The notes under the pieces were generated by a model that made no database searches, was not told the DNA's origin, and was given only the letters and a program-made list of their open reading frames with translations. DNA of 64,000 nucleotides from Sediminitomix flava (GTDB lineage: Bacteria > Bacteroidota > Bacteroidia > Cytophagales > Flammeovirgaceae), in NCBI RefSeq assembly GCF_003149185.1, contig NZ_QGDO01000001.1, positions 186,001-250,000 on the forward strand. Reading direction: 5' to 3'. Below, in pieces: positions 1-64,000 of this stretch. The number at the start of each line of letters is the position of its first letter. Positions within the stretch are counted from its first letter, which is position 1. The position numbers and the translations under genes are program-made.

Positions 1-576
1 CATTCTGAGTGTACACGTGATCGAAAAGATAATATCAGAAGAGTTCGTATCAGTATCATAGATAATGGTATCGGAATTCCTAAAGATCAACAAGCTTATA
101 TCTTTGATAAATACAGATCATACAAGGAGAAAAAGCTAGGTAAGACAAAATCTACAGGTTTAGGCTTGGCTTTCTGCAAATTAGCAATTGAAGCTCATGA
201 AGAAATGATTGGTGTTGAATCAACAGAAGGCGAAGGTGCTTCATTTTTCTTTTCTCTGCCTTGCGGAAAAGAGATCAATGAAAATGTCTGCTATACAGAT
301 TCAGACCTTGATGAAGAAATAGAAACTATAAAAATAACATCTCAAATTACCTTCTCATTTACCGAAGAAGAAAAAGCGATTCTTTCACCTGTATGTGAAG
401 CTTTGAGCAACCATGAGGTTTTTGAAGTAAGCGCTGTGAAAGGAATTTTAAATTCTGTACACCATAAATCAAATGACAATATAAAAGCATGGATAAATGA
501 AGTTGAAAACACTCTTTATTCTTGCAACACCTCTCTTTATGAATCCCTAATTAACATAAACGTCACTACCAACTAA
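1..576 (+). CDS. Sensor histidine kinase, C-terminal ATPase domain (5' partial)
   Basis: The reading frame is open from base 1, so the gene starts outside the window. What remains is the end of a HATPase_c domain: a G1 box (DNGIGIP, about residues 21-27), an F-box-like YIFDKY, and a G2 box (STGLGLAFCK), followed by the usual closing strand (GVESTEGEGASFFFSLP). A further 100 residues without a recognisable domain follow. The kinase would autophosphorylate and pass phosphate to a response regulator. Its stop codon overlaps the start of the next gene by one base (taATG), so the two are translationally coupled and form one signalling pair. The H-box and sensor part are not visible, so the signal is unknown. 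Confidence 0.9.
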   Translation, partial: HSECTRDRKDNIRRVRISIIDNGIGIPKDQQAYIFDKYRSYKEKKLGKTKSTGLGLAFCKLAIEAHEEMIGVESTEGEGASFFFSLPCGKEINENVCYTDSDLDEEIETIKITSQITFSFTEEEKAILSPVCEALSNHEVFEVSAVKGILNSVHHKSNDNIKAWINEVENTLYSCNTSLYESLININVTTN

Positions 577-1406
577 TGACATCATTCACTATACTAATTG
601 TTGACGACATTACTAGTAATATACAGACACTAGTAAAGTTTTTAGAAGAAGCTGACCAGGGTTACGAAATTATGAGCGCGATCAGTGGTCAGATGGCTTT
701 AGAAATTATAAAGAAAAAAACACCAGACTTAATTATAACAGACTGGGAAATGCCTCAAATGGATGGACTTGAACTGATTAAAGTTTTAAAGGAATGTCCG
801 ATTGGCATGAATATACCATGCATTATGGTTACTGGAATGCGTACTACCGCAGAAGATTTACAAGTTGCGTTTAATCATGGCGCTGTAGACTTCATCCGAA
901 AACCAGTAAATAAGTTGGAACTTTGGGCTAGGGTTAATTCCATTTTACAATTAAAGAAAGCACAGAAAGAACTTGAAGAGCAAAAGAACAGACAACTTAG
1001 TATGAAAACACTTCAAGTTTTTCAAAAGAATCAATTTTTGGGCGAGATAGACGAACGTCTAAATAATTATATCCTCAATCTTGATCCCAAATTACGCCCT
1101 GAAGGTAAAAGCATCTTAAAAGAAATTCAGCGACAAATCAATACTGATTCAGAATGGGAAAACTTTAAACTTCACTTTGAATCTGTTCATCCAAACTTTT
1201 TCCATTTCCTCCAAAGTCACGATTACAACCTTACGCCTAAAGATTTAAGATGGTGTGCATATATCAGAATTGGATTATCAACTAAAGATATTGCAAACCT
1301 TTTAAACATTGACTACGCAGGAGCAAGAGTCAGTAAGACTAGATTGAAGAAAAAATTACAACTCTCAGCAGAAGATGATCTAAATACCTTCCTATTGAGA
1401 ATCTAA
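576..1406 (+). CDS. Response regulator with LuxR-like C-terminal domain
   Basis: 276 residues. Residues 4-125 are a receiver domain: acidic pair D10/D11, phospho-acceptor D56 (IITDWEMPQMDG), and the conserved lysine in IRKPVN. A short coiled linker (KKAQKELEEQKNRQ) leads to a C-terminal helix-turn-helix of the LuxR-like type common in Bacteroidota (LTPKDLRWCAYIRIGLSTKD, then NIDYAGARVSKTRLKKKL). It is expected to bind DNA when phosphorylated by the kinase encoded directly upstream, whose stop codon it overlaps. An intrinsic terminator follows immediately. Targets are not evident from the window. Confidence 0.9.
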   Translation: MTSFTILIVDDITSNIQTLVKFLEEADQGYEIMSAISGQMALEIIKKKTPDLIITDWEMPQMDGLELIKVLKECPIGMNIPCIMVTGMRTTAEDLQVAFNHGAVDFIRKPVNKLELWARVNSILQLKKAQKELEEQKNRQLSMKTLQVFQKNQFLGEIDERLNNYILNLDPKLRPEGKSILKEIQRQINTDSEWENFKLHFESVHPNFFHFLQSHDYNLTPKDLRWCAYIRIGLSTKDIANLLNIDYAGARVSKTRLKKKLQLSAEDDLNTFLLRI

Positions 1407-1417
1407 AATTCGCCCTA

Positions 1418-1450
1418 AAAACTTACTTCATTAACGAAGTAAGTTTTTTC
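1418..1450 (+). terminator. Intrinsic terminator after the response regulator
   Basis: A 12-bp perfect stem (aaaacttacttc / gaagtaagtttt, loop attaac) is followed by a T-rich run. It lies 11 bases after the stop codon. Confidence 0.85.
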
Positions 1451-2278
1451 TTTTTATACTCCAAATACCCTCTAAAACCATTGAAAAACCAATATTTCAG
1501 CTTCAAAATCGACTAATTTCACCAATGCTAACGCTTTGCTAACACCTGTTTTTTTGTAGTTGAAAGAAATTCCGCGAAGTTTGAACTGTCAATCAATAAC
1601 AACATTGACGCTTTTAATCCAAAGGCTAAATATTTTCATGTTCAGACGGGATGTGAAAAGTAATAGAAACTAAAATATGATTTCAACCCAAATAAAATAG
1701 AAACATATTTTGTGAGTTTAACGACTCGACTAACTATTACTAATTTGAAATACATTGGAGTTTCTTTCTACTCGTTCTAAGAGATGTTGGCATAAACTCA
1801 AAGAACTTAGAAAGTCAGTAATCTAAATAATTACTATTTTCTCATTGCTATATTCATTTCAAAGTCGGCATACTTTGATAACATCAAAACTCAATCTGAA
1901 TTAATAGCAATTAAACTAATTAGCTACGTCTACTATAATACTCCAATGTCATTTCAACCATTTAAAATAGTTTGAAGTGATTTAAGAATTAACTGAGAAG
2001 GTCTTTCCTTCTCAGGTCTAATTCTAAGTCCAAATCCATTATCAATCTTCAAAAAATTGAGTAGATACTTTATCGGAGGTAAAGTTCACATAGCGAAAAT
2101 AAATAATAGGTAAAATGAGATATCGAAAAGCCTTCCCTTTGGGAAGGTCTTTTTTCCTTTTAAAAAGACATTTAATGAATTGGTATTAGAATCTATTAGA
2201 CTTTCAACCAGCTAATGTTAGAATATAGATCATCATAAAATGCAATAATTAGTATATACCCTATCTCTTTCATCGGAG
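1451..2278. other. 0.83 kb gene-free region between convergent genes, possible ncRNA
   Basis: No credible protein is encoded here; the longest frame is a 43-codon stretch without a sensible start. Both flanking genes converge on this region and each has its own terminator (1418-1450 and 2279-2313), so the space is larger than needed. It contains a 9-bp stem with a 5-base loop at 1993-2015 (ctgagaagg / ccttctcag) and a second, strong terminator at 2126-2158. A terminator with no upstream gene suggests a plus-strand non-coding transcript ending there. No known RNA family (tmRNA, RNase P RNA, SRP RNA) was recognisable. Confidence 0.4.
2126..2158 (+). terminator. Strong hairpin terminator with no gene in front of it
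   Basis: Stem ccttccc / gggaagg with a three-base loop is preceded by an A-rich stretch and followed by a T-rich run (tcttttttcctttt). It could act in both directions, but the T-run favours plus-strand transcripts. Confidence 0.7.
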
Positions 2279-2313
2279 ATAAAAAAAGGTATAGAAGCTT
2301 CTTCTATACCTTT
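2279..2313 (-). terminator. Intrinsic terminator of glpK
   Basis: A 13-bp perfect stem (aaaggtatagaag / cttctataccttt, 3-base loop) is followed on the minus strand by seven Ts. It lies just past the glpK stop codon. Confidence 0.85.
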
Positions 2314-2320
2314 ATCTATT

Positions 2321-3835
2321 TTAAGTCACATTTACGTGTTTTGATTCTACCCAAGACTTTGATCTATCAACAGCTTTTTTCCATTCCCCAACATTTTTTA
2401 GAGCCTTAGAGGCAAATAATTTGGCTTGAAAAACACGGTCTTCTTGCCATTGCTCATGTAATTCATTCAACGACTTCCAAAAACCAACAGCCAAACCTGC
2501 AAAATAAGCAGCACCCAAAGCAGTTGTTTCTAGTGTTTTTGGTCTTACTACTTTACACCTAGAAATATCAGCTTGATACTGCATCAATACATTATTTGCA
2601 ACAGCCCCTCCGTCAACTCGAAGTTCTCGAGTAATTAGCCCTGTATCTGCTTCAATGGCTTTTAATACGTCATTTACTTGATAGTTTATTCCTTCAAGTG
2701 CAGCTCTTACAATATGTCCTCTGTTCGTTCCTCTTGTAATTCCGATCAATGTTCCTCTTGCAAACTGATCCCAATGTGGCGCTCCTAAACCAGTCAAAGC
2801 AGGAACAAAATATACTCCTCCATTATCCGAAACGGTCAGTGCTACTTCTTCACTTTCTGCAGCAGATCGTAAAATACCTAATCCATCTCGAAGCCATTGG
2901 ATCGCAGCTCCTCCTACAAAAATACTTCCTTCTAAGGCATAATTTATTTTACCATTACATGACCAAGCAATGGTTGTCAATAAATCATTTTTAGAAGTCT
3001 TAGGAGTTTCCCCTGTATTCATCACCAAGAAACATCCTGTTCCATAAGTGTTTTTAGCCATTCCTTCTTTAGTACACAATTGACCAAACAATGCTGCTTG
3101 TTGATCACCTGCAATTCCTGTGATAGGAATTTCCGTAGAGATTTCATCTGTTGTAGTATCTCCAAAATGTTCAGAACATGATTTTACTTCGGGCAAAATA
3201 TGATAGGGAACATCAAACAGGTCTAACAATTCAGAGTCCCATTCCAGAGTATGAATATTATATAGCATGGTTCTACTGGCATTTGTCACATCGGTTGCAT
3301 GGACTTTTCCTTCTGTAAACTTCCATACTAGCCAACTATCCACCGTCCCAAAACACAACTCCCCTTTTTGAGCTCTTTCTCTAGCTCCTTTTACATGATC
3401 TAAAATCCATTTAATTTTCGTGGCAGAAAAATAGGCATCGATCAAGAGACCTGTTTTGTTTTGAACTCTAGGACTATAACCACTATCCTTATAAAAGTCA
3501 CATATCTCTGCCGTTCTCCGATCTTGCCATACAATAGCATTGTATATTGGTTCTCCTGTATTTCTATCCCAAATAATTGTCGTTTCACGTTGATTTGTAA
3601 TTCCCATAGCTGCAATATCAGCCGCATTGATATTGGTCGAACTCACAATCTTTTCCGCCATTTTCACTTGAGAACTCCATATTTCATTGGCATCATGTTC
3701 AACCCAGCCCGGTTTAGGGTAATATTGAGTAAACTCCTCTTGCGCTAATTCTATAATTTCTCCTTTCTTATCAAATAAGATAGCCCTCGAACTAGTTGTC
3801 CCTTGATCTAGAGCTAAGATATATTTCTTCTCCAT
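2321..3835 (-). CDS. glpK: Glycerol kinase
   Basis: 504 residues, the normal length of the FGGY-family glycerol kinase, which phosphorylates glycerol to sn-glycerol 3-phosphate in the cytoplasm. The N-terminus carries the diagnostic phosphate-binding motif ([12 protein letters not shown], residues 8-19). [19 protein letters not shown] and the FGGY signature region near [12 protein letters not shown] and DGGAVANN are all present. The usual partners glpF (facilitator) and glpD (dehydrogenase) are not adjacent, so the gene stands alone. It is divergent from carB across a 407-bp gap and has its own terminator. No catabolite-regulation features could be read from the sequence. Confidence 0.97.
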
Positions 3836-4200
3836 AAATACTTGATCTTAGTGTATTGGATACAATTAATATAATGATAATGAAAAAGTAAATAGATCTC
3901 TTTGTCTCAAAAAAATATTGTGCTATTGATAAGTGTCAGTAATACGTGATTATTCCAGAAAAAAATGAGCTTTTTTTTAGATTAAAATCGTTCAATTATG
4001 GTGAATAATATGACTTTTTTAAAAAATAAATAAAAACAGGATTTCGAGTTCTTTCTAACTCTATAAATCCCTAAATAGCAATTGTATACAAACTAAATCG
4101 AGATGTAAGCCTCATTAAAAAATCACAATTTATTCACTCTTTCTTTAAGTAAATGTAAAAGTATTCTTAGATATAATTAAGAAAAGTGAATCAGATGATA

Positions 4201-4208
4201 TAACTTTG
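4201..4208 (+). promoter_or_regulatory. Housekeeping -7 element of carB
   Basis: TAACTTTG is an exact match to the Bacteroidota -7 consensus TAnnTTTG, 34 bases before the carB ATG. No clear -33 TTTG is seen at the usual distance. It lies in the 407-bp divergent gap between glpK and carB (3836-4242), which otherwise holds only AT-rich sequence. Confidence 0.55.
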
Positions 4209-4242
4209 CATCTCAGGATACATACAGATTTAGATTAAGAAG

Positions 4243-7053
4243 ATGCCTAGAAAAAAACACATTAATTCTGTCCTGATTATTGGAAGCGGACCAATCATTA
4301 TTGGTCAAGCATGTGAGTTTGATTATTCCGGTTCTCAAGCCTCTCGCTCACTAAGAGAAGAAGGAATTGAAGTTACATTGATCAATAGCAACCCTGCTAC
4401 GATCATGACCGATGAAGTAACCGCTGACAATGTTTACCTCCTCCCTCTTGAAAAAGAATCTATCATTCAAATCTTGGAAAATCATAAGATCGACGCAGTC
4501 CTTCCTACTATGGGTGGGCAAACTGCATTGAACCTTGCGATTGACTGTGATAAAGATGGAATCTGGGAAGAATTCGGAGTAGAGATTATCGGGGTAGATA
4601 TCGATGCGATCAATACGACTGAAGACAGAGAGCTTTTCCGCGAGAAAATGCTAGAGCTTGATGTAAACGTTTGTAAGGGTAGAACAGCCAAATCATTCTT
4701 AGAGGGTAAAGAAATCGCTCAAGAAATTGGTTTCCCATTAGTAATTCGTCCTTCGTTTACGTTGGGTGGTTACGGTGGTGGTTTCGTAAACTCTGCAGAG
4801 GAGTTCGATACACTACTTACACGCGGTCTTCACGCCTCTCCAGTCCATGAAGTTCTTCTAGAACAAAGTATTCTAGGTTGGAAAGAATATGAGTTGGAGC
4901 TTCTACGTGACAACAATGGTAACGTAATTATCATCTGTTCGATCGAGAACTTTGACCCAATGGGAGTTCACACTGGTGACTCTATCACTGTTGCTCCAGC
5001 CCAAACACTTCCTGATACCGTGTATCAAGAAATGAGAAACCTTGCCATCAAAATGATGAATGGTATTGGTGAGTTTGCTGGTGGATGTAACGTTCAATTC
5101 TCAGTAAATCCTGATACAGATGAAATCATCGCGATTGAGATTAACCCTCGTGTATCTCGTTCATCTGCTCTTGCTTCAAAAGCTACAGGATACCCAATTG
5201 CAAAAATCGCTGCTAAACTAGCGATTGGTTACAATTTGGATGAATTGAAAAATGCAATCACAGGAACTACTTCAGCTTACTTCGAGCCTGCTCTTGATTA
5301 CGTTATCGTAAAAATCCCTCGTTGGAACTTCGATAAATTCAAAGGTGCAGATACAAAACTTGGTCTACAGATGAAAGCTGTAGGTGAGGTTATGGGTATC
5401 GGACGTAACTTCCAAGAAGCTCTTCAAAAAGCTTGTCAGTCCCTAGAAATCAAACGTAACGGTTTGGGTGCTGATGGCAAAGAGCTTACGGATAGAGAAG
5501 TTATTCTTGACAAATTAGCTAATCCTAGTGACGACCGTCTGTTTGCTCTTTATGATGCCTTGAAATTGGGTATCTCATTGAGAACAGTATGGGAAGTTAC
5601 TAAAATTGATAAATGGTTCTTGAACCAAATCTTGGACTTCATCTTATTGGAGAAAAGGATTGCTGAATACAAATTGGAAGACATTCCAAGAGCATTATTC
5701 ATGGAAGCAAAACAAAAAGGTTATGCTGACAGACAAATTGCTCACTTGGTAAACCGTCTTGAAAGTGATGTATTCAAACGTCGTCATGAGCTAAACATTA
5801 AGCGTGTTTGGAAAGTGGTAGATACTTGTGCAGCAGAATTTGAAGCTCAAACGCCATTCTACTATTCAACTTTTGAAGACGAAAACGAATCTGTAAGCAC
5901 TGACAACAAGAAAATTGTTGTTCTTGGTGCAGGTCCTAACCGTATCGGTCAAGGTATTGAGTTTGACTACTGTTGTGTACACGGGGTATTGGCAGCAAAA
6001 GAAGAAGGTTATGAGACAATCATGATCAACTGTAACCCTGAGACAGTTTCTACTGACTTTGATATCTCTGACAAACTATACTTCGAACCAGTATTCTGGG
6101 AACATATCTATGATATCATCCTCCACGAAAAACCTGAAGGTGTAATCGTTCAGTTGGGTGGACAAACTGCTTTGAAACTTGCTGAAAAATTGGATCGCTT
6201 TGGCGTGAAAATCATCGGTACTAGTTACCAAGCGCTTGACCTTGCTGAAGATAGAGGTAGCTTCTCAACATTGTTAAAAGACAATAACATTCCTTATCCT
6301 AAATTTGACACAGTAGAGTCTGCAGACGAAGCATTAGAAAAATGCCAAGACCTAGGATTCCCACTTCTTGTTCGTCCATCTTACGTATTGGGTGGTCAGA
6401 AAATGAAGATTGTGATCAACGAAGAGGAATTGGAAAACCATGTTGTTGAAACTTTGAGAGACATCCCTGGTAACAAAATTCTTCTTGACCACTACCTAGA
6501 CGGTGCTATCGAAGCTGAAGCAGATGCAATTTGTGATGGTGAAAACGTTCACATCATCGGTGTAATGCAGCACATCGAGCCTGCAGGTATCCACTCTGGT
6601 GACTCTTACGCACTACTTCCTCCATACAACTTGGGTGACTTGATCATCGAGCAAATTGAGGAGTATACGAAGAAGATTGCAATTGCCTTGAAAACACAAG
6701 GTTTGATCAATATTCAGTTCGCTATCAAAGATGACAAAGTATACATCATTGAGGCTAACCCAAGAGCATCTCGTACTGTACCATTCATCTGTAAAGCTTA
6801 CAAAGAGCCTTACGTGAACTACGCTACAAAAGTGATGTTGGGTAAAAAAGTAACTGAATTTGATTTCAATCCAACGAAAGAAGGATATGCAATCAAAATT
6901 CCAGTATTCTCATTCCACAAATTCCCTAACGTAAATAAGGAATTAGGCCCTGAGATGAAATCTACTGGAGAAGGCATCTACTTCATCAAAGATTTGAAGG
7001 ATAAATACTTCAAGAAAATCTATGCTGAAAGAAACATGTACTTGAGCCGTTAA
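4243..7053 (+). CDS. carB: Carbamoyl-phosphate synthase large subunit
   Basis: 936 residues. The enzyme makes carbamoyl phosphate from bicarbonate, ammonia (from the CarA glutaminase) and two ATP, for pyrimidine and arginine synthesis. Both ATP-grasp halves are visible: the first begins with VLIIGSGPIIIGQACEFDYS near residue 11, and the second repeats as VVLGAGPNRIGQGIEFDY near residue 564. The inter-domain oligomerisation region lies between them. The protein stops at about the end of the second ATP-grasp module. The C-terminal MGS-like allosteric domain (about 130 residues in the E. coli enzyme) is absent, so feedback by UMP/ornithine through that domain is not possible. Such short CarB proteins occur in other Bacteroidota. 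carA is not in the window. Confidence 0.97.
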   Translation: MPRKKHINSVLIIGSGPIIIGQACEFDYSGSQASRSLREEGIEVTLINSNPATIMTDEVTADNVYLLPLEKESIIQILENHKIDAVLPTMGGQTALNLAIDCDKDGIWEEFGVEIIGVDIDAINTTEDRELFREKMLELDVNVCKGRTAKSFLEGKEIAQEIGFPLVIRPSFTLGGYGGGFVNSAEEFDTLLTRGLHASPVHEVLLEQSILGWKEYELELLRDNNGNVIIICSIENFDPMGVHTGDSITVAPAQTLPDTVYQEMRNLAIKMMNGIGEFAGGCNVQFSVNPDTDEIIAIEINPRVSRSSALASKATGYPIAKIAAKLAIGYNLDELKNAITGTTSAYFEPALDYVIVKIPRWNFDKFKGADTKLGLQMKAVGEVMGIGRNFQEALQKACQSLEIKRNGLGADGKELTDREVILDKLANPSDDRLFALYDALKLGISLRTVWEVTKIDKWFLNQILDFILLEKRIAEYKLEDIPRALFMEAKQKGYADRQIAHLVNRLESDVFKRRHELNIKRVWKVVDTCAAEFEAQTPFYYSTFEDENESVSTDNKKIVVLGAGPNRIGQGIEFDYCCVHGVLAAKEEGYETIMINCNPETVSTDFDISDKLYFEPVFWEHIYDIILHEKPEGVIVQLGGQTALKLAEKLDRFGVKIIGTSYQALDLAEDRGSFSTLLKDNNIPYPKFDTVESADEALEKCQDLGFPLLVRPSYVLGGQKMKIVINEEELENHVVETLRDIPGNKILLDHYLDGAIEAEADAICDGENVHIIGVMQHIEPAGIHSGDSYALLPPYNLGDLIIEQIEEYTKKIAIALKTQGLINIQFAIKDDKVYIIEANPRASRTVPFICKAYKEPYVNYATKVMLGKKVTEFDFNPTKEGYAIKIPVFSFHKFPNVNKELGPEMKSTGEGIYFIKDLKDKYFKKIYAERNMYLSR

Positions 7054-7082
7054 TTACGCTCAATTTTCAGATAAATACATTC

Positions 7083-7122
7083 AAAAACTCCTGCTAGTAA
7101 TAGCAGGAGTTTTTTTGTTTTT
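7083..7122 (+). terminator. Intrinsic terminator of carB
   Basis: A 14-bp stem (actcctgct / agcaggagt core, loop gtaa) is followed by a run of Ts. Confidence 0.9.
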
Positions 7123-7162
7123 GTACTATTGCATATAAAAATAAAATGATCTTGTAAAGCTT

Positions 7163-8344
7163 ATGGTATTTGATTCGATTGTAATTGGTGGAGGTATTTC
7201 TGGTTTAACAGCAGCTCATTTTTTAGCTGAAAAAGGATTGAAAGTTGCAATCTTAGAAAAATCGGAACGATTAGGAGGATGTATTCATACTTTCCAAAAA
7301 GATAATTATTGGATTGAGCTAGGTGCGCATACCTGTTATAATTCTTACAAATACCTTACTCAGATTCTTGAATCAAAAAATGCCAAAGACAAAGCCCTAA
7401 ACAGAACTAAAGCGTCTTATAAAGTATTTAAATCGGATGGTAAATTAGTTTCTATTCCGTCCCAACTCAATTTTCTTCAATTACTAGGTAATCTTCCTAA
7501 AATCTTTAGTCTAAAGAAAGAAGGTTTAACCGTAGAACAGTACTACTCCAAAATATTAGGGAAAGGGAATTACGATAAGGTTTTATCGAAGTTTTTTGGT
7601 GCTGTAAGTTGCCAAGAGGCAGGGGATTTTCCTGCTGATATGTTGCTAAAAAGAAGAAAAGAAAGAAATAAAGAATTCCCTAAAAGCTATACTTTTGAGC
7701 ATGGATTAAATGATCTGATTCATATCATTTCTAATCATCCAAATATCTCGACATTCCTAAGTACTGACATTTTAAGTCTAAGTAAAGAAGGTGAAAAATA
7801 TTCAGTTCAAACTAATACAAATACTTTTGAGACTGAAAAAATCACTTTTGCTACTCCTCCAAATATTACATCAACTCTTATTAAAACTATTCAACCAAAG
7901 CTATCTGAGCTTACTTCAAAAATTGGTTTCAGTAAGTTGTGTTCAGCAGGAATTATAGTTAAAAAAGAGAATGTAAACCTTGAAAAACTTGCTGGTATAG
8001 TTCCAGAAAGTGAATCATTTTTCTCGGTAGTAACAAGAGATGTAATGCCCGATGATATGTATAGAGGTTTCTCAATTCACTTTAAGAATCCAGATATTAC
8101 TGAGGCAAAAATCAAAGCAACAATCAAAAAAGTAATAGGTGTGGATGAAAAGGATTTTGAAAGTTTTCAATATACCATTCACCAATTACCATCACTTTCT
8201 TTAGGTCATCAAGAATTGATCGAAGGTATAAATAAAGAGCTTGAAGGTAGGAATATTTCTATTACAGGAAACTACTTCTATGGCTTATCAATAGAAGACT
8301 GTGTACAAAGATCATTCGAAGAATCAGAAAGAATAACTCAATAA
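7163..8344 (+). CDS. FAD-dependent oxidoreductase, protoporphyrinogen-oxidase-like
   Basis: 393 residues. The N-terminus is a classic dinucleotide-binding fold (IVIGGGISGLTAAHFLAEKG, residues 6-25) ending in LEKSERLGGCIHTF, the signature of the amine oxidase / protoporphyrinogen oxidase superfamily. The C-terminus has the second FAD contact region (ITGNYFYGLSIEDCVQRS, typical of HemG/HemY-like enzymes). This makes a role in oxidising protoporphyrinogen IX to protoporphyrin IX plausible, but the protein is somewhat short and no other heme genes are next to it, so the substrate is uncertain. It starts 110 bases after carB beyond a terminator, and ridA follows after 25 bases, probably in the same operon. 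Confidence 0.75.
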   Translation: MVFDSIVIGGGISGLTAAHFLAEKGLKVAILEKSERLGGCIHTFQKDNYWIELGAHTCYNSYKYLTQILESKNAKDKALNRTKASYKVFKSDGKLVSIPSQLNFLQLLGNLPKIFSLKKEGLTVEQYYSKILGKGNYDKVLSKFFGAVSCQEAGDFPADMLLKRRKERNKEFPKSYTFEHGLNDLIHIISNHPNISTFLSTDILSLSKEGEKYSVQTNTNTFETEKITFATPPNITSTLIKTIQPKLSELTSKIGFSKLCSAGIIVKKENVNLEKLAGIVPESESFFSVVTRDVMPDDMYRGFSIHFKNPDITEAKIKATIKKVIGVDEKDFESFQYTIHQLPSLSLGHQELIEGINKELEGRNISITGNYFYGLSIEDCVQRSFEESERITQ

Positions 8345-8369
8345 TTTTTAATCATACTTTTTAAAACAC

Positions 8370-8750
8370 ATGAAAAAAATCATCAATAGTCCAAAAGCAC
8401 CTGCTCCTATCGGACCATATAGCCAAGCTGTTTTAGTAGAAGATAAAACACTTTATGCTTCTGGTCAGATTGCTATTAATCAAGAAACAGGACATTTAGT
8501 TACAGATAGTATTACAGCTCAAACAAACCAAGTCATGAAAAATATTGGCTATGTGTTGGAAGAAGCTGGAATGGATTATTCAAACATCGTAAAGTGTTCA
8601 ATCTTTGTGAAAGACATGAATGAATTTGCGACAATTAATGAGGCATACGGAGCGTTTTTCTCAGAAAACCCTCCAGCAAGAGAGACTGTAGAAGTCGCAA
8701 GACTCCCTAAAGATGTTGGAGTAGAAATCTCTTTTATAGCCATAAAGTAA
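8370..8750 (+). CDS. ridA: RidA family reactive imine/enamine deaminase
   Basis: 126 residues, exactly the family size. RidA hydrolyses reactive 2-aminoacrylate-type intermediates released by PLP enzymes. The catalytic arginine R104 sits in the conserved PPARETVEVARLPKDVGVEI block, and the N-terminal APAPIGPYSQA motif is intact. It is the second gene of a pair with the upstream flavoprotein, and a strong bidirectional terminator follows directly. Confidence 0.95.
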   Translation: MKKIINSPKAPAPIGPYSQAVLVEDKTLYASGQIAINQETGHLVTDSITAQTNQVMKNIGYVLEEAGMDYSNIVKCSIFVKDMNEFATINEAYGAFFSENPPARETVEVARLPKDVGVEISFIAIK

Positions 8751-8753
8751 TCT

Positions 8754-8790
8754 AAAAAGAGCTTTCTAAATAAATAGAAAGCTCTTTTTT
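8754..8790. terminator. Bidirectional terminator between ridA and the histidine kinase gene
   Basis: A 15-bp stem (aaaaagagctttcta / tagaaagctcttttt, loop aataaa) has an A-run on one side and a T-run on the other. It serves ridA on the plus strand and probably the convergent kinase gene on the minus strand, whose stop codon abuts it. Confidence 0.85.
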
Positions 8791-10103
8791 TATTTTTGAA
8801 TAACTAATTCTTCAACAATTGGAACTTCTTTATATCTAGGAAACGATAGAAAAAAGGTAGTCCCCAATCCATATTCACTTTCCAACCAAATCTTACCTTT
8901 ATTCTTTTCCATAAACTCCTTACACAAGACCAATCCAAAACCTGAGCCTTTTTCATCTCTAGTCCCCTTTGTAGTAAATTTCTGATCTATTTTAAAGATT
9001 CTGTCTTGGTATTCCTTGGCTATTCCGACTCCATTATCTTGAATTGCAAGTAATATTTGATCATCTTTTGCATATGAATAGATGAATACTTCTCCATTTT
9101 CAGGAGTGAATTTTAAGGCATTTGAAAGTAAGTTTCGAATGACCGTTTTTACAGAGTCCTTGTCAACCCAAACTAGATTTTCTTTACTAAGCTGTAAACT
9201 TAGTTGAATTTTCTTATTACGAAAACTACTGTCTAATAATTCAATATTGTCATAGACTATCCGATTCAAGAAGTTTTTTTGAGGCCTGAAAGGAAATTCT
9301 CCAGAATGTGAGCGAGTCCACGACATCAAATCCTCTAACATTTTGTATACCGAATTAGTAGACTCATGAATATCATCTGCGATCATCGTGATTTCTGAGT
9401 TACTAAATCTATTTGAATGTTCTGACAAGAGTTTTGAGAAAGAAGACAGCGTGTTGAGAGGTCCTTTTACATCATGAGCGATAATTGAAAAGAACTTATT
9501 TTTAGTATTGTTCAACTCGTCAAGTTTATCAATTTTCTCTTCCAAAAACTCGATTTCTTCTTTTTTATGAAAATAAGGAGTATCAGCTTGATGCCCCCAA
9601 CTCATAAATGTATAGAAATGCTTTGTAGATCTTGATGAGTTTTTGCCTACACAAAAATAGAACTGTTCATTCGGATTCTTTAAACTTTGCAGGGGCAAGT
9701 ATATAAGTTCTTTAGTTTGTATGTATTCTTTCCAATTTTGTATCGTATGATCTTCAATTGAAAACAAATCTTCAATTTTACTTCCTTCAAGCTCCTTAAA
9801 GCTTAATCCTAGTCGTTCACTTAATAGTGGGTTTGCAAAGGTAATTTCGCCCTCTTCATTGGTTGATAAAACATAAGATGACTTTTCAACAGAATGAAAT
9901 AGCCAAAAAATTGAATGTTTACCAAAAGCCTGTTTATATGAGATTTTTAACCAATCCCTGATAAGTAGAAATATATATTGTTTGGAAAGAAATCTCTTCG
10001 ATAAGAAAACAGAAAGCCACCAAAACATAGCGACAATTACTCCTCCAATGAAAATCCCCAAGTATAAAGGATATTCATTGAAAATTGGCTCGTTATAGTG
10101 CAT
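8790..10103 (-). CDS. Membrane-anchored PAS sensor histidine kinase
   Basis: 437 residues. One membrane helix (about 13-34) is followed by a PAS-like domain (about 75-165) and a linker helix. The kinase core has phospho-accepting H210 in FSIIAHDVKGPL, an N-box (NLLSNALKF), G1 (DNGVGI), an F-box (IFKIDQKF), and G2 (GSGFGLVLCKEF). It is an orphan, with no response regulator next to it. The PAS domain has no obvious cofactor signature. The 203-bp gap to the next gene holds no recognisable element. Confidence 0.9.
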   Translation of the reverse strand: MHYNEPIFNEYPLYLGIFIGGVIVAMFWWLSVFLSKRFLSKQYIFLLIRDWLKISYKQAFGKHSIFWLFHSVEKSSYVLSTNEEGEITFANPLLSERLGLSFKELEGSKIEDLFSIEDHTIQNWKEYIQTKELIYLPLQSLKNPNEQFYFCVGKNSSRSTKHFYTFMSWGHQADTPYFHKKEEIEFLEEKIDKLDELNNTKNKFFSIIAHDVKGPLNTLSSFSKLLSEHSNRFSNSEITMIADDIHESTNSVYKMLEDLMSWTRSHSGEFPFRPQKNFLNRIVYDNIELLDSSFRNKKIQLSLQLSKENLVWVDKDSVKTVIRNLLSNALKFTPENGEVFIYSYAKDDQILLAIQDNGVGIAKEYQDRIFKIDQKFTTKGTRDEKGSGFGLVLCKEFMEKNKGKIWLESEYGLGTTFFLSFPRYKEVPIVEELVIQK

Positions 10104-10306
10104 TATTGTATACCGTATTAGAATAGAAATATTACATTATCTAATTTCTTGAAGATATACTAATTAATACAATAATGTATGCTCTATGTTATTGTCAGTC
10201 AGAATTTTATTAGAGAAGTACAAATCAAAAGAATATTATTATAATATTAACAAGACTCAAAAGCTTTATTAACTTATCTATACTTCCCTAACATTACATT
10301 AATGAA

Positions 10307-10711
10307 TTATTCTTCTTTCTTTCCTTTATAATCAATTCCACCCACTAAATGAAGGTAGATTGATCTAGACATTCGAAAAGTGAAAGGGAATGGAATAATG
10401 ATAGCTGGGAAAATAACCGCAAAGTATACCCAAAATTCTTTTGGCTGAATCACCAAATGAAGCAATAAAAACAAACTCAAAAAGATTGCGGTATTGATAC
10501 CGTAGCTCACATACATTGCACCATAATAAAAACCTACTTCTGGGTGATAAGTAGTATTACAATTTGGACACTTATCATGCATAGCACTAAACTTATGAGG
10601 CTTATTAAGTAATGAATACTTAAAAAGATTTCCCTCACGACAAGCAGGACATTTCATTTCAATCATTGCCTCTACTTTTGAACGTTCTTTTGTTTTAGTT
10701 TGATTAGCCAA
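10307..10711 (-). CDS. DUF983 family membrane protein
   Basis: 134 residues. A zinc-ribbon-like pair of CxxC motifs (CPAC near residue 20 and CPNC near 48) precedes YHPEVGFYYGAMYVSYG and two hydrophobic helices (about 69-90 and 93-113). This is the DUF983 layout, a family often near respiratory-chain genes but of unknown function. It is the last gene of a three-gene operon with the ABC ATPase (25 bases upstream) and the small protein at 11511-11714. Confidence 0.8.
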   Translation of the reverse strand: MANQTKTKERSKVEAMIEMKCPACREGNLFKYSLLNKPHKFSAMHDKCPNCNTTYHPEVGFYYGAMYVSYGINTAIFLSLFLLLHLVIQPKEFWVYFAVIFPAIIIPFPFTFRMSRSIYLHLVGGIDYKGKKEE

Positions 10712-10736
10712 TGCGGTAGTTCTTTAAGTTTTACTG

Positions 10737-11453
10737 TTAGTTATTTTTTTGTAAGAGCATCCTTTCTATGATTTGCCCCTTTGAGATATCTTTAATTCCA
10801 TGCTCTTCACAGTATAACACTCTTGATGGATGGAATTTTAAAAAGCTATGTTGATGAGTTGCCATTAGAACAGCTGTACCAGATTGATTGATTTTGACAA
10901 ACAAATTGAGAATATCTCTGGCGACTGTTGGATCTAAATTTCCTGTAGGTTCGTCGGCCAAAATAATTTCAGGATCGTTTATCAAGGCTCTAGCTATGGC
11001 TAAACGTTGCTGCTCTCCTCCCGACAATTGATGAGGCATTTTATTTAATGTACCCGACAAACCAACCTGTTCTAAAAGAGAATTTACTTTTTCCAACATT
11101 TGGCTTTCCTTCTTCCAGCCTGTTGCCCTCATCACAAAGAAAAGATTCTCTTTTACAGTACGATCTGTCAATAATTCAAAGTCTTGAAAAATGATACCTA
11201 GTTTTCTTCTCAAATATGGAACCTCCTTTCTTTTTATTTTATGAATAGCATAATCCACAACTTTTATACTACCCTTTTTGAATGGTAAATCAGCATACAA
11301 AGTTCTCAAGATTGAAGATTTTCCACTTCCCGTTTTACCAATGAGGTATACAAACTCATTTTGAGCAATATCAAAAGAGATATCTTTCATTACTTCGTGA
11401 GCGGTCTCATCGTGGTAGATTGTGGCAGAACGTACGCTAATTACTGGCTCCAT
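10737..11453 (-). CDS. ftsE: FtsE-like ABC transporter ATP-binding protein
   Basis: About 238 residues from the start chosen here (MEPVISVRS). The Walker A is GKTGSGKSS, the Q-loop lies in [10 protein letters not shown], the signature is [15 protein letters not shown], the Walker B is [11 protein letters not shown], and the switch histidine is in ATHQH. The sequence is closest to FtsE/LolD-type ATPases; in the divisome FtsE works with the membrane protein FtsX, which is not in this window. A longer reading to 11498 exists, but its first 15 residues overlap a perfect hairpin and look non-coding, which is why the inner ATG was chosen. The FtsE name rather than LolD is an inference. Confidence 0.85.
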
Positions 11454-11470
11454 TTTGAAAAATTTACTTT

Positions 11471-11497
11471 TGAGAGAACATAAAAACTGTTCTCTCA
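11471..11497 (-). terminator. Intra-operon hairpin before the FtsE-like gene
   Basis: A 10-bp perfect inverted repeat (tgagagaaca / tgttctctca, loop taaaaac) lies between the stop of the 67-residue gene and the likely start of the ABC gene. There is no long T-run, so it may be an attenuator or RNA-processing site rather than a full terminator. Confidence 0.5.
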
Positions 11498-11510
11498 TCT
11501 ATTAGATAAT

Positions 11511-11714
11511 TTATAATTCTAGTTTTTGAATCTTTCCGAAAGGCAAAGACACGATTAACTCTTGCAAAGCCTCTTCTTTTCCTTCAAGTCCGTACTTTTC
11601 TAACTTCTTCAAAGGTCTGTCAGCTCTAAAATAAGCAACTAAAGCAAAGTTATCATCTCTGAATTGAACATAATCCGGTATCTTTGCTTTTCCTTTTACT
11701 TTGATAATATACAT
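11511..11714 (-). CDS. Small conserved-looking protein of unknown function
   Basis: 67 residues, mixed alpha/beta, no signal peptide or membrane helix (MYIIKVKGKAKIPDYVQFRD...). No family was recognised. It is supported as a gene by a housekeeping promoter 78 bases upstream and by heading the operon with the FtsE-like ATPase and DUF983 protein. Confidence 0.7.
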   Translation of the reverse strand: MYIIKVKGKAKIPDYVQFRDDNFALVAYFRADRPLKKLEKYGLEGKEEALQELIVSLPFGKIQKLEL

Positions 11715-11791
11715 AAGTGGTTTACTTAACTTTTATAGTTTGACCAATTTCTAAATTTTGGACAACGCTAACAATAGATCTTGTATGTTTA

Positions 11792-11824
11792 CAAAGCTAA
11801 AACAATCCATAAATTGTTCAAAAA
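11792..11824 (-). promoter_or_regulatory. Bacteroidota housekeeping promoter of the 67-residue gene operon
   Basis: Read on the minus strand, TTTTTG, 19 bases, then TAGCTTTG. This matches the -33 TTTG / -7 TAnnTTTG layout exactly. Transcription would start about 70 bases before the ATG at 11714. Confidence 0.65.
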
Positions 11825-11855
11825 GTAAGCGTATTATTACATAGAAGTCAAGAAA

Positions 11856-12185
11856 ATGAAGAAACTTAGTTTGAAGTTAGATGCAAATTCCTTTTTATTT
11901 CTAAAGTTCTTATTATTTAAGCTTGTCACTTATTATCAGCATCGTATGCCTTCCAATGTGACTGATCAACTACTTATAGAGCTCTACCAACAAAAATTTA
12001 ATTTGCATGTGGTGGATGACAAAAAAGTATTTAGAATGCAACTGAATCGATCTGTCGCTTTAGCTCTATTTGATTATTTAGAAAATATCCCTTTACATGG
12101 GACAGAGGCCACTCAAAGAGATGTAATCTTCAATCAGATAGAAATATACTTACAGAATACTTCTTTTGTTTATGTAAAAGAATAA
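11856..12185 (+). CDS. Hypothetical protein
   Basis: 109 residues, no signal peptide, helix-rich, no recognised domain (starts MKKLSLKLDANSFLFLKFLL). Its support is moderate: length, a typical composition for this genome, and a terminator right after its stop. It is divergent from the operon at 11714. Confidence 0.6.
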   Translation: MKKLSLKLDANSFLFLKFLLFKLVTYYQHRMPSNVTDQLLIELYQQKFNLHVVDDKKVFRMQLNRSVALALFDYLENIPLHGTEATQRDVIFNQIEIYLQNTSFVYVKE

Positions 12186-12218
12186 AGGGATACATTTCTG
12201 CATCCCTTCATTTTTTAT
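12185..12218 (+). terminator. Terminator after the 109-residue gene
   Basis: Stem aagggat / atccctt with a 10-base loop is followed by a T-rich run. Confidence 0.65.
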
Positions 12219-12232
12219 TCAATCTTGAAAAT

Positions 12233-13435
12233 CTACTGTAACTGTAGATTTTTTTCTTCTATTTTCTCAAAAATCTGCCAACATTCCATCATTGCTCTTG
12301 GCACATGATAGCAACCTTTCCACTTACTCCCCTTCAATGATTGGTAAGCTTCTCCTCTTCTATTCAAATAACCAAACCATTCACCAAATTCAGGATCATG
12401 GAAATGTGACCAAGCATAATTGTGTACTTTTTCATACCAATCCCAACAACGCTGATCTTCGGTATGTAAGAATCCTTTAGATAAAGCAATTAGTGTTTCT
12501 AAATGCACCCACCAAAGCTTTTGATCCCATTCTAGTTGGAGTGGAGGTCTACCTTCGGCATCCATAAAGTAGAAAATACCACCAAATTCTTTATCCCAAC
12601 TATATTCTAAAGTAGATATTACTACATCAACTGCCTTTTGCATCAAAGCCGAATCGCTTTTTTTGGCAGCAATATCCATGATAAACCACATTGCTTCAAT
12701 CCCATGCCCAGGATTTAGTAAGCGTCCATCATAACAATCTGCTTTACTTCCATCAGGCAAAACATTTTCATAAACAATTCCCTTCTCTTCATCTAGGAAT
12801 ACATTCATAACTTCATCGACTACCTGATCGACAAGTTCATTCACTTTCTCATCTTCCAAAACACCCTCAAAAAGAAGAGCCATATTTGAAAGAATCATTG
12901 GCAATGCAAAGTTTTTCAATGGTCTAGTGCCATCTACAATTTTATTATAACTCCCTTTAGGATTTGCTTGACGTTTTAATATGTTCTCAAAAGTTCTTTT
13001 TGCAATAGCTAAGGCTTCTTCATCACCTGTCATTACTGCATATTCCTTGAATCCGATAGCTGCAAAACAATCTGAAAAAATATTATAGGGCTGAACAAGA
13101 GGTTTACCCTCTCTATTCAATGAAAAATACCAATTTCCATAGGCATCCATTCCATGTTTTTTCAAAAACTCATAACCAACTGTAGCTGCTTCCTTCCACT
13201 CTTCCTTCGCTTCAACGGTATTGTACATTCGAGAGAACATCCATAGCTCTCTGTTCTGCAACCACATAAACTTATCTGTATCGTAGACAGTACCATCTCT
13301 GTCCAAACAGCTAAAGTAACCTCCAAACTCTTGGTCTATAGAATTCTCTAACCAAAAGGGCATCACATTGTCTAACAAAGTTGCTTTATAAAGCTCTTTG
13401 TATTCTGTAATTTTAGTCAAGTCTTTCATCTTCAA
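12233..13435 (-). CDS. N-acylglucosamine 2-epimerase family protein
   Basis: 400 residues, the usual length of the AGE family with its (alpha/alpha)6 barrel. Members interconvert N-acetylglucosamine and N-acetylmannosamine, or epimerise other sugars such as cellobiose. Candidate catalytic residues match those of the animal enzyme by position: R62 (WLQNRELW), H244 and E247 (NPGHGIEAMW), H311 (WWVHLETL), and H377 (YHVPRAMME). There is no signal peptide, so it is cytoplasmic. It lies 18 bases after the ECF sigma gene, probably in the same transcript. This ties aminosugar conversion to the regulation of the whole locus. An exact substrate cannot be fixed from sequence. Confidence 0.88.
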   Translation of the reverse strand: MKMKDLTKITEYKELYKATLLDNVMPFWLENSIDQEFGGYFSCLDRDGTVYDTDKFMWLQNRELWMFSRMYNTVEAKEEWKEAATVGYEFLKKHGMDAYGNWYFSLNREGKPLVQPYNIFSDCFAAIGFKEYAVMTGDEEALAIAKRTFENILKRQANPKGSYNKIVDGTRPLKNFALPMILSNMALLFEGVLEDEKVNELVDQVVDEVMNVFLDEEKGIVYENVLPDGSKADCYDGRLLNPGHGIEAMWFIMDIAAKKSDSALMQKAVDVVISTLEYSWDKEFGGIFYFMDAEGRPPLQLEWDQKLWWVHLETLIALSKGFLHTEDQRCWDWYEKVHNYAWSHFHDPEFGEWFGYLNRRGEAYQSLKGSKWKGCYHVPRAMMECWQIFEKIEEKNLQLQ

Positions 13436-13453
13436 TAATTGTCTTTTGTATTG

Positions 13454-14017
13454 CTAGAACAAGACAGTGTGTTTTCGGAGCGAGGAGATTGATCTGTGAA
13501 TTAGGTTTCTCAAGGATTGATATTTCATGCCTGTGATCTGGGCAATTTCCTCATAACTTTTTTCTTCAAAAAACTTTAGATGAATGACTTCTCGCTGTCT
13601 TGCACTTAGACTTGCTAAGGCATCGTTTACTTGTCTAGTTTTATAGCTCTCTTCTTCGTCCAAGATCATATTTTCTTCCATAGAAGATGATGACCACTGA
13701 TTGACTTCAGCTTCAGACTGAAAGCTATCTAAGTTTGTTTGTTTCTCCTGTGAAGAGACGCTTCTAATTAGGTTATTCCTTAAAGCTCTGAATAGGTAAC
13801 TATCTAAAGATTGAATCTTATCAAAATTAGATCTGTTTTCCCATAATTTAGAGAACAGTTCTTGAATAATGTCTTTTACAAGAGACTCATCATGAGCAAT
13901 TTTAACTCCATAAGCCATCAAAGATGGGTAATAAAATTTGAAAACTTGCTCAAAAGCTTCCTCACTTCCATTTTGGAAACTCTCCATTAACTCCTCTTTG
14001 CTTTGTAGATGCCTCAT
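13454..14017 (-). CDS. ECF-type RNA polymerase sigma-70 factor
   Basis: 187 residues. Region 2 spans about 20-90 (FEQVFKFYYPSLMAYGVKIA, then DIIQELFSKLWENR, then SLDSYLFRALRNNLI). Region 4 spans about 125-180 (LSARQREVIHLKFFEEKSYE followed by EEIAQITGMKYQSLRNLIHRS). It belongs to the Bacteroidota ECF group normally paired with a FecR-type anti-sigma factor. No anti-sigma gene is adjacent; the only FecR-like gene in the window is 32 kb away at 46411-46827. Six copies of a shared -35/-10 element precede the operons in between, which makes this sigma the best candidate for driving them. Its own upstream region has no copy of that element. Confidence 0.92.
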   Translation of the reverse strand: MRHLQSKEELMESFQNGSEEAFEQVFKFYYPSLMAYGVKIAHDESLVKDIIQELFSKLWENRSNFDKIQSLDSYLFRALRNNLIRSVSSQEKQTNLDSFQSEAEVNQWSSSSMEENMILDEEESYKTRQVNDALASLSARQREVIHLKFFEEKSYEEIAQITGMKYQSLRNLIHRSISSLRKHTVLF

Positions 14018-14221
14018 GTTTTTAGAAAAAAATATTGGACTCTCAATTCAGTTAAAATAGATCACAAACTTGAATTGTTCGTGGGATTAGTAATGCTTGT
14101 TATTAAGTGTAAAATTACCTATTAATCGAATATAGACAAAGTGATAAATGTCATTAAATACAATTATTAAGATTTTAAAAAACATTGTAATAACAAGTTG
14201 TATAACATTCTAAATTTAAAC

Positions 14222-14239
14222 ATCACTGAATTCAGTGAT
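14222..14239. promoter_or_regulatory. Perfect 18-bp palindrome upstream of the sigma gene
   Basis: ATCACTGAATTCAGTGAT, 205 bases before the sigma start and 54 bases past the DUF4127 stop. It could be a protein-binding site, or a short hairpin ending the DUF4127 transcript (7-bp stem, AATT loop, T-rich sequence after it on the minus strand). Confidence 0.45.
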
Positions 14240-14292
14240 ATGTAAATTTCCCTTATTCAAAATTCACTTCACCTCGCTCGTTCAAACACCTA

Positions 14293-15834
14293 TTAAATTT
14301 TATAATTCAAGTCTAAATCTAAACCTATTTCAAACATTCTGTTCCAAGGTGTATATACTCCTAATTGCTCTATTTCGACCTCTTTGAAAGAATAAAGTAT
14401 ATTTTTAGCCCATTCTTCTCTCAATCTTCTTTCCATCTCTTGATGGATTTCTTTATCCTTTCCATTGAAAATATAGTAAGATGTATCAATTGTAGGTAGA
14501 TAATTTTTTACCATGTCCATTCTGATAACTCCCTGATATATCCAATCTTCCAAAAGATGATACACCTTGTTATAAGTAAGCTCTTCTTTCAAGTCTGAAG
14601 TATAACCTAAAATAGAAGTTGCTAAAACTGTACCTGTTGTATTACAGTTTGTGTTCCAAGATGCATAAGCAATTAAGTCGTCAAATGCTCGTGCTTCGTC
14701 AAGCATATGTACTAGTTCTGTTTCTCCACCATTGGCAAAGGCTACATCTGCTACAGCTACCTTATACCCTCTTTTCTGGAAGTTTTTAATTTTATCGACA
14801 AAGAATCTCAAATTTCTAAAAGAAGAATACGTCACATCTTTCTCATCTTGATCCCAAGACTCCATCATCACCTTCCCTGCCGTATTCACTGCAAGGATAA
14901 AACTTGCCTCTTTCGGATCATCTACCCATAAAGCTCCTGAAGCAAGAATATGTGCCTTTAAAGATTCTGCAAGTGGACGATCTTCATACATTGGAATGAT
15001 TTGCTCTGAGTTCACAGAACTAAACATTACATATACCTTCGGACGACATGGTTTTGCTTCCACGAAAGCTCTTGCAAGTAAAGTACAACCAACTTCATCT
15101 GCACCTGGGTACATATGTACTTTTGATTGCAATCGATTCCCGATGATATGTTTAATTACTTTCTTTTGATCAATGGCAGTAAAACCATAAGGAGCCGAAT
15201 CATCTTGAGGAATAGACAAGAATTCGATTGTTCCTTCTTTTACCAAATCCACCACAGCTACATTTACAACTACATTCTTCTCTCTACGTTGACTGTAATC
15301 TGCCAAATGTGCTTCTGGTAACTTCTCAGTGATTGAATCCAACTCTGATTGTTCCTCTCCGCTTAATCCCTCTCTTTCTTTCTTGTCATTGAACCAAGCC
15401 CACTTGAAGATTGCTTCTCCAAAATCTGCATAATAATCTGGTTCTTCCTCGCTACTATCGTAATGAGGTGTCCTCATGATCAGATTTGAAGCATAGATAT
15501 TCAGTTTAGGATTACGCTCCTTTAAAATTTTCAGACGATTAAGTCTTTCAAGAAGTGTGTCTACTGAATCTTGATGTAAACGTGAAGGTAGTAATCCTCC
15601 ATAAACCAACATTTCAACTGAAACAATCGCAATATCGGCTTCAGTTGCATGATCAAAAATCCAATCCCAAAGGAGTTCAATATCTGCTGACTCTTTCTTC
15701 TTATTTAGAAGAGACTTAGGAGGAGCTATAAAATTCACCTCTTTTTGCAAAGCTCCAATCATCTTTGGATACTCATAGTTGCAAGGTCTCTCATCAAGGG
15801 GGATATATAATATGTTCATCTTATTCTTTCTCAT
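14293..15834 (-). CDS. DUF4127 family protein
   Basis: 513 residues; the conserved start of the family is probably at the sixth residue (MNILYIPLDERPCNYEYPK, ATG at 15819). No signal peptide is visible, so it is likely cytoplasmic. Recognisable family blocks are IPLDERPCN, VEMLVYGGLLPSR, YPGADEVGCTLLARAF and DVAFANGGETEL. The function of DUF4127 is not known to me. It follows GH38 and the HAD hydrolase, so it is probably part of one sugar-processing pathway. A terminator-like hairpin lies between GH38 and this gene, so its expression may be lower than that of the upstream genes. Confidence 0.85.
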   Translation of the reverse strand: MRKNKMNILYIPLDERPCNYEYPKMIGALQKEVNFIAPPKSLLNKKKESADIELLWDWIFDHATEADIAIVSVEMLVYGGLLPSRLHQDSVDTLLERLNRLKILKERNPKLNIYASNLIMRTPHYDSSEEEPDYYADFGEAIFKWAWFNDKKEREGLSGEEQSELDSITEKLPEAHLADYSQRREKNVVVNVAVVDLVKEGTIEFLSIPQDDSAPYGFTAIDQKKVIKHIIGNRLQSKVHMYPGADEVGCTLLARAFVEAKPCRPKVYVMFSSVNSEQIIPMYEDRPLAESLKAHILASGALWVDDPKEASFILAVNTAGKVMMESWDQDEKDVTYSSFRNLRFFVDKIKNFQKRGYKVAVADVAFANGGETELVHMLDEARAFDDLIAYASWNTNCNTTGTVLATSILGYTSDLKEELTYNKVYHLLEDWIYQGVIRMDMVKNYLPTIDTSYYIFNGKDKEIHQEMERRLREEWAKNILYSFKEVEIEQLGVYTPWNRMFEIGLDLDLNYKI

Positions 15835-15847
15835 TAATGGTGAAATG

Positions 15848-15880
15848 AAAAAAGAGGCAAAAACAAACAGTCATTGCCTC
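15848..15880 (-). terminator. Intra-operon terminator/attenuator between GH38 and DUF4127
   Basis: Stem gaggcaa / ttgcctc with a 13-base loop is followed on the minus strand by six Ts (ctttttttc-like). It ends only about 14 bases before the first ATG of the DUF4127 gene, so that gene depends on read-through or on a promoter inside GH38. Confidence 0.65.
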
Positions 15881-15898
15881 TAATAGCGATCTTGCTAC

Positions 15899-18685
15899 CT
15901 AAAAATGAAGTTTAATACTTTCAATTCTTTTTGGTGCAATTGTCAATTCAATCGTGTTCTCGTGTACTACTACTAAACCTTCTTTGTATATTTCTTCCAA
16001 AGTAATCAACTCTGCTCGCTCAATTGACTTTGCAAAAGTGACTGTGGTCTGCTGTTCAACCATAGTCGGATTGTATACTCTCAATACTTTTGCATTTTCA
16101 ATAGGATTCTCTGCTCCTTTGAATGCCGAGAAGACTACATTTTTATTTTCAATATTCAAGAATGAAACTTCAGTACCTAGCTCACCTTCAAGTTCTCCTG
16201 TTTGTACCAAACGAAGTGTATTATTGAAGTTTAGCGCTTCTTGGTATACATTAGCTTCTTCTGTTCCCCAATTTCCTGTGTGCGGATAGAATGCCATGCG
16301 GAAGTTTTGTTTCCCAAGGCATTGTGCTCCTTTTTCATGTGTATAATCTTGCTCAGCAGCAGGATTGATGATAAACTCAAACGAACGAATTAGCGTGATT
16401 GCCAATGTTTTTTGCTCGTCTTGAAGTACTTCATATTCTTTCAAACCATCTACCAATAGCGCTACACCATTCTTATCATCTGCAACATCTACGAATTGGT
16501 GCATTGGGAAATCGTACATTGGTTGTTCTACCCAATCGCTCGTATCAGGACGCTCCAACGAACGTTTTACGACATCAAATTGTCCTTCTCCGTAAGAGAA
16601 TGCGTTGTCTCCTACTTGTGTAGGGAACATGATACGTAAACGGTGACTTTCTACACGGTTATCTACTTCTAAGTTGAATTCTAGGTTTTTAGAACCTTTG
16701 TTCAATGTTGCTTTCAACACAATAGCACACTCCGTAGTATTCCCGTTTAGTGCTTTACGGTCTGCAAGGTTGTTGTAAAGATCTAGGTTAAATGCAATCT
16801 CTACTGTTGAAGACAACGCACCGTTTTCAATGATACTGATTGAAGGTTTTGCATTTAAGCTTGTTACAAATGGCTCTGTTGGTGTATTTACCCAAGCATG
16901 ACCTGCTTCACCTTCATCGTAGATATAACCTACTTCTTTGTACTGAACACCATTTGTTTTTGAATGAATGTTGAAAGATCCGTTTTCGTTTACTTCTACT
17001 TTCAAGAATTCGTTTTCAAGAACTGGTCTTTGCTCCAATACTGCAAGTGGTGCATTTTCTGCTACTGCTTCTTCAGTTGGTTTCAAGCGGAATACTTTCA
17101 CACCATGCGCTGGCACATTCTGAAGATGGACATAGGCTTTGTAACGTTGCATATCGAAGAACATTGGACGGTTTGTCATTTCTTCCACAACAAGTTGCTT
17201 TCCTTCTTCTTTGATAAGCTGATATTCTACTTTACTCCCCTCTGCATCTACCAATTCAAAGCCTTTTTGAGCAAACTCTTTTGGCATATCCAAATAAGCT
17301 TCTACTACTTCCGAACGTGAAGTTGAGTTCGGGTTGATTGCCGAAATGAATACTTTTGCTTCATCTTCAGCCATCTGATCCGTAAATACTTTAGTGCTCA
17401 ATTGTGGCAAAGTATATTTCATTGCTCTCTCAAAAACACCTCTCGAAATCTCGATAGCCTCTTTGTAACGGTGCATCATATCTTCGTGGATGGCATCTAA
17501 CGAACATCCACCGATAGAATCGTGCGCTGCGTTTTGTAAGATTTTCTCCCAAGCAATATCCAAGTAAAGATCTCTTGTATCCTTACCTAATAGACCTGCA
17601 AAATGATTGAATTGCTCTGCATAGAACTGTGTCCAACGTTCTGCATCAAAGTTCTTTTGTTTCAGATACATTCTTGCAGAAGTAGTGTAACCATACATGT
17701 TACCACTTCTAGGATTGGCTTGTGCCGAACGACGCTCACCTGTTACAAGGTTCAGTTCGTCTTCTTTTACTGATTTTGCAATAGCTTCTGCATACTCAAG
17801 TAATGTAGAATGACGAACGTCTAAGCCTGTTTGTGCTTTAATATCTTTGATCAGTTGGCCTGTTTGTCCGTTAGGGCCTGAAGAGTCATGACCTTCCATC
17901 CAAATTTTGTGTGGTGTTGTAAAGTCATTGTCTTGCTCTTCTCTCAAACGGTTTACCCAATACTCAATATTTTCTGGGAAGTATTCATTTCTTTTTTTGA
18001 TGAAGAAATAATCTTCCTCTTGTTGTTCTTTATCTGCAAAATGGAAAGCCGAACCACCTTTAGACCATTTGTACTCTACGTTCCAAGGATCTTCATTATG
18101 GATTGCATTTCTGTAAATGTAGAAATAGAAGTTGTAACGTGGCATGGTCGAAAATCTCGAACTTACCATTTTAGTACCGTCAGCACCTTCCCACATAAAC
18201 TCTGACTTTGGCGCTTCCAAAGCATTTACACCACGATAGAACATGATTAACTCAATACGGAAATCATTATAGATTTGTGGCAATTGAGAAATTTGTCCCC
18301 AAGAGAATGGTGAATATCCAATTTTAGATACTCCACCAAATTCTTTACAGATTTTGTGCCCTAAAAGTAGGTTGCGAACATGGTTCTCTCCTCCTACTTG
18401 GAATTCATCTGGCAAGATGTACCAAGGACCAATCAACAATCTATTTTCACGAACTAACTGAACAATACGTTCTTTATTGTAAGGCTTTACTTCCAAGTAG
18501 TCCCTCAAGACAATCGACTGACTATCCAGATGGTATGCTCTATAATCTGGGTCTGATTCCAAAATATCTAATGCTTCATCTATCATTTCGACAAGCATCT
18601 GACGATTTCTTTGGAATGGAAATCTCCACTCTCTATCCCAGTGTGTATTTGAAATTACGTGATAAACGTTTTTATTCTTTTCCAT
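15899..18685 (-). CDS. GH38 family glycosidase (alpha-mannosidase-like) with altered active site
   Basis: 928 residues, without a signal peptide. The fold and length match bacterial GH38 enzymes of the MngB type: zinc-binding HWDREW (H15, D17), the middle domain, and the C-terminal beta domains. H266 in EGHDSSGPNG matches the fourth metal ligand. At the position of the nucleophile and metal-ligand Asp, where MngB reads GYLPDSFG, this protein reads GYSPFSWG, with F127 in place of Asp; the codon is TTC on direct reading. The flanking residues (KIG before, QLPQIYN after) align without gaps. Either this clade uses another residue or the substrate/reaction differs. It is 12 bases after the HAD gene, in one operon. 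Confidence 0.88.
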   Translation of the reverse strand: MEKNKNVYHVISNTHWDREWRFPFQRNRQMLVEMIDEALDILESDPDYRAYHLDSQSIVLRDYLEVKPYNKERIVQLVRENRLLIGPWYILPDEFQVGGENHVRNLLLGHKICKEFGGVSKIGYSPFSWGQISQLPQIYNDFRIELIMFYRGVNALEAPKSEFMWEGADGTKMVSSRFSTMPRYNFYFYIYRNAIHNEDPWNVEYKWSKGGSAFHFADKEQQEEDYFFIKKRNEYFPENIEYWVNRLREEQDNDFTTPHKIWMEGHDSSGPNGQTGQLIKDIKAQTGLDVRHSTLLEYAEAIAKSVKEDELNLVTGERRSAQANPRSGNMYGYTTSARMYLKQKNFDAERWTQFYAEQFNHFAGLLGKDTRDLYLDIAWEKILQNAAHDSIGGCSLDAIHEDMMHRYKEAIEISRGVFERAMKYTLPQLSTKVFTDQMAEDEAKVFISAINPNSTSRSEVVEAYLDMPKEFAQKGFELVDAEGSKVEYQLIKEEGKQLVVEEMTNRPMFFDMQRYKAYVHLQNVPAHGVKVFRLKPTEEAVAENAPLAVLEQRPVLENEFLKVEVNENGSFNIHSKTNGVQYKEVGYIYDEGEAGHAWVNTPTEPFVTSLNAKPSISIIENGALSSTVEIAFNLDLYNNLADRKALNGNTTECAIVLKATLNKGSKNLEFNLEVDNRVESHRLRIMFPTQVGDNAFSYGEGQFDVVKRSLERPDTSDWVEQPMYDFPMHQFVDVADDKNGVALLVDGLKEYEVLQDEQKTLAITLIRSFEFIINPAAEQDYTHEKGAQCLGKQNFRMAFYPHTGNWGTEEANVYQEALNFNNTLRLVQTGELEGELGTEVSFLNIENKNVVFSAFKGAENPIENAKVLRVYNPTMVEQQTTVTFAKSIERAELITLEEIYKEGLVVVHENTIELTIAPKRIESIKLHF

Positions 18686-18697
18686 GATTTCCTCCCT

Positions 18698-20074
18698 TTA
18701 GACTGTAGCTGTAGTTTGTTGTGTAAATAAGTTGTGTTTTAGTAAAGCTTCTGGTACTCCACCTTTACAGATGTGAGAAGCTGCCTCCATATTATGCCCT
18801 AAAGACTGAGCAAATGGAACAGCAATACAAAGTCCAATTCCTGCCGCTCTGATCGCAACCATCCCACTTTGACTATCTTCAAAACCTGCTACTTTATCAA
18901 AATCTTCGGGAGCAATCCCCAACTGATAAAGTGCAATACTGTATAAGTCTCTATGTGGTTTTAATCTGATCTCGTGAGTAAGAGAAGCAGTCACGAAGCT
19001 TTCATAGATATTTCTGTAATCAGAGAATTTCTCGATCAAGAAGTCCTTTTTCTCTGTAGGCAATTCACTTGCTTGCAGTTGCTTTTGTACTACTGCAAAG
19101 ACTTCTTTGATCACAATCTCTGCCTCATAAAAGATTGAAGATGTTACGAGACCTACCTTAGCAGGAGTTTTTTCAAAAGAAAGACTTAATTCAACCAACT
19201 GCGCTGTCAACTCTTCTACAGAAGAATGCTCAAACTTTTCTCCACTTTTGTTCTCATAATTCTCAATGAGTGTTGGTACTAGGTATTTTATATCCTCACC
19301 TAACCAACCTCTAAGCATTGGAAGCAATATGCCGATTCCTTCCATTGGTTCAATTAGGTGTTTATCACCACCGCTTTCCCCAAAAACTTCCAACTGTACT
19401 TGCTGTCCCTTTCCTTCAGATATCAGACGAAGGATTTCATGATACTTCTGATAGTAAATATCAACAGCTACAGCTACCAAACTACTCTTGGAATCTAGTT
19501 TGAAATCGGCTTTACAGTCCTCTTCAAAATGGGCTAAATAGCCCATATCAAGCTGATCTGCTTCTTCCATTTTTGCTAAGTATGTATGCGATAGTATCTT
19601 TCCTGCAATCCCTGTTTTTGCAAGATTGATTTTAACTTCTTCTTTTCGGTTTTCATCCTTACCTAAAGTAAGCGTCCAAATAGCTGCATAGATAAAGCTC
19701 TTATAAATTTCCTCTTCTCGAATTGAAGATTCATACGTATCTATTAAATATTCGACATGCTTCGTTGTACTATTCCCAATGATATGCGGAAAATCAACAA
19801 CATGATCTAAGCCTTCCCACTCTTCCTTTGTCATTCTAGCCGAAAGCTTTCTCACCATATATTCCAATGAATACAAGCACAACTCTTCTGTTGTTGTGGT
19901 TGTACCATCCATATCCATCACCACAGCCTTCAACATATCTACTCCATGTTCTGCTTTTGGAGCAAGCGGATACAATTCGAAAGGAGGAAAAACAAATTCA
20001 GGATTCTGAACCTTTGCGTATTGTTCAGACAACTCCATTACCAATCCAGAAGCACGTTCTCTATTTATGATCAT
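18698..20074 (-). CDS. HAD superfamily phosphatase/phosphomutase-like protein with large insert
   Basis: 458 residues, about twice the size of a beta-phosphoglucomutase. HAD motif I is VVMDMDGTTT (D54, D56), motif II LVTSS, motif III the lysine in RLKPHRDLY, and motif IV GFEDSQSGMVA. A helical cap of roughly 250 residues separates motifs I and II. It is first in an operon with GH38 and DUF4127, so a phosphorylated sugar released from the glycan is the likely substrate (inference). An ECF-type promoter element lies about 65 bases upstream. Confidence 0.8.
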   Translation of the reverse strand: MIINRERASGLVMELSEQYAKVQNPEFVFPPFELYPLAPKAEHGVDMLKAVVMDMDGTTTTTEELCLYSLEYMVRKLSARMTKEEWEGLDHVVDFPHIIGNSTTKHVEYLIDTYESSIREEEIYKSFIYAAIWTLTLGKDENRKEEVKINLAKTGIAGKILSHTYLAKMEEADQLDMGYLAHFEEDCKADFKLDSKSSLVAVAVDIYYQKYHEILRLISEGKGQQVQLEVFGESGGDKHLIEPMEGIGILLPMLRGWLGEDIKYLVPTLIENYENKSGEKFEHSSVEELTAQLVELSLSFEKTPAKVGLVTSSIFYEAEIVIKEVFAVVQKQLQASELPTEKKDFLIEKFSDYRNIYESFVTASLTHEIRLKPHRDLYSIALYQLGIAPEDFDKVAGFEDSQSGMVAIRAAGIGLCIAVPFAQSLGHNMEAASHICKGGVPEALLKHNLFTQQTTATV

Positions 20075-20120
20075 TTCTACAAGTTCTTTTGTTGCTTTAA
20101 ACTATTCGCCAATCATAAAC

Positions 20121-20148
20121 TAGAGTACTAGCTGTGTATTTTGTACCC
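20121..20148 (-). promoter_or_regulatory. ECF-regulon promoter element, HAD-GH38-DUF4127 operon
   Basis: Minus strand: GGGTACAAAA, 12 bases, ACTC. It is one of six copies with identical spacing in front of locus operons, about 50-65 bases before the start codon of the HAD gene. The divergent 300-bp gap (20075-20374) holds nothing else I recognise, apart from a half-like GAGTACATAC at 20251-20260 that lacks the -10 part. Confidence 0.75.
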
Positions 20149-20374
20149 TTTTAAAGAATGAGAATCTTAGAAAACATTGAAAAGAAGGAAAGAAAATCAG
20201 TATCATTTAATTCGAGAGTACTAAGAACTTCCTTAAATAGAAAAAGATAAGTATGTACTCCTTAAGGAGAGAATAGGAATAGACAGATTTCATGCTAAAG
20301 CTTTTGAATTCTTTATTGGGAATTTATACTTAAAAGAATAGTTTGAAGAAAACCCAACCGACAAGAATTCAATA

Positions 20375-21184
20375 ATGCTACTTTCCACCAAACTCTTAAC
20401 ATATTTATTCTTTGTCTTATGTATTTTTTCAACTCAATTGCTCAGAGCACAGAAAACACCGAAGGAAATCGCACAAGATTTAGCAAACCCTATTACTTCG
20501 CAAATCAATTTACCGTTTCAAAACAGTTCTGACTTTGATATTGGTAGTTTACGAGGAAGCCGAAACTCCTTTTTTATGCAACCCACCATACCATTTAACT
20601 TTAATGATAATCTTTCTCTAATTCTACGACTTACCGTTCCACTTTTGGCACAATACAATATTACAGGTTCAGCTGAAAAAGAAATTGGCCTAAGTGACAT
20701 CGTTTCTACTTTTTTATTAAGGCCTACTTCTGACAAAGCTAAACTACAATGGGCTGTCGGTTCAGTGATGATTTTTCCTTCAGGAACAGACCCTAAAATC
20801 AGCTCTGAAAAATTCAGTATAGGCCCTACTGCGGCTATTATTAAAAGAACTAATGGATTAACTATTGGGGCTTTAGCTTATCAAATTTGGAGTGTAGCAG
20901 GTGAGCGATCTAGAGCTGATATCAATCGTTTTTTTCTTTTCCCATTTCTGATTTACAACTGGAAAACTGGTTCTGGATTTAGGGTTAATATGGAATACAC
21001 AAGAAACTGGGATTCCAAAAATTCTTTTTTTTGGGTTACTCCATTTCTTACCGCACTTACCATCATCGGAAAACGCAAACTTCAAATTGGTATTGGCCCA
21101 CGCTTTAACTTAGTTGCACCTAATGGAAGTAGAGCTAATTGGGGAATTCGATCATCAATTACATTATTGCCAAAAAATAGATAG
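20375..21184 (+). CDS. Predicted outer-membrane beta-barrel protein
   Basis: 269 residues. A signal peptide (residues 1-25, ending LLRAQ) is followed by alternating amphipathic strands (LSLILRLTVPLLAQYNITG, KLQWAVGSVMIFPSG and similar), resembling small transporter-type barrels seen in Bacteroidota. No specific family can be named. It is followed by an AraC regulator gene on the same strand. It carries no ECF-type element upstream and is probably not part of the surrounding regulon. Confidence 0.65.
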   Translation: MLLSTKLLTYLFFVLCIFSTQLLRAQKTPKEIAQDLANPITSQINLPFQNSSDFDIGSLRGSRNSFFMQPTIPFNFNDNLSLILRLTVPLLAQYNITGSAEKEIGLSDIVSTFLLRPTSDKAKLQWAVGSVMIFPSGTDPKISSEKFSIGPTAAIIKRTNGLTIGALAYQIWSVAGERSRADINRFFLFPFLIYNWKTGSGFRVNMEYTRNWDSKNSFFWVTPFLTALTIIGKRKLQIGIGPRFNLVAPNGSRANWGIRSSITLLPKNR

Positions 21185-21216
21185 AGAATGTCTTATTATT
21201 TGGCTAAATAAAATGT

Positions 21217-21259
21217 ATCCATAAAGATTTTTATAAATTTAAGATCAACTTTTATGGAT
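21217..21259 (+). promoter_or_regulatory. Inverted repeat in front of the AraC regulator gene
   Basis: Arms atccataaag (21217-21226) and cttttatggat (21249-21259) enclose a TAAATTTA that resembles a -7 element. It ends 20 bases before the regulator ATG. It may be an autoregulatory operator, or a weak hairpin ending the barrel gene transcript. Confidence 0.4.
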
Positions 21260-21278
21260 GATCAGACTTCTTTAGGCT

Positions 21279-22130
21279 ATGCAAGATTTCAAAAGACAAC
21301 ATTTCGAACTATTGGGAAAAGAGGTACTCGGTAGAGCTTCTTTCATTCCGCCTTTCAAAGCTAATGCTCCACTAGAAAATGAAGCCCGATTTGTCTGCAT
21401 TGTAAATGGAAAATCTAAACTTTACATTCCAAACAATCAGTACAATTTTGAAAGCTCTGATTGCTTTATCATGAAATGTGACAACTTTGTAAATCATTGG
21501 TTTGAGAATGAAGACGGAAGTCGTTCAGAAGCGATTATTTTTCAACTTTACCCCGAAGTCATCAAGGCTATTTTTGGAGAAGAAATGAAAAGTATTTTTT
21601 CTTCTAAAAAGAAAATGACGACAAATTCTGTTGAAAGAGTCTCATCAAATTTGATTCTCAATAACTTCCTGACAAGTCTTCACGCGTATTTCGATCATCC
21701 AGAACAAATCAATGATGATTTTATAAAGCTTAAAATTAGAGAACTTATTATCATCTTGATTAACTCTGATAAAAGTGGAGATATAAAATCGATGCTTAAT
21801 GGGTTGTTTGACACCAATGCCTACGATTTTCAAGAAATTATTCATACCCATTTGTATGATGATTTAAGTGTGGAAGATTTAGCCTTTTTTGCAGGCTTGA
21901 GTCTTTCTACTTTCAAAAGAAAATTCAAAACGGTGTTTGGTACAAGTCCAAATCAGTACATCAAAGCCAAACGACTCACTAGAGCACAACACTTACTTCA
22001 AACTACAGAAGAGAGAATTTCAGATATTGCTTATGACTGTGGGTTCAACGATACAGGGTATTTCTCCAAACTTTTTAAAACAGAGTTTAATCAATCCCCT
22101 TCTGAATACAGAAAACTAAGTATTTTATAA
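21279..22130 (+). CDS. AraC family transcriptional regulator
   Basis: 283 residues. The C-terminal 100 residues are the double helix-turn-helix of the family (DLSVEDLAFFAGLSLSTFKR, then RISDIAYDCGFNDTGYFSKL, ending FKTEFNQSPSEYRK). The N-terminal part is a cupin-like ligand domain (FVCIVNGKSKLYIPNNQYNF). It probably controls the barrel gene upstream and/or the small gene 11 bases downstream. The effector is unknown. Confidence 0.93.
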   Translation: MQDFKRQHFELLGKEVLGRASFIPPFKANAPLENEARFVCIVNGKSKLYIPNNQYNFESSDCFIMKCDNFVNHWFENEDGSRSEAIIFQLYPEVIKAIFGEEMKSIFSSKKKMTTNSVERVSSNLILNNFLTSLHAYFDHPEQINDDFIKLKIRELIIILINSDKSGDIKSMLNGLFDTNAYDFQEIIHTHLYDDLSVEDLAFFAGLSLSTFKRKFKTVFGTSPNQYIKAKRLTRAQHLLQTTEERISDIAYDCGFNDTGYFSKLFKTEFNQSPSEYRKLSIL

Positions 22131-22141
22131 AAAAGACAGCG

Positions 22142-22540
22142 ATGGAAAGAAGAGATTTTTTGAAAGATAAAATAGAACAAGTAGGTAGAGTACTCGGTAA
22201 AATGATTGCCAATTTCATGGGAGCTAAATCCCAAGGAAATACAGCCCAAGGAATTGAAATTTCGAATCAATACCTACAAACAGAATTAGATATTGATATC
22301 GATCAGATTTTGAAACTCGAAAAAGAAGATTTGAAAAGTTATTTGACGGAAAGAAATCTAACTGCAGAACATCTTGAAACCTTAGTTTCCTATTTGATCG
22401 AATTGGGTGATTATCATCAAGATCAACAATATTATCAGAAAGCGATTATTCTAAATGAAATAGCTGATGAAATTTCAAATACACTTTCCTTAATGCGTAT
22501 GGGAGTGACAGAACAGATAAAAATGAAAATGAATCAATAA
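22142..22540 (+). CDS. Small helical protein of unknown function
   Basis: 132 residues, no signal peptide, all-helical prediction with two short repeats resembling TPR helices near the C-terminus (LIELGDYHQDQQYYQKAIIL). It is cotranscribed with the AraC regulator (11-base gap). No function can be assigned. Confidence 0.65.
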   Translation: MERRDFLKDKIEQVGRVLGKMIANFMGAKSQGNTAQGIEISNQYLQTELDIDIDQILKLEKEDLKSYLTERNLTAEHLETLVSYLIELGDYHQDQQYYQKAIILNEIADEISNTLSLMRMGVTEQIKMKMNQ

Positions 22541-22573
22541 ACTTAAAAGCTCATTGATTCATTTTCTTTATTT
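22525..22573. terminator. Hairpin at the end of the AraC operon
   Basis: A 14-bp perfect stem (gaaaatgaatcaat / attgattcattttc, 14-base loop) overlaps the stop codon and is followed by a T-rich run. It may serve both convergent operons. Confidence 0.6.
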
Positions 22574-24034
22574 CTAGCTTTTCATAAACCACTTCTTTTT
22601 CACAAAGAATATCGTTACAAGTCCTACAAGGGAGGTAATAATCACTCCTCTCATTACGCCAATCCAAGCACCATATTCCTTTAATGAATCAAGGTAAGGT
22701 AATGCTCCGATCAAGCCTAAAATTGGTACGACTATAAAAGCTGCTCCTACATAAGCAACCATCGGGTTTTGTCCTATTTGAATAAGTGGTAAAAAGAATC
22801 TTTCCTTATTCATCTTTTGAATGATTTCAGAAAGTACAATCAAACTGACGATAGCTAAACCTGTAGTCAGAAAATAATAAGACATGGTTGGAGAGTCTTT
22901 TTTTATTCCTCCTTCAAAAGCTTCGAAACTCACACCTAAAAGTATCCAATAAACAGTCCATTGATACATTTTATAATGAAATCGTTGAAGGGCATCCTTC
23001 GGGTTTCTGAATAACCAATATCCTCCAGTACACCATAAAACATTTAGCAGAGCAGATAGCTCTAATGCTCTCATTTTATAGCCAACCAGATTCAAGACAA
23101 TCAATGAACACCCCCATATCACTACAACATAAGATTGATTACTTTTTCCTGTATTTGTTTGTTCTAGTTTACTCTCCTTCACCCATGTTCTGATCAAATC
23201 TCCTACAATTGTCCCAGGTATAATGATGTATAGGTATTGTAAGTAGTAAAAAGTATAAAACCATGAAGCAGGAGTCAATCTCCATAATTCATAATTCCAA
23301 CTTTCTTCAACTCCTTGTGTCAATCTGAAAGCCAATAAAAAAGCCATCAAGCCTAAACGAAGCAATTGATTTTCTTTAGTTAATAAATAAATTAATCCAC
23401 CGGCCCAAGCCATATTAGCTAAAACAATAATGATGATATCAGATTTCCCGATACTAAAAGTCTGTTCATATAAATTAGGTACAAAATAAAGTGCTAGGAT
23501 TGCTCCAGCCCACGAAAAGTAATTGAGGTATCTGTTTTGCTTTTCTGATAACTGTGGAAATTTCACAAAGACAGGTAAGACCAATACAAACGCGAATAAA
23601 GAAATTAACCATGTTTGTGTATCTGGTGAAGATTGTAAAGCCCATGGTTTAAAATGTTGGATATAAATAGCAAAGAAAGCTAATAAACCAGCCCTTTTGA
23701 CTAACTGTAGTACAATTTTCCACTTGGCTTGTCCTTGCTCAATTTTCTTAGCCATAGCGAGTGGGATTGCTGCTCCCATTGCAAAAAGGAAGAATGGAAA
23801 TACTAAATCTACCCACGTTATTCCAGGAATATTTGGCGTAAACTTAAAATCGGGAGGGCCAACTTGTGCATGATACATCCAAGAGGGAAGTTGTACATCA
23901 TGAGGTATCATTCCTGAAAAAACCATCGCCAAAATCGCTACTCCTCTCAGAGCATCTAAAGCTAGTGCTCTAGGACTCTTTTGTGCTTGAATTGCTCTTG
24001 CATTCGAATAATCAGATTTCCTCATAACCTTCAA
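22574..24034 (-). CDS. DUF5009 / HGSNAT-like membrane acyltransferase
   Basis: 486 residues with about 11-12 membrane helices. The N-terminal blocks ALDALRGVAILAMVFSGMIP and GITWVDLVFPFFLFAMGAAI are characteristic of DUF5009, a bacterial relative of heparan-alpha-glucosaminide N-acetyltransferase, which moves acetyl groups across a membrane onto aminosugars. A role in acetylating a non-acetylated glucosamine unit in the periplasm is an inference from that family and the locus. The start overlaps the end of the upstream gene by up to 23 bases; the ATG at 24025 is an alternative. It is the last gene of the SusC operon. Confidence 0.82.
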   Translation of the reverse strand: MKVMRKSDYSNARAIQAQKSPRALALDALRGVAILAMVFSGMIPHDVQLPSWMYHAQVGPPDFKFTPNIPGITWVDLVFPFFLFAMGAAIPLAMAKKIEQGQAKWKIVLQLVKRAGLLAFFAIYIQHFKPWALQSSPDTQTWLISLFAFVLVLPVFVKFPQLSEKQNRYLNYFSWAGAILALYFVPNLYEQTFSIGKSDIIIIVLANMAWAGGLIYLLTKENQLLRLGLMAFLLAFRLTQGVEESWNYELWRLTPASWFYTFYYLQYLYIIIPGTIVGDLIRTWVKESKLEQTNTGKSNQSYVVVIWGCSLIVLNLVGYKMRALELSALLNVLWCTGGYWLFRNPKDALQRFHYKMYQWTVYWILLGVSFEAFEGGIKKDSPTMSYYFLTTGLAIVSLIVLSEIIQKMNKERFFLPLIQIGQNPMVAYVGAAFIVVPILGLIGALPYLDSLKEYGAWIGVMRGVIITSLVGLVTIFFVKKKWFMKS

Positions 24035-25205
24035 TGTTTAGAATCAATACATAACCTAACTCACCTTCCTGTTTATTAAAATCATTGATCAACTCAAGTT
24101 GAGTACTTTCCTGTACTTCTCCTGTCTGATCGTCCCAAAGTTCTTTGGCTGTCATACAACCCAATGAAGGCGTAAGCGGATAAAAATCTTTCCCTTTAAA
24201 AAAGCTCGGGTTGATAGTTGAACCATGAATGATCATTTCTGATCTACCACATTTCCCTGCCCAATAACTTTCGTATAAGGAAGCTTCGTGTTTAAATTCG
24301 TCACCCAGAAGAGATGCGTAAACTTCTTCAGACCATTCTTTACTGTGAGAATTTGGTACAAAGTTCTCAACTCCAGATTCATAAGGTACTGCAGATATTA
24401 AGGTTGGTGAAGGACCTATAAAAACATTGTCACTTTTATCTGTTCCTAATATTTTCATCAGACCTGTTGGCGTATTTCCATTGGTTAAAACTGAAGGGGC
24501 ATTTGTAGCTGATCTTCCCAAATACGAATACGTTTTTACATCATTACCTTCAGATAAGAATTCACCATCCTTTTTCTGAATATATGCCTTACCTACTTTC
24601 TCACGGTTTTTGTCAAGGCACATAATAATGTTCTTTTTCCCTTTTAGTGCTGGAATTTCTAAAAGTCTATCTAAATCTTGAAAACTAAAGCTTGATTGTC
24701 TTTTCTCCGACTGCGATTGAAAGTACTGGTAGTAAAGCGACGTATCCTTACTTAAATAATTCTGGTATTGCTCTTCCTTTTGTAAAATATTAAGTAAAAG
24801 GACTCTGTGTTTCTCACCTTTCTCTATAGCTAACAGTGGAGCAATTTCTGCCAAAAATTCAGTAGGATAAACTCCTTTGATACATAACAATAATTGGTAC
24901 CTATCCCAATAACTTAAAGATTCGTATTCATTAATTGCGGTTCTAATAATCTGAGCTGACTTCTCATTCTTTTGGTGAAAAGCATAGATTCCCCACATAG
25001 CACCGCTAAACTTTTCGGCATTATAACTATACCTCAAAGAATCAAAGATTATTTCCTTGTCTAACTTTTGCTGAAATGCGATTCGTTCAGATTCAATTAC
25101 CCTTGCAGAGCTCTGACTAAGAACCTTTTCTTCTTTACTTGAATCTTGAATACAAGAACTTGTTATCGTTAAAATTCCTAACGTAATTAAAAAATTCACT
25201 TTCAT
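24012..25205 (-). CDS. Lipoprotein with L,D-transpeptidase (YkuD)-like motif
   Basis: 397 residues. A lipoprotein signal ends at C18 (ITSSC). The C-terminal third has GNTPTGLMKIL, H327 in IHGS and C350 in PSLGCMT, spaced like the catalytic His and Cys of YkuD-type L,D-transpeptidases (HG-x(~17)-SxGC). The first 200 residues are helical and unrecognised. Such enzymes form or exchange 3-3 crosslinks in peptidoglycan or attach proteins to it. The match rests on a short motif, so activity is not certain. It lies between SusD and the DUF5009 gene in an operon, suggesting periplasmic work on a cell-wall-like substrate. Confidence 0.65.
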   Translation of the reverse strand: MKVNFLITLGILTITSSCIQDSSKEEKVLSQSSARVIESERIAFQQKLDKEIIFDSLRYSYNAEKFSGAMWGIYAFHQKNEKSAQIIRTAINEYESLSYWDRYQLLLCIKGVYPTEFLAEIAPLLAIEKGEKHRVLLLNILQKEEQYQNYLSKDTSLYYQYFQSQSEKRQSSFSFQDLDRLLEIPALKGKKNIIMCLDKNREKVGKAYIQKKDGEFLSEGNDVKTYSYLGRSATNAPSVLTNGNTPTGLMKILGTDKSDNVFIGPSPTLISAVPYESGVENFVPNSHSKEWSEEVYASLLGDEFKHEASLYESYWAGKCGRSEMIIHGSTINPSFFKGKDFYPLTPSLGCMTAKELWDDQTGEVQESTQLELINDFNKQEGELGYVLILNIEGYEEI

Positions 25206-25292
25206 ATCATGGAATATTTACAATTGAAAAAAAGGGAAAAGAAAGTCAAAAAACTTCCTAATCCCCTCCATTTAACCATAATCAATATCTAT

Positions 25293-26789
25293 CTAATTCA
25301 CATCCCACCACATACGAGTGTATTGAGTATCTCCACCCATACGATTTACAGCCTCTTGATAATTATTTGAGTTATAATTTATCTCCGCTGTTGGATAAGG
25401 AATTCTGCGTGGCATAGTTTCATTACCAGGGAAGTTGAACACTGGAGCAATTGGTTCTGGGAAACCAGTTCTTCTCATATCGCACCAAGCTTGTACTTCG
25501 TTTGTGAATAATGCTACCCACTTTTGAGTCATAATTTGCTCTAAAGCATTCGCAGAATTGAATTGTATATTTTGATGTGCTTTGAACGTATCAATAGCCG
25601 CTTGGTCAGTTACTTCAAACTGTTCCATTGAAGCATCAATACCTGCTAAATAATATTCAGATGCACTACCTGCTACCCATCCTTTTAATGCTGCTTCAGC
25701 CAATAAGAAATTAACTTCTGAAGCACTGATCAAATGAAATGCTACTTCTTCTGCCTGAGAATTGAATGCTGGACCAATGTTACAGAAGTTTGGTTTGTAA
25801 TGATCATCATAACCCAAGTTTAGGTCTGCAATACTTTGTCCGTTATCCAAACCTACAAATTCACCATCAATGTTTGGCTCAAGGTAGCGTGGTAAACGAG
25901 GGTCTGTAGTACCGTCTTCAAATTTCATATTGTCAACAAGAAGTGTACTTCCTCTAACCTCATTCCATACATAAACAAAACCTAGGGGGTTCTTTGTATC
26001 ATGAGTTACTGCATTCTCAGCTGTTTCAGCCATAATTTTCACATTGTCTACATTTCTTAAAATCAATTGATCTAAAGAAATTTCAGATATGATGTTTTGA
26101 GCTACCGCTGGTTCTACATTACTCATACGCATAGCCAATCTCAATTTTAGTGAATTGGCAAACTGAATCCATTGTTGTATATTTCCTTCAAAAAGTACAT
26201 CTGCTGTACCAAAAGTAGGATAGCCCAACGCTTGGTTTTCTTCGATTTGGACAATCGATTCATTAAGCTCTTTAAAGAAGTCCGTATAGATGTCTTCCTG
26301 TTTATCAAACTTAGGAAGGTTCATTTCGATAGCTTCAGAATATGGAATATCACCATACAAATCAGTCATTGTCGAATACATATACACATTCCAGATTCTT
26401 GTACAAGCCAATTGTATTGGGTTGACCCTATCTGAAGTTTCCAATATCTTTTTAGCTTGATAATTCAAGTTCAATGGAGCAAAATATTTTTTTGCATAGT
26501 AATAATCCCAGATTCCATTTCCTGGTGAAGGCTCGAAAATGTCACCAGAAAAAGCAGGTTGAATATTCGCCCAGTGTTGTGACCAATAACCTGTTGAAGT
26601 CTGATTTACCAATTGATAAATTCTATAACTCATCCCTGAACCTGTCACTAAAGATCTAGTGAAAAGTGGTCCTGGTTCCATCGTATTTGCACCAGTTTTA
26701 GGATCGTTTATGTCTTCAAAATTATCAGTACATGCTCCAAACAGTAATACCGTTAAAAGAAGCACTAAATATTTATTCAATGTTTTCAT
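25293..26789 (-). CDS. SusD/RagB family outer-membrane lipoprotein
   Basis: 498 residues. A lipoprotein signal ends at C20 (LLFGAC). The sequence is of the SusD-like type 2 (DNFEDINDPKTGANTMEPG near the N-terminus, TMTDLYGDIPYSEA, and the closing WWDVN). SusD proteins cap the SusC channel and bind the glycan at the cell surface. It is 13 bases after susC and in the same operon. Confidence 0.93.
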   Translation of the reverse strand: MKTLNKYLVLLLTVLLFGACTDNFEDINDPKTGANTMEPGPLFTRSLVTGSGMSYRIYQLVNQTSTGYWSQHWANIQPAFSGDIFEPSPGNGIWDYYYAKKYFAPLNLNYQAKKILETSDRVNPIQLACTRIWNVYMYSTMTDLYGDIPYSEAIEMNLPKFDKQEDIYTDFFKELNESIVQIEENQALGYPTFGTADVLFEGNIQQWIQFANSLKLRLAMRMSNVEPAVAQNIISEISLDQLILRNVDNVKIMAETAENAVTHDTKNPLGFVYVWNEVRGSTLLVDNMKFEDGTTDPRLPRYLEPNIDGEFVGLDNGQSIADLNLGYDDHYKPNFCNIGPAFNSQAEEVAFHLISASEVNFLLAEAALKGWVAGSASEYYLAGIDASMEQFEVTDQAAIDTFKAHQNIQFNSANALEQIMTQKWVALFTNEVQAWCDMRRTGFPEPIAPVFNFPGNETMPRRIPYPTAEINYNSNNYQEAVNRMGGDTQYTRMWWDVN

Positions 26790-26802
26790 GACTTATCACT
26801 GT

Positions 26803-29800
26803 TTAAAACTCTACTTTAAGATTGAATCCGTAACTAGCTGTCTCAGGGAAAGCAAATATTTCGATACCTCCAGCATTGTTTGTTGCTACTGTCGAGTTAG
26901 GCGAAACATTTGGTACATTGCTATACAAATAGAATAAGTTTTGACCTACTGCCGAAAATGTTACATTTCTGAATGGCGTGCTTTCCAACATTTTATTTGG
27001 GAAAGTATAGCCCAAAGAAACTTGTTGTAATCTTAAGTAAGAAGCATCATAAACATAAGCTTCAGTAATGTTGCTCAATCTATCATAATATAGTTGAGGA
27101 TCAACGTAAGCCTCTACTGCTTGCCCTTCTTGGTTTACACCTGTAACTTTCATACCTCCAGTTGGTGTCCAGCTGTTTGAAGGAACATTTGCTTGTGCTC
27201 TTAGTGCTTCAGATTCGTACCAGCCATCTCTTCCATCTACAGAAGTAGCTAAAGTACCTCTCTGATTTCCGACTAGGTTAGTGTATGAGAACATGTCATA
27301 ACCAAACTTACCATCAATCGCTACATTTAGAGAGAATTGCTTGTAACGGAAGCTATTATTAATACCTAAAATCCATTTTGGAACAGAGTTACCAATAGTT
27401 ACTTGCTCATTCATTGCACCATCTTCTGTAAGCTGATACATAGGAAGGTTTTGCTCATCAAGCATAATTGTACCATTTTCGTCTCTCATATAGGCAGTAC
27501 CAACAATTTGACCAAGAGGTTGACCTGCTTGATGCTGAATCATAGCTCCTCCTGCTGCAAATGAATTCAACACTGGAACTCCTTCTGTTAATTCTAATAC
27601 CTCTGACCAGTTTCTACTGGCATTTACATTCATCTGCCAAGTAAAATCATTTGTTCTTACAATATCCGTATTTAGAGCAATCTCAAGTCCTTGGTTCATC
27701 ACTAAACCTGCATTTGTCAGACCTGTATTATACCCTGAAGATGGAGGTAGTGGTGCATAAAAAATCTGATTATCAGTACTCGTTTGATAATAGGCTACAT
27801 CCAAGATAATTCGATCATCAAAGAAGTGTGTTTCTAGACCAAAGTCAATTGATCTTGCTCTTTCTGGCTGTAGTTCATATAATGGTTTTGAAGAAGGAAT
27901 TCCTCCATAAGGTAAACCATAGTACTGATTAGGATTTGTAGCAAATGAATAGAAGATGCTATGTGGGCCTAAGTCATTTCCAACTTCAGCATAAGAAGCT
28001 CTAACTTTCATCATATTAACCGCTTCAGGTAAATTAACTGCCTCTGAAATAATCCAGCTTAAATCCACTGAAGGGTAATAAAAACTCCAATAACCTGGTG
28101 CCAATGCTGAAGTCCAATCATTTCTCATATTAAAGTTCAAGAACAATTGGTCTTTGTAATCGAAGGTCAATGTTCCAAACAATGATTGCATCGTTTTCTC
28201 AGTAATTGATTGACTTGTGATTACATTATTAAAGTTTTGAAGAATATAACCCAAGTTCGGATCAACAATTCCAGACTGACTCGAAGAAGCATATCCGTTA
28301 CTTTTGTTATAACGTAAGTTACCACCCGCCATGAAACTGAATCCGAAATCACCGAAAGATTTCAAACCACTTAAGAATGCATCATAGTTAACTTCACTAA
28401 AGTTTGACTTAGAGTAATTGATTGTCGCTAACCCTGCAGGTTTATATAGTGTTTGATCTGCAGTATGACGCTCTCTTTCATCCATTGTATAATCTATACT
28501 AGCTCTAGTTTTTAAAGAGAAATTATCTAATGGTACACCAACTAATAATTTCTTAATATCTAAGTCTAGCTCTGTAAAAGCAATAATTCTATTTCTTACA
28601 TCTTGGTTAGTATTTTCATTTACCGCCCAATAAGGGTTCTGCATTAAAGGATTTGATGCAAAAGGAAATGAACCCGTTCCTGCCCATACTGGATAACCAC
28701 CTTCCATTCTGTAGTTTGTATTATACATTACAGGAAGACCACTATTGGTTTGATACACTTGAAGTTGATCCAATGAAACTGATCTTGGCATTTGAGATAA
28801 AGTATACATTGGGTTATCAGGTGAACCACCTAAGTTTGGTCTGTTGAACACATCTTGATTGATGATATTCACTTTAGAATCCATTGTCAGATAATCCGTC
28901 AATTTAGAAGTCGCTCTCAAGTTCAATGACAATCTTTCTAACTCAGCATTTGGCATAATACCTTGATTTTTCATGTGAGTAGCAGAGAAATACACGGTAT
29001 TATTTTCTCCTGATTTACTTACAGAAACAGTATTATTAAATGTTGATCCTGTTCTAAAGAAATCTCCTACAGGATTTTCATTGTTTGTCATCAAAGTTTG
29101 TGTCTCACCCAAAAAGTTAGTCACTTGTTGTCCTGTCATTTTAGGACCCCAACCATTTACACTTGTCGCCAAATATTTACCACCAGAACCTTGTGCATAT
29201 TGATTTTGGAACTCCGGAACTACATTTGGTCTTTCCCAAGTATAGTTAGCATTGTAAGTAACTTTTAATTGATCATTCTTTGATCCTTTTTTAGTCGTAA
29301 TCATTACAACACCATTCAAACCTCTTGACCCGTACAATGCTGCTGCAGCACCACCTTTCAAGACGTTGATAGATTCAATGTCTTCAGCGTTAATATTATT
29401 TATGTTAGAACCATAATCGAAACCACCAAAAGCACCTGCTCCAGAACCACCAGAGTTTTCCATTGGTACTCCATCAATTACAATTAAAGCTTCATTACTA
29501 CTCGATAATGAATTGGCTCCTCTTATTCGAATAGAAGTAGATCCTGCTGCACCTGAACCCGATGTAGAAACATCCATACCTGCAATTTTACCAGATAAAG
29601 CCGAGAATGGTGAAGCTGCTGCTACTGTTGTTATCTCTTCTCCTCCTACTTGTTGCATGGCATAACCAACCGCTTTTTTATCACGTTTGATACCCAAAGC
29701 TGTCACTACCACTTCCTCCAATTGCTCTGCATCTTCTGTCATCACAATATCAAAATGAGATTGTGTCCCTACTTCTACAACTTCACTTTTATAACCTATA

Positions 29801-30027
29801 TAACTAAATTCTAGGGTTGTAGCTCCTTCATCAAGTTCTAATTTAAAGTTACCATCAAAGTCCGTAATTGTACCATGTGAGGAATCTTTGATCTTCACAT
29901 TCACCCCTATTAGAAGTTGGTTGTTTTGGTCTTTGACCGTTCCCGTAACAACCCGGGATTGTGCCCATAAAGGAAGTGCTGTCACAAACAGTAACAATAC
30001 TGCCAATAATTTGGATATCTTATTCAT
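26803..30027 (-). CDS. SusC/RagA family TonB-linked outer-membrane protein
   Basis: 1074 residues. Signal peptide 1-22, carboxypeptidase-like regulatory domain (about 27-105), TonB-box/plug (EQLEEVVVTALGIKRDKKAV), plug motifs (IRGANSLSSSNEALIVIDGV, NVLKGGAAAALYGSRGLNGV), and a long barrel ending in YGFNLKVEF with the usual terminal Phe. With SusD it imports oligosaccharides through the outer membrane using TonB energy. There is no N-terminal STN domain, so it cannot signal to a FecR protein in the classical way. An ECF-type promoter element lies about 95-110 bases upstream. Confidence 0.95.
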   Translation of the reverse strand: MNKISKLLAVLLLFVTALPLWAQSRVVTGTVKDQNNQLLIGVNVKIKDSSHGTITDFDGNFKLELDEGATTLEFSYIGYKSEVVEVGTQSHFDIVMTEDAEQLEEVVVTALGIKRDKKAVGYAMQQVGGEEITTVAAASPFSALSGKIAGMDVSTSGSGAAGSTSIRIRGANSLSSSNEALIVIDGVPMENSGGSGAGAFGGFDYGSNINNINAEDIESINVLKGGAAAALYGSRGLNGVVMITTKKGSKNDQLKVTYNANYTWERPNVVPEFQNQYAQGSGGKYLATSVNGWGPKMTGQQVTNFLGETQTLMTNNENPVGDFFRTGSTFNNTVSVSKSGENNTVYFSATHMKNQGIMPNAELERLSLNLRATSKLTDYLTMDSKVNIINQDVFNRPNLGGSPDNPMYTLSQMPRSVSLDQLQVYQTNSGLPVMYNTNYRMEGGYPVWAGTGSFPFASNPLMQNPYWAVNENTNQDVRNRIIAFTELDLDIKKLLVGVPLDNFSLKTRASIDYTMDERERHTADQTLYKPAGLATINYSKSNFSEVNYDAFLSGLKSFGDFGFSFMAGGNLRYNKSNGYASSSQSGIVDPNLGYILQNFNNVITSQSITEKTMQSLFGTLTFDYKDQLFLNFNMRNDWTSALAPGYWSFYYPSVDLSWIISEAVNLPEAVNMMKVRASYAEVGNDLGPHSIFYSFATNPNQYYGLPYGGIPSSKPLYELQPERARSIDFGLETHFFDDRIILDVAYYQTSTDNQIFYAPLPPSSGYNTGLTNAGLVMNQGLEIALNTDIVRTNDFTWQMNVNASRNWSEVLELTEGVPVLNSFAAGGAMIQHQAGQPLGQIVGTAYMRDENGTIMLDEQNLPMYQLTEDGAMNEQVTIGNSVPKWILGINNSFRYKQFSLNVAIDGKFGYDMFSYTNLVGNQRGTLATSVDGRDGWYESEALRAQANVPSNSWTPTGGMKVTGVNQEGQAVEAYVDPQLYYDRLSNITEAYVYDASYLRLQQVSLGYTFPNKMLESTPFRNVTFSAVGQNLFYLYSNVPNVSPNSTVATNNAGGIEIFAFPETASYGFNLKVEF

Positions 30028-30119
30028 GTGAATCGGATGGTTTAGTATTAGTATTAAAATCTATCTATCCTTCTAATTAAAAGGACATAGTCCACGAAAA
30101 ATATCATCTATCTGTAATG

Positions 30120-30147
30120 AAGAGTGCTTCATACACTTTATGTACTC
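30120..30147 (-). promoter_or_regulatory. ECF-regulon promoter element, SusC-SusD operon
   Basis: Minus strand: GAGTACATAA, 12 bases, ACTC. Spacing is identical to the other five copies. It implies a leader of roughly 85-90 bases before the susC ATG. Confidence 0.75.
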
Positions 30148-30169
30148 AAAGTTTTTTTAGATTTTTTTT

Positions 30170-30203
30170 AATAAAAAAGACACCCCATCAGAGTGCCTTT
30201 TTC
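30170..30203 (-). terminator. Terminator of the transporter-oxidoreductase operon
   Basis: Stem ggcac / gtgtc flanked by A- and T-runs gives a stem of about 10 bp with a U-tract on the minus strand. It sits downstream of the FAD oxidoreductase gene and just before the susC promoter. Confidence 0.65.
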
Positions 30204-30238
30204 ATTATTCTTAAGTGTGTATAATTTCATCACTACAA

Positions 30239-31546
30239 TTAGATGTTGTAACTAACTTCTTCTTGAATTTTGGTAATCGATATATCTCTCAAATTTTTAG
30301 TTTCTATGGCTGATAAAGCCGCCGCTGTACCACAAGCTTCACCTGTAGCACAAGCCGTTGGCATAATTCGCAACGCACTATGTCCTTCTCTTGTAGATGA
30401 AATACATCTTCCTGCAACCATTACATTTTCCACTTCAGATACGAGTAACGATCTGAAAGGAACATCGTAATAATGACCTTCAGGTAAATCTTCCATTCTA
30501 CTTTCTTCGTCCTCTTGCCCGTGAATATCTATTCCATAGCAGCCTCTTGCTATTTTGTCTTCAAACTTTGTTCCACCAGCAATGTCATCTCCTGTCACTT
30601 CATAATCACCCAAAGCTCTTCTTGTTTCTCGAACACCAACTTGCACCGCTGTTTCTAGTAAGTATGCATTTTCAAATCCTTCGACCTCGTCTTGAAGCAT
30701 TCTGCAAATTGCATCTACTTGCTCTCGTCCTATAACTTCTGCTTTAGTTAGGTCATCAGCATTACTAGCATCTAGTCCTAAAATATTGGAACAGTTAAAT
30801 GAGCCTTCGCCGTCTTCTGGTAGTGTTGTAAAGAAAACATATTCCAAACCTTTCGGTAATTTCCCTTGCTGAATACCTTTTTTGACATGTGCTGTCCAAC
30901 CAGCAATAGAAGCTATTTTACCTTCTTCATAAACAAAATCGTTCCATGCTAAAAAGTCTTGTGGATTTTGTTTTGCCCACTCAAATGCTTTTTTCATGTC
31001 AATTCCTGCCATTCGGAAGAAAAGTGTCATGGCTTGTGTTTTACCTGTCTTTTCATCTCCTTTTACCCAAGGTAGATTTCCAAGATAAAGTAATTGAGCA
31101 TCACCAGTCGTATCAATAAATGTATTTGCTTCAATTCTTTGAACCAAACCATCCACTAATACATCTATTGATTGAAGTCTTTTATTTTCAACTTCTACGG
31201 TAAGCGGTTCTGCATGAAGTAAAATATCTACATTCGCCTCTTCCAACAATTCCAAGGTTGCAATTCTGAAGTTCGCTGCATAAAAACCATTATCGATCAT
31301 TCCTCCTTGAGAAATCATGCGATCTTCAATGTCTTGAAAAACACCTTTCACTAATTGGTCACCATCAATATCGTGCTTCATGAAAGGTGATACCATACCA
31401 GCTGTTGACATTCCTCCCACAAAACCATAACGTTCGATTAAAAGCGTTTTCACACCCATTCGACCTGCCTTCACTGCGGCTCCAATTCCTGCAATACCAG
31501 CACCAGCAACCACTACATCATACGATTTCTTTTCTATTTCTGTCAT
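30239..31546 (-). CDS. FAD-dependent oxidoreductase (FAD_oxidored family)
   Basis: 435 residues. An intact N-terminal Rossmann motif (VVVAGAGIAGIGAAVKAGRM) leads to LLIERYGFVGGMSTAGMVSP, and the second FAD region reads NVMVAGRCISSTREGHSALR followed by MPTACATGEACGTAAAL. This is the PF12831-type flavoprotein group, common in Bacteroidota sugar-utilisation loci but with few assigned substrates. There is no signal peptide, so it is cytoplasmic. It is the last gene in the operon transporter - hydantoinase - degenerate paralogue - this gene. A redox step on a sugar acid or lactam is possible but unproven. Confidence 0.88.
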   Translation of the reverse strand: MTEIEKKSYDVVVAGAGIAGIGAAVKAGRMGVKTLLIERYGFVGGMSTAGMVSPFMKHDIDGDQLVKGVFQDIEDRMISQGGMIDNGFYAANFRIATLELLEEANVDILLHAEPLTVEVENKRLQSIDVLVDGLVQRIEANTFIDTTGDAQLLYLGNLPWVKGDEKTGKTQAMTLFFRMAGIDMKKAFEWAKQNPQDFLAWNDFVYEEGKIASIAGWTAHVKKGIQQGKLPKGLEYVFFTTLPEDGEGSFNCSNILGLDASNADDLTKAEVIGREQVDAICRMLQDEVEGFENAYLLETAVQVGVRETRRALGDYEVTGDDIAGGTKFEDKIARGCYGIDIHGQEDEESRMEDLPEGHYYDVPFRSLLVSEVENVMVAGRCISSTREGHSALRIMPTACATGEACGTAAALSAIETKNLRDISITKIQEEVSYNI

Positions 31547-31579
31547 GATAATTCTCTGTTTAATCTCAAAAAGAAATAT

Positions 31580-32284
31580 TTAGATAATCTTTTGAGAAGC
31601 TGTTGGGGCTAATTGTATTCTTTTATTCTCTTTGTTAAGTTGTTTTGTTAGCTCAGTCATCACATGATGAGCTTTAACCTCTGCTTCAGAAAGTGTATTT
31701 GCTTCAAAATTCAAATCTATCCACACTCTTCCATCATTCAACTCTTTAGACTTCAACACTTTTGCTGTTTGTAAATCATAAGAGTTTAATCCTCCTGTAA
31801 GAATTGGGTGAATAGAGTAAGATAATACCTTTTGATACTCACCATTTACTTTTTCTAAATCTTTGGTTTCAGAAGTATCAACCAATTTCTTTCCTTCAAT
31901 TGTTCTTTTTCCATCTTTGGTCATAACGGAAATCTTCACACCACCTTCTTCCATTTCAATATTGAATGGAGACGCATGAAAAAGTAAAGAGATATTGGAG
32001 TGTTGAAGTTTTTTAAGAAGGAATGATTTTACTGTTTCAGGGTTGAAAAAGATGTCTTCTTCACTTTCAAATAAAACTGCCCCTCTTTCTTTTTTCATTT
32101 CATCAACTAAAGCTAATTCTGCTTCTGAAATATCTTTCAAAGTGAGAAGTGCAAAGTTTTCTGTCATGCTTCCTCCGCAAAAACCATATTGGTTAATCAC
32201 TAAAACTGATTCACCAAGATTAGCTTTTTCTAAGGCTAGGGCTACTCCATTCAGAGTAGCCTTATTTATAATTATGTCGTACAT
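31580..32284 (-). CDS. Degenerate, truncated paralogue of the adjacent FAD oxidoreductase
   Basis: 234 residues. The first 120 residues align to the N-terminus of the neighbouring flavoprotein: QYGFCGGSMTENFALLTLKD corresponds to RYGFVGGMSTAGMVSPFMKH, and LLFHASPFNIEME corresponds to LLHAEPLTVEVE. The GxGxxG motif is lost (NKATLNG in place of GAGIAG), and the C-terminal FAD-binding half is missing. It should not bind FAD by itself. The frame is intact and lies 5 bases from the hydantoinase gene, so it is probably expressed. It may be a regulatory or structural partner of the full-length enzyme, or a decaying duplicate. Confidence 0.75.
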   Translation of the reverse strand: MYDIIINKATLNGVALALEKANLGESVLVINQYGFCGGSMTENFALLTLKDISEAELALVDEMKKERGAVLFESEEDIFFNPETVKSFLLKKLQHSNISLLFHASPFNIEMEEGGVKISVMTKDGKRTIEGKKLVDTSETKDLEKVNGEYQKVLSYSIHPILTGGLNSYDLQTAKVLKSKELNDGRVWIDLNFEANTLSEAEVKAHHVMTELTKQLNKENKRIQLAPTASQKII

Positions 32285-32289
32285 TATGT

Positions 32290-34536
32290 CTATTTTTTTA
32301 CTTGAGCGATCACTACCGCACTATCACTACCTGCCAACTTTGTCGTTTCCAATTCTAGAAGTGTCATGATTTGAGACTCTTGAATTAGCCCCGTCAAATC
32401 CACGATTTTACCGCCAATCAGAACATAAATATCTGGCACAAGTCCTCCTGCATCACCAAATGCCGTAAGTGTTTGGAGCATATTGATTAGCTCAGTACGT
32501 ACCTCATTGACTTTACAGCCTTTAACTGCACAATCTTTTAATTGTAGTCTGATTGTACCTTCTTGATCTACTACACGTAAGAATGTCTTTTCTGATTTAC
32601 TAAGACCAAAGAATCGAGATTCTTTTTTGGTATATCCCATTGCAAAAAGACTTTCAGAACGACCGAAGCTTTCTACCAAAGATGGATCTACTTTCAAAGA
32701 ATGTCCACAAATTTCTTTCAGCTCTTGATCTGTTTTACAGTCCACTTGAACATCTTTTGTACGAAGTTCACTAGCACCCATAGCTATCGCAATAATTTTC
32801 TTATTCTTATTGTCAACTTCTATGCTTACCTCTACGGTTTCTGATGCTGCTCCCATCGCAATGACAGATGCTAAAGCTTCTTGACGAACTTCTACAATAT
32901 CTTGATCTGTAGGATTTATTACATTTCGCTCAACGGTATCTCTAATCATTCCTAGAGCGGCTCCAATTGCTGAAATTACTTCTGCATTTTTCGCAATGGA
33001 ATGAGGTACATCCATGTATTTCCCTGTGTATGGAACAATTGCTGAAGCTCCTCCACCTCCGCCAACAAATTGAATCATTTGGCTATCCAATTTATACTCA
33101 CGGCTCAATTGGTGAATAACTGGTTTTAGTTTACTTGCTGAAATATTTAGAATGTCTTCTGCTACTTTTTCAGGTTCTTGACCTAAAGCTTTAGCCAAAG
33201 AATTCATTCCTTTATTTAAGGATTTCATATTTGCACCACCATGCCCTACTTCATTTACAAGCCCCATGTAATATGAAGCTCCTGTAGGAGTCATGGTATA
33301 GGCATCTTTATCTGGGCTATCTGTTTTTACAATTTTCAGATAGTTATCAGGGTCGCCTTCTTTTGGCTGTGTTTTATGTAACTCAATTTGGTCAAAATCA
33401 TCTGAATTACAGAACGCCGTATAATTCAAGCCTGCAATATGTGCCGAACGAGGTCCCACATCTGTGATTCTCTCTCCGTCAAATCTTGGAACAGAACCTC
33501 CTCCAATACCTAGCGTTCTTACATCTAGTGTTTGAAGGTAAAGTCTTTGACCACCAATCTGAGCCGATTTTACTTGAGGTTTTCCATTTTTAATTACTGA
33601 AATATCAGATGATGTTCCGCCTACTTCAATGAAAATACCATCTGAAATACGAGCGTACATAAGAGCTGCGGCAACACCTGCTGCTGGCCCCGACAGCATG
33701 GTTAAGATCGGACGACGTCTCATTTCATTGATATCCATGATACCTCCATCAGAACGCATAACCATTAACGGTACTTTCATTCCAGCTTTTCGGATTGATG
33801 CTTCTGTCATGTTTGCTGTTTCCAACATTTTTGGCATCATGGAAGCATTGATCACAGCTGTTCTTGTACGAACTCTTAGACCATACAATTTTGAAATATT
33901 ACTTGCAGCCGTTGCCATAAATCCCATTTCCTCAGCAACTTTCACTACAAGTTGCTCATTTTTAGGATTGTCAACACCAAATGCCTCTGAAGCAACAATT
34001 ACGTCAACTCCTTTTTCATCTAGTTCTTCAATGACCTCACGAATCTGATTTTCGGTAGGCTCATGTTTTGTATCTATAAAAGCAAATTCAGTTCTCAGAA
34101 ACTTACCTGGCGCAAGCTGAATTTTCTTTAAGTTTGTTTCACTTTTAGCTCTTCTCCCTTCTAAGCCTGTACCCATACCGATGATACCCACTTTAGCCAC
34201 ATCTCCTTCTAGAAGCGCATTTGTAGCTTGAGTAGTTGAATGGGCGATAAGAACAACTTCATCCGGATGAATTCCTGTTAGGTCAAGCAATTGGTACATT
34301 GAATCTACTACACCTTTTGCTACTCCCTCTCTCGCTGTATGAGTTGTTGGCACACATGCTTTTCCTACCACTTCTAGTTGTGCTATATCAATAGCCACTG
34401 CGTGTGTAAAAGTACCACCAACATCAATACCTATTTTTATTTTTCGAGTTCCTTTTTCTTGAGCCAACAAGCCTTGTTCGCCTTCACGCTCAATATCCTT
34501 TATCAATTTATCTATCGATTTGTCAGTCATTTCCAA
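32290..34536 (-). CDS. Hydantoinase/5-oxoprolinase family protein (HyuA-like)
   Basis: 748 residues. The N-terminus (KIGIDVGGTFTHAVAI) is the ATP-binding phosphate motif of the HyuA/oxoprolinase-A group. AHSTTQATNALLEGDVAKVG, SGPAAGVAAALMYARI and IFIEVGGTSSDISVI are further family blocks. These enzymes open cyclic amides such as 5-oxoproline or hydantoins using ATP. The partner HyuB subunit is not next to it. A C-terminal extension of some 150 residues is unassigned. It lies between the transporter and the FAD genes, so the three likely take up and process one compound. Confidence 0.88.
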   Translation of the reverse strand: MEMTDKSIDKLIKDIEREGEQGLLAQEKGTRKIKIGIDVGGTFTHAVAIDIAQLEVVGKACVPTTHTAREGVAKGVVDSMYQLLDLTGIHPDEVVLIAHSTTQATNALLEGDVAKVGIIGMGTGLEGRRAKSETNLKKIQLAPGKFLRTEFAFIDTKHEPTENQIREVIEELDEKGVDVIVASEAFGVDNPKNEQLVVKVAEEMGFMATAASNISKLYGLRVRTRTAVINASMMPKMLETANMTEASIRKAGMKVPLMVMRSDGGIMDINEMRRRPILTMLSGPAAGVAAALMYARISDGIFIEVGGTSSDISVIKNGKPQVKSAQIGGQRLYLQTLDVRTLGIGGGSVPRFDGERITDVGPRSAHIAGLNYTAFCNSDDFDQIELHKTQPKEGDPDNYLKIVKTDSPDKDAYTMTPTGASYYMGLVNEVGHGGANMKSLNKGMNSLAKALGQEPEKVAEDILNISASKLKPVIHQLSREYKLDSQMIQFVGGGGGASAIVPYTGKYMDVPHSIAKNAEVISAIGAALGMIRDTVERNVINPTDQDIVEVRQEALASVIAMGAASETVEVSIEVDNKNKKIIAIAMGASELRTKDVQVDCKTDQELKEICGHSLKVDPSLVESFGRSESLFAMGYTKKESRFFGLSKSEKTFLRVVDQEGTIRLQLKDCAVKGCKVNEVRTELINMLQTLTAFGDAGGLVPDIYVLIGGKIVDLTGLIQESQIMTLLELETTKLAGSDSAVVIAQVKK

Positions 34537-34557
34537 ATGCCATTTTGAGGTGAAAAA

Positions 34558-36039
34558 TTAGTAAAACATGCCTGCGGCTACAATCAGTCCAAAGAAGCTT
34601 AACACCCAAGCATAGGCCAAAGTATTCCAAAGTACTTTTTGTACATCTACTTTCATTTCGTTTGCCAACCAAACATTCTGGATGTTGGTAGGGTCTGAAA
34701 TACCTTGCACTTGACCTGTTGCCATTAAAACTCCCATGACAGCACCACCTGACATTCCACTAGCCATCAAGATAGCAGCCAAACCGTATCCCATACCCCA
34801 AATATTAAGAGGACCTCTATAAAGTGCTAATGGTGCTGCGATTGTGAAAATCACTACATAAGCCCAAGGACTTGATGGTATAATCTGTGCAATGAGTGGT
34901 TTCAGTAAGTTAATCACTGGCCATCCTGCTTTATATTGTTCCAACTCTATACCAGGTCCGATGATCGCAATCAGAAGCATACCAATCCCGAACATTAGGA
35001 TTACAGCTGGCATTACTACGCTTGCCCCTTCAAAGGATGCTTGTATAAATTGGTTTAATGCTCCTTTCTTAAAAGTCGATAAGAATGTATAAATCAGACC
35101 TACCACAAAAGAAGCGATAAAATCCATATTAAAGACTAAGATCAATAACAGTGGGATAATTGGTGAAAAGACTGAAATCCAATGTGGTTCTTTGATCTTT
35201 TCATTTTTACCAGTTACTATTCTGATCGCTGCAGCTGTAAACAAACCTATTACACCGATTGCAGTCGTATATTTTAAAGCTAACCCTATGTACGTTGTTA
35301 CAGCATCAACATTTTCTCTTACCGCTTCTGTTGCGAAGTTATCGTAACCATATTTAATACCTAAGATTACCAATGCTCCAACAACACATCTTATCACTAT
35401 ATTTTTAATATTCAGATTATGTCCATCTCTGTATAGTTGGAGAGTGATATATATAATACCTATCAATAATCCCATCGTAAACATTACCAAGGCAAATGGT
35501 CTCACATCATCAATAGTCAGTCCCATTACATTAATATAAACTGCCCAGTTTGTCACGTTTAATGCTCCACCTATACTTACTCCTATCAAGAATATCCCAA
35601 CTGAAGTCATGGCTCCTACACCCACAGATGACAAGATAGGCAACACAATTGTAGCTACCATAATAATAGCTCCTAGACCACCTAGTGTAGTGAAAAGTAA
35701 TACAATCAAAAGCATCATAATCACTGAAATCACCCAAGGATTATCTCCACTCAACTCCGCTCCTTTCTTAATAAATGTCTCCGCTACTTTCGTCTTCTGC
35801 AACAGGATACTTAACATTCCTCCAAATATGGCGACAACAATCGCTTCTCCAAGCTTGGTTGCGCCCATTCCAATCACATATTTTATTGTATCATCTAACG
35901 TTACCCCTCCTATCAGTGCAATCAAAATTGCCATTACAGGCAATGCAATTAGGGCTGGCAACACTCTCTTGAACATTAAAAAAGACATTACTAGAAAAAC
36001 TCCAAGTAAAGCCGTTACCTGTATTACTTCCATAACCAC
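34558..36039 (-). CDS. Ion-transporter-superfamily permease
   Basis: 493 residues with about 12 membrane helices and several glycine-rich re-entrant segments (FTTLGGLGAIIMVATIVLPI, LYRGPLNIWGMGYGLAAIL). The layout resembles the GntP/CitMHS/dicarboxylate group of proton- or sodium-coupled carboxylate transporters. Substrate unknown; the coupling to a hydantoinase/oxoprolinase and flavoproteins suggests an organic acid or cyclic amide. It heads the operon. The ATG at 36033 is an alternative start. An ECF-type element lies about 60 bases upstream. Confidence 0.75.
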   Translation of the reverse strand: MVMEVIQVTALLGVFLVMSFLMFKRVLPALIALPVMAILIALIGGVTLDDTIKYVIGMGATKLGEAIVVAIFGGMLSILLQKTKVAETFIKKGAELSGDNPWVISVIMMLLIVLLFTTLGGLGAIIMVATIVLPILSSVGVGAMTSVGIFLIGVSIGGALNVTNWAVYINVMGLTIDDVRPFALVMFTMGLLIGIIYITLQLYRDGHNLNIKNIVIRCVVGALVILGIKYGYDNFATEAVRENVDAVTTYIGLALKYTTAIGVIGLFTAAAIRIVTGKNEKIKEPHWISVFSPIIPLLLILVFNMDFIASFVVGLIYTFLSTFKKGALNQFIQASFEGASVVMPAVILMFGIGMLLIAIIGPGIELEQYKAGWPVINLLKPLIAQIIPSSPWAYVVIFTIAAPLALYRGPLNIWGMGYGLAAILMASGMSGGAVMGVLMATGQVQGISDPTNIQNVWLANEMKVDVQKVLWNTLAYAWVLSFFGLIVAAGMFY

Positions 36040-36082
36040 TCCAATTGATTTATATACCTTGTTTCTTTTTCCTTACACCTTT

Positions 36083-36110
36083 AAGAGTGGAAAAGGTGTT
36101 CTTTGTACCC
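36083..36110 (-). promoter_or_regulatory. ECF-regulon promoter element, transporter operon
   Basis: Minus strand: GGGTACAAAG, 12 bases, ACTC. It lies in the 320-bp divergent gap (36040-36359), in which no other element is clear. Confidence 0.75.
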
Positions 36111-36359
36111 ATAATCTTTTAGAAGCCTTAAAAAATAATTCTAGAGAAAGTCATAAATCATTATTCGCTAAAAAATCAGTCTTTGGTTTCTATCAAATTA
36201 ATCTTTCTTTTAACTAAAAAATCAGCTTTAAAGAGCTGCCTTATCTGACTAAGATTCAATAGCTAAAATAATTCTTTCTTTATTATACAACATCTTTAGA
36301 TAAGAATAAAGAAGTTTCATTTAAAACAACGTCACAAAACACTATTACGTCTATCTAGT

Positions 36360-37559
36360 TTGATATTTATGCTTCAAAAAAAGATTTTACTTCCCACAAT
36401 AGTTTTTGCTCAATTCTGTGGAACCTCTCTTTGGTTTGCAGGGAATAGTGTAATCGAAGATTTATCTCGTACATTTCATCTACAACAGGAAGATATTGGT
36501 CATTTAACATCCGCTGTTCAGCTTGGCTTTATCGTAGGAACATTGATTTTTGCACTTTTGAGTATTGCAGATCGTTTTCATGCCAGTAAAGTCTTTTTTT
36601 TCTGTGCTCTTGTAGGTTCAATTTTCAACTTGGGAATCACTCTAGAACAAAATACATTGAGTAGCATTCTTGCTTTAAGATTTGCTAGTGGATTTTTCTT
36701 AGCTGGAATATACCCTGTGGGAATGAAAATAGCAGCCGATCATTATCAAAAAGGCTTGGGGAAGTCATTAGGCTTTTTAGTTGGAGCATTGGTTCTTGGA
36801 ACGGCTTTTCCTCATTTACTTAAAAGTATTCCATATCAAATTGATTGGACTTATATTTTTATCACAACTTCTACCTTAGCCTCTTTAGGTGGCTTATTAA
36901 TATTTCTTCTTGTTCCTGAAGGTCCATTTAAGAAAAAGGGCAGTTCACTTCAACTATCTGCATTTCTGACGGTATTCAAAGAAAATGATTTTAGGGCTGC
37001 TGCCTTTGGTTATTTTGGACATATGTGGGAACTCTATACTTTCTGGGCTTTTGTTCCTTTTATCTTAAAATACTATGCTAAAATCCACAATACTCAAACA
37101 TTGAATATCTCGTTGCTATCGTTTTTGATCATAGGAATTGGTGGAATAGCATGTATTTTGGGTGGTTATATTTCTTCGAGCTTAGGAACAAAAAAAACTG
37201 CATTTTTAGCTCTTCTACTATCTTGTACTTGTTGTTTCAGTCTTCCATTTATGATCCAAACCGAAACAGAATTCATATTCTTAACTTTTCTTTTTATCTG
37301 GGGAATGGTTGTGATCGCAGATTCTCCTTTATTTTCAACTTTAGTCGCTCAAACAGCAGATCAATCTTTAAAAGGAACAGCATTGACAATTGTGAATTGC
37401 ATTGGGTTTACAATTACAATTTTCAGCATTCAACTCACTAGTCACCTTTGGGAAAATACCAACTCGATTTTTATTTTTTCACTGTTGGGTATAGGTCCAA
37501 TTTTGGGATTAATAGCTTTAGGTTTAAAGTCAAATTCTCAAAAAAGCCTCACTCCTTAA
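36360..37559 (+). CDS. Major facilitator superfamily transporter
   Basis: 399 residues, 12 predicted helices. The N-terminal segment FAQFCGTSLWFAGNSVIEDL, the loop after helix 2 (SIADRFHASKVFFF, in place of the family GxxxDRxGRR) and helix 4-5 (LALRFASGFFLAGIYPVGMK) fit the MFS. The substrate is unknown. It is divergent from the ECF-controlled operon, has no ECF-type element on its own strand, and may be unrelated to the locus. Confidence 0.88.
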   Translation: MIFMLQKKILLPTIVFAQFCGTSLWFAGNSVIEDLSRTFHLQQEDIGHLTSAVQLGFIVGTLIFALLSIADRFHASKVFFFCALVGSIFNLGITLEQNTLSSILALRFASGFFLAGIYPVGMKIAADHYQKGLGKSLGFLVGALVLGTAFPHLLKSIPYQIDWTYIFITTSTLASLGGLLIFLLVPEGPFKKKGSSLQLSAFLTVFKENDFRAAAFGYFGHMWELYTFWAFVPFILKYYAKIHNTQTLNISLLSFLIIGIGGIACILGGYISSSLGTKKTAFLALLLSCTCCFSLPFMIQTETEFIFLTFLFIWGMVVIADSPLFSTLVAQTADQSLKGTALTIVNCIGFTITIFSIQLTSHLWENTNSIFIFSLLGIGPILGLIALGLKSNSQKSLTP

Positions 37560-37577
37560 TTTACACTGGAGTGAGAC
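37542..37577 (-). terminator. Terminator of the phosphodiester glycosidase operon
   Basis: Stem ctcactcc / ggagtgag (12-base loop) with six Ts following on the minus strand, between the convergent MFS gene and the T9SS-tailed glycosidase gene. Confidence 0.7.
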
Positions 37578-37589
37578 CTATCACTTCAA

Positions 37590-39878
37590 TTATTTCTTTA
37601 TTATTTTCTTCACTGCTTCACCTTTTTCAGAAGAGACTTTCAACAGAAATACACCCTTTGATAGCTTTCCTAAATCTAACTTCATATTGGTCGAAGGCTT
37701 TGTATTTACGAAATCGAGTAGCTGTTTTCCATTGATGTCATAAACTATCGCTTGAAGTAGTTTTATATTTTTTGAGCTAACAGTAAGTTCATCCTCAAAT
37801 GGAATTGGGAAAACTTTTAAATCATCTCCTAATGACGAATCACTTCCCAACACAATTAAATTTCCTGTAACATTTAACGTTAAAATAGCTTCAGAGGAAT
37901 AATTAGCGTCATCAAACATTTCAAAACTAAACTTAGACACCGCTTCAGTTTCATTCAATGAAAATAAAAAACTGTACTGTTCCTCTAAAGAAGTTCCATC
38001 AAACTTAACCTCATCGTAAACCAATTCAGAACCATCAACTTCTCTCTTCACGACTAAAGAATCTACCTCTCTAGTAGCTGAAGCTGATCTTAATGTAAGA
38101 TCAATTGAAAAATCACTAAAGTTTGGATGATCTTTCGTTATTTCAGTTTTATTATTTTCAGTAAACTTAATTGAAGGCTCAGAATTTCTTGCAGTCAACA
38201 GATAACTACCCTCAGAAACAACACCTAAATTATCAGTCACTACTACATGGATATATTCTTTTTTATTGTTGGCTGCTTTTACGACATACTCAAAAGGAAC
38301 TTGAGCCTCAAACCCTTCAATACTTTGGGTCAAGATATGTGAACTTGAAGTATAACCTTCTCTCTGTGCATAAATTGTTAGTTCAGAAAGACTTATCCCT
38401 GAATTCTGACTACTCACTGAGACTGTATTTTCTACTTTCTCATCAGTCGCGAAAATCCCACCTGTTTTACCACCTTCAAAACTAATATCTAACTTACTTT
38501 CACCAACTACTACAAGTTTAATGGCATCAACCACAACATATTTTCCTTCTTCATTTTCAGAGGAAGAAATAACTAGGTTATCATTACTTCCTAAATCTAC
38601 TGTTCCCAAAAAGTGAAACCCTACTTCTTTATCTTCTGATTGGTTTACTTGAAAAGAAATAGGCTCTAAATTTTCACCTCTATTAACGACATAATCTACT
38701 TTAGTTGCATTCATCTCATCAGAATCAAACCATGCGTATATTTCGTACTTTCTAGAATCAATTCCATTGAAAGAATATGTAACTAAAGATTCTGAATCAG
38801 CTGGCAACAATCTAGAAGCAGAACTTCCATAAGAAGTATGAGTTTCAGATTCAATTACTCCTGTATCTGCGTTTTCTTGATATACTTCCTCGTTTTCAGT
38901 ATCCAAGACCTTAGGAGCTTTTGTGATCATGAGTACAGTTGGCACAGGTCTCTCTTTTCCATCAGATGGTTTATTCAATACTTGACCATTTACCACCATT
39001 GCAGAAGAACCTCCTCCATCAAGATTCATCACATCCACACAGCCTAAATCCATCATAAGTTTTGCAACTTCTACTAGAGGTAAACCTCTACTATGTGTCT
39101 GACGTCCATCAACCACCATACATATCAAGTGATTATCTTCTGTATAACCAATTACGGTTCTTGGTGTATCTTTTGAATCTGTGATATCGCTATAAAAAAC
39201 TTCAGGATCATAATTCTCTATCAGAATACCATCTTTTACCAATACAGGTCCTCCACCTACTGCCATATGAGGTTCCCACATTTTTCCATTTTCAGGAAAA
39301 CTTGCTGAAGGAATTTCTAAAGGAGCAACTGCAGTGCTATTCGGGGCAGGCTGCGGATAAAAGTATGTTTCTGACCTAGAAGTAGTATTATAAACCCATC
39401 CTAATTCCACTTCTCCATTTTCCATAAAACCAATAGCCCCTCTTGTTGGATAATAAGTTCCCAGATCTCTTCCAAGAGCTCTAATATTATCTGCTAACAC
39501 TTCTCCATTATTCACCAATAAACTATAAGATGAATTTCCACCAAAGTATCCCGCATTAATAGCCATGTATGCATCATCACCTAATTCTGCCATATGCTGA
39601 CTAGGGTATTTTGCTTCATCACCCAAAACCGTTCTGATCGCTATTTCATCACTGTTCAGATCTGTAATCGTATAAAAACCAGAAAAAGATTTTTCCTGCT
39701 GACTCTCATTATAAATCGTAGTTTCGCATTCAAAAACTTTCATAGCAGAAGGCAACTCACCTTCAATATCTATCTTCTCCGTCCAGACTATATTCGACAA
39801 ATCATAGCCTTGTGAAAAGGCATTGGTCAATTGAAAAAATAGACCAAGGAAAAATGTAGAGCGTAAAATCTTGTTCAT
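37590..39878 (-). CDS. Phosphodiester glycosidase (NAGPA family) with T9SS sorting domain
   Basis: 762 residues. Signal peptide 1-22 (ending AFSQ). The catalytic NAGPA domain spans about 60-320 (INAGYFGGNSSYSLLV, MVVDGRQTHSRGLPLVEVAK, MNLDGGGSSAMVVNG), the family of the lysosomal uncovering enzyme that removes GlcNAc from GlcNAc-1-phosphate diesters. A golvesin/Xly-like beta-sandwich follows (about 340-460), then Ig-like modules, and the last 75 residues are a type A T9SS sorting domain (KVFPIPFEDEL ... LSKGVFLLKVSSEKGEAVKK). It is therefore secreted and probably surface-attached. The paralogue next door lacks all modules after the NAGPA domain. Confidence 0.88.
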   Translation of the reverse strand: MNKILRSTFFLGLFFQLTNAFSQGYDLSNIVWTEKIDIEGELPSAMKVFECETTIYNESQQEKSFSGFYTITDLNSDEIAIRTVLGDEAKYPSQHMAELGDDAYMAINAGYFGGNSSYSLLVNNGEVLADNIRALGRDLGTYYPTRGAIGFMENGEVELGWVYNTTSRSETYFYPQPAPNSTAVAPLEIPSASFPENGKMWEPHMAVGGGPVLVKDGILIENYDPEVFYSDITDSKDTPRTVIGYTEDNHLICMVVDGRQTHSRGLPLVEVAKLMMDLGCVDVMNLDGGGSSAMVVNGQVLNKPSDGKERPVPTVLMITKAPKVLDTENEEVYQENADTGVIESETHTSYGSSASRLLPADSESLVTYSFNGIDSRKYEIYAWFDSDEMNATKVDYVVNRGENLEPISFQVNQSEDKEVGFHFLGTVDLGSNDNLVISSSENEEGKYVVVDAIKLVVVGESKLDISFEGGKTGGIFATDEKVENTVSVSSQNSGISLSELTIYAQREGYTSSSHILTQSIEGFEAQVPFEYVVKAANNKKEYIHVVVTDNLGVVSEGSYLLTARNSEPSIKFTENNKTEITKDHPNFSDFSIDLTLRSASATREVDSLVVKREVDGSELVYDEVKFDGTSLEEQYSFLFSLNETEAVSKFSFEMFDDANYSSEAILTLNVTGNLIVLGSDSSLGDDLKVFPIPFEDELTVSSKNIKLLQAIVYDINGKQLLDFVNTKPSTNMKLDLGKLSKGVFLLKVSSEKGEAVKKIIKK

Positions 39879-39898
39879 TGTATCATTGGTTAAAATTA
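39808..39898 (-). repeat. 91-bp near-identical repeat, copy 1
   Basis: Covers the 5' leader and signal-peptide codons of the long phosphodiester glycosidase gene. It differs from copy 2 (40890-40980) at a single base (39873). Confidence 0.9.
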
Positions 39899-39985
39899 CT
39901 GTATTAAGAAAGGTGATAGCAACTAAGCTGTCATCTATTATGATCTTTATAAAAAGGTGTGTTTCTACTTATGATGACTCTATTT

Positions 39986-40960
39986 TTATTCAAAAATAGG
40001 TTGAGTAATCATTAATACGGAAGGTACTGCTCTTTCATTTCCATCAGATGGTTTATTCAATACTCGTCCATTTACAACCATAGCTGATGAACCACCCCCA
40101 TCTAAGTTTAAGACATCAGTACAACCTAAACTTTTCATTAACCTAGCAACTTCAATTAATGGCAAACCACGGCTATGTGCTTGACGACCATCAACGACCA
40201 TACAGATTAGCTTGTTATCTGGAGTGTAGCCAATTGCAGTTCTTGGAGTATCTTTTGATTCTGTGATGTCAGTATAAAAAACTTCAGGAGCATAATTTTC
40301 AATTACTTCTCCATCCTTAACTAAAATAGGCCCTCCACCTACAGCCATCTTGGGTTTCCATATTCTCCCGTTTTCTGGAAATTCTTTAGTAGGTGGTATT
40401 AATGGCTTTTCAGAAATTGAATTAGGTGCAGGTTGAGGGTAAATGTAAACTTCTTCTTTAGGAGTTATACTATAAATCCAACCGATCTCGACCGATCCAT
40501 TTTCCATAAACCCAATTGCCCCTCTTGTCGGATGATAAACTCCTGTTTCATGCACAGACTCTAAGGTATTATCCGTCAAAATATGTCCATCATTAACGAG
40601 TAAACTCACTGATGAATTACGTCCAAAATAACCCGCATTGATGGTCATATATACTGCATCACCTAACTCTGCCGCATACTGACTAGGATATTTAGGTTTA
40701 TCGCCTAAAATAGTCCGAACCTTTACTTCATCACTTCCTAGATCAATGAGGGTATATACTGCTGAAAAAGATTTCTCTTCTTTACGCTCATTATAAATCG
40801 TAGTTTCGCATTCAAAAACTTTGATCGCAGAAGGTAATTCGCCTTCAATGTCCACCTTCTCTGTCCAAGCAATATTAGACAAATCATAACCTTGTGAAAA
40901 GGCATTGGTCAATTGAAAAAATAGACCAAGGAAAAATGTAGAGCGTAAAATCTTATTCAT
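39986..40960 (-). CDS. Phosphodiester glycosidase (NAGPA family), single-domain
   Basis: 324 residues. Signal peptide identical to that of the downstream paralogue (residues 1-22). The NAGPA domain (INAGYFGRNSSVSLLVNDGH, CMVVDGRQAHSRGLPLIEVA, LNLDGGGSSAMVVNG) ends four residues before the stop, so there is no sorting domain and it should stay in the periplasm. With the T9SS-tailed copy, the same chemistry may be placed on both sides of the outer membrane. Upstream, the GHL10 gene ends in a UUCG-loop hairpin, so this gene may depend on read-through. No ECF-type element precedes it. Confidence 0.88.
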   Translation of the reverse strand: MNKILRSTFFLGLFFQLTNAFSQGYDLSNIAWTEKVDIEGELPSAIKVFECETTIYNERKEEKSFSAVYTLIDLGSDEVKVRTILGDKPKYPSQYAAELGDAVYMTINAGYFGRNSSVSLLVNDGHILTDNTLESVHETGVYHPTRGAIGFMENGSVEIGWIYSITPKEEVYIYPQPAPNSISEKPLIPPTKEFPENGRIWKPKMAVGGGPILVKDGEVIENYAPEVFYTDITESKDTPRTAIGYTPDNKLICMVVDGRQAHSRGLPLIEVARLMKSLGCTDVLNLDGGGSSAMVVNGRVLNKPSDGNERAVPSVLMITQPIFE

Positions 40961-40980
40961 TGTATCATTGGTTAAAATTA
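40890..40980 (-). repeat. 91-bp near-identical repeat, copy 2
   Basis: Same element as 39808-39898, covering the leader and signal-peptide codons of the short glycosidase gene. One mismatch in 91 bases (40955), while the downstream coding regions have diverged clearly. Confidence 0.9.
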
Positions 40981-40992
40981 AAAGCTTAAAGT

Positions 40993-41013
40993 AGAAAAGC
41001 CCCCGAAGGGGCT
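40993..41013 (-). terminator. UUCG-tetraloop hairpin after the long GHL10 gene
   Basis: On the minus strand AGCCCC-TTCG-GGGGCT followed by TTTTC. A very stable tetraloop stem with a short U-tract, so perhaps a partial terminator between the GHL10 pair and the phosphodiester glycosidases. Confidence 0.65.
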
Positions 41014-41050
41014 ATTCATTTGGACTTGCGCAAACTCTTTTGCATATTTT

Positions 41051-43069
41051 TTATAAAGGGAAATTTGCACGTTTAGGATACAGTGCATGGAATACTTTTG
41101 ATTTAGAAGCTAGAGCTTCATAATAAAAATGTACTTCTCCTTCTAACCCTTTACTTCTATTGAATTTTATACAATCTGCTAAATACTTATCTGTTGGAAT
41201 ATATGAACCTGCTGCAATCAAAATACCAGGAGAGAATTGTTCTTTTTTGAGCGTTCCCATGTACTCCATTTGTTGACCGACTAAGTATGTATAAGCACTT
41301 AGACCATATTCTTCGTATCTGTAACATTGAGGGGAAATATGATCTACTACTCCTGCATTTATCCATTCAGGCCAATCTTGCATATAATTCACTTTTGAGA
41401 ATGTATATACGCTAGGTGAGAACATTACTAGACAATTTGGATCTGCTGCCTTTACTGCATCATGAAGTGAAACTGCATAGTCTGTCATCTTATCAGATCT
41501 CCATTGAGTAAAGTTACTTTCCTGCTCTTCATTAGGTACATCTCGACCTGTTTCCTCCTTGTATAATGCTTTGGTATAAGGATCATGTCCGGCTGTATTT
41601 GGCTGTGCTGGTAGACGGTCATCTCCTTGAATACCATCTACATCATACTTTTCAACAACCTCTACGATCAGATCATTAATAAACTTCTGAACCTCTGGTT
41701 TATAACCATTGAACCAATAGAAGCTATTTTTATGTGCAACGTCTCCATCTTTATCCATCGAGAACCAGTCAGGTTTAAAGTTATAAACCCAATCACCACC
41801 TTCTGTATATGGTTTTGTATTTACGGCTCCATATCTGTAGGCAAAACCATATTCAAACCAAGCGACAACTTTCAAACCTTTTGCATGGGCTTTATCAATT
41901 ACAATTTGCAGAGGATCAAAACCATTGTCTTCTGTTTCACCATAGAATTGAGTTGGTAAAGCACCACCTCTCCAATCATCACCATAATGAGCTTGACCTT
42001 CAGCGTAGAAGTTTTTTAATACTTCAGAAGGATGCAACGTCATAAACTTATTATAAGTCACTACATAAATGGTATTGAAACCCAAATCATCCACACGATT
42101 AACCATCTCGTCAATCATTTTTTCAGATACTAATGCATTACTTGCCACATTGGTTACCCAAACTCCTCTTACTGCATCTGGGTTTTGTGCTTCAATGTTC
42201 ACCGACAGTTTATAAGTCTGAACCTCTCCCGTTTGAGCCGTAACATTTATTTCTTTTGTTTGTAGTAAATCAAAATCATCAGGATCAATATCCAAAGTTG
42301 CCAAGTCAGAATATTCCACTTCGACTTTTAAGTGATTTAAATCAAAGTATTCTGATTCATCGATCCCATGAGGAAGACTGATTACCAATTCATTGCTTTT
42401 AATTTCAGCATCTGCAAATAATTCAGGGATGGAAAGAGATGATAATGTATTTTCTGAACTTCCTTCTTCCCAATCCACGACTACAGAATAAGTATTTACA
42501 TCGCCATTTGCGGCTGTCACAGTGTAGACTACCGGTTCTGAGAAATCTTGTGCTACACCTGATTCTGGAGAGATAACAGCATTTTCTCCATAACTAATTT
42601 CTGGAACAAGCTCTGAACGATCAGTACCATAAGGCAATATGAAATAAATCGTATTATCATCTTTGATTTCCCCTTGTATTTCTAGTGAAGGAAAACCAAA
42701 AGAATAGATATTATTTTTAACTTCTTCTACATAAACAGTGTACAAGTTTAATGCTCCATTCTCAGCACTTACTGAATAAATTGCTGGGTTTTTGAAGTTA
42801 TTTTCTTGACCTGAAGCAGGATCTACACTTGCTTTAGGAGAAACTTCTATTGTAGGAGATAACTTTCCTTTGTCTGTTCCTTCAGGTACATATAATCGGA
42901 TTGCAGCCTCTTCTTGATCTATTTGTCCTTCAGCTTTGTAGTCATCAAAAACAAAAGATAATATTTCATTCTCACTCAATAACTCTTCTTCTTTTTCACA
43001 AGAGATCAAGGTTGAAAAAGCTAGAGAGATTACTGCTGTATACTTAAATATCTGTTTTAGTCTTTTCAT
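41051..43069 (-). CDS. GHL10 (DUF187) glycoside hydrolase-like lipoprotein with three DUF5018-type repeats
   Basis: 672 residues. Lipoprotein signal to C24 (TLISC). Three tandem beta-sandwich repeats of the DUF5018 type follow at about 36-110, 112-200 and 208-292; each has a pattern like TDxxxLxPxIxxxxxAxxxPxSG and ends YxVxVxxE. The GHL10 TIM-barrel domain starts near 298 (RGVWVTNVASNALVSEKMID) and contains DGIQGDDRLPAQ and DWPEWINAGVVDHISPQCYR. GHL10 proteins resemble family 10 hydrolases; some members act on peptidoglycan glycan strands (recollection, not checked). Anchored in a membrane, probably periplasmic face or surface. It follows the short GHL10 gene by 12 bases. Confidence 0.88.
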   Translation of the reverse strand: MKRLKQIFKYTAVISLAFSTLISCEKEEELLSENEILSFVFDDYKAEGQIDQEEAAIRLYVPEGTDKGKLSPTIEVSPKASVDPASGQENNFKNPAIYSVSAENGALNLYTVYVEEVKNNIYSFGFPSLEIQGEIKDDNTIYFILPYGTDRSELVPEISYGENAVISPESGVAQDFSEPVVYTVTAANGDVNTYSVVVDWEEGSSENTLSSLSIPELFADAEIKSNELVISLPHGIDESEYFDLNHLKVEVEYSDLATLDIDPDDFDLLQTKEINVTAQTGEVQTYKLSVNIEAQNPDAVRGVWVTNVASNALVSEKMIDEMVNRVDDLGFNTIYVVTYNKFMTLHPSEVLKNFYAEGQAHYGDDWRGGALPTQFYGETEDNGFDPLQIVIDKAHAKGLKVVAWFEYGFAYRYGAVNTKPYTEGGDWVYNFKPDWFSMDKDGDVAHKNSFYWFNGYKPEVQKFINDLIVEVVEKYDVDGIQGDDRLPAQPNTAGHDPYTKALYKEETGRDVPNEEQESNFTQWRSDKMTDYAVSLHDAVKAADPNCLVMFSPSVYTFSKVNYMQDWPEWINAGVVDHISPQCYRYEEYGLSAYTYLVGQQMEYMGTLKKEQFSPGILIAAGSYIPTDKYLADCIKFNRSKGLEGEVHFYYEALASKSKVFHALYPKRANFPL

Positions 43070-43081
43070 CTGCTCAAAAAT

Positions 43082-44245
43082 TTATTGTATTGCAGCTGGA
43101 AATACTGCAGTTTCCTTATATGCTTCTTTGATTTCGTCTTCAAACTTCTTTACACCTTCATAGAAAAAGTGTACTTCACCTTTCAAGCCTAGCTCTCTGT
43201 TTGCCTCTATCATTTGGGTAAATAATTCACTTGAAGGATACTCTTCTCCCACCTTAATTAAAATTCCAGGGAATAATTTATGACGGTGTTGAGGAAGAAT
43301 ATATTGAACTGTAGACGCTAAAGTACTTTTATAATTCTCAATATCTCTACGATAAACCTGAGGACAAATTAAATCTACATAACCTTCGTTTATCCAAGTT
43401 GGCCAATCTTGAAGATATTCTTCTTTTGCCCAAGGAAATACTGAAGGAGCCATAGAAACTATACAATTCGGATCTTTTGCTTTCACTTCTTTATAAAGTC
43501 TTCTCATATAGTCATTGAGCTTCTCAGCTCTCCAATTCACCCATTCAAAATCTTTGTAATATTTTGGAGGCTCTTGCCCAGCATGCTCTTTTTTGTATTG
43601 CTCAATAACGGCTGGATTATACCCTCCACTCGAAGGCATTGCAGGTAAACGGTCATCTCCTTGGATACCATCTACATCATATTTTTCAACTACTTCAAGA
43701 ATCAAAGAAGTCAAGAAATCTTGCACTTCCACATCTAATGCATTCATCCAGTCAAAATTATTTTTATTGACTAGTTTTCCTTCATTGTTTAAAGAAGCCC
43801 AATGAGGTTTCTTTTCAATGAATACACCACCATTTTTATTGTATGATGAAGAGAAGCCAAACTCAAACCAAGCGAATACTTTAATATTCTTCCTGTGAGC
43901 TTCTTCAATGAGTTCTTTTAAAGGATCACGTCCTGTATTTTCGGGGTCTAAAATAGGGTCAATTTCTACTCCTGTGAAATTCTTCATAATTTCACTTCTG
44001 TATGTAGTCATTGCTTTGTTCAGTGTTACTACAAAAATGGTGTTAATACCTAACTCATCACATTTTTCAACAGCATCGATCACTTTCTGTTTAGAATAAA
44101 GTGCATCACTTGCCACATTAGTAAGCCATACTCCTCTTACTGCTTCTATCTTTTTCGCTTGATCGTTTTGTAGAGTGTTACAACCAAAAATATTTAGCAC
44201 TAACACAGCCAAAACAAACTTCAGAATACTACTTTTTACTTCCAT
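43082..44245 (-). CDS. GHL10 (DUF187) glycoside hydrolase-like lipoprotein, short form
   Basis: 387 residues from the chosen start. The ATG at 44245 (MEVKSSILKFVLAVLVLNIF, then GC) is preferred over one 9 codons upstream because it gives a clean lipoprotein signal ending at Cys22. The rest is one GHL10 domain: RGVWLTNVASDALYSKQKVI, DGIQGDDRLPAMPSSGGYNP, DWPTWINEGYVDLICPQVYR, and GILIKVGEEYPSSEL. It is a clear paralogue of the downstream gene without the DUF5018 repeats. It is first in its operon, with an ECF-type element 60 bases before the chosen start. Confidence 0.88.
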   Translation of the reverse strand: MEVKSSILKFVLAVLVLNIFGCNTLQNDQAKKIEAVRGVWLTNVASDALYSKQKVIDAVEKCDELGINTIFVVTLNKAMTTYRSEIMKNFTGVEIDPILDPENTGRDPLKELIEEAHRKNIKVFAWFEFGFSSSYNKNGGVFIEKKPHWASLNNEGKLVNKNNFDWMNALDVEVQDFLTSLILEVVEKYDVDGIQGDDRLPAMPSSGGYNPAVIEQYKKEHAGQEPPKYYKDFEWVNWRAEKLNDYMRRLYKEVKAKDPNCIVSMAPSVFPWAKEEYLQDWPTWINEGYVDLICPQVYRRDIENYKSTLASTVQYILPQHRHKLFPGILIKVGEEYPSSELFTQMIEANRELGLKGEVHFFYEGVKKFEDEIKEAYKETAVFPAAIQ

Positions 44246-44287
44246 AAATTGACCAATATTAAAATCCACCAACTCTTTCTTTGATAA

Positions 44288-44315
44288 ATGAGTATGTGAA
44301 GTGTTTTTTGTACTC
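44288..44315 (-). promoter_or_regulatory. ECF-regulon promoter element, GHL10 operon
   Basis: Minus strand: GAGTACAAAA, 12 bases, ACTC. Position relative to the inner ATG (about 43-60 bases) agrees with the copies before the HAD, transporter and FecR-like genes. Confidence 0.75.
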
Positions 44316-44352
44316 TTCTATTGATTAAAATTTAGAATTGAGTCCGATGGAA

Positions 44353-44391
44353 AATAAAAAAGGGTTTGTAAAGTCAGACTTTACAAACCCT
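44353..44391 (-). terminator. Terminator of the DUF5018/DUF4623 gene
   Basis: A 15-bp perfect stem (agggtttgtaaagtc / gactttacaaaccct, one-base centre) is followed by TTTTTTATTTT on the minus strand. Confidence 0.88.
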
Positions 44392-44428
44392 CTATATTAT
44401 ACAATGAAAATCGTTTTCGACCTAAAGC

Positions 44429-46063
44429 CTAGCGAGTAAGCTCTACAGTTACGATTCCACTTGCAGTACCTAATGCTGTAATTAATACTTTATCTTCTTT
44501 TACTACTACAGAAGTACTACCAGCAATGTTACCATTAGCAATTTGATCACCTAATTGGTGCTCAAATACCAATTTACCTTCACCTGGATTAACTGTATCT
44601 TCAGCAGTAATTGCGTTGAATGCTTCAACAGGATCTCCTGTTACATCAAAGATTTGAAGCATCTGTCTCTTGTCTCCACCATCTTCACAAAGCATCACAG
44701 CTAAGTAATCAGCACCGTTGAATGAGAAGTAAGAAGTACCTACTGTTCTCTTACCAATAGCATCTCCGTTGATGATTGCTAATTGCTCACCATTTGTATT
44801 ATAGATTGCTGGAGTCATTTCAGCACCATTCACGATGATGTTATCTGATTCTGGCAATTGAATTGCTGCACCATAGTTACCTGCTTTCACAACATCTGAT
44901 AGCTCAATAACTTCTGGAGTTTGAGAAACAACACCACCTGCAATCGCAAACTTAAATACTTTAGTGTTATTTACTACTGAATTCCATCCAGGGAATTCCA
45001 TTGCATAAATCGCACCATCACCGTTTACGTCACCTTCTACCTCAAAGTACTCAAAACGAGCTGAAGGATCTGCAGGAGTAGTATAAGTAAGAATTACTTC
45101 TGGATCAGCATCTACCGCAGACCATTTGTAAATTTTCCAATCTCCACCATCCCAGCTCATGTTTGAAGCTACAATAGTATTTCCGCTTGCACGCACGTGA
45201 GCTAAGCCCCATACACCACCTTCAACACCTACTTTACTTAATGTTGGAGTAGTCTCGTCAAACTCTCCTGCACCACCTGCTGCTGGTAAATAATAAATAT
45301 TTCCACCATCTTCTTTAGACACTAAGAATACATACTCAGAAGTTTGAGCAGCACTTCTTTGACCATCTGCAGTAAAGATTGCTGGCAACGTACCTGTTTC
45401 CTCAGTAAATTCATAAATAAAGCTAGTGTTATTAAAACCGAAAGGTACAGTTGATACCTCAGCCATATATTCTTTAGTTTCGTCACCAAAAGAAACTGTG
45501 AATGTAACAGCTCCATTTGAGAAATCTACAGTCTCACCAGAAGCTGGAGAAACAGTAGCACCTTCACTCAACTCAATTGTTGGTACGATTGCAGTCAAAT
45601 CTGCAGTCTCATACATTTCGATTACAATCTTATTTTCTGCTGTAGGAACGATAGGGTTATTCAAAGCATCTTCTACAGTTACTGTAAGAATAGAACCATC
45701 TTCTGGAGCAGCAACATCAACTGTAACAGAATAAGTAGTTTTCACATCACCATTTGTAACGATCAAAGTTACTGGAGAAGAAAAATCCATTTCACCAAGG
45801 GCAGGATTCACTACAGCTCCTTCACTTACTGTTACTACAGGAGTCAATTTAGTCACATCAGTACCATAAGGAACTGTTGCTTTAACAGCGCTAGCCTCAA
45901 TAACTACATCTCCTTCTCCAAGTGTTACACCCTGAAAACCAAATGTAAGAATCTTCGCTTCTTTTACTACCTTATCATCTTCATCTTCTGAACATGAGGT
46001 AAAGCCCAAACCCATAGAAAGGGTAATTAAAAAGCTAAATAGAATTGATAAGTTGCGTTTCAT
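44429..46063 (-). CDS. DUF5018/DUF4623-type surface lipoprotein
   Basis: 544 residues. Lipoprotein signal to C24 (GFTSC). Two DUF5018-type repeats (about 34-117 and 124-205) match those in the long GHL10 protein. The C-terminal 330 residues are a beta-propeller-like region of the DUF4623 type (VFLVSKEDGGNIYYLPAAGG, GVWGLAHVRASGNTIVASNM). No enzymatic residues were recognised. It may bind the glycan at the surface, as with SGBP-type proteins of Sus-like loci (inference). It is a single-gene unit with its own terminator and an ECF-type element 215-240 bases upstream. Confidence 0.8.
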   Translation of the reverse strand: MKRNLSILFSFLITLSMGLGFTSCSEDEDDKVVKEAKILTFGFQGVTLGEGDVVIEASAVKATVPYGTDVTKLTPVVTVSEGAVVNPALGEMDFSSPVTLIVTNGDVKTTYSVTVDVAAPEDGSILTVTVEDALNNPIVPTAENKIVIEMYETADLTAIVPTIELSEGATVSPASGETVDFSNGAVTFTVSFGDETKEYMAEVSTVPFGFNNTSFIYEFTEETGTLPAIFTADGQRSAAQTSEYVFLVSKEDGGNIYYLPAAGGAGEFDETTPTLSKVGVEGGVWGLAHVRASGNTIVASNMSWDGGDWKIYKWSAVDADPEVILTYTTPADPSARFEYFEVEGDVNGDGAIYAMEFPGWNSVVNNTKVFKFAIAGGVVSQTPEVIELSDVVKAGNYGAAIQLPESDNIIVNGAEMTPAIYNTNGEQLAIINGDAIGKRTVGTSYFSFNGADYLAVMLCEDGGDKRQMLQIFDVTGDPVEAFNAITAEDTVNPGEGKLVFEHQLGDQIANGNIAGSTSVVVKEDKVLITALGTASGIVTVELTR

Positions 46064-46277
46064 AAAATTTGCAATTTGTAAACTGAAAAAAACTAAAACA
46101 CCTCATCCTATTTTCAGGTAAAACGCCTTCCAACAAAGTGAGTGCTTCAAAAAAGGATGTAGTTATCCACCCCAAAAAACTTCCATTTTTTGATTTTTAT
46201 CTTTCCAGCAAAAAAACGTGAGTCAATTTTGCCTCTTTTTACAAGTTCAAAAAGCAGATATTCTGCAATTCGGAATA

Positions 46278-46305
46278 AAGAGTAAAACAGACAATTATTG
46301 TACTC
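46278..46305 (-). promoter_or_regulatory. ECF-regulon promoter element, DUF5018/DUF4623 gene
   Basis: Minus strand: GAGTACAATA, 12 bases, ACTC. It lies in the 347-bp gap 46064-46410 and implies a leader of about 205-210 bases, longer than in the other operons. Confidence 0.7.
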
Positions 46306-46354
46306 ATACTTTTCTAAAAAAAATTATGAAGTCAAGCTATCGAACTGATTATAA

Positions 46355-46381
46355 ACAAAAAAAGTCTCAAAATTTGAGACT
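46355..46381 (-). terminator. Terminator of the FecR-like gene
   Basis: Stem agtctcaaa / tttgagact with a one-base centre and seven Ts after it on the minus strand. Confidence 0.8.
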
Positions 46382-46410
46382 AAAGCTAGAATAAAAAATA
46401 AATAAGAAGA

Positions 46411-46827
46411 TTAAATCTTGCTGAGTACAAACACCCCGACAGCTATTGCACAGGCAATTATAAATCCTATTTTGAGGATTTCAGCCCAATTCAGTTTTGA
46501 ATTCCTCCTATGTATAACGTTTAAATTTCTTGGTTGATTTTCTAGTTTCGGGGAATTCAAACTTTTATTACTTTTTGCTTTAGACTTGAATTTATCCCAC
46601 TCAGATTCTACCTCAGCTTGGTACTTCGAAAAGTTAGATGAATCTCTTAAAAGTAAAATTAAATTTTCTGCTTCCTCCATGTCTTTACTCTTTTCTGGAT
46701 GTTTTACTTTCCATGTAGCCCAAAAAGCGATATCCTTTTGATCTTTCTTAAGGACATACGATTGAAAACTTTCATCTTCAACAAAATCTTCGACTTTGTA
46801 CTGTTCAAGTATATTATCTTTTTTCAT
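46411..46827 (-). CDS. Miniature FecR-like anti-sigma factor (no periplasmic domain)
   Basis: 138 residues. Residues 10-60 match the N-terminal sigma-binding region of Cytophagales FecR proteins (VEDFVEDESFQSYVLKKDQK, then IAFWATWKVKHPEKSKDMEE, AENLILLL). A basic linker follows, then a single membrane helix (about 114-136) and the stop. Normal FecR proteins have another 200 or more residues (FecR and DUF4974 domains) in the periplasm. The DNA after the stop is a terminator, so no detached remainder is seen. Likely role: hold the locus ECF sigma factor at the membrane. It carries the ECF-type element itself, giving negative feedback. Sigma partner at 13454-14017 is inferred. Confidence 0.75.
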   Translation of the reverse strand: MKKDNILEQYKVEDFVEDESFQSYVLKKDQKDIAFWATWKVKHPEKSKDMEEAENLILLLRDSSNFSKYQAEVESEWDKFKSKAKSNKSLNSPKLENQPRNLNVIHRRNSKLNWAEILKIGFIIACAIAVGVFVLSKI

Positions 46828-46878
46828 TGCAGAGCTAATTCTACCTCATTCAAACTCTGCATATATTTTTCCAATAGC

Positions 46879-46906
46879 AAGAGTAAGATTTATCTATTTT
46901 GTACCC
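46879..46906 (-). promoter_or_regulatory. ECF-regulon promoter element, FecR-like gene
   Basis: Minus strand: GGGTACAAAA, 12 bases, ACTC, about 52-70 bases before the start codon. Confidence 0.75.
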
Positions 46907-47000
46907 AAAAGCAAAAATAAGTGTTTTAACAAAGAAAATCAGCTTTTCAGAATAATTTCACAGTCTTTCAAACAAATGAGATAATAAACAGAGTACAAAC

Positions 47001-47035
47001 AATAAAAGGAACTTTCATTTTACTGAAAGTCCCTT
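47001..47035 (-). terminator. Terminator of the MarR-FMN reductase operon
   Basis: A 12-bp stem with one G-U pair (aaggaactttca / tgaaagtccctt) is followed on the minus strand by TTTTATTG. Confidence 0.7.
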
Positions 47036-47056
47036 GTTTCATAAAATATATTTTTC

Positions 47057-47608
47057 TTAACCTTCTATATTTTCTTCGACTAAAGCTCCTTCAAACTTAG
47101 CTAATTCTTCTTCAAATTTAGCTTTCAAAGCAGTCTCTGTGATCCCTGTTTCATTGAAATTTTGCTGAAATGATGGTAAAGAAAAGCTTCCAGTAACTTT
47201 AGCGCCCATATAAGGAAAATATGTATTTGCAGAACCTAAGACTGTCATACCCCCTCTTGCCCCTGGAGATGTTGCTAAAAGAAAAGTAGGTTTAGCTAGC
47301 CAAACTGGGCCTTCCAATCTAGATACCCAGTCAAGGATATTTTTGAATGCAGCAGAATAACTTCCATTATGTTCAGCGAAAGAGATGATAATACCATCCG
47401 AAAGACTTATTTCTTCTTTGAATGCTTTTGCCTGCGCAGGAACTCCTGATTCAGCTTCTTTATCTACACCAAAAATAGGCATTTCATAGTCATTCAGATC
47501 CAAAACTTTCACTTCTACATTTTCTACTTGAGAAGCAGCCCAAGTCGCTAATTTCTGATTGATAGAATTTTTACTGTTACTCGCACCAATAGCAATGATC
47601 TTTTTCAT
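47057..47608 (-). CDS. NADPH-dependent FMN reductase / quinone reductase family protein
   Basis: 183 residues. Flavodoxin-like fold: N-terminal IIAIGASNSKNSINQKLATW (FMN phosphate binding), SFAEHNGSYSAAFKNILDWV and SPGARGG typify the NADPH_dependent FMN reductase family. It reduces flavin or quinones at the expense of NAD(P)H. It lies two bases after a MarR gene, the usual arrangement for quinone- or redox-responsive repressor/enzyme pairs. Confidence 0.92.
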   Translation of the reverse strand: MKKIIAIGASNSKNSINQKLATWAASQVENVEVKVLDLNDYEMPIFGVDKEAESGVPAQAKAFKEEISLSDGIIISFAEHNGSYSAAFKNILDWVSRLEGPVWLAKPTFLLATSPGARGGMTVLGSANTYFPYMGAKVTGSFSLPSFQQNFNETGITETALKAKFEEELAKFEGALVEENIEG

Positions 47609-47610
47609 AA

Positions 47611-48051
47611 TTAGTTTCCTTTTAGTTTTATAATCAATTCTTTTAAAGTCTCAACCTCTGTTTCAGTCAGATTTTTGGACATTGGTTGATGAAAGTTTTC
47701 AACTTCCTTATTTAATTCCTTTAATAGTTTTTCTCCTTTTTGAGTTATTCTTATATCAACTTTTCGTCTATTTGAAGGGCATTCTTCGCGTGTAATTAAA
47801 GACTTAGTAAATAACTTATCTATGATTCGGGATACATTACTAGACTTCTGAACCATTTTGATTTGAATGTCCTGAACTGTTACAGGACTACCATTTTGTC
47901 CTTTCAATATCCTTAATACATTAAACTGAGGCTCTGTAATATCAAACTTTTTCAAGACCACACTCACCTGATCAGTTATCCAATGTCCTGTTCTAATAAT
48001 CTGTTCGATCGCTAAATAATATCCCTTACCCATATTTATTTTACTCAACAT
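47611..48051 (-). CDS. MarR family transcriptional regulator
   Basis: 146 residues. The winged helix region includes PQFNVLRILKGQNGSPVTVQ, MVQKSSNVSRIIDKLFTKSL and ECPSNRRKVDIRITQKG (the wing). It is likely a repressor of its own operon and of the FMN reductase, released by a phenolic/quinone or redox signal; this is family knowledge, and the ligand is not known. Confidence 0.92.
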   Translation of the reverse strand: MLSKINMGKGYYLAIEQIIRTGHWITDQVSVVLKKFDITEPQFNVLRILKGQNGSPVTVQDIQIKMVQKSSNVSRIIDKLFTKSLITREECPSNRRKVDIRITQKGEKLLKELNKEVENFHQPMSKNLTETEVETLKELIIKLKGN

Positions 48052-48053
48052 TT

Positions 48054-48102
48054 AATGTACATACAATTATAACGAATATTTTTTAATTTAGTTTACATGT
48101 AA
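48054..48102. promoter_or_regulatory. Candidate MarR operator region
   Basis: Two short palindromes, atgtacat (48055-48062) and ttacatgtaa (48093-48102), lie within 52 bases of the MarR start, between it and the divergent DivIVA gene. Paired palindromes next to marR genes are common operator sites. Assigned by position only. Confidence 0.4.
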
Positions 48103-48156
48103 TTGATTTATTTTGGCAGAATGCTATTTGATAGCTAAGAATTTAGAAAGAGTCGC

Positions 48157-48187
48157 ATTGAACTGAAGTCTTTATTGCATTACTTTG
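48157..48187 (+). promoter_or_regulatory. Probable housekeeping promoter of the DivIVA-folB operon
   Basis: TTG, 19 bases, TTACTTTG: one mismatch from TAnnTTTG and the canonical spacing. Start of transcription would be about 34 bases before the ATG at 48228. Confidence 0.5.
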
Positions 48188-48227
48188 TTCATATATTAAA
48201 TGTGTGAAGGCTAAGTGGCAATACGAT

Positions 48228-48860
48228 ATGGAAAATAAAGCATTTGGTAAAAGTATTTTCGGAGGATATAACCGAGATGAAGTTGATCAGTATAGGCAAC
48301 AAACAGATGATTTAATTAATCGACAAAAACTCAAAATTGCTGATCTAGAAAATAGACTTCAGAAAGCAGAAAACAGAATAGGAAAGCTAGAGGAAATTGA
48401 GAATAAATTGATGGATACCATCAAGGATGCTGAAAGTGCTGGCAGTAGAGAGCTTGAGAGAGTTAAAAAGGAAGGTGTAAATATTATCTCACAATCGGAG
48501 AAAGATGCTGAATTGACCGTTCATAGTGCTAAAGAAAAAGCATCTAAGATACTTGAAGAAGCCCATTTGACCTATCAGAAAAAAATGGATGCTTTACAGG
48601 ATGAAATCAAGAAAATGGAACACTTCTATTTATTGGTTGAAAATCATGCATCAAAATTGATTTCAGAGATGAGCTCTACACTAGAACTTACGCAAGATGG
48701 TTTAGAGAAAATGAAATCTGCTAGGAAGGTAGCTTACCTTGAACAAGACTTTTTCAAAAGACAAAATCAACGATTGAGTAATCTTATTCAGGAAGACATT
48801 AAAAATACAGAAGAAGACAATACTGAAAATTCAAAAAGTTTTTTTGACGAGCTAAATTAG
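48228..48860 (+). CDS. DivIVA-domain coiled-coil protein
   Basis: 210 residues from the chosen ATG. An upstream GTG at 48204 would add 8 residues of non-conserved sequence, so the inner ATG (MENKAFGKSIFGGYNRDEVD) is preferred. Residues 1-60 match the DivIVA N-terminal module (FGGYNRDEVDQY), then long coiled coils (about 30-180). DivIVA proteins mark curved membranes or poles and organise cell-wall growth or division; the role in this lineage is not established. folB follows after 4 bases, so they share a transcript. Confidence 0.85.
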   Translation: MENKAFGKSIFGGYNRDEVDQYRQQTDDLINRQKLKIADLENRLQKAENRIGKLEEIENKLMDTIKDAESAGSRELERVKKEGVNIISQSEKDAELTVHSAKEKASKILEEAHLTYQKKMDALQDEIKKMEHFYLLVENHASKLISEMSSTLELTQDGLEKMKSARKVAYLEQDFFKRQNQRLSNLIQEDIKNTEEDNTENSKSFFDELN

Positions 48861-48864
48861 TACT

Positions 48865-49224
48865 ATGGATAAAATTGCACTTGAGGGCATGGAATTCTTC
48901 GCCTATCATGGATTTTACGAAGAAGAACAAAAAATCGGGAATAAATATGGGGTTGACATCGAAGTCAAGACAAACTTAGAAAAAGCTGCAGACGAAGATA
49001 ATCTTGCAGAGACTGTAAATTATGAAAGTCTCTATCAAATCGTTAGTTCTGAAATGAAAATCCAATCTAAGCTTTTAGAACATATTGCTGGTCGAATCAT
49101 CAAAACTGTCTTTGAAAAACATTCGGATGTAGAAAGCATACTCGTTAAGATTAAAAAGTTTAACCCTCCTATTGGAGGCGTATGTTATGCTTCTGTAATA
49201 ACTATGGAAAGAAACAGGTCTTAA
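48865..49224 (+). CDS. folB: Dihydroneopterin aldolase
   Basis: 119 residues, the family size. It converts 7,8-dihydroneopterin to 6-hydroxymethyl-dihydropterin and glycolaldehyde in folate synthesis. The YHGFYEEEQKIGNKYGVDIE block carries the catalytic glutamate/tyrosine region. LLEHIAGRIIKTVF and VKIKKFNPPIGG provide the pterin-binding contacts and conserved lysine. It is translationally close to the DivIVA gene. Confidence 0.95.
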   Translation: MDKIALEGMEFFAYHGFYEEEQKIGNKYGVDIEVKTNLEKAADEDNLAETVNYESLYQIVSSEMKIQSKLLEHIAGRIIKTVFEKHSDVESILVKIKKFNPPIGGVCYASVITMERNRS

Positions 49225-49246
49225 TCATAAAATCTGTATAAAAAGA

Positions 49247-49274
49247 AAAAGGCAAGCCAAGCGGCTTGCCTTTT
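49247..49274. terminator. Bidirectional terminator between folB and the beta-helix lipoprotein gene
   Basis: Stem aaaggcaagcc / ggcttgccttt with loop aagc, A-run before and T-run after. Confidence 0.88.
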
Positions 49275-49294
49275 ATATTTAAGAAGAGTAATAA

Positions 49295-50470
49295 TTACTC
49301 AGTCTCGTCCAATTCGTAAGCGAATGGTGAAGCAACAGACTCTGAGAAGTTGATAGTAGAAAGTTTTACGTCTCCGTTGATCAAGTTCTGAAGAGTTACG
49401 TTATGGTGGATATCAAATCCTTTCTTGAATCCTTTAGCTACGATGTTCATGAAAGTACCTTTAGCACCTTCTCTGAATCTGATAGCAGTACCTTGACCTC
49501 CTGCAGCTGTACCATCTAAAGTAACGTTTTTAACTGTAGCGTTTGAGTAAGGAGCAGCTTCTCTGTTTTTAGAGTTGTTATCGATCTCCATACCTTTATC
49601 AGAGCTCTCGTCAGTAGCGATATAAGCACCGTCGATAGTTCCGATATAACCTTTAGCCCAGTCAATTTGGTCATCACCACATCCTGTAACAACAGCACCT
49701 GACAAGTTCACAGTACCACCGAAGAACTCGATACCATCATCAGAACCTTTGAAAGCTTGAACGTTTTCAAAAGTAGTTCCTGAACCTACACCATTAAGAG
49801 TGATTCCGTTGTGCTCTGATTCTGAATCGATAGCGAAACCAGTGTATTCAACACGAACGTAAGAAACAACACCTGAATTATCTGTAGCATTGCTACCACC
49901 GTAAGGAATTTCAGCGTTGATTTCAGTTCCTTTAGAACCGCTAGCATCTCCATCATTGATAGGTGCAAGACCATTCAATACTAGACCACCCCAAGTACTT
50001 GGCTCAGCTTCAAATGCTGAAAAAACAATCATGTTATCTGCAGTACCTTCTGCATCGATCATTGCACCTGTCTCAACCATTAGGTAAACATTACCTTTAG
50101 CTGACATAATTACTGTACCTGGCTCGATTGTAAGAGTAGCACCAGATTTAACAAAAGTAGCAGCTTCAAGATAAACAACACCACTCCAAGTAGTATCCTC
50201 AGTGATATCACCACTTACAGTCATTGTTACACTCTCCATAGTCAAGCCTTGCTCAGCAGCAACACCATTCCAATCGAAACCTTTCGCCCATGAAGGCATT
50301 GCATAACCAGTAGCAGAAGCGTCAGCGAAGTTTACATTTTCAAGAGCTGATACTACATCCAATTCAAACTGCTCATCACCTGACAATACAGTTTCATCCT
50401 CTTCACATGAAGTCATAGCAACTGAAGCAAAAAGTCCAGCTACGATCGCGAATTTGTTAAATTTCAACAT
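49295..50470 (-). CDS. Secreted/outer-membrane lipoprotein with beta-helix repeats, partner of TonB receptor
   Basis: 391 residues. Lipoprotein signal to C22 (VAMTSC). Residues 90-380 are a chain of short strands with the pattern of a right-handed parallel beta-helix (GATLTIEPGTVIMSAKGNVY, TWGGLVLNGLAPINDG, GSDDGIEFFGGTVNLSG). No catalytic motif seen. The gene follows a TonB receptor with no SusD, and proteins of this shape often accompany such receptors in Bacteroidota. A surface binding role is plausible; the substrate is unknown. Confidence 0.8.
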   Translation of the reverse strand: MLKFNKFAIVAGLFASVAMTSCEEDETVLSGDEQFELDVVSALENVNFADASATGYAMPSWAKGFDWNGVAAEQGLTMESVTMTVSGDITEDTTWSGVVYLEAATFVKSGATLTIEPGTVIMSAKGNVYLMVETGAMIDAEGTADNMIVFSAFEAEPSTWGGLVLNGLAPINDGDASGSKGTEINAEIPYGGSNATDNSGVVSYVRVEYTGFAIDSESEHNGITLNGVGSGTTFENVQAFKGSDDGIEFFGGTVNLSGAVVTGCGDDQIDWAKGYIGTIDGAYIATDESSDKGMEIDNNSKNREAAPYSNATVKNVTLDGTAAGGQGTAIRFREGAKGTFMNIVAKGFKKGFDIHHNVTLQNLINGDVKLSTINFSESVASPFAYELDETE

Positions 50471-50546
50471 TTTTAAAAAAAGATTTTTGATTTGTTTCTC
50501 AACAATAGATTATGATTACAGTGCAATATTAATGCATTTAATTTAG

Positions 50547-50582
50547 TTGGGTGTAAACTGAATATGAACAATTCACACCCAA
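50547..50582 (-). terminator. Hairpin between the TonB receptor gene and the beta-helix lipoprotein gene
   Basis: Arms ttgggtgt / acacccaa with a 20-base loop. There is no proper T-run, so it is more likely a processing or attenuation element that adjusts the ratio of the two products. Confidence 0.4.
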
Positions 50583-50594
50583 ATATTAATATTA

Positions 50595-53531
50595 TTAGAA
50601 GGTATAAGACAATGATACTGAGAAGTCTAAACCCTTCTTGTATGAAGTTACAGTTTTTCTAGTCTCTCCAATTTTATCAGCCGACTCTACAAAGATTTCA
50701 TTTGCAACATCATCTAAACGAGTAGCTTTTGTTGGGTCTACACCATAAGTATAATTTGTCTTTGTAGAACCGTCAGTAAATTTCACATTATAGATTCCAA
50801 AGTCTTGATAAGTGATAATATCTGGATTCAAAATGTTTCTTACTGCAAGGTTTATACTGAAATTATCTTTGATCTTATTTTTCCAAATCAAGTTTAAAGT
50901 ACCGTACCCTTTCTCATAAATATCTGGAGCATCATCTGTTGCCAATGAATAGATACGATCTCCAAAAGTGTTATAAGTTAGTGTGAATATTGACTCTACT
51001 CCTGAGTTCCAAAGTGCTGAATAGCTAATATCAGCATTGATCAAATATGGAGAAGCCCCTTGAAGTTGGTTTTCAACATTTGTCAAAGTTGTCTGATCTA
51101 AGATGTTTGTTGCATCAATGTATGAGTACAAATAAGTACCATTCAAACCAACTGAAGTATTATCTAAAAGCTTGCTATCAATAGGAATAAGTGAGGCAAG
51201 TTGTTTCGTAAACTCAAATTCTAAACCTACTACTTGTGCTTCAGTCAAGTTATTATAAGTAAACAAGTTTCCATCTGCAGGAAGAGCAACCATTGCAATA
51301 GGATTCTCTAAGATCTTACCAAAAGCTCCTACTGAAATAATCTCTCCACTATTTGGGAAAATTTCGTATTTCAAATCTAGATTTTGAGAGAATGAGTTTT
51401 GTAACTCTTCATTACCTAAAATTGTAGCTCCACCAACTGCTTCTTGGTATTGGAATGGAAGTACCTCTCTGAAACCAGGTCTAGTTACTGTTTTACTTGC
51501 TGCTACACGAAGATTTGATCTTTCGTTTAACGAGTATTTCAAGTTCAATGAAGGTAAAACTACATTCTTGTCATATTCTGAGCTTAACAATGGAGCATTA
51601 GGATCACTTGTTTGAAACTCGTAGTAGAAAATTTCACGAGATTCAGACTCCATTCTAACGCCTACGTTTACTTTCAATTTACTTGGAAGAATGTCAGCAT
51701 CAACTGAAGCAAAGTAAGAGTTGATATTTTGATTCGCTTCAAATTCAGTGTCATATCTATTCAAAGAAGAGATATAAAGTTCTCCCGATTCTAGCATTCC
51801 ATTCAGGTCTTGATCTAGGTTAGAAAGATCTACATACTGATTACGTCCACCACTAATGTCTCTGTTGTAGAATACTTGGTAATAATTAAAGTCTCTATTT
51901 TTGAAACGACCTTGGTAACCAAGTCTTACATTGTATTGGAAGTCATCTGTTTCAGTTAATCTTTGGCCTATGCCTATTTTTGTACCAAAATTAGCAGCAT
52001 ATTCTACTTCATTTGATTCTGACCAGAATCTGTTGTTAAAATCAGGCTTATCTCCAACGTTCAGACGAATATTTGAAAAGTCTGGCTGCCCAGCAATCTC
52101 AGTGATATCTTCGAAGAACAATTGTTTACGATCTGGCTCAGAACCTACTGCAGTATTGTAAGCAACACCCCAATCCAACACAATTCTTTCTTCATTGAAT
52201 TTATGCTCACCTAACAACTGATTTACAGTAACTGTATTTTGCTTATAAGTATTTCTGATGTTTAATACTTTACCTTCTCCATCATAGTACTTACCATAAA
52301 GTTCTTCATATTCATTAGATGTTTCATTGAACATCATGTTATTGAAACGAAGTATATTATTTCTGTTTATCTCGTAATAGAAGTTAGCAAAAGCAGAACT
52401 ATTTGTATTGTAAGCCCATCTCTTTAGATCGTAATTACTTTGTCTGTAAAAACCTTGTGGGTTATATATAGTCTTAAAATCGCCTTCTCTGTAAGAATAG
52501 TCATTTCCAAAGTTAGCTCCTGCTACAAAACCTACAACTCCTTCTTCTCCAACATCATAAGATGTTCCACCAGAAATTTTCAAGTTTACTTGTGGCAATG
52601 CTGTCCCTTGGGTTGGTGCTAAGTTTGTTGAAAATAAGTCCAATGCATCCTGCTCATAGAAAGACTGGCTTCTATCTAACATTCCTTCTGGCATCGTTCT
52701 TCCGTTGCCTGACACTCCTAAGAATTCCATATCTCCGTCAGAATTCAAGTAGAAATCATTAAAAGTAGCTAACGAATTATACCCACTACCAATACTAATA
52801 TTGAAGAATGGATCTTCAGCGTAATCTTTTGTTTCTATGTTCGCTGTTGCTCCAGAGAAGTCTCCATAAAGTTCTGGAGAAAATGTTTTAGAAATATTCA
52901 AGTTTCTAACGATTACTGAAGGGAACATTGATAAGTCAGCAACTTTTTTATCAGGGTTTGTTGAAGGAACAGGAAGTCCGTTCAAGAATACGTTATTGTA
53001 ACGATCTCCAAGACCACGAACAAATACGCCTTTAGATCCTACTTTCGAAATACCAGTTACTTTAGTTAAGGCTCCTTCTACGTTTGAGATACCTTTCACT
53101 GACATTTCTTCAGCTCCAATACTTTGAATCATAACGTCTGCATTCTGACGTTGTACCATCAATGCTTCAGAACTTTCCCTATTTGCTTTACCTTGTACAA
53201 CTACTTCATCTAGTTGCTCGGCATCTGCATCAATATCGAAGTTTAAAGTTTGAGCTTGTCCAGCAGTGATTGTAACACTTTTCTCAAGACTTTTATATCC
53301 AATATATGAAACTGAAACAGTATAAGTACCAGCGTCTAGATCAATAGTATAGTTACCAAAAATATCTGTTGCTCTACCAGTACCAAGTTCTTTGATCACA
53401 ACATTTGCTCCGATGATCTCTTCTTGTGTTGAAGCATCTTTAACAGCTCCACTTAGGGTTGCTTTTTGTGCAAATGCAGACAGTCCTGTAAAGACCATCA
53501 ATAACGAGGTGATAATTAGTTTTCTAAACAT
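50595..53531 (-). CDS. TonB-dependent outer-membrane receptor with carboxypeptidase-like N-domain
   Basis: 978 residues from the chosen ATG (MFRKLIITSLLMVFTGLSAF, then AQ), four codons inside the longest frame, because this gives a clean signal peptide. The CarboxypepD_reg domain (about 25-105), a TonB box/plug (EQLDEVVVQGKANRESSEAL), plug motifs (GVFVRGLGDRYNNVFLNGLP) and a barrel ending SVSLSYTF are visible. There is no SusD partner. Import of an unknown ligand is inferred from the family. A -7-like TACTTTTG lies about 70 bases upstream. Confidence 0.92.
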   Translation of the reverse strand: MFRKLIITSLLMVFTGLSAFAQKATLSGAVKDASTQEEIIGANVVIKELGTGRATDIFGNYTIDLDAGTYTVSVSYIGYKSLEKSVTITAGQAQTLNFDIDADAEQLDEVVVQGKANRESSEALMVQRQNADVMIQSIGAEEMSVKGISNVEGALTKVTGISKVGSKGVFVRGLGDRYNNVFLNGLPVPSTNPDKKVADLSMFPSVIVRNLNISKTFSPELYGDFSGATANIETKDYAEDPFFNISIGSGYNSLATFNDFYLNSDGDMEFLGVSGNGRTMPEGMLDRSQSFYEQDALDLFSTNLAPTQGTALPQVNLKISGGTSYDVGEEGVVGFVAGANFGNDYSYREGDFKTIYNPQGFYRQSNYDLKRWAYNTNSSAFANFYYEINRNNILRFNNMMFNETSNEYEELYGKYYDGEGKVLNIRNTYKQNTVTVNQLLGEHKFNEERIVLDWGVAYNTAVGSEPDRKQLFFEDITEIAGQPDFSNIRLNVGDKPDFNNRFWSESNEVEYAANFGTKIGIGQRLTETDDFQYNVRLGYQGRFKNRDFNYYQVFYNRDISGGRNQYVDLSNLDQDLNGMLESGELYISSLNRYDTEFEANQNINSYFASVDADILPSKLKVNVGVRMESESREIFYYEFQTSDPNAPLLSSEYDKNVVLPSLNLKYSLNERSNLRVAASKTVTRPGFREVLPFQYQEAVGGATILGNEELQNSFSQNLDLKYEIFPNSGEIISVGAFGKILENPIAMVALPADGNLFTYNNLTEAQVVGLEFEFTKQLASLIPIDSKLLDNTSVGLNGTYLYSYIDATNILDQTTLTNVENQLQGASPYLINADISYSALWNSGVESIFTLTYNTFGDRIYSLATDDAPDIYEKGYGTLNLIWKNKIKDNFSINLAVRNILNPDIITYQDFGIYNVKFTDGSTKTNYTYGVDPTKATRLDDVANEIFVESADKIGETRKTVTSYKKGLDFSVSLSYTF

Positions 53532-53599
53532 TTTGATATACAAGCAAAAAAGAAATAATAATATTTAAACTGTGTTTAAAGCAATTCTTAATTCGCTAG

Positions 53600-53607
53600 C
53601 AAAAGTA
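53600..53607 (-). promoter_or_regulatory. Probable -7 element of the TonB receptor operon
   Basis: Minus strand TACTTTTG matches TAnnTTTG. No well-spaced -33 element was found. It lies in the 283-bp divergent gap 53532-53814. Confidence 0.4.
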
Positions 53608-53814
53608 TGGGAGTAATATGACAACTTGATATCCATCAAGTAAACCTTACATGAACGGAGGGATTTTCTTTTTTAACTTAAAATTAACTGTATTAACCTA
53701 AAATTACATAAAGGATAACATTCATTATATATCATATTGAAAATCTGAGCGATATGTTTTAAACATATAAACTATTAACTTTACAGCAGTTTTATAACTA
53801 AACCATGACAGAGT

Positions 53815-54591
53815 ATGATAAAAAAGGCTTTTCTATATCCATTATTGGCTGTAAGCATTATTACTTCTTGTAATACAACAAGTGAAAAAAAGACTGTAGA
53901 AACCAAAACAGTCTCAAAACCAAAGGTTGTAAAGAAGGAATTTAAGTTTGAAAAGATATCTGATGAAAATGTTGAAATAGTATTAACTGAATACGGTAAG
54001 TTCAACAAAGCAAAATATGTAACCTTAAAAACTCGTCTAGGTGATATTAAAATCGAGCTTTATGAAGACACCCCTTTACATCGGGCTAATTTCTTAATGT
54101 TATCAGAAAGATATTTTAAAGGCACACAGTTCTATAGAGTTATCAAAGATTTTGTGGTACAAGGCGGAGACACCGATGATTTCTCTTATAAAGGAAAGAA
54201 AAGAAAAATTGGTGGATACACAATCCCTCATGAGATCAATAGAGATAAACACATTCATAAACGAGGCGCTTTAGCAGCTGCAAGAGATTACGAAGACAAT
54301 CCTAGTATGCGCACTTCTCCTTATGACTTCTACTTTGTACAAGGTGTAGTTTATAATGAGGAAATGCTAAAGCATATGGAAAAAGAGGAAAATATAAGAG
54401 TCCCTCAGAAAGACCGCAAAACATATACAACTTTAGGAGGTACTCCTCACCTAGATGGTCAACATACTGTTTTTGGTGAAGTAGTTGAAGGACTAGATGT
54501 TATAGAAAAGATCTCTAAAGAAAAAGTTAGTGATGATAATTGGCCTATTGAAGAAGTCATTATTGAAGATGTAATTATCCATAAAAAGTAA
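53815..54591 (+). CDS. Cyclophilin-type peptidyl-prolyl isomerase, lipoprotein
   Basis: 258 residues. Lipoprotein signal (residues 1-19, ITSC). The cyclophilin domain covers about 70-256 (VTLKTRLGDIKIELYEDTPL, FYRVIKDFVVQGGD with the catalytic arginine, GQHTVFGEVVEGLDVIEKIS). It is longer than minimal bacterial cyclophilins because of an insert of charged residues near VVYNEEMLKHMEKEE. It catalyses prolyl cis-trans isomerisation in the periplasm, helping folding of exported proteins. Confidence 0.93.
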   Translation: MIKKAFLYPLLAVSIITSCNTTSEKKTVETKTVSKPKVVKKEFKFEKISDENVEIVLTEYGKFNKAKYVTLKTRLGDIKIELYEDTPLHRANFLMLSERYFKGTQFYRVIKDFVVQGGDTDDFSYKGKKRKIGGYTIPHEINRDKHIHKRGALAAARDYEDNPSMRTSPYDFYFVQGVVYNEEMLKHMEKEENIRVPQKDRKTYTTLGGTPHLDGQHTVFGEVVEGLDVIEKISKEKVSDDNWPIEEVIIEDVIIHKK

Positions 54592-54632
54592 TCTTCTTTT
54601 TTAATAGAAATTATTCAAACCAATATAAATAG

Positions 54633-54672
54633 AGGCTATTGTTATGTGTTCTTCATAACAATAGCCTTTTTA
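54633..54672 (+). terminator. Terminator of the cyclophilin gene
   Basis: A 14-bp perfect stem (aggctattgttatg / cataacaatagcct, loop tgttctt) with T-rich sequence after it. Confidence 0.88.
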
Positions 54673-54792
54673 GTTTAGAAAGTTATCTTTTCTAAAAATA
54701 CCCTCCGAATATAAAAAATTAACAAGTATGTACTTCTTACTTAAAAGCCTCAGTTTAATTTTGAGAATCACCAAAAAGTAATTCATCTAGCA

Positions 54793-55680
54793 ATGAAGCG
54801 ATCAAATGTATTTTTAGCTCTAGCAATGAGCTTCTTAGTTTTTTCTTGTAAAACAACAACAGATAAAACTACCAAACAAGATGGAAATTCATCAATCAAC
54901 GATACTTCTATAACATTTACAGAATGGCTTAAAAACCCCAAACCTTTAATTAGTGCACACAGAGGAGGTCCTTACTCCGGATATCCAGAAAATGCGATTG
55001 AGACTTTTGATCATGTAAATCAGTTCTCTCCAGTTGTAATAGAAACAGATATTTCTATGACAAAAGATAGTGTTTTGGTTATGATGCATGACAACACTTT
55101 AGAAAGAACAACTAATGGTAAAGGAGCTGTAAAAAAGGCTACTTATCAAGAGTTACAAAAACTTTCGCTGGTTGATAATGACGGTAAAGTTACATCATAC
55201 AAAATTCCAACTTTAGATGAAGTTTTAGCTTGGGGAAAAGGAAAAGTGTTATTTACCCTAGATGTAAAAAGAGGTGTTCCTTTTGAAAAAGTACTAGATG
55301 CGGTAGAAAAACATAATGCAGAATCTTATGCTGCAATCATTACTTATCGAATGCAAGATGCTGAAAAAGTATACAAACTAAATGATAAAGCAATGATTTC
55401 AATATCATTAGGAGATGATGGAGCAATCAAACAATTCAATAAATCAGGAATTCCAGCAAAGAATGTACTCGCTTTTGTAGGTACAAGAGAACCTCAGAAG
55501 TCACATTACGCAAAATTAAAAGAACTAGGAGTTAAAACGATTTTAGGTACATTGGGTAACTTAGATAAAAGTGCGGTAGCTAAAGGAAATGACTCTGTAT
55601 ATTTAAACTATGTACAAAACGGTGCAGATATTATTGCAACGGATAGACCTTTAGAGGTATCAGCCGTTTTAGCAAAGTAG
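54793..55680 (+). CDS. Glycerophosphodiester phosphodiesterase family lipoprotein
   Basis: 295 residues. Lipoprotein signal ends at Cys19 (LVFSC). The GDPD motifs are complete: SAHRGG, YPENAIETF, VVIETDISMTKDSVLVMMHD and the closing TDRPLEVSAVL. It hydrolyses glycerophosphodiesters to glycerol 3-phosphate and an alcohol, and acts outside the inner membrane. Glycerol 3-phosphate release could feed the same pool as glpK. The 200-bp gap before it holds only the cyclophilin terminator. Confidence 0.93.
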   Translation: MKRSNVFLALAMSFLVFSCKTTTDKTTKQDGNSSINDTSITFTEWLKNPKPLISAHRGGPYSGYPENAIETFDHVNQFSPVVIETDISMTKDSVLVMMHDNTLERTTNGKGAVKKATYQELQKLSLVDNDGKVTSYKIPTLDEVLAWGKGKVLFTLDVKRGVPFEKVLDAVEKHNAESYAAIITYRMQDAEKVYKLNDKAMISISLGDDGAIKQFNKSGIPAKNVLAFVGTREPQKSHYAKLKELGVKTILGTLGNLDKSAVAKGNDSVYLNYVQNGADIIATDRPLEVSAVLAK

Positions 55681-55707
55681 TTTTTATTTTAAGTCACTCA
55701 AAATATG

Positions 55708-55746
55708 AAAGTCTAGGATTGATGATTCAGTCTTAGACTTTTTCTT
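55708..55746 (+). terminator. Terminator of the glycerophosphodiesterase gene
   Basis: Stem aaagtcta / tagacttt with T-rich tail. Confidence 0.65.
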
Positions 55747-55763
55747 TACAAAAATTTGAAGAC

Positions 55764-55794
55764 AAAAAAAGGCTTCGGAGTCCCCTCCGAAGCC
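55764..55794 (-). terminator. Terminator of rpsA
   Basis: Stem ggcttcggag / ctccgaagcc with a four-base loop is followed by seven Ts on the minus strand. GC-rich and perfect. Confidence 0.92.
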
Positions 55795-55858
55795 AGTGAT
55801 CAATCTAAGTCCGAATCGAAAATTTACTTTTTGATTCGTTTCAAAGCACGGTCAAGAA

Positions 55859-57613
55859 TTACTTCTTGTCCATGTTTTCTTTAAGTTTAGCAAGTGCATC
55901 TAGATCTCCTAGAGTTGCTTTTCCTTCGTCCGCTTTCGCGTCTTTCTTAGGAGCAGCAGCTTTTTTCTTAGGAGCAGCGGCAGCTTTCTTCTCTTCTTTG
56001 TAAGTACCTGTGTGAGAAAGGATGATTTTCTTATCCTCTTTCGAGAACTCAGCTACTTTGAACTCAAGAGTTTCACCTGCTTCTGGAGTTGCACCGTCTT
56101 CTTTCTTCAAGCTTTTGCCCAAGCAGAAACCTTCGATACCATACTGAAGCTCAACAACTGCACCTTTGTCAGTTTTGTTCAAGATAGTACCTTTGTGCAC
56201 AGAACCTACTTCGAATACAGTTTCGAAGTGCTCCCATGGGTTTTCTTCAAGTTGCTTGTGACCAAGAGCTAAACGTCTTTGTTCTGGATCGATTTCCAAA
56301 ACAACAACTTCTAGGCTCTCTCCAACTTTAGTGAATTCAGATGGGTGTTTCACCTTCTTAGTCCACGACAAGTCAGAAACGTGTACCAAACCATCGATAC
56401 CTTCTTCAAGCTCGATGAACAAACCGAAGTTAGTCAAGTTTCTTACAACTCCGTTATGTTTAGTACCTACAGCATATTTTGATGCCAAGTCAGCTTTTGT
56501 CCAAGGATCTTCAGTCAATTGCTTGATACCCAAAGACATTTTACGCTCCTCTCTGTCGATAGTCAATACAACCGCTTCTAGCTCATCACCAACTTTGATG
56601 AAGTCTTGAGGATTTCTCAAGTGTTGTGACCAAGACATTTCAGAAACGTGGATCAAGCCTTCTACACCTGGCTTGATTTCCAAGAACGCACCGTAGTCAG
56701 CTACGTTTACGATCTTACCTTTCACTTTAGAACCTACGTCGATAGTTTCGTCAAGAGATTCCCATGGGTGAGGAGTCAATTGCTTCATACCCAATGAAAT
56801 TCTTCTCTTATCGTCGTCAAAGTCAAGAACTACTACGTTCACTTTTTGATCTAGGTTCAACACCTCTTCTGGGTGGTTGATACGTCCCCAAGAGATATCA
56901 GTGATGTGCAATAGACCGTCAACACCACCAAGATCGATAAACACACCAAAGTTAGTCATGTTCTTGATAACACCTTCAAGTACTTGACCTCTTTCAAGGT
57001 TGTTCAAGATCTCAGCTTTTTGCTTCTCAAGATCTTTCTCGATCAATACTTTGTGAGAAACTACTACGTTATCGTTAGCGTAGTTGATTTTCACAACTTT
57101 CAACTCCATTTGCTTACCTACGAAAACGTCAAAGTCACGGATAGGCTTAACGTCAATTTGAGAACCTGGCAAGAATGACTCGATACCGAAGATATCAACG
57201 ATCAATCCACCTTTAGTTCTTCTCTTAACTACACCCTCGATTACTTTGTCATTGTCAAGAGCTCCTTGAATTTCTTCCCAAGCCTTAACAATTTTCGCTT
57301 TCTTACGAGAAAGTACAAGTTGTCCGTTAACGTCTTCTTGAGATTCTACAAAAACCTCAACTTCGTCGCCAACTTTCATGTCAGTAAGGTCACGGAATTC
57401 GTTCAATGGTACCAAACCATCAGCTTTGTAGCCAACGTTCAATACTACGTCACGATCAGTGATAGATACGATAGTACCTTTTACCACTTCGTTCTCGTTG
57501 ATCTCACCTAATGTACCTTCGTACATAGCAAGCAGCTGCTCTTTTTCGTCTTTAGAGTAGCCTTGACCAAAGCCTGCTACTTCAAACTCGTCCCAGTTGA
57601 ATTCGTTTTCCAT
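55859..57613 (-). CDS. rpsA: 30S ribosomal protein S1
   Basis: 584 residues from the chosen ATG. The frame continues 26 codons upstream, but those are non-conserved and cover a structured leader. Six S1 RNA-binding repeats are visible (starting near VVKGTIVSITDRDVVLNVGY, then GVVKRRTKGGLIVDIFGIES, GVIKNMTNFGVFIDLGGVDG, GKIVNVADYGAFLEIKPGVE, GVVRNLTNFGLFIELEEGID, GTILNKTDKGAVVELQYGIE). A lysine/alanine-rich tail closes the protein. S1 brings mRNA to the 30S subunit; Bacteroidota mRNAs largely lack Shine-Dalgarno sequences, which makes S1 especially relevant there. Confidence 0.97.
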   Translation of the reverse strand: MENEFNWDEFEVAGFGQGYSKDEKEQLLAMYEGTLGEINENEVVKGTIVSITDRDVVLNVGYKADGLVPLNEFRDLTDMKVGDEVEVFVESQEDVNGQLVLSRKKAKIVKAWEEIQGALDNDKVIEGVVKRRTKGGLIVDIFGIESFLPGSQIDVKPIRDFDVFVGKQMELKVVKINYANDNVVVSHKVLIEKDLEKQKAEILNNLERGQVLEGVIKNMTNFGVFIDLGGVDGLLHITDISWGRINHPEEVLNLDQKVNVVVLDFDDDKRRISLGMKQLTPHPWESLDETIDVGSKVKGKIVNVADYGAFLEIKPGVEGLIHVSEMSWSQHLRNPQDFIKVGDELEAVVLTIDREERKMSLGIKQLTEDPWTKADLASKYAVGTKHNGVVRNLTNFGLFIELEEGIDGLVHVSDLSWTKKVKHPSEFTKVGESLEVVVLEIDPEQRRLALGHKQLEENPWEHFETVFEVGSVHKGTILNKTDKGAVVELQYGIEGFCLGKSLKKEDGATPEAGETLEFKVAEFSKEDKKIILSHTGTYKEEKKAAAAPKKKAAAPKKDAKADEGKATLGDLDALAKLKENMDKK

Positions 57614-57622
57614 TATTAAAGT

Positions 57623-57667
57623 ATAGCACTTTAAATACACTCTTTTCTTAGTGCTATCTGAAAAGAG
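57623..57667 (-). promoter_or_regulatory. H-type pseudoknot candidate in the rpsA leader
   Basis: On the minus strand, stem 1 is CTCTTTTC (57667-57660) with GAAAAGAG (57647-57640). Stem 2 is ATAGCACT (57657-57650) with AGTGCTAT (57630-57623). The 5' arm of stem 2 lies in the loop of stem 1 and its partner lies past stem 1. Connectors are 2, 2 and 9 bases, which suits an H-type fold. It ends 9 bases before the start codon; S1 autoregulation is the obvious hypothesis. Confidence 0.6.
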
Positions 57668-57728
57668 CTTTTGATTAAACATATTATTCAAATAAGAAGC
57701 TAAAATAAGACTTCTCCAAATGAACGTG

Positions 57729-57759
57729 CAAAGATATAAATACCACTTAGATAATCAAA
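57729..57759 (-). promoter_or_regulatory. Housekeeping promoter of rpsA
   Basis: Minus strand: TTTG, 19 bases, TATCTTTG: a full match to the Bacteroidota consensus and spacing. It predicts a leader of about 105-110 bases that includes the pseudoknot. Confidence 0.75.
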
Positions 57760-57810
57760 CAATTAAAACACAAAAAATGTCTAATAAGTGGGAACTCATT
57801 TCTTATTAAA

Positions 57811-57850
57811 CATAAAAAAACTGCGGAAGATTGCTTATCTACCGCAGTTT
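57811..57850 (-). terminator. Terminator of the M42 peptidase gene
   Basis: Stem aaactgcgg / ccgcagttt with further partial pairing inside and a run of Ts on the minus strand. Confidence 0.85.
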
Positions 57851-57869
57851 AAACCAATTAAGTCTTCAA

Positions 57870-58943
57870 TTACTTAATATATCTAAAGTCATGCCCTAAC
57901 TCCAATTGCTTCAAGAATTCAAACATTAATTTGATACAGTTCTCAATATCATCTTTATGAACTGTTTCAACCGTAGTGTGCATATATTTAAGCGGCAATG
58001 AAACCAAAGCAGATGCAACACCACTTCCTGAATAAGCAAAAGCATCAGTATCTGTCCCAGTCTGTGAAGATGCAGCCTCACGTTGGAATGGAATTTCATT
58101 AGCTTTAGCCGTATCGATAACCATTTTCAATAAGTTATTCTGAACAGCAGGTCCATAAGTTACTGAAGGACCATTTCCAGATTTCACATCTCCTTGTTTT
58201 TGCTTATTGTACATTGGAGATGTTGTATCGTGCGTTACATCAGTAATAATAGCTACATCTGGTTGTAAACGCTCAGCAATCATCTGTGCTCCTCTCAACC
58301 CAATTTCTTCTTGGACTGCGTTTACTATATAAAGCGTAAATGGAAGTTCAATATTGTTTTCCTTCAGTCTTCTTGCTACCTCAGCGATCATAAAACCACC
58401 AATTCGGTTATCTAAAGCTCTTCCAGAAATATATTTCCCATTAAGCTCTCTTAATTCGTCTTCATAGGTAATCACACAGCCTACGTGTACACCCATTTCC
58501 TCAACTTCTTCTTTAGATGAAGCTCCGATATCAATAAAGATATTATCTAAGGTTGGGCTTTTTTCTTTCTCCTCTCCTCTTCTAACGTGAATTGCTGGCC
58601 ACCCGAAAATACCTTCTACAATTCCGTTTTCAGTATGAATATTTACACGCTTTGAAGGTGCAATCTGATGGTCAGAACCGCCATTACGGATCACATAAAT
58701 ATATCCTTCAGGAGAAATATAGTTTACAAACCATGAGATTTCATCAGCATGTGCTTCAATAGCTACTTTATAGTCTTTACCCGGATTAATGACTCCAACT
58801 GCAGTGCCGTAAGTATCTACAAAATGCTCGTCAATATATGGTTTCAGGTATTCCAACCAGATTTTTTGTCCTTCAGCTTCAAAACCTGTTGGAGAAGCAT
58901 TATTCAAATATTCAAATAAGAACTGCTTTGCGTTATTTTCCAT
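57870..58943 (-). CDS. M42 family metallopeptidase
   Basis: 357 residues, family length. Metal ligands and catalytic acids are in EAHADEISW (H67, D69), GRALDNRIGG (Asp), AVQEEIGLRGA (Glu pair), IITDVTHD (Asp), and KYMHTTVET (His). M42 enzymes are cobalt/zinc aminopeptidases (glutamyl, broad-specificity) that work on peptides in the cytoplasm. There is no signal peptide. It is a single-gene unit between rpsA and the LytTR regulator. Confidence 0.93.
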   Translation of the reverse strand: MENNAKQFLFEYLNNASPTGFEAEGQKIWLEYLKPYIDEHFVDTYGTAVGVINPGKDYKVAIEAHADEISWFVNYISPEGYIYVIRNGGSDHQIAPSKRVNIHTENGIVEGIFGWPAIHVRRGEEKEKSPTLDNIFIDIGASSKEEVEEMGVHVGCVITYEDELRELNGKYISGRALDNRIGGFMIAEVARRLKENNIELPFTLYIVNAVQEEIGLRGAQMIAERLQPDVAIITDVTHDTTSPMYNKQKQGDVKSGNGPSVTYGPAVQNNLLKMVIDTAKANEIPFQREAASSQTGTDTDAFAYSGSGVASALVSLPLKYMHTTVETVHKDDIENCIKLMFEFLKQLELGHDFRYIK

Positions 58944-58980
58944 TATAGTTCAAATGTTTTAATGTGATACGACCTAAACA

Positions 58981-58988
58981 CAAAGATA
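58981..58988 (-). promoter_or_regulatory. -7 element of the M42 peptidase gene
   Basis: Minus strand TATCTTTG, exact match to TAnnTTTG, about 38 bases before the ATG. No matching -33 was found. The rest of the 197-bp gap holds nothing recognisable. Confidence 0.5.
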
Positions 58989-59140
58989 GATGCTTTTTTG
59001 AATTCTTACTGATCAGACTTCAATATCAACCCAAAGACAAATTATATATATGAATTATCCTATTTCCAATTTTCAGCACTAGGTCCTTAAAAACATTCTG
59101 TTTTGAAGAAACTAGAAGTAGATATTACAGCTTTAAAACA

Positions 59141-59902
59141 CTACTGGTCAAACCACTTTTTAAAGGCTGAAGCTTTTAACCTACTAATGATTGCATCTTC
59201 TTTTTGGGAAGGTTTAGTAAACACTGAGAGTTTTCCTCCAAAATAATTCTCAAACTTCACTACGGCATCTATGTGTAGAATTAGGTGTCTGTTTGCTCTA
59301 AAGAACTGAATCGGGTCTAATTGATATTCTAATTTTTCTAAGGTTAAATCTAGATGATGCTCTTCTCCATTGAAAAGAATAGCCTTAGTTAATCCATTTT
59401 CACTTTTAAAGAATGCAATATCTCCAACATCTATTTTGAAATAAGAATCTACATTAGAAACCATAAATCGCTTACGGTATTCCTGTTTCCCAGACTTGAC
59501 TAAAGCTAATAACTCATCAAAGTCTGTTTGTTTACGCTCTGTTTCAGAATGATATTCTTCAAACTTTGAAATGGCTAGAACAAGCTTATTTTCATCGATG
59601 GGTTTCAATAAATAATCAACACTTTTGACTTCAAAAGCTCTTATTGCAAACTCGTCATAAGCAGTCGTAAAAATAATTGGAGCTTCAGACTTAACCTGCT
59701 CAAAAATACTAAAGCTTACTCCATCTTTTAACTGAACATCTACAAAAAATAGGTCTGGTTGAGGGTTTTCTTTGTACCATTCTACTGCAGTTGACACCCG
59801 ATCAAAGAAATTCGTGCATACCCACGTTGGGCGAACTTTCTTAATCAAAGCTTCAAGCATTAGCCTACTATGCTTCTCATCTTCAATGATACAATATTTC
59901 AT
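59141..59902 (-). CDS. LytTR-type response regulator
   Basis: 253 residues. Receiver domain with D55 (LFFVDVQLKDG), EDE near the N-terminus and a lysine in LLKPIDENK. The LytTR DNA-binding domain covers about 145-250 (FFRANRHLILHIDAVVKFEN, YFGGKLSVFT). It is transcribed after the LytS-like kinase gene (41-base gap), so the two form one system. Confidence 0.95.
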   Translation of the reverse strand: MKYCIIEDEKHSRLMLEALIKKVRPTWVCTNFFDRVSTAVEWYKENPQPDLFFVDVQLKDGVSFSIFEQVKSEAPIIFTTAYDEFAIRAFEVKSVDYLLKPIDENKLVLAISKFEEYHSETERKQTDFDELLALVKSGKQEYRKRFMVSNVDSYFKIDVGDIAFFKSENGLTKAILFNGEEHHLDLTLEKLEYQLDPIQFFRANRHLILHIDAVVKFENYFGGKLSVFTKPSQKEDAIISRLKASAFKKWFDQ

Positions 59903-59943
59903 AAAATGTGCAGTTGGTAATTATTGATAAATTAAAATCAAAA

Positions 59944-60993
59944 CTACTCATCTAACAAAGGAACAGCTACTATAAATTGCCCATTAGTTTGTTCTATGGT
60001 TATAGAACGTCCAGAAAGAATCTCGAAACGTCTTTTTAAATTTACTAACCCTAACTGAGTTGAGTATGTCGATTGCTTGAGTTGAATATTATTTGAGACC
60101 GTGAGTTGGTCGTTGTCGGAAGTGATAAAGATGTGAAGAACTTGTTTAGCATCGGCTATATTGTGCTTGATTGCATTTTCGACAAGTAACTGTAAAGTCA
60201 TTGGAGGGATCGTCTTCCAAAGGTCCTCTTCTTTAATATCAAAAGAGACTTCAAGCCCTTCTTCTAACCTTTCTTGATGTAATGAGATATAATGATTTAT
60301 AAATTTCAGCTCTTCTTCAAGCGTTACGGTTACCACATTACTGTGTTTTAAAACATATCTGTAAATATCTGAGAAGTCTTGTACAAAGTTGAGTGCTTTC
60401 TCTTTTTCATCTAGCATTACGAAAGACTTCAAAATACTAAGGTTATTAAAAAGAAAATGAGGATTGATTTGATCTTGTAAAGCTTTAATACTCATTTCCA
60501 TTTTCTCAACTTTCAGGCTTTCTACTTCATTATTCAGCTTTTTCCATTTGTTCAATAATCGAGCAAAAAGGGTAATGGAAACTTGCAACATCATAGCCCA
60601 TAAACCAATTCCTAAGAATAGAATTACTTCCTTAAAAAAGTCAAGGTTTTCGGGTTTATCAACGATATGATACATCGCTGAAAAAATGAGAAGAAAAACA
60701 ATGGTATTCACTCCACCCTGCCATCTCATTCTTTTGAAAACGTTCTCTACCGAGATAGGAAAATAAGATTCGAAGATAAACTCAATGAGAATAACCGATT
60801 CATTCAGTACTAGAAACAAGCAGAGTATATTACTCAAGAAATATACTTGTTCTGAAATTGGTGGATTCAAGCCTGAAATAGACTTAATCGCATAAAATGA
60901 AACTCCTGTCCAAAATGTAGAAAGTAAAAAGCGTTTTCCTATTTCTTTCAATGAATACAGCTCCTTATAACCAAAATCTTCAACTCTTAACAT
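59944..60993 (-). CDS. LytS-like sensor histidine kinase
   Basis: 349 residues. Four predicted membrane helices (about 22-45, 52-75, 96-112, 122-146), then the His_kinase domain with H179 in LQDQINPHFLFNNLSILKSF, and an ATPase region with PPMTLQLLVENAIKHNI. These kinases pair with LytTR regulators. It lies downstream of tolC and an RND pump on the same strand, so pump control is possible. Confidence 0.93.
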   Translation of the reverse strand: MLRVEDFGYKELYSLKEIGKRFLLSTFWTGVSFYAIKSISGLNPPISEQVYFLSNILCLFLVLNESVILIEFIFESYFPISVENVFKRMRWQGGVNTIVFLLIFSAMYHIVDKPENLDFFKEVILFLGIGLWAMMLQVSITLFARLLNKWKKLNNEVESLKVEKMEMSIKALQDQINPHFLFNNLSILKSFVMLDEKEKALNFVQDFSDIYRYVLKHSNVVTVTLEEELKFINHYISLHQERLEEGLEVSFDIKEEDLWKTIPPMTLQLLVENAIKHNIADAKQVLHIFITSDNDQLTVSNNIQLKQSTYSTQLGLVNLKRRFEILSGRSITIEQTNGQFIVAVPLLDE

Positions 60994-61016
60994 AGGGGGT
61001 ATCTTTTATTTGAAAA

Positions 61017-61044
61017 CAAATGTAGCTCTAAAAATAGAGCTACA
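61017..61044 (-). promoter_or_regulatory. Inverted repeat overlapping a -7 element before the LytS kinase gene
   Basis: Perfect 10-bp arms tgtagctcta / tagagctaca around AAAA. A minus-strand TACATTTG (61017-61024) overlaps one arm and suits a start 24 bases before the kinase ATG. The repeat may be an operator, or a hairpin terminating transcripts coming from tolC. Confidence 0.5.
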
Positions 61045-61083
61045 CACTTGCTGAAATAGTTTGTTACTTTAGTAACAATCAAA

Positions 61084-61191
61084 TCATCCGTCAGAATAAT
61101 AAATCAAAAAGGAGGTGAAAAGAGCCACAAAAGGACCGACCAATGTTAGGTAAGGGATGAAACGCAGGTCAAATCTTTCTGCTTTTCTTTT
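61084..61191 (-). pseudogene. Possible small membrane protein, reading frame broken or lacking a start
   Basis: The minus-strand frame gives 35 residues with a clear protein look: a basic/amphipathic start (KRKAERFDLRF), a 20-residue membrane-type helix (IPYLTLVGPFVALFTSFLIY) and a short polar end. No ATG, GTG or TTG opens it before the hydrophobic part. A GTG two bases out of frame (61193-61195) precedes an A-rich run. Removing one A from that run would fuse it into a 36-residue protein. It is located between tolC and the LytS kinase gene. An approximate inverted repeat (61102-61124 with 61187-61211) brackets it, so the alternative is structured RNA and chance coding. Confidence 0.3.
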
Positions 61192-61228
61192 TCACTTCTC
61201 CAATTTTGATTGATTGGTTAAATAACTG

Positions 61229-62566
61229 CTACAACGTCAGTTGTCCTGTAGCTTTCTTCCATGCTGTTTTCTTTACTTCATAAGCCACCAAAGCTGCTAT
61301 CAGTTGGAATTGAGCATTTTGCAATTCTGTCTGTGCTGAAAGCAAATCTGAAGTAGTATTTAACTGAGCCTCAAAACTATATTTAGTTTCTTCTAAGCTT
61401 TCTTCTGCTTGAGCAACTGATCTTTTCGCTATTTGAACAGCCTTGTAGGCTTCATCTACTTCCAATGACTTTTGAGTGATTTCTAAGCTGATCAAATCTT
61501 TTGCTTTGCTATAATCATTCTCCGCCAAACGAGTTTCATGCCTTGCTATTTTTAGTTTTTCTTTCTTTTCTCCCCAATGAAATACAGGAATACTCACTTT
61601 TCCCGCTAACATCACTACAGGTGCTAAATCTTCTCCAATATCAGAGGCATACAAATACATATATCCTGCTTGCACGCCAACTTGGGGTTTATAATCTGCT
61701 TGAACAATTTTCGTATCCAAGTTTTTGACTTCTATATTTTTTTGAAGAATAGCTAATTCTTTACGGTTACTTATGCCTATTTGGGTACCTTCTGAGGTAT
61801 CAAATATGACAGATTCTTCCAATTCTTCTGTTGGCAAGGTTGGAGCCTCCAACTCAAAACCAATCAATTGATTTAAGTAAACTGTTGCTACTTTTACACC
61901 ATTCTCAGCCCTTAACAGTTCTAACTCAGCCTGATTTTTCTGTACACTTACTTTAAGTTTTTCACTTGCTGGAAGTAATCCTACTTCATATATATCATTC
62001 ATTTGTTCTTCAAATGCAGTCAGGGTAGTCAGATAACTTTTCGCCACCTTTACGCCTTCGTGAGCTGCGGTAAGATTCCAATAGGCTTGGTCTGTTTTCT
62101 CGATTACATCTGCATAAGTCAGCTGATACTGTTCCTTGCTGACTTCCTCTCCTATTTTAGCTTGCTTATTTATTGACTTGATTTTCCCTCCTGTATAAAC
62201 TGGGAGAGTCATTGTAATATCAGCGGTTGCAAGTGTGAATGATTCTTGTGTCATCGTTACAAATCCATCTGCTGGCACTCCCATGTCTGGAGGTAATAAA
62301 TACCCCGGAATATCTAATTCAGCATTCAAATTAGGAATATAAGACCCAGAAGCTGAAGCATCGATATTTGGTAAATGAGCTTTCTTTGCCAGTTTCATTT
62401 GTGCTTCCGCTTTCTCAATGTTAATAGCTGCAGCTTTCAAATCTTTGTTGTAAGCTATTGCCTGTGCTCTGCATTCCTCAAGCGTCAAGTTATTTTGGGC
62501 TTGAGTAGCAAGTGCAGACAAGAAAAGTACTGCACCTGCAACATATTTGATCACTTGGTTATACAT
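61229..62566 (-). CDS. TolC family outer-membrane efflux protein
   Basis: 445 residues. Signal peptide 1-23 (ending ATQAQ). Two related helical-coil halves of the outer-membrane efflux family are visible (NNLTLEECRAQAIAYNKDLK at the start, AQEE- and TSDLLSAQTELQNAQFQLI in the second half). It forms the outer-membrane channel for the RND pump encoded upstream. Its first codons overlap the last codons of the RND gene by 8 bases. Confidence 0.95.
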   Translation of the reverse strand: MYNQVIKYVAGAVLFLSALATQAQNNLTLEECRAQAIAYNKDLKAAAINIEKAEAQMKLAKKAHLPNIDASASGSYIPNLNAELDIPGYLLPPDMGVPADGFVTMTQESFTLATADITMTLPVYTGGKIKSINKQAKIGEEVSKEQYQLTYADVIEKTDQAYWNLTAAHEGVKVAKSYLTTLTAFEEQMNDIYEVGLLPASEKLKVSVQKNQAELELLRAENGVKVATVYLNQLIGFELEAPTLPTEELEESVIFDTSEGTQIGISNRKELAILQKNIEVKNLDTKIVQADYKPQVGVQAGYMYLYASDIGEDLAPVVMLAGKVSIPVFHWGEKKEKLKIARHETRLAENDYSKAKDLISLEITQKSLEVDEAYKAVQIAKRSVAQAEESLEETKYSFEAQLNTTSDLLSAQTELQNAQFQLIAALVAYEVKKTAWKKATGQLTL

Positions 62567-64000
62567 GGCTAATTTCTTTTTCTTTTTTAGAAGCTTTCAA
62601 TGGGCTAATGTCAACTTTGTAGAACTGTGCATAGAACACAGGTACAAGAATCAAGATGATGAGTGTCCCGACGAATAGACCAAACATGATCGTGATTGAC
62701 ATGGACTTAAACATGGCATCTGCTAAAAGTGGAGCCATCCCCAAAATGGTAGTCAATGAAGCCATCATTACAGGACGCATACGCGATACGGAAGCGTCAA
62801 TTGTAGCTTGTAATTGTGTTTTCCCTTCATCAATTCCCAAATTGATTTCATCTAACAGTACTACTGCATTTTTGATCATCATACCGATAAGACCTAGCGT
62901 ACCGATAATTCCCATAAAGTCATAAGTAGCTCCTGTAGTGATAAAGCCCAAAACAACTCCAATAAAAGCATAGGGGAAAATCAAGAAGATAATCACGGGC
63001 TGCTTCAGGTTATTGAAAAGACCAATGATGATTACTAGCATCAATCCTAAGGCAAGTGGTAAATAAGTGGCTAACGCTTTATTCGCTTTCATGGCATTTG
63101 CTACTGTACCATCCCAACGTAATGAATAACCATCGGGTAAAGGAATTGCCTCTATATCATCTTTGATACTCGCAAAGAGTTCTTCTGGTGTATGCCCATC
63201 TTTTACATCACATTGTACTTTGAGCGCTCGTTTTCCATTGTACCTATAAACAGCTTCATTTTCCCAATCCAACTTCAAGGTATCAATAATATGTGCCAGT
63301 GGCGTACTTGCCTGACTTCTTTGCCCCCAAACAGGAATGTTACCGATATTCTCTAAATCTGATGCGAGTGGCGTATTTGTTCGAAGAACGACAGGAACCT
63401 GATCTTTACCTTCATAAATAGCTCCTATAGGCATTCCATTGGTCACTACCAAAATAGAATTTGCCATATCATTTCTGGTCAGACCAACTTTTTGAGCTTT
63501 CTCTACATCATAAATTGGCTTTAATACTTTCGATTCATTCAACCAGTTATCTGTAATTGATACGGCTAATTCTTCTTTTCGAAGTATTTCTTTTGCCTGT
63601 TCTGCCAAGTCTTTCAACACTGCAGGGTCAGGACCTGAAAATTCCATTTCTGTTTCAAAGTCAGTAAATACAGCTCCGTACTGAAGTATTCTCACAAATG
63701 ATTCTGGAAATTCTTTTTCAAAGTAAGCTTCCAATTCAGGAATTAACTTCGCTACAGTTTCTTTGTCTGTTGTTTCTACAATGAATTCTGCATAGTTATT
63801 TCCACCCATTGCCATCGGACGCATCAGCAAATAACGAACAGGTGGTCTCCCAACAGAACCTGTTACTTTCGTCACTTCATCGTAAGTAAGGATATGTTTC
63901 TGTGCTTTTTGAATATCTCGTTCAACAGCATCAATATCGCTTCCTTGAGGCAAGGTGTACTCAATTAAGAATTGGTCGTAAGCAATTGATGGAAAAAATC
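62559..64000 (-). CDS. RND efflux pump, inner-membrane component (5' partial)
   Basis: The gene enters the window from the right edge; 480 C-terminal residues are seen. The frame is open to base 64000 (FFPSIAYDQFLIEYTLPQGS), which is the periplasmic porter region after the first membrane helix pair. The following porter domain, the six-helix C-terminal membrane block (starting ALATYLPLALGLMLVIIIGL; PVIIFLIFPYAFIGVVLGFI; GLIGMMIKNAVVLLDEIN) and a short tail are complete. The motif GMMIKNAVVLLDEI is of the AcrB/hydrophobic-efflux type. Together with TolC it expels toxic compounds by proton exchange. A periplasmic adaptor would be expected upstream, outside the window. Confidence 0.95.
   Translation of the reverse strand, partial: FFPSIAYDQFLIEYTLPQGSDIDAVERDIQKAQKHILTYDEVTKVTGSVGRPPVRYLLMRPMAMGGNNYAEFIVETTDKETVAKLIPELEAYFEKEFPESFVRILQYGAVFTDFETEMEFSGPDPAVLKDLAEQAKEILRKEELAVSITDNWLNESKVLKPIYDVEKAQKVGLTRNDMANSILVVTNGMPIGAIYEGKDQVPVVLRTNTPLASDLENIGNIPVWGQRSQASTPLAHIIDTLKLDWENEAVYRYNGKRALKVQCDVKDGHTPEELFASIKDDIEAIPLPDGYSLRWDGTVANAMKANKALATYLPLALGLMLVIIIGLFNNLKQPVIIFLIFPYAFIGVVLGFITTGATYDFMGIIGTLGLIGMMIKNAVVLLDEINLGIDEGKTQLQATIDASVSRMRPVMMASLTTILGMAPLLADAMFKSMSITIMFGLFVGTLIILILVPVFYAQFYKVDISPLKASKKEKEISHV

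Follow-up and report, generated by a model that had tools for sequence, protein, structure and literature searches.

The gene at positions 46411 to 46827 of the DNA analyzed here, from Sediminitomix flava, encodes a FecR-type protein reduced to a predicted sigma-binding domain and one membrane helix (mini-FecR). In the reading that we favor, with some reserve, it is a descendant of the FecR of a neighboring catabolic island that has lost its receptor arm and has been kept as a membrane-anchored feedback element. Coordinates refer to the window, i.e., the whole 64,000-nt stretch (contig NZ_QGDO01000001.1, positions 186,001 to 250,000), and gene order was compared with the single syntenic genome available (G017, of the same family), the genus itself being represented by a single genome. 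The gene and the hairpin that follows it are:

46411..46827, minus strand: mini-FecR, 138 aa; sigma-binding domain at residues ~7-80, a linker, and a membrane helix at ~114-137

46363..46381, minus strand: terminator-like hairpin, directly 3′ of the mini-FecR stop codon

The open frame of mini-FecR starts with ATG and is undisrupted. The hydropathy peak of its product begins at residue 112, and a helix at residues 114-137 appeared in two low-confidence models (mean pLDDT 62 for the two-sequence and 51 for the single-sequence model, both poor); both lines point to a single membrane helix after a cytoplasmic domain. Beyond this helix there are a few residues at most, and the periplasmic tail is nearly nil. 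The initial annotation had described 138 residues with a FecR-type N-terminus, a C-terminal helix and no periplasmic sensor, all of which was confirmed, on the minus strand. A Foldseek search with the two-sequence model returned zero PDB matches, the only chain compared by VIA-align (Z 3.0, from a V-ATPase entry) gave no structure match, and a profile search against PDB sequences found nothing convincing, its top rows (E 0.0016) being 15-residue stretches of RecA fusions. A second hairpin at 47006-47035 separates mini-FecR from the gene upstream, and the mini-FecR gene stands alone. Its GC content by codon position (0.42/0.27/0.30) is like that of the neighboring genes, as against 0.31/0.25/0.30 in intergenic DNA.

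Searches of Pfam and NCBIfam with mini-FecR gave no FecR or DUF4880 match, and the N-termini of the full-length FecR relatives scanned likewise lacked a match to a curated model. Homology of the N-terminal domain to FecR proteins was instead seen in pairwise comparisons, in which frames of FecR length (mostly 320-410 aa) matched mini-FecR from residue ~7 to 60-130. The domain was matched in eight of 17 other genomes of the same family (E ≤ 0.01) and in 86 of 290 others of the same order (E ≤ 1e-4), the genome of S. flava itself being excluded from both counts. The best match within the family (45% identity over residues 7-72, E 2e-13) was to a FecR of ~350 aa. When aligned with 17 full-length FecRs, mini-FecR retained 13 of the 13 columns conserved at ≥60%, 11/11 at ≥75% and 19/27 at ≥50%, so that it belongs with the better-conserved sequences of that alignment. 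Searched with a profile built for this type of domain, the S. flava genome gave two full matches, mini-FecR and one full FecR, both of which had been used to train the profile; a third match (E 0.13) covered the membrane part only.

When the region was translated in three frames and searched by tblastn with five full-length FecRs, nothing apart from mini-FecR itself scored better than E 0.6, and no remnant of a FecR sensor was found. The FecR domain (PF04773) matches four places in this genome, zero of them within the window, and both PF04773 and FecR_C (PF16344) are absent from mini-FecR and from the sequence downstream, while both are present in the full-length relatives scanned. The possibility of a missed frameshift with the remaining FecR downstream, raised in the initial annotation, was ruled out by the three-frame translation, the tblastn search and the window-wide PF04773 scan, which found no such remainder.

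The catabolic island to which mini-FecR appears to belong includes the following genes:

26803..30027, minus strand: SusC-type receptor without STN; closest same-family relative in G017, 53% identity

25293..26789, minus strand: SusD-type lipoprotein, 64% identity to G017

44429..46063, minus strand: DUF5018 lipoprotein, a conserved island member; G017 counterpart 52% identical

By one-way BLAST, 15 genes of the window have their best-match counterparts in one stretch of G017, at ~22-54 kb of its contig. These counterparts, several of them given putative names from their sequences, are HAD, GH38-type, DUF4127-type and acyltransferase-like genes, a hypothetical gene, SusC, SusD, two FAD enzymes, an oxoprolinase-like gene, the permease, a phosphodiester glycosidase-like gene, two GHL10 genes and the DUF5018 lipoprotein gene; 13 are ~40-73% identical and two ~31%. 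Among the G017 matches listed, the window genes 12233, 20375, 21279, 22142 and 36360 had no counterpart, except for AraC matches at the level of the HTH. The G017 relative of the window SusC (G017:C1:32227-35424) likewise lacks STN. The STN-type SusC of locus L087 was considered as the counterpart and rejected; it is a second receptor, and the closest relative is the one just given. Two adjacent phosphodiester glycosidase-like paralogues of the window, 37590-39878 and 39986-40960, start with near-identical signal peptides, and the pair has one counterpart among the G017 matches listed.

The island permease was found in four of 390 genomes (E ≤ 1e-90), S. flava and G017 included. The other islands of the permease type, in G046 (L154-L156) and G269 (L152-L153), belong to another family and have a related catabolic gene set and a long SusC; their sigma is only 22.5% identical to that of the window, and in G046 a gene of FecR length (370 aa) lies between sigma and SusC.

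At its far end, by the GHL10 and DUF5018 genes, the G017 island carries a row consisting of an STN-type SusC, SusD, a sigma gene and a 350-aa FecR. This SusC has 1173 aa, and its STN match (E 4e-4) scores 20.5 bits, under the curated cut-off of 28.4. At the corresponding end of the island in the window mini-FecR is found alone, without the receptor pair, and the sigma gene is located at the opposite end of the island. The match between the two islands is inexact, in that the G017 cassette and the adjoining GHL10 and DUF5018 genes are on opposite strands and the last two of these genes are in swapped order. Taken as a whole, mini-FecR appears to have arisen in this lineage by reduction of a standard cassette of sigma, FecR and STN-type SusC that is still intact in G017. 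The initial annotation had held that homologues all carrying the full periplasmic domain at this position would speak against a reduced regulator; the single syntenic homologue (n = 1) does carry it, which favors secondary loss over a domain that had been overlooked. The same annotation had placed the sigma and anti-sigma genes 32 kb apart, a distance that is correct here, whereas the two are adjacent in G017. Its suggestion that the DUF5018 lipoprotein might serve as a substitute trigger fared less well. In G017, the counterpart of this lipoprotein lies near a full-length FecR and an STN-type receptor, and since that genome has both, we reject the lipoprotein as a lineage-specific replacement.

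Within the window no STN match was found, the SusC included, as the initial annotation had stated for this receptor and a profile scan bore out. We compared 19 receptor N-termini, comprising the window SusC and 18 FecR-adjacent receptor or STN proteins; 17 matched STN (E ≤ 1), some of them weakly (e.g., L093, E 0.12), and the window SusC was among those without. An STN domain is thus usual in FecR-adjacent receptors. When the STN-type SusC of G017 was searched against the S. flava genome, one of 38 matches reached the STN region, and this was the SusC at C10, which adjoins another FecR. No STN receptor of the kind used in TonB-linked cell-surface signaling was found for the window locus. Because mini-FecR has no FecR sensor and the SusC of the locus has no STN, the classical contact between receptor and FecR has nothing to act through, which supports the earlier view that it is impossible. 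From these sequence comparisons, the receptor arm and the FecR sensor are both missing in this lineage.

The sigma factor proposed as partner lies at the other end of the island:

13454..14017, minus strand: ECF sigma factor, 187 aa, proposed partner of mini-FecR; sister of the FecR-adjacent sigma of G017

12233..13435, minus strand: what we take to be an AGE-type epimerase, 19 nt behind the sigma gene and probably on the same transcript

The best family match of the window sigma was TIGR02985 (FecI-like ECF sigma of Bacteroidota), at 107.7 bits, below the curated threshold of 126.4. Its identity to the G017 sigma is 45%, at 167 bits, against 121 bits for the runner-up among 22, and in a sigma tree that took in 27 of the 28 sigma hits of the S. 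flava genome the two were sisters (support 99/97), nested in a group of FecR-adjacent sigmas (support 90/90). The branch of the window sigma measures 1.05 and that of its G017 sister 0.37. Among the 27 tested, the sole other S. flava sigma in this group adjoins its own full-length FecR. The sigma tree and gene order support the proposed pairing of mini-FecR with the sigma factor at 13454-14017.

A two-box motif, GRGTACA-N15-ACTCTT, was found upstream of six units of the island, mini-FecR included:

46879..46906, minus strand: island motif (GGGTACA-N15-ACTCTT), 51 nt before the mini-FecR ATG

20121..20148, minus strand: island motif, upstream of the unit 18698-20074 / 15899 / 14293

30120..30147, minus strand: island motif, upstream of SusC

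36083..36110, minus strand: island motif, upstream of the permease gene 34558-36039

44288..44315, minus strand: island motif, upstream of the GHL10 gene 43082-44272

46278..46305, minus strand: island motif, 214 nt before the DUF5018 lipoprotein gene

The underlying pair, TACA-N15-ACTC, was chosen after inspection of 19 upstream stretches from both islands and is present in seven of them, while in each of 20 shuffled sets any pair reached at most five. RGTACA-N15-ACTC occurs seven times in the window against 0.25 expected (largest number in 100 shuffles, two). Six of these sites are intergenic, on the minus strand and upstream of island genes; the seventh, at 10856-10880, falls within a gene and was discarded as a chance match. 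The strict pattern RGTACA-N15-ACTCT was found five times in the window and not once in 907,007 bases of other S. flava DNA, a control that represents about 0.9 Mb of the genome's 6.6 Mb; RGTACA-N15-ACTC had eight matches in the same control. A spacing of 15 gave seven matches in the window and every other spacing from 8 to 25 gave none or one. As 15 was the commonest spacing in the control also, mildly (8 vs. 1 to 5), some control matches may be real sites. The six window sites score 23-26 bits by construction, the matrix having been built from them, and the best control score in 800 kb was 15.9 bits. Independent evidence for the motif comes from the control with the strict pattern, from the uniqueness of the spacing and from the hits in G017. 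Weaker matrix hits at 46991, 31813 and 55443 (9.5-11.8 bits) were left uncounted, as were the scores that three of the six sites gave on the reverse strand.

In 100 kb of G017, which did not enter the matrix, eight places score ≥9, and five of these are intergenic (10.5-16.5 bits), upstream of FecR, the permease, GHL10, HAD and one further gene. The ACTCTT box faces the gene at all six S. flava and all five G017 upstream sites. The distance from motif to likely start is 42-51 nt at four of the six former sites, with the GHL10 start taken as a downstream ATG, and 35-64 nt at the five latter ones. At the threshold used, no motif was found upstream of the STN-type SusC of G017 (the classical target) or of either sigma gene. 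Nor was it shared by 12 sister cassettes of sigma, FecR and SusC, where a promoter search gave only A/T-rich pairs and a loose pattern gave five scattered matches; the one upstream of the L084 sigma starts with GAGTACA. With the sister cassettes lacking it, the motif is not tied to the sigma through relatives, and this is the weakest link in the sigma assignment.

The motif also forms part of an inverted repeat and could be recognized by a different regulator. It might then be the operator of a DNA-binding protein (AraC, MarR or other), mini-FecR being merely one target. Its form, GRGTA-N16-TACTC, with three sites that score on the other strand too, would suit such a role, as would the two direct-repeat boxes, on average 21 bp apart, described for HTCS motifs of Bacteroides (PMC3878776), and the window does contain an AraC gene (21279-22130) and a MarR gene (47611-48051). 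However, AraC matches near the G017 island are only at the HTH level (24-27%, one on a cut piece), the matches listed for the 100 kb of G017 compared include none to MarR, and the regulators common to both islands are the sigma and FecR. The gene-facing orientation of the ACTCTT box at all of these upstream sites and the distances given above also argue against an operator, a reading that we regard as unlikely. A core promoter is the reading that suits the motif best, and the motif offers a concrete candidate for an ECF promoter in Bacteroidota, where the prediction of ECF-controlled promoters has been termed challenging in one study (PMC3878776). That the mini-FecR gene itself bears this promoter-like motif, which the initial annotation had not anticipated, points to feedback.

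These observations also bear on whether mini-FecR is a decaying remnant, still transcribed and functionless, with its sigma free or fading after loss of the STN receptor. In favor of decay, neither the receptor pair nor the periplasmic half has been kept, the window sigma has the longer branch of the sister pair, and fragment-like short FecR-N ORFs occur elsewhere (L073, L074). Yet the frame is open with coding-like codon positions, the domain keeps its 13 columns conserved at ≥60% together with the membrane helix, a strong motif stands 51 nt upstream, and a terminator-like hairpin comes right after the stop codon. By these measures mini-FecR is truncated relative to its relatives and does not qualify as a pseudogene, and we consider decay rather improbable.

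The domain alone says less about descent. Against the mini-FecR domain, the syntenic FecR of G017 ranked 12th of 19 by BLAST bits (47.4; best 60.5) and was outscored by a different FecR of the same genome (C8). A tree of 20 domains neither joined nor rejected the pair of mini-FecR and syntenic FecR, and forcing them together lowered the likelihood by 0.71 log units (p-AU 0.27). The tree is weak evidence in both directions, since it was built on some 75 columns and the G017 branch is long (1.33). Descent from the syntenic FecR is accordingly argued from position, sigma and motif, as the domain by itself does not single out that FecR. Mini-FecR could thus serve a different sigma, or stem from another FecR, with its place beside the island an accident. 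Besides the domain similarity, which does not favor the syntenic FecR, this would be in line with the lack of a membrane protein in the ORF that follows several of the other sigma genes in S. flava. The sigma tree, the location of mini-FecR at one end of the island and the motif common to the island units all run counter to this idea, and we give it little credence.

Other FecRs reduced in length were found in the genomes compared. Among the matches listed, frames of <200 aa besides mini-FecR occurred in G012 (124 and 91 aa), G166 (101 aa), G188 (147 aa) and G120, the last (139 aa) being cut by a contig end, and no membrane helix was seen by eye in the two of G012 or those of G166 and G188. 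The G166 and G188 proteins, from one genus, are soluble, domain-only FecRs that adjoin a sigma gene (L123 8623-8916 in G166, 97 aa; L122 ~7712-8065 in G188, 117 aa). Between them 46 residues agree over 80 codons, with dN at 0.26 and dS saturated at 4.2; the domain is conserved and the tails differ. This soluble form looks to be maintained. Like mini-FecR, these proteins are FecRs cut down to the sigma-binding domain, which indicates that domain-only FecRs also arise elsewhere; unlike it, they have no helix by eye, an adjacent sigma gene and tails that are not conserved.

Expansion of the cytoplasmic part was also seen. FecRs of 688 and 692 aa (L124 5887-7953 in G113 and L125 6019-8097 in G062, both minus strand) have, by eye, five tandem N-terminal sigma-binding domains followed by a normal helix and FecR domain, and possibly hold several sigma molecules. 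A sigma gene lies on one side of each and, in L124, an STN-matching protein on the other. In L043 (G000:C4), a 499-aa protein directly after another sigma gene (at ~27134) has tandem W-rich repeats before its helix, which suggests a repeated cytoplasmic module again.

Mini-FecR can be set beside the FecR/FecI/FecA signaling of E. coli and Pseudomonas and its SusC-linked form in Bacteroidota. It shares with them a predicted N-terminal sigma-binding domain followed by one helix, a FecI-like ECF sigma and a SusC/SusD island. It differs from them in having neither a periplasmic FecR domain nor a FecR C-terminal domain, in a locus without an STN receptor, and in a sigma gene that is unlinked. A closer likeness is to the trimmed form CL(b) of E. 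coli FecR and to FecR121, a version without almost all of the periplasmic region (PMC8144685), since all three consist of a cytoplasmic domain and a membrane helix with a very short periplasmic end. CL(b) is a transient protease product and FecR121 a laboratory construct, whereas mini-FecR is encoded as such. In the literature searched, which was covered in part, we found no description of a natural FecR reduced to the sigma-binding domain and helix.

RseP is reported to turn CL(b) into the released form, including that derived from FecR121 (PMC8144685), and also to cleave some small membrane proteins (PMC10470546). The S. flava genome has a gene for an RseP-like M50 site-2 protease (444 aa) in which two PDZ stretches were recognized, and the anatomy of mini-FecR, with an N-in helix and a small periplasmic part, fits that of a putative RseP substrate. 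Its likeness to the RseP-cleaved, trimmed FecR of E. coli suggests that the amount of mini-FecR probably depends on its synthesis and on proteolysis in the membrane, and not on a receptor. Membrane proteolysis had been among the triggers suggested in the initial annotation, and it may act here. FoxR is described as shielded against proteolysis by an STN domain, acting via the C-domain of FoxR (PMC11637429). Mini-FecR lacks everything on which an STN-type shield would act, and would therefore be unprotected from birth.

The sign of its effect on the sigma is less readily predicted. The stub might be mainly a pro-sigma cofactor, with the sigma always active and the island constitutive or otherwise controlled. 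This idea overlaps with the explanation that we favor and differs from it in the sign of the effect. E. coli FecR fragments from 1-59 up to 1-116 are reported to make FecI active without signal (PMC9249621), and a site-2 protease with PDZ domains is available in this genome. FecR-type regulators vary, however. An FpvR fragment, 1-67, inactivates its sigmas (PMC9249621), and in B. thetaiotaomicron loss of an anti-sigma factor raises transcription of PUL24 (PMC11501099). A mainly activating role is a serious possibility, although we lean against it.

The explanation that we favor, a retained feedback element, can be laid out as follows; anatomy, gene order, the place of the sigma in its tree, domain conservation and the motif were observed directly, and we infer descent from the syntenic FecR, sigma binding, reading of the motif by the sigma, the sign of the feedback and proteolysis. 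The ancestor would have had a cassette of STN-type receptor, SusD, sigma and FecR at one end of the island, as in G017. The lineage of S. flava would have lost both this receptor pair and the periplasmic half of its FecR, and the sigma gene would have come to lie at the other end. The remaining stub would bind the sigma through its intact cytoplasmic domain while tail-anchored in the inner membrane. The island sigma would read the two-box motif and switch on both the island and the stub; as the motif is shared with other island units and its simplest reader is the island sigma, the stub would be made when the island is on. Binding of the sigma at the membrane and clearance of the stub by proteolysis would close a feedback loop. 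In its fullest form, which we put forward tentatively and with considerable doubt, this would be a receptor-less ECF switch in which the stub is encoded in the form of a site-1 product, made from a sigma promoter and continuously removed by the RseP-like protease.

If such a switch exists, the island would be run by a loop of synthesis and degradation, not by a surface signal, and full signaling systems may collapse stepwise into autonomous timers, receptor and sensor being lost together. The case also tests whether receptor and sensor go as a unit. Whereas the FecR fragments described so far come from truncation in the laboratory or from protease action, mini-FecR seems to be one that evolution has produced and retained, with an STN-type receptor partner lost and the promoter-like motif of the island in front of the gene. 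Mini-FecR would in this way show, in a natural setting, how the cytoplasmic domain of FecR acts on its own, be it to inhibit, to activate, or both.
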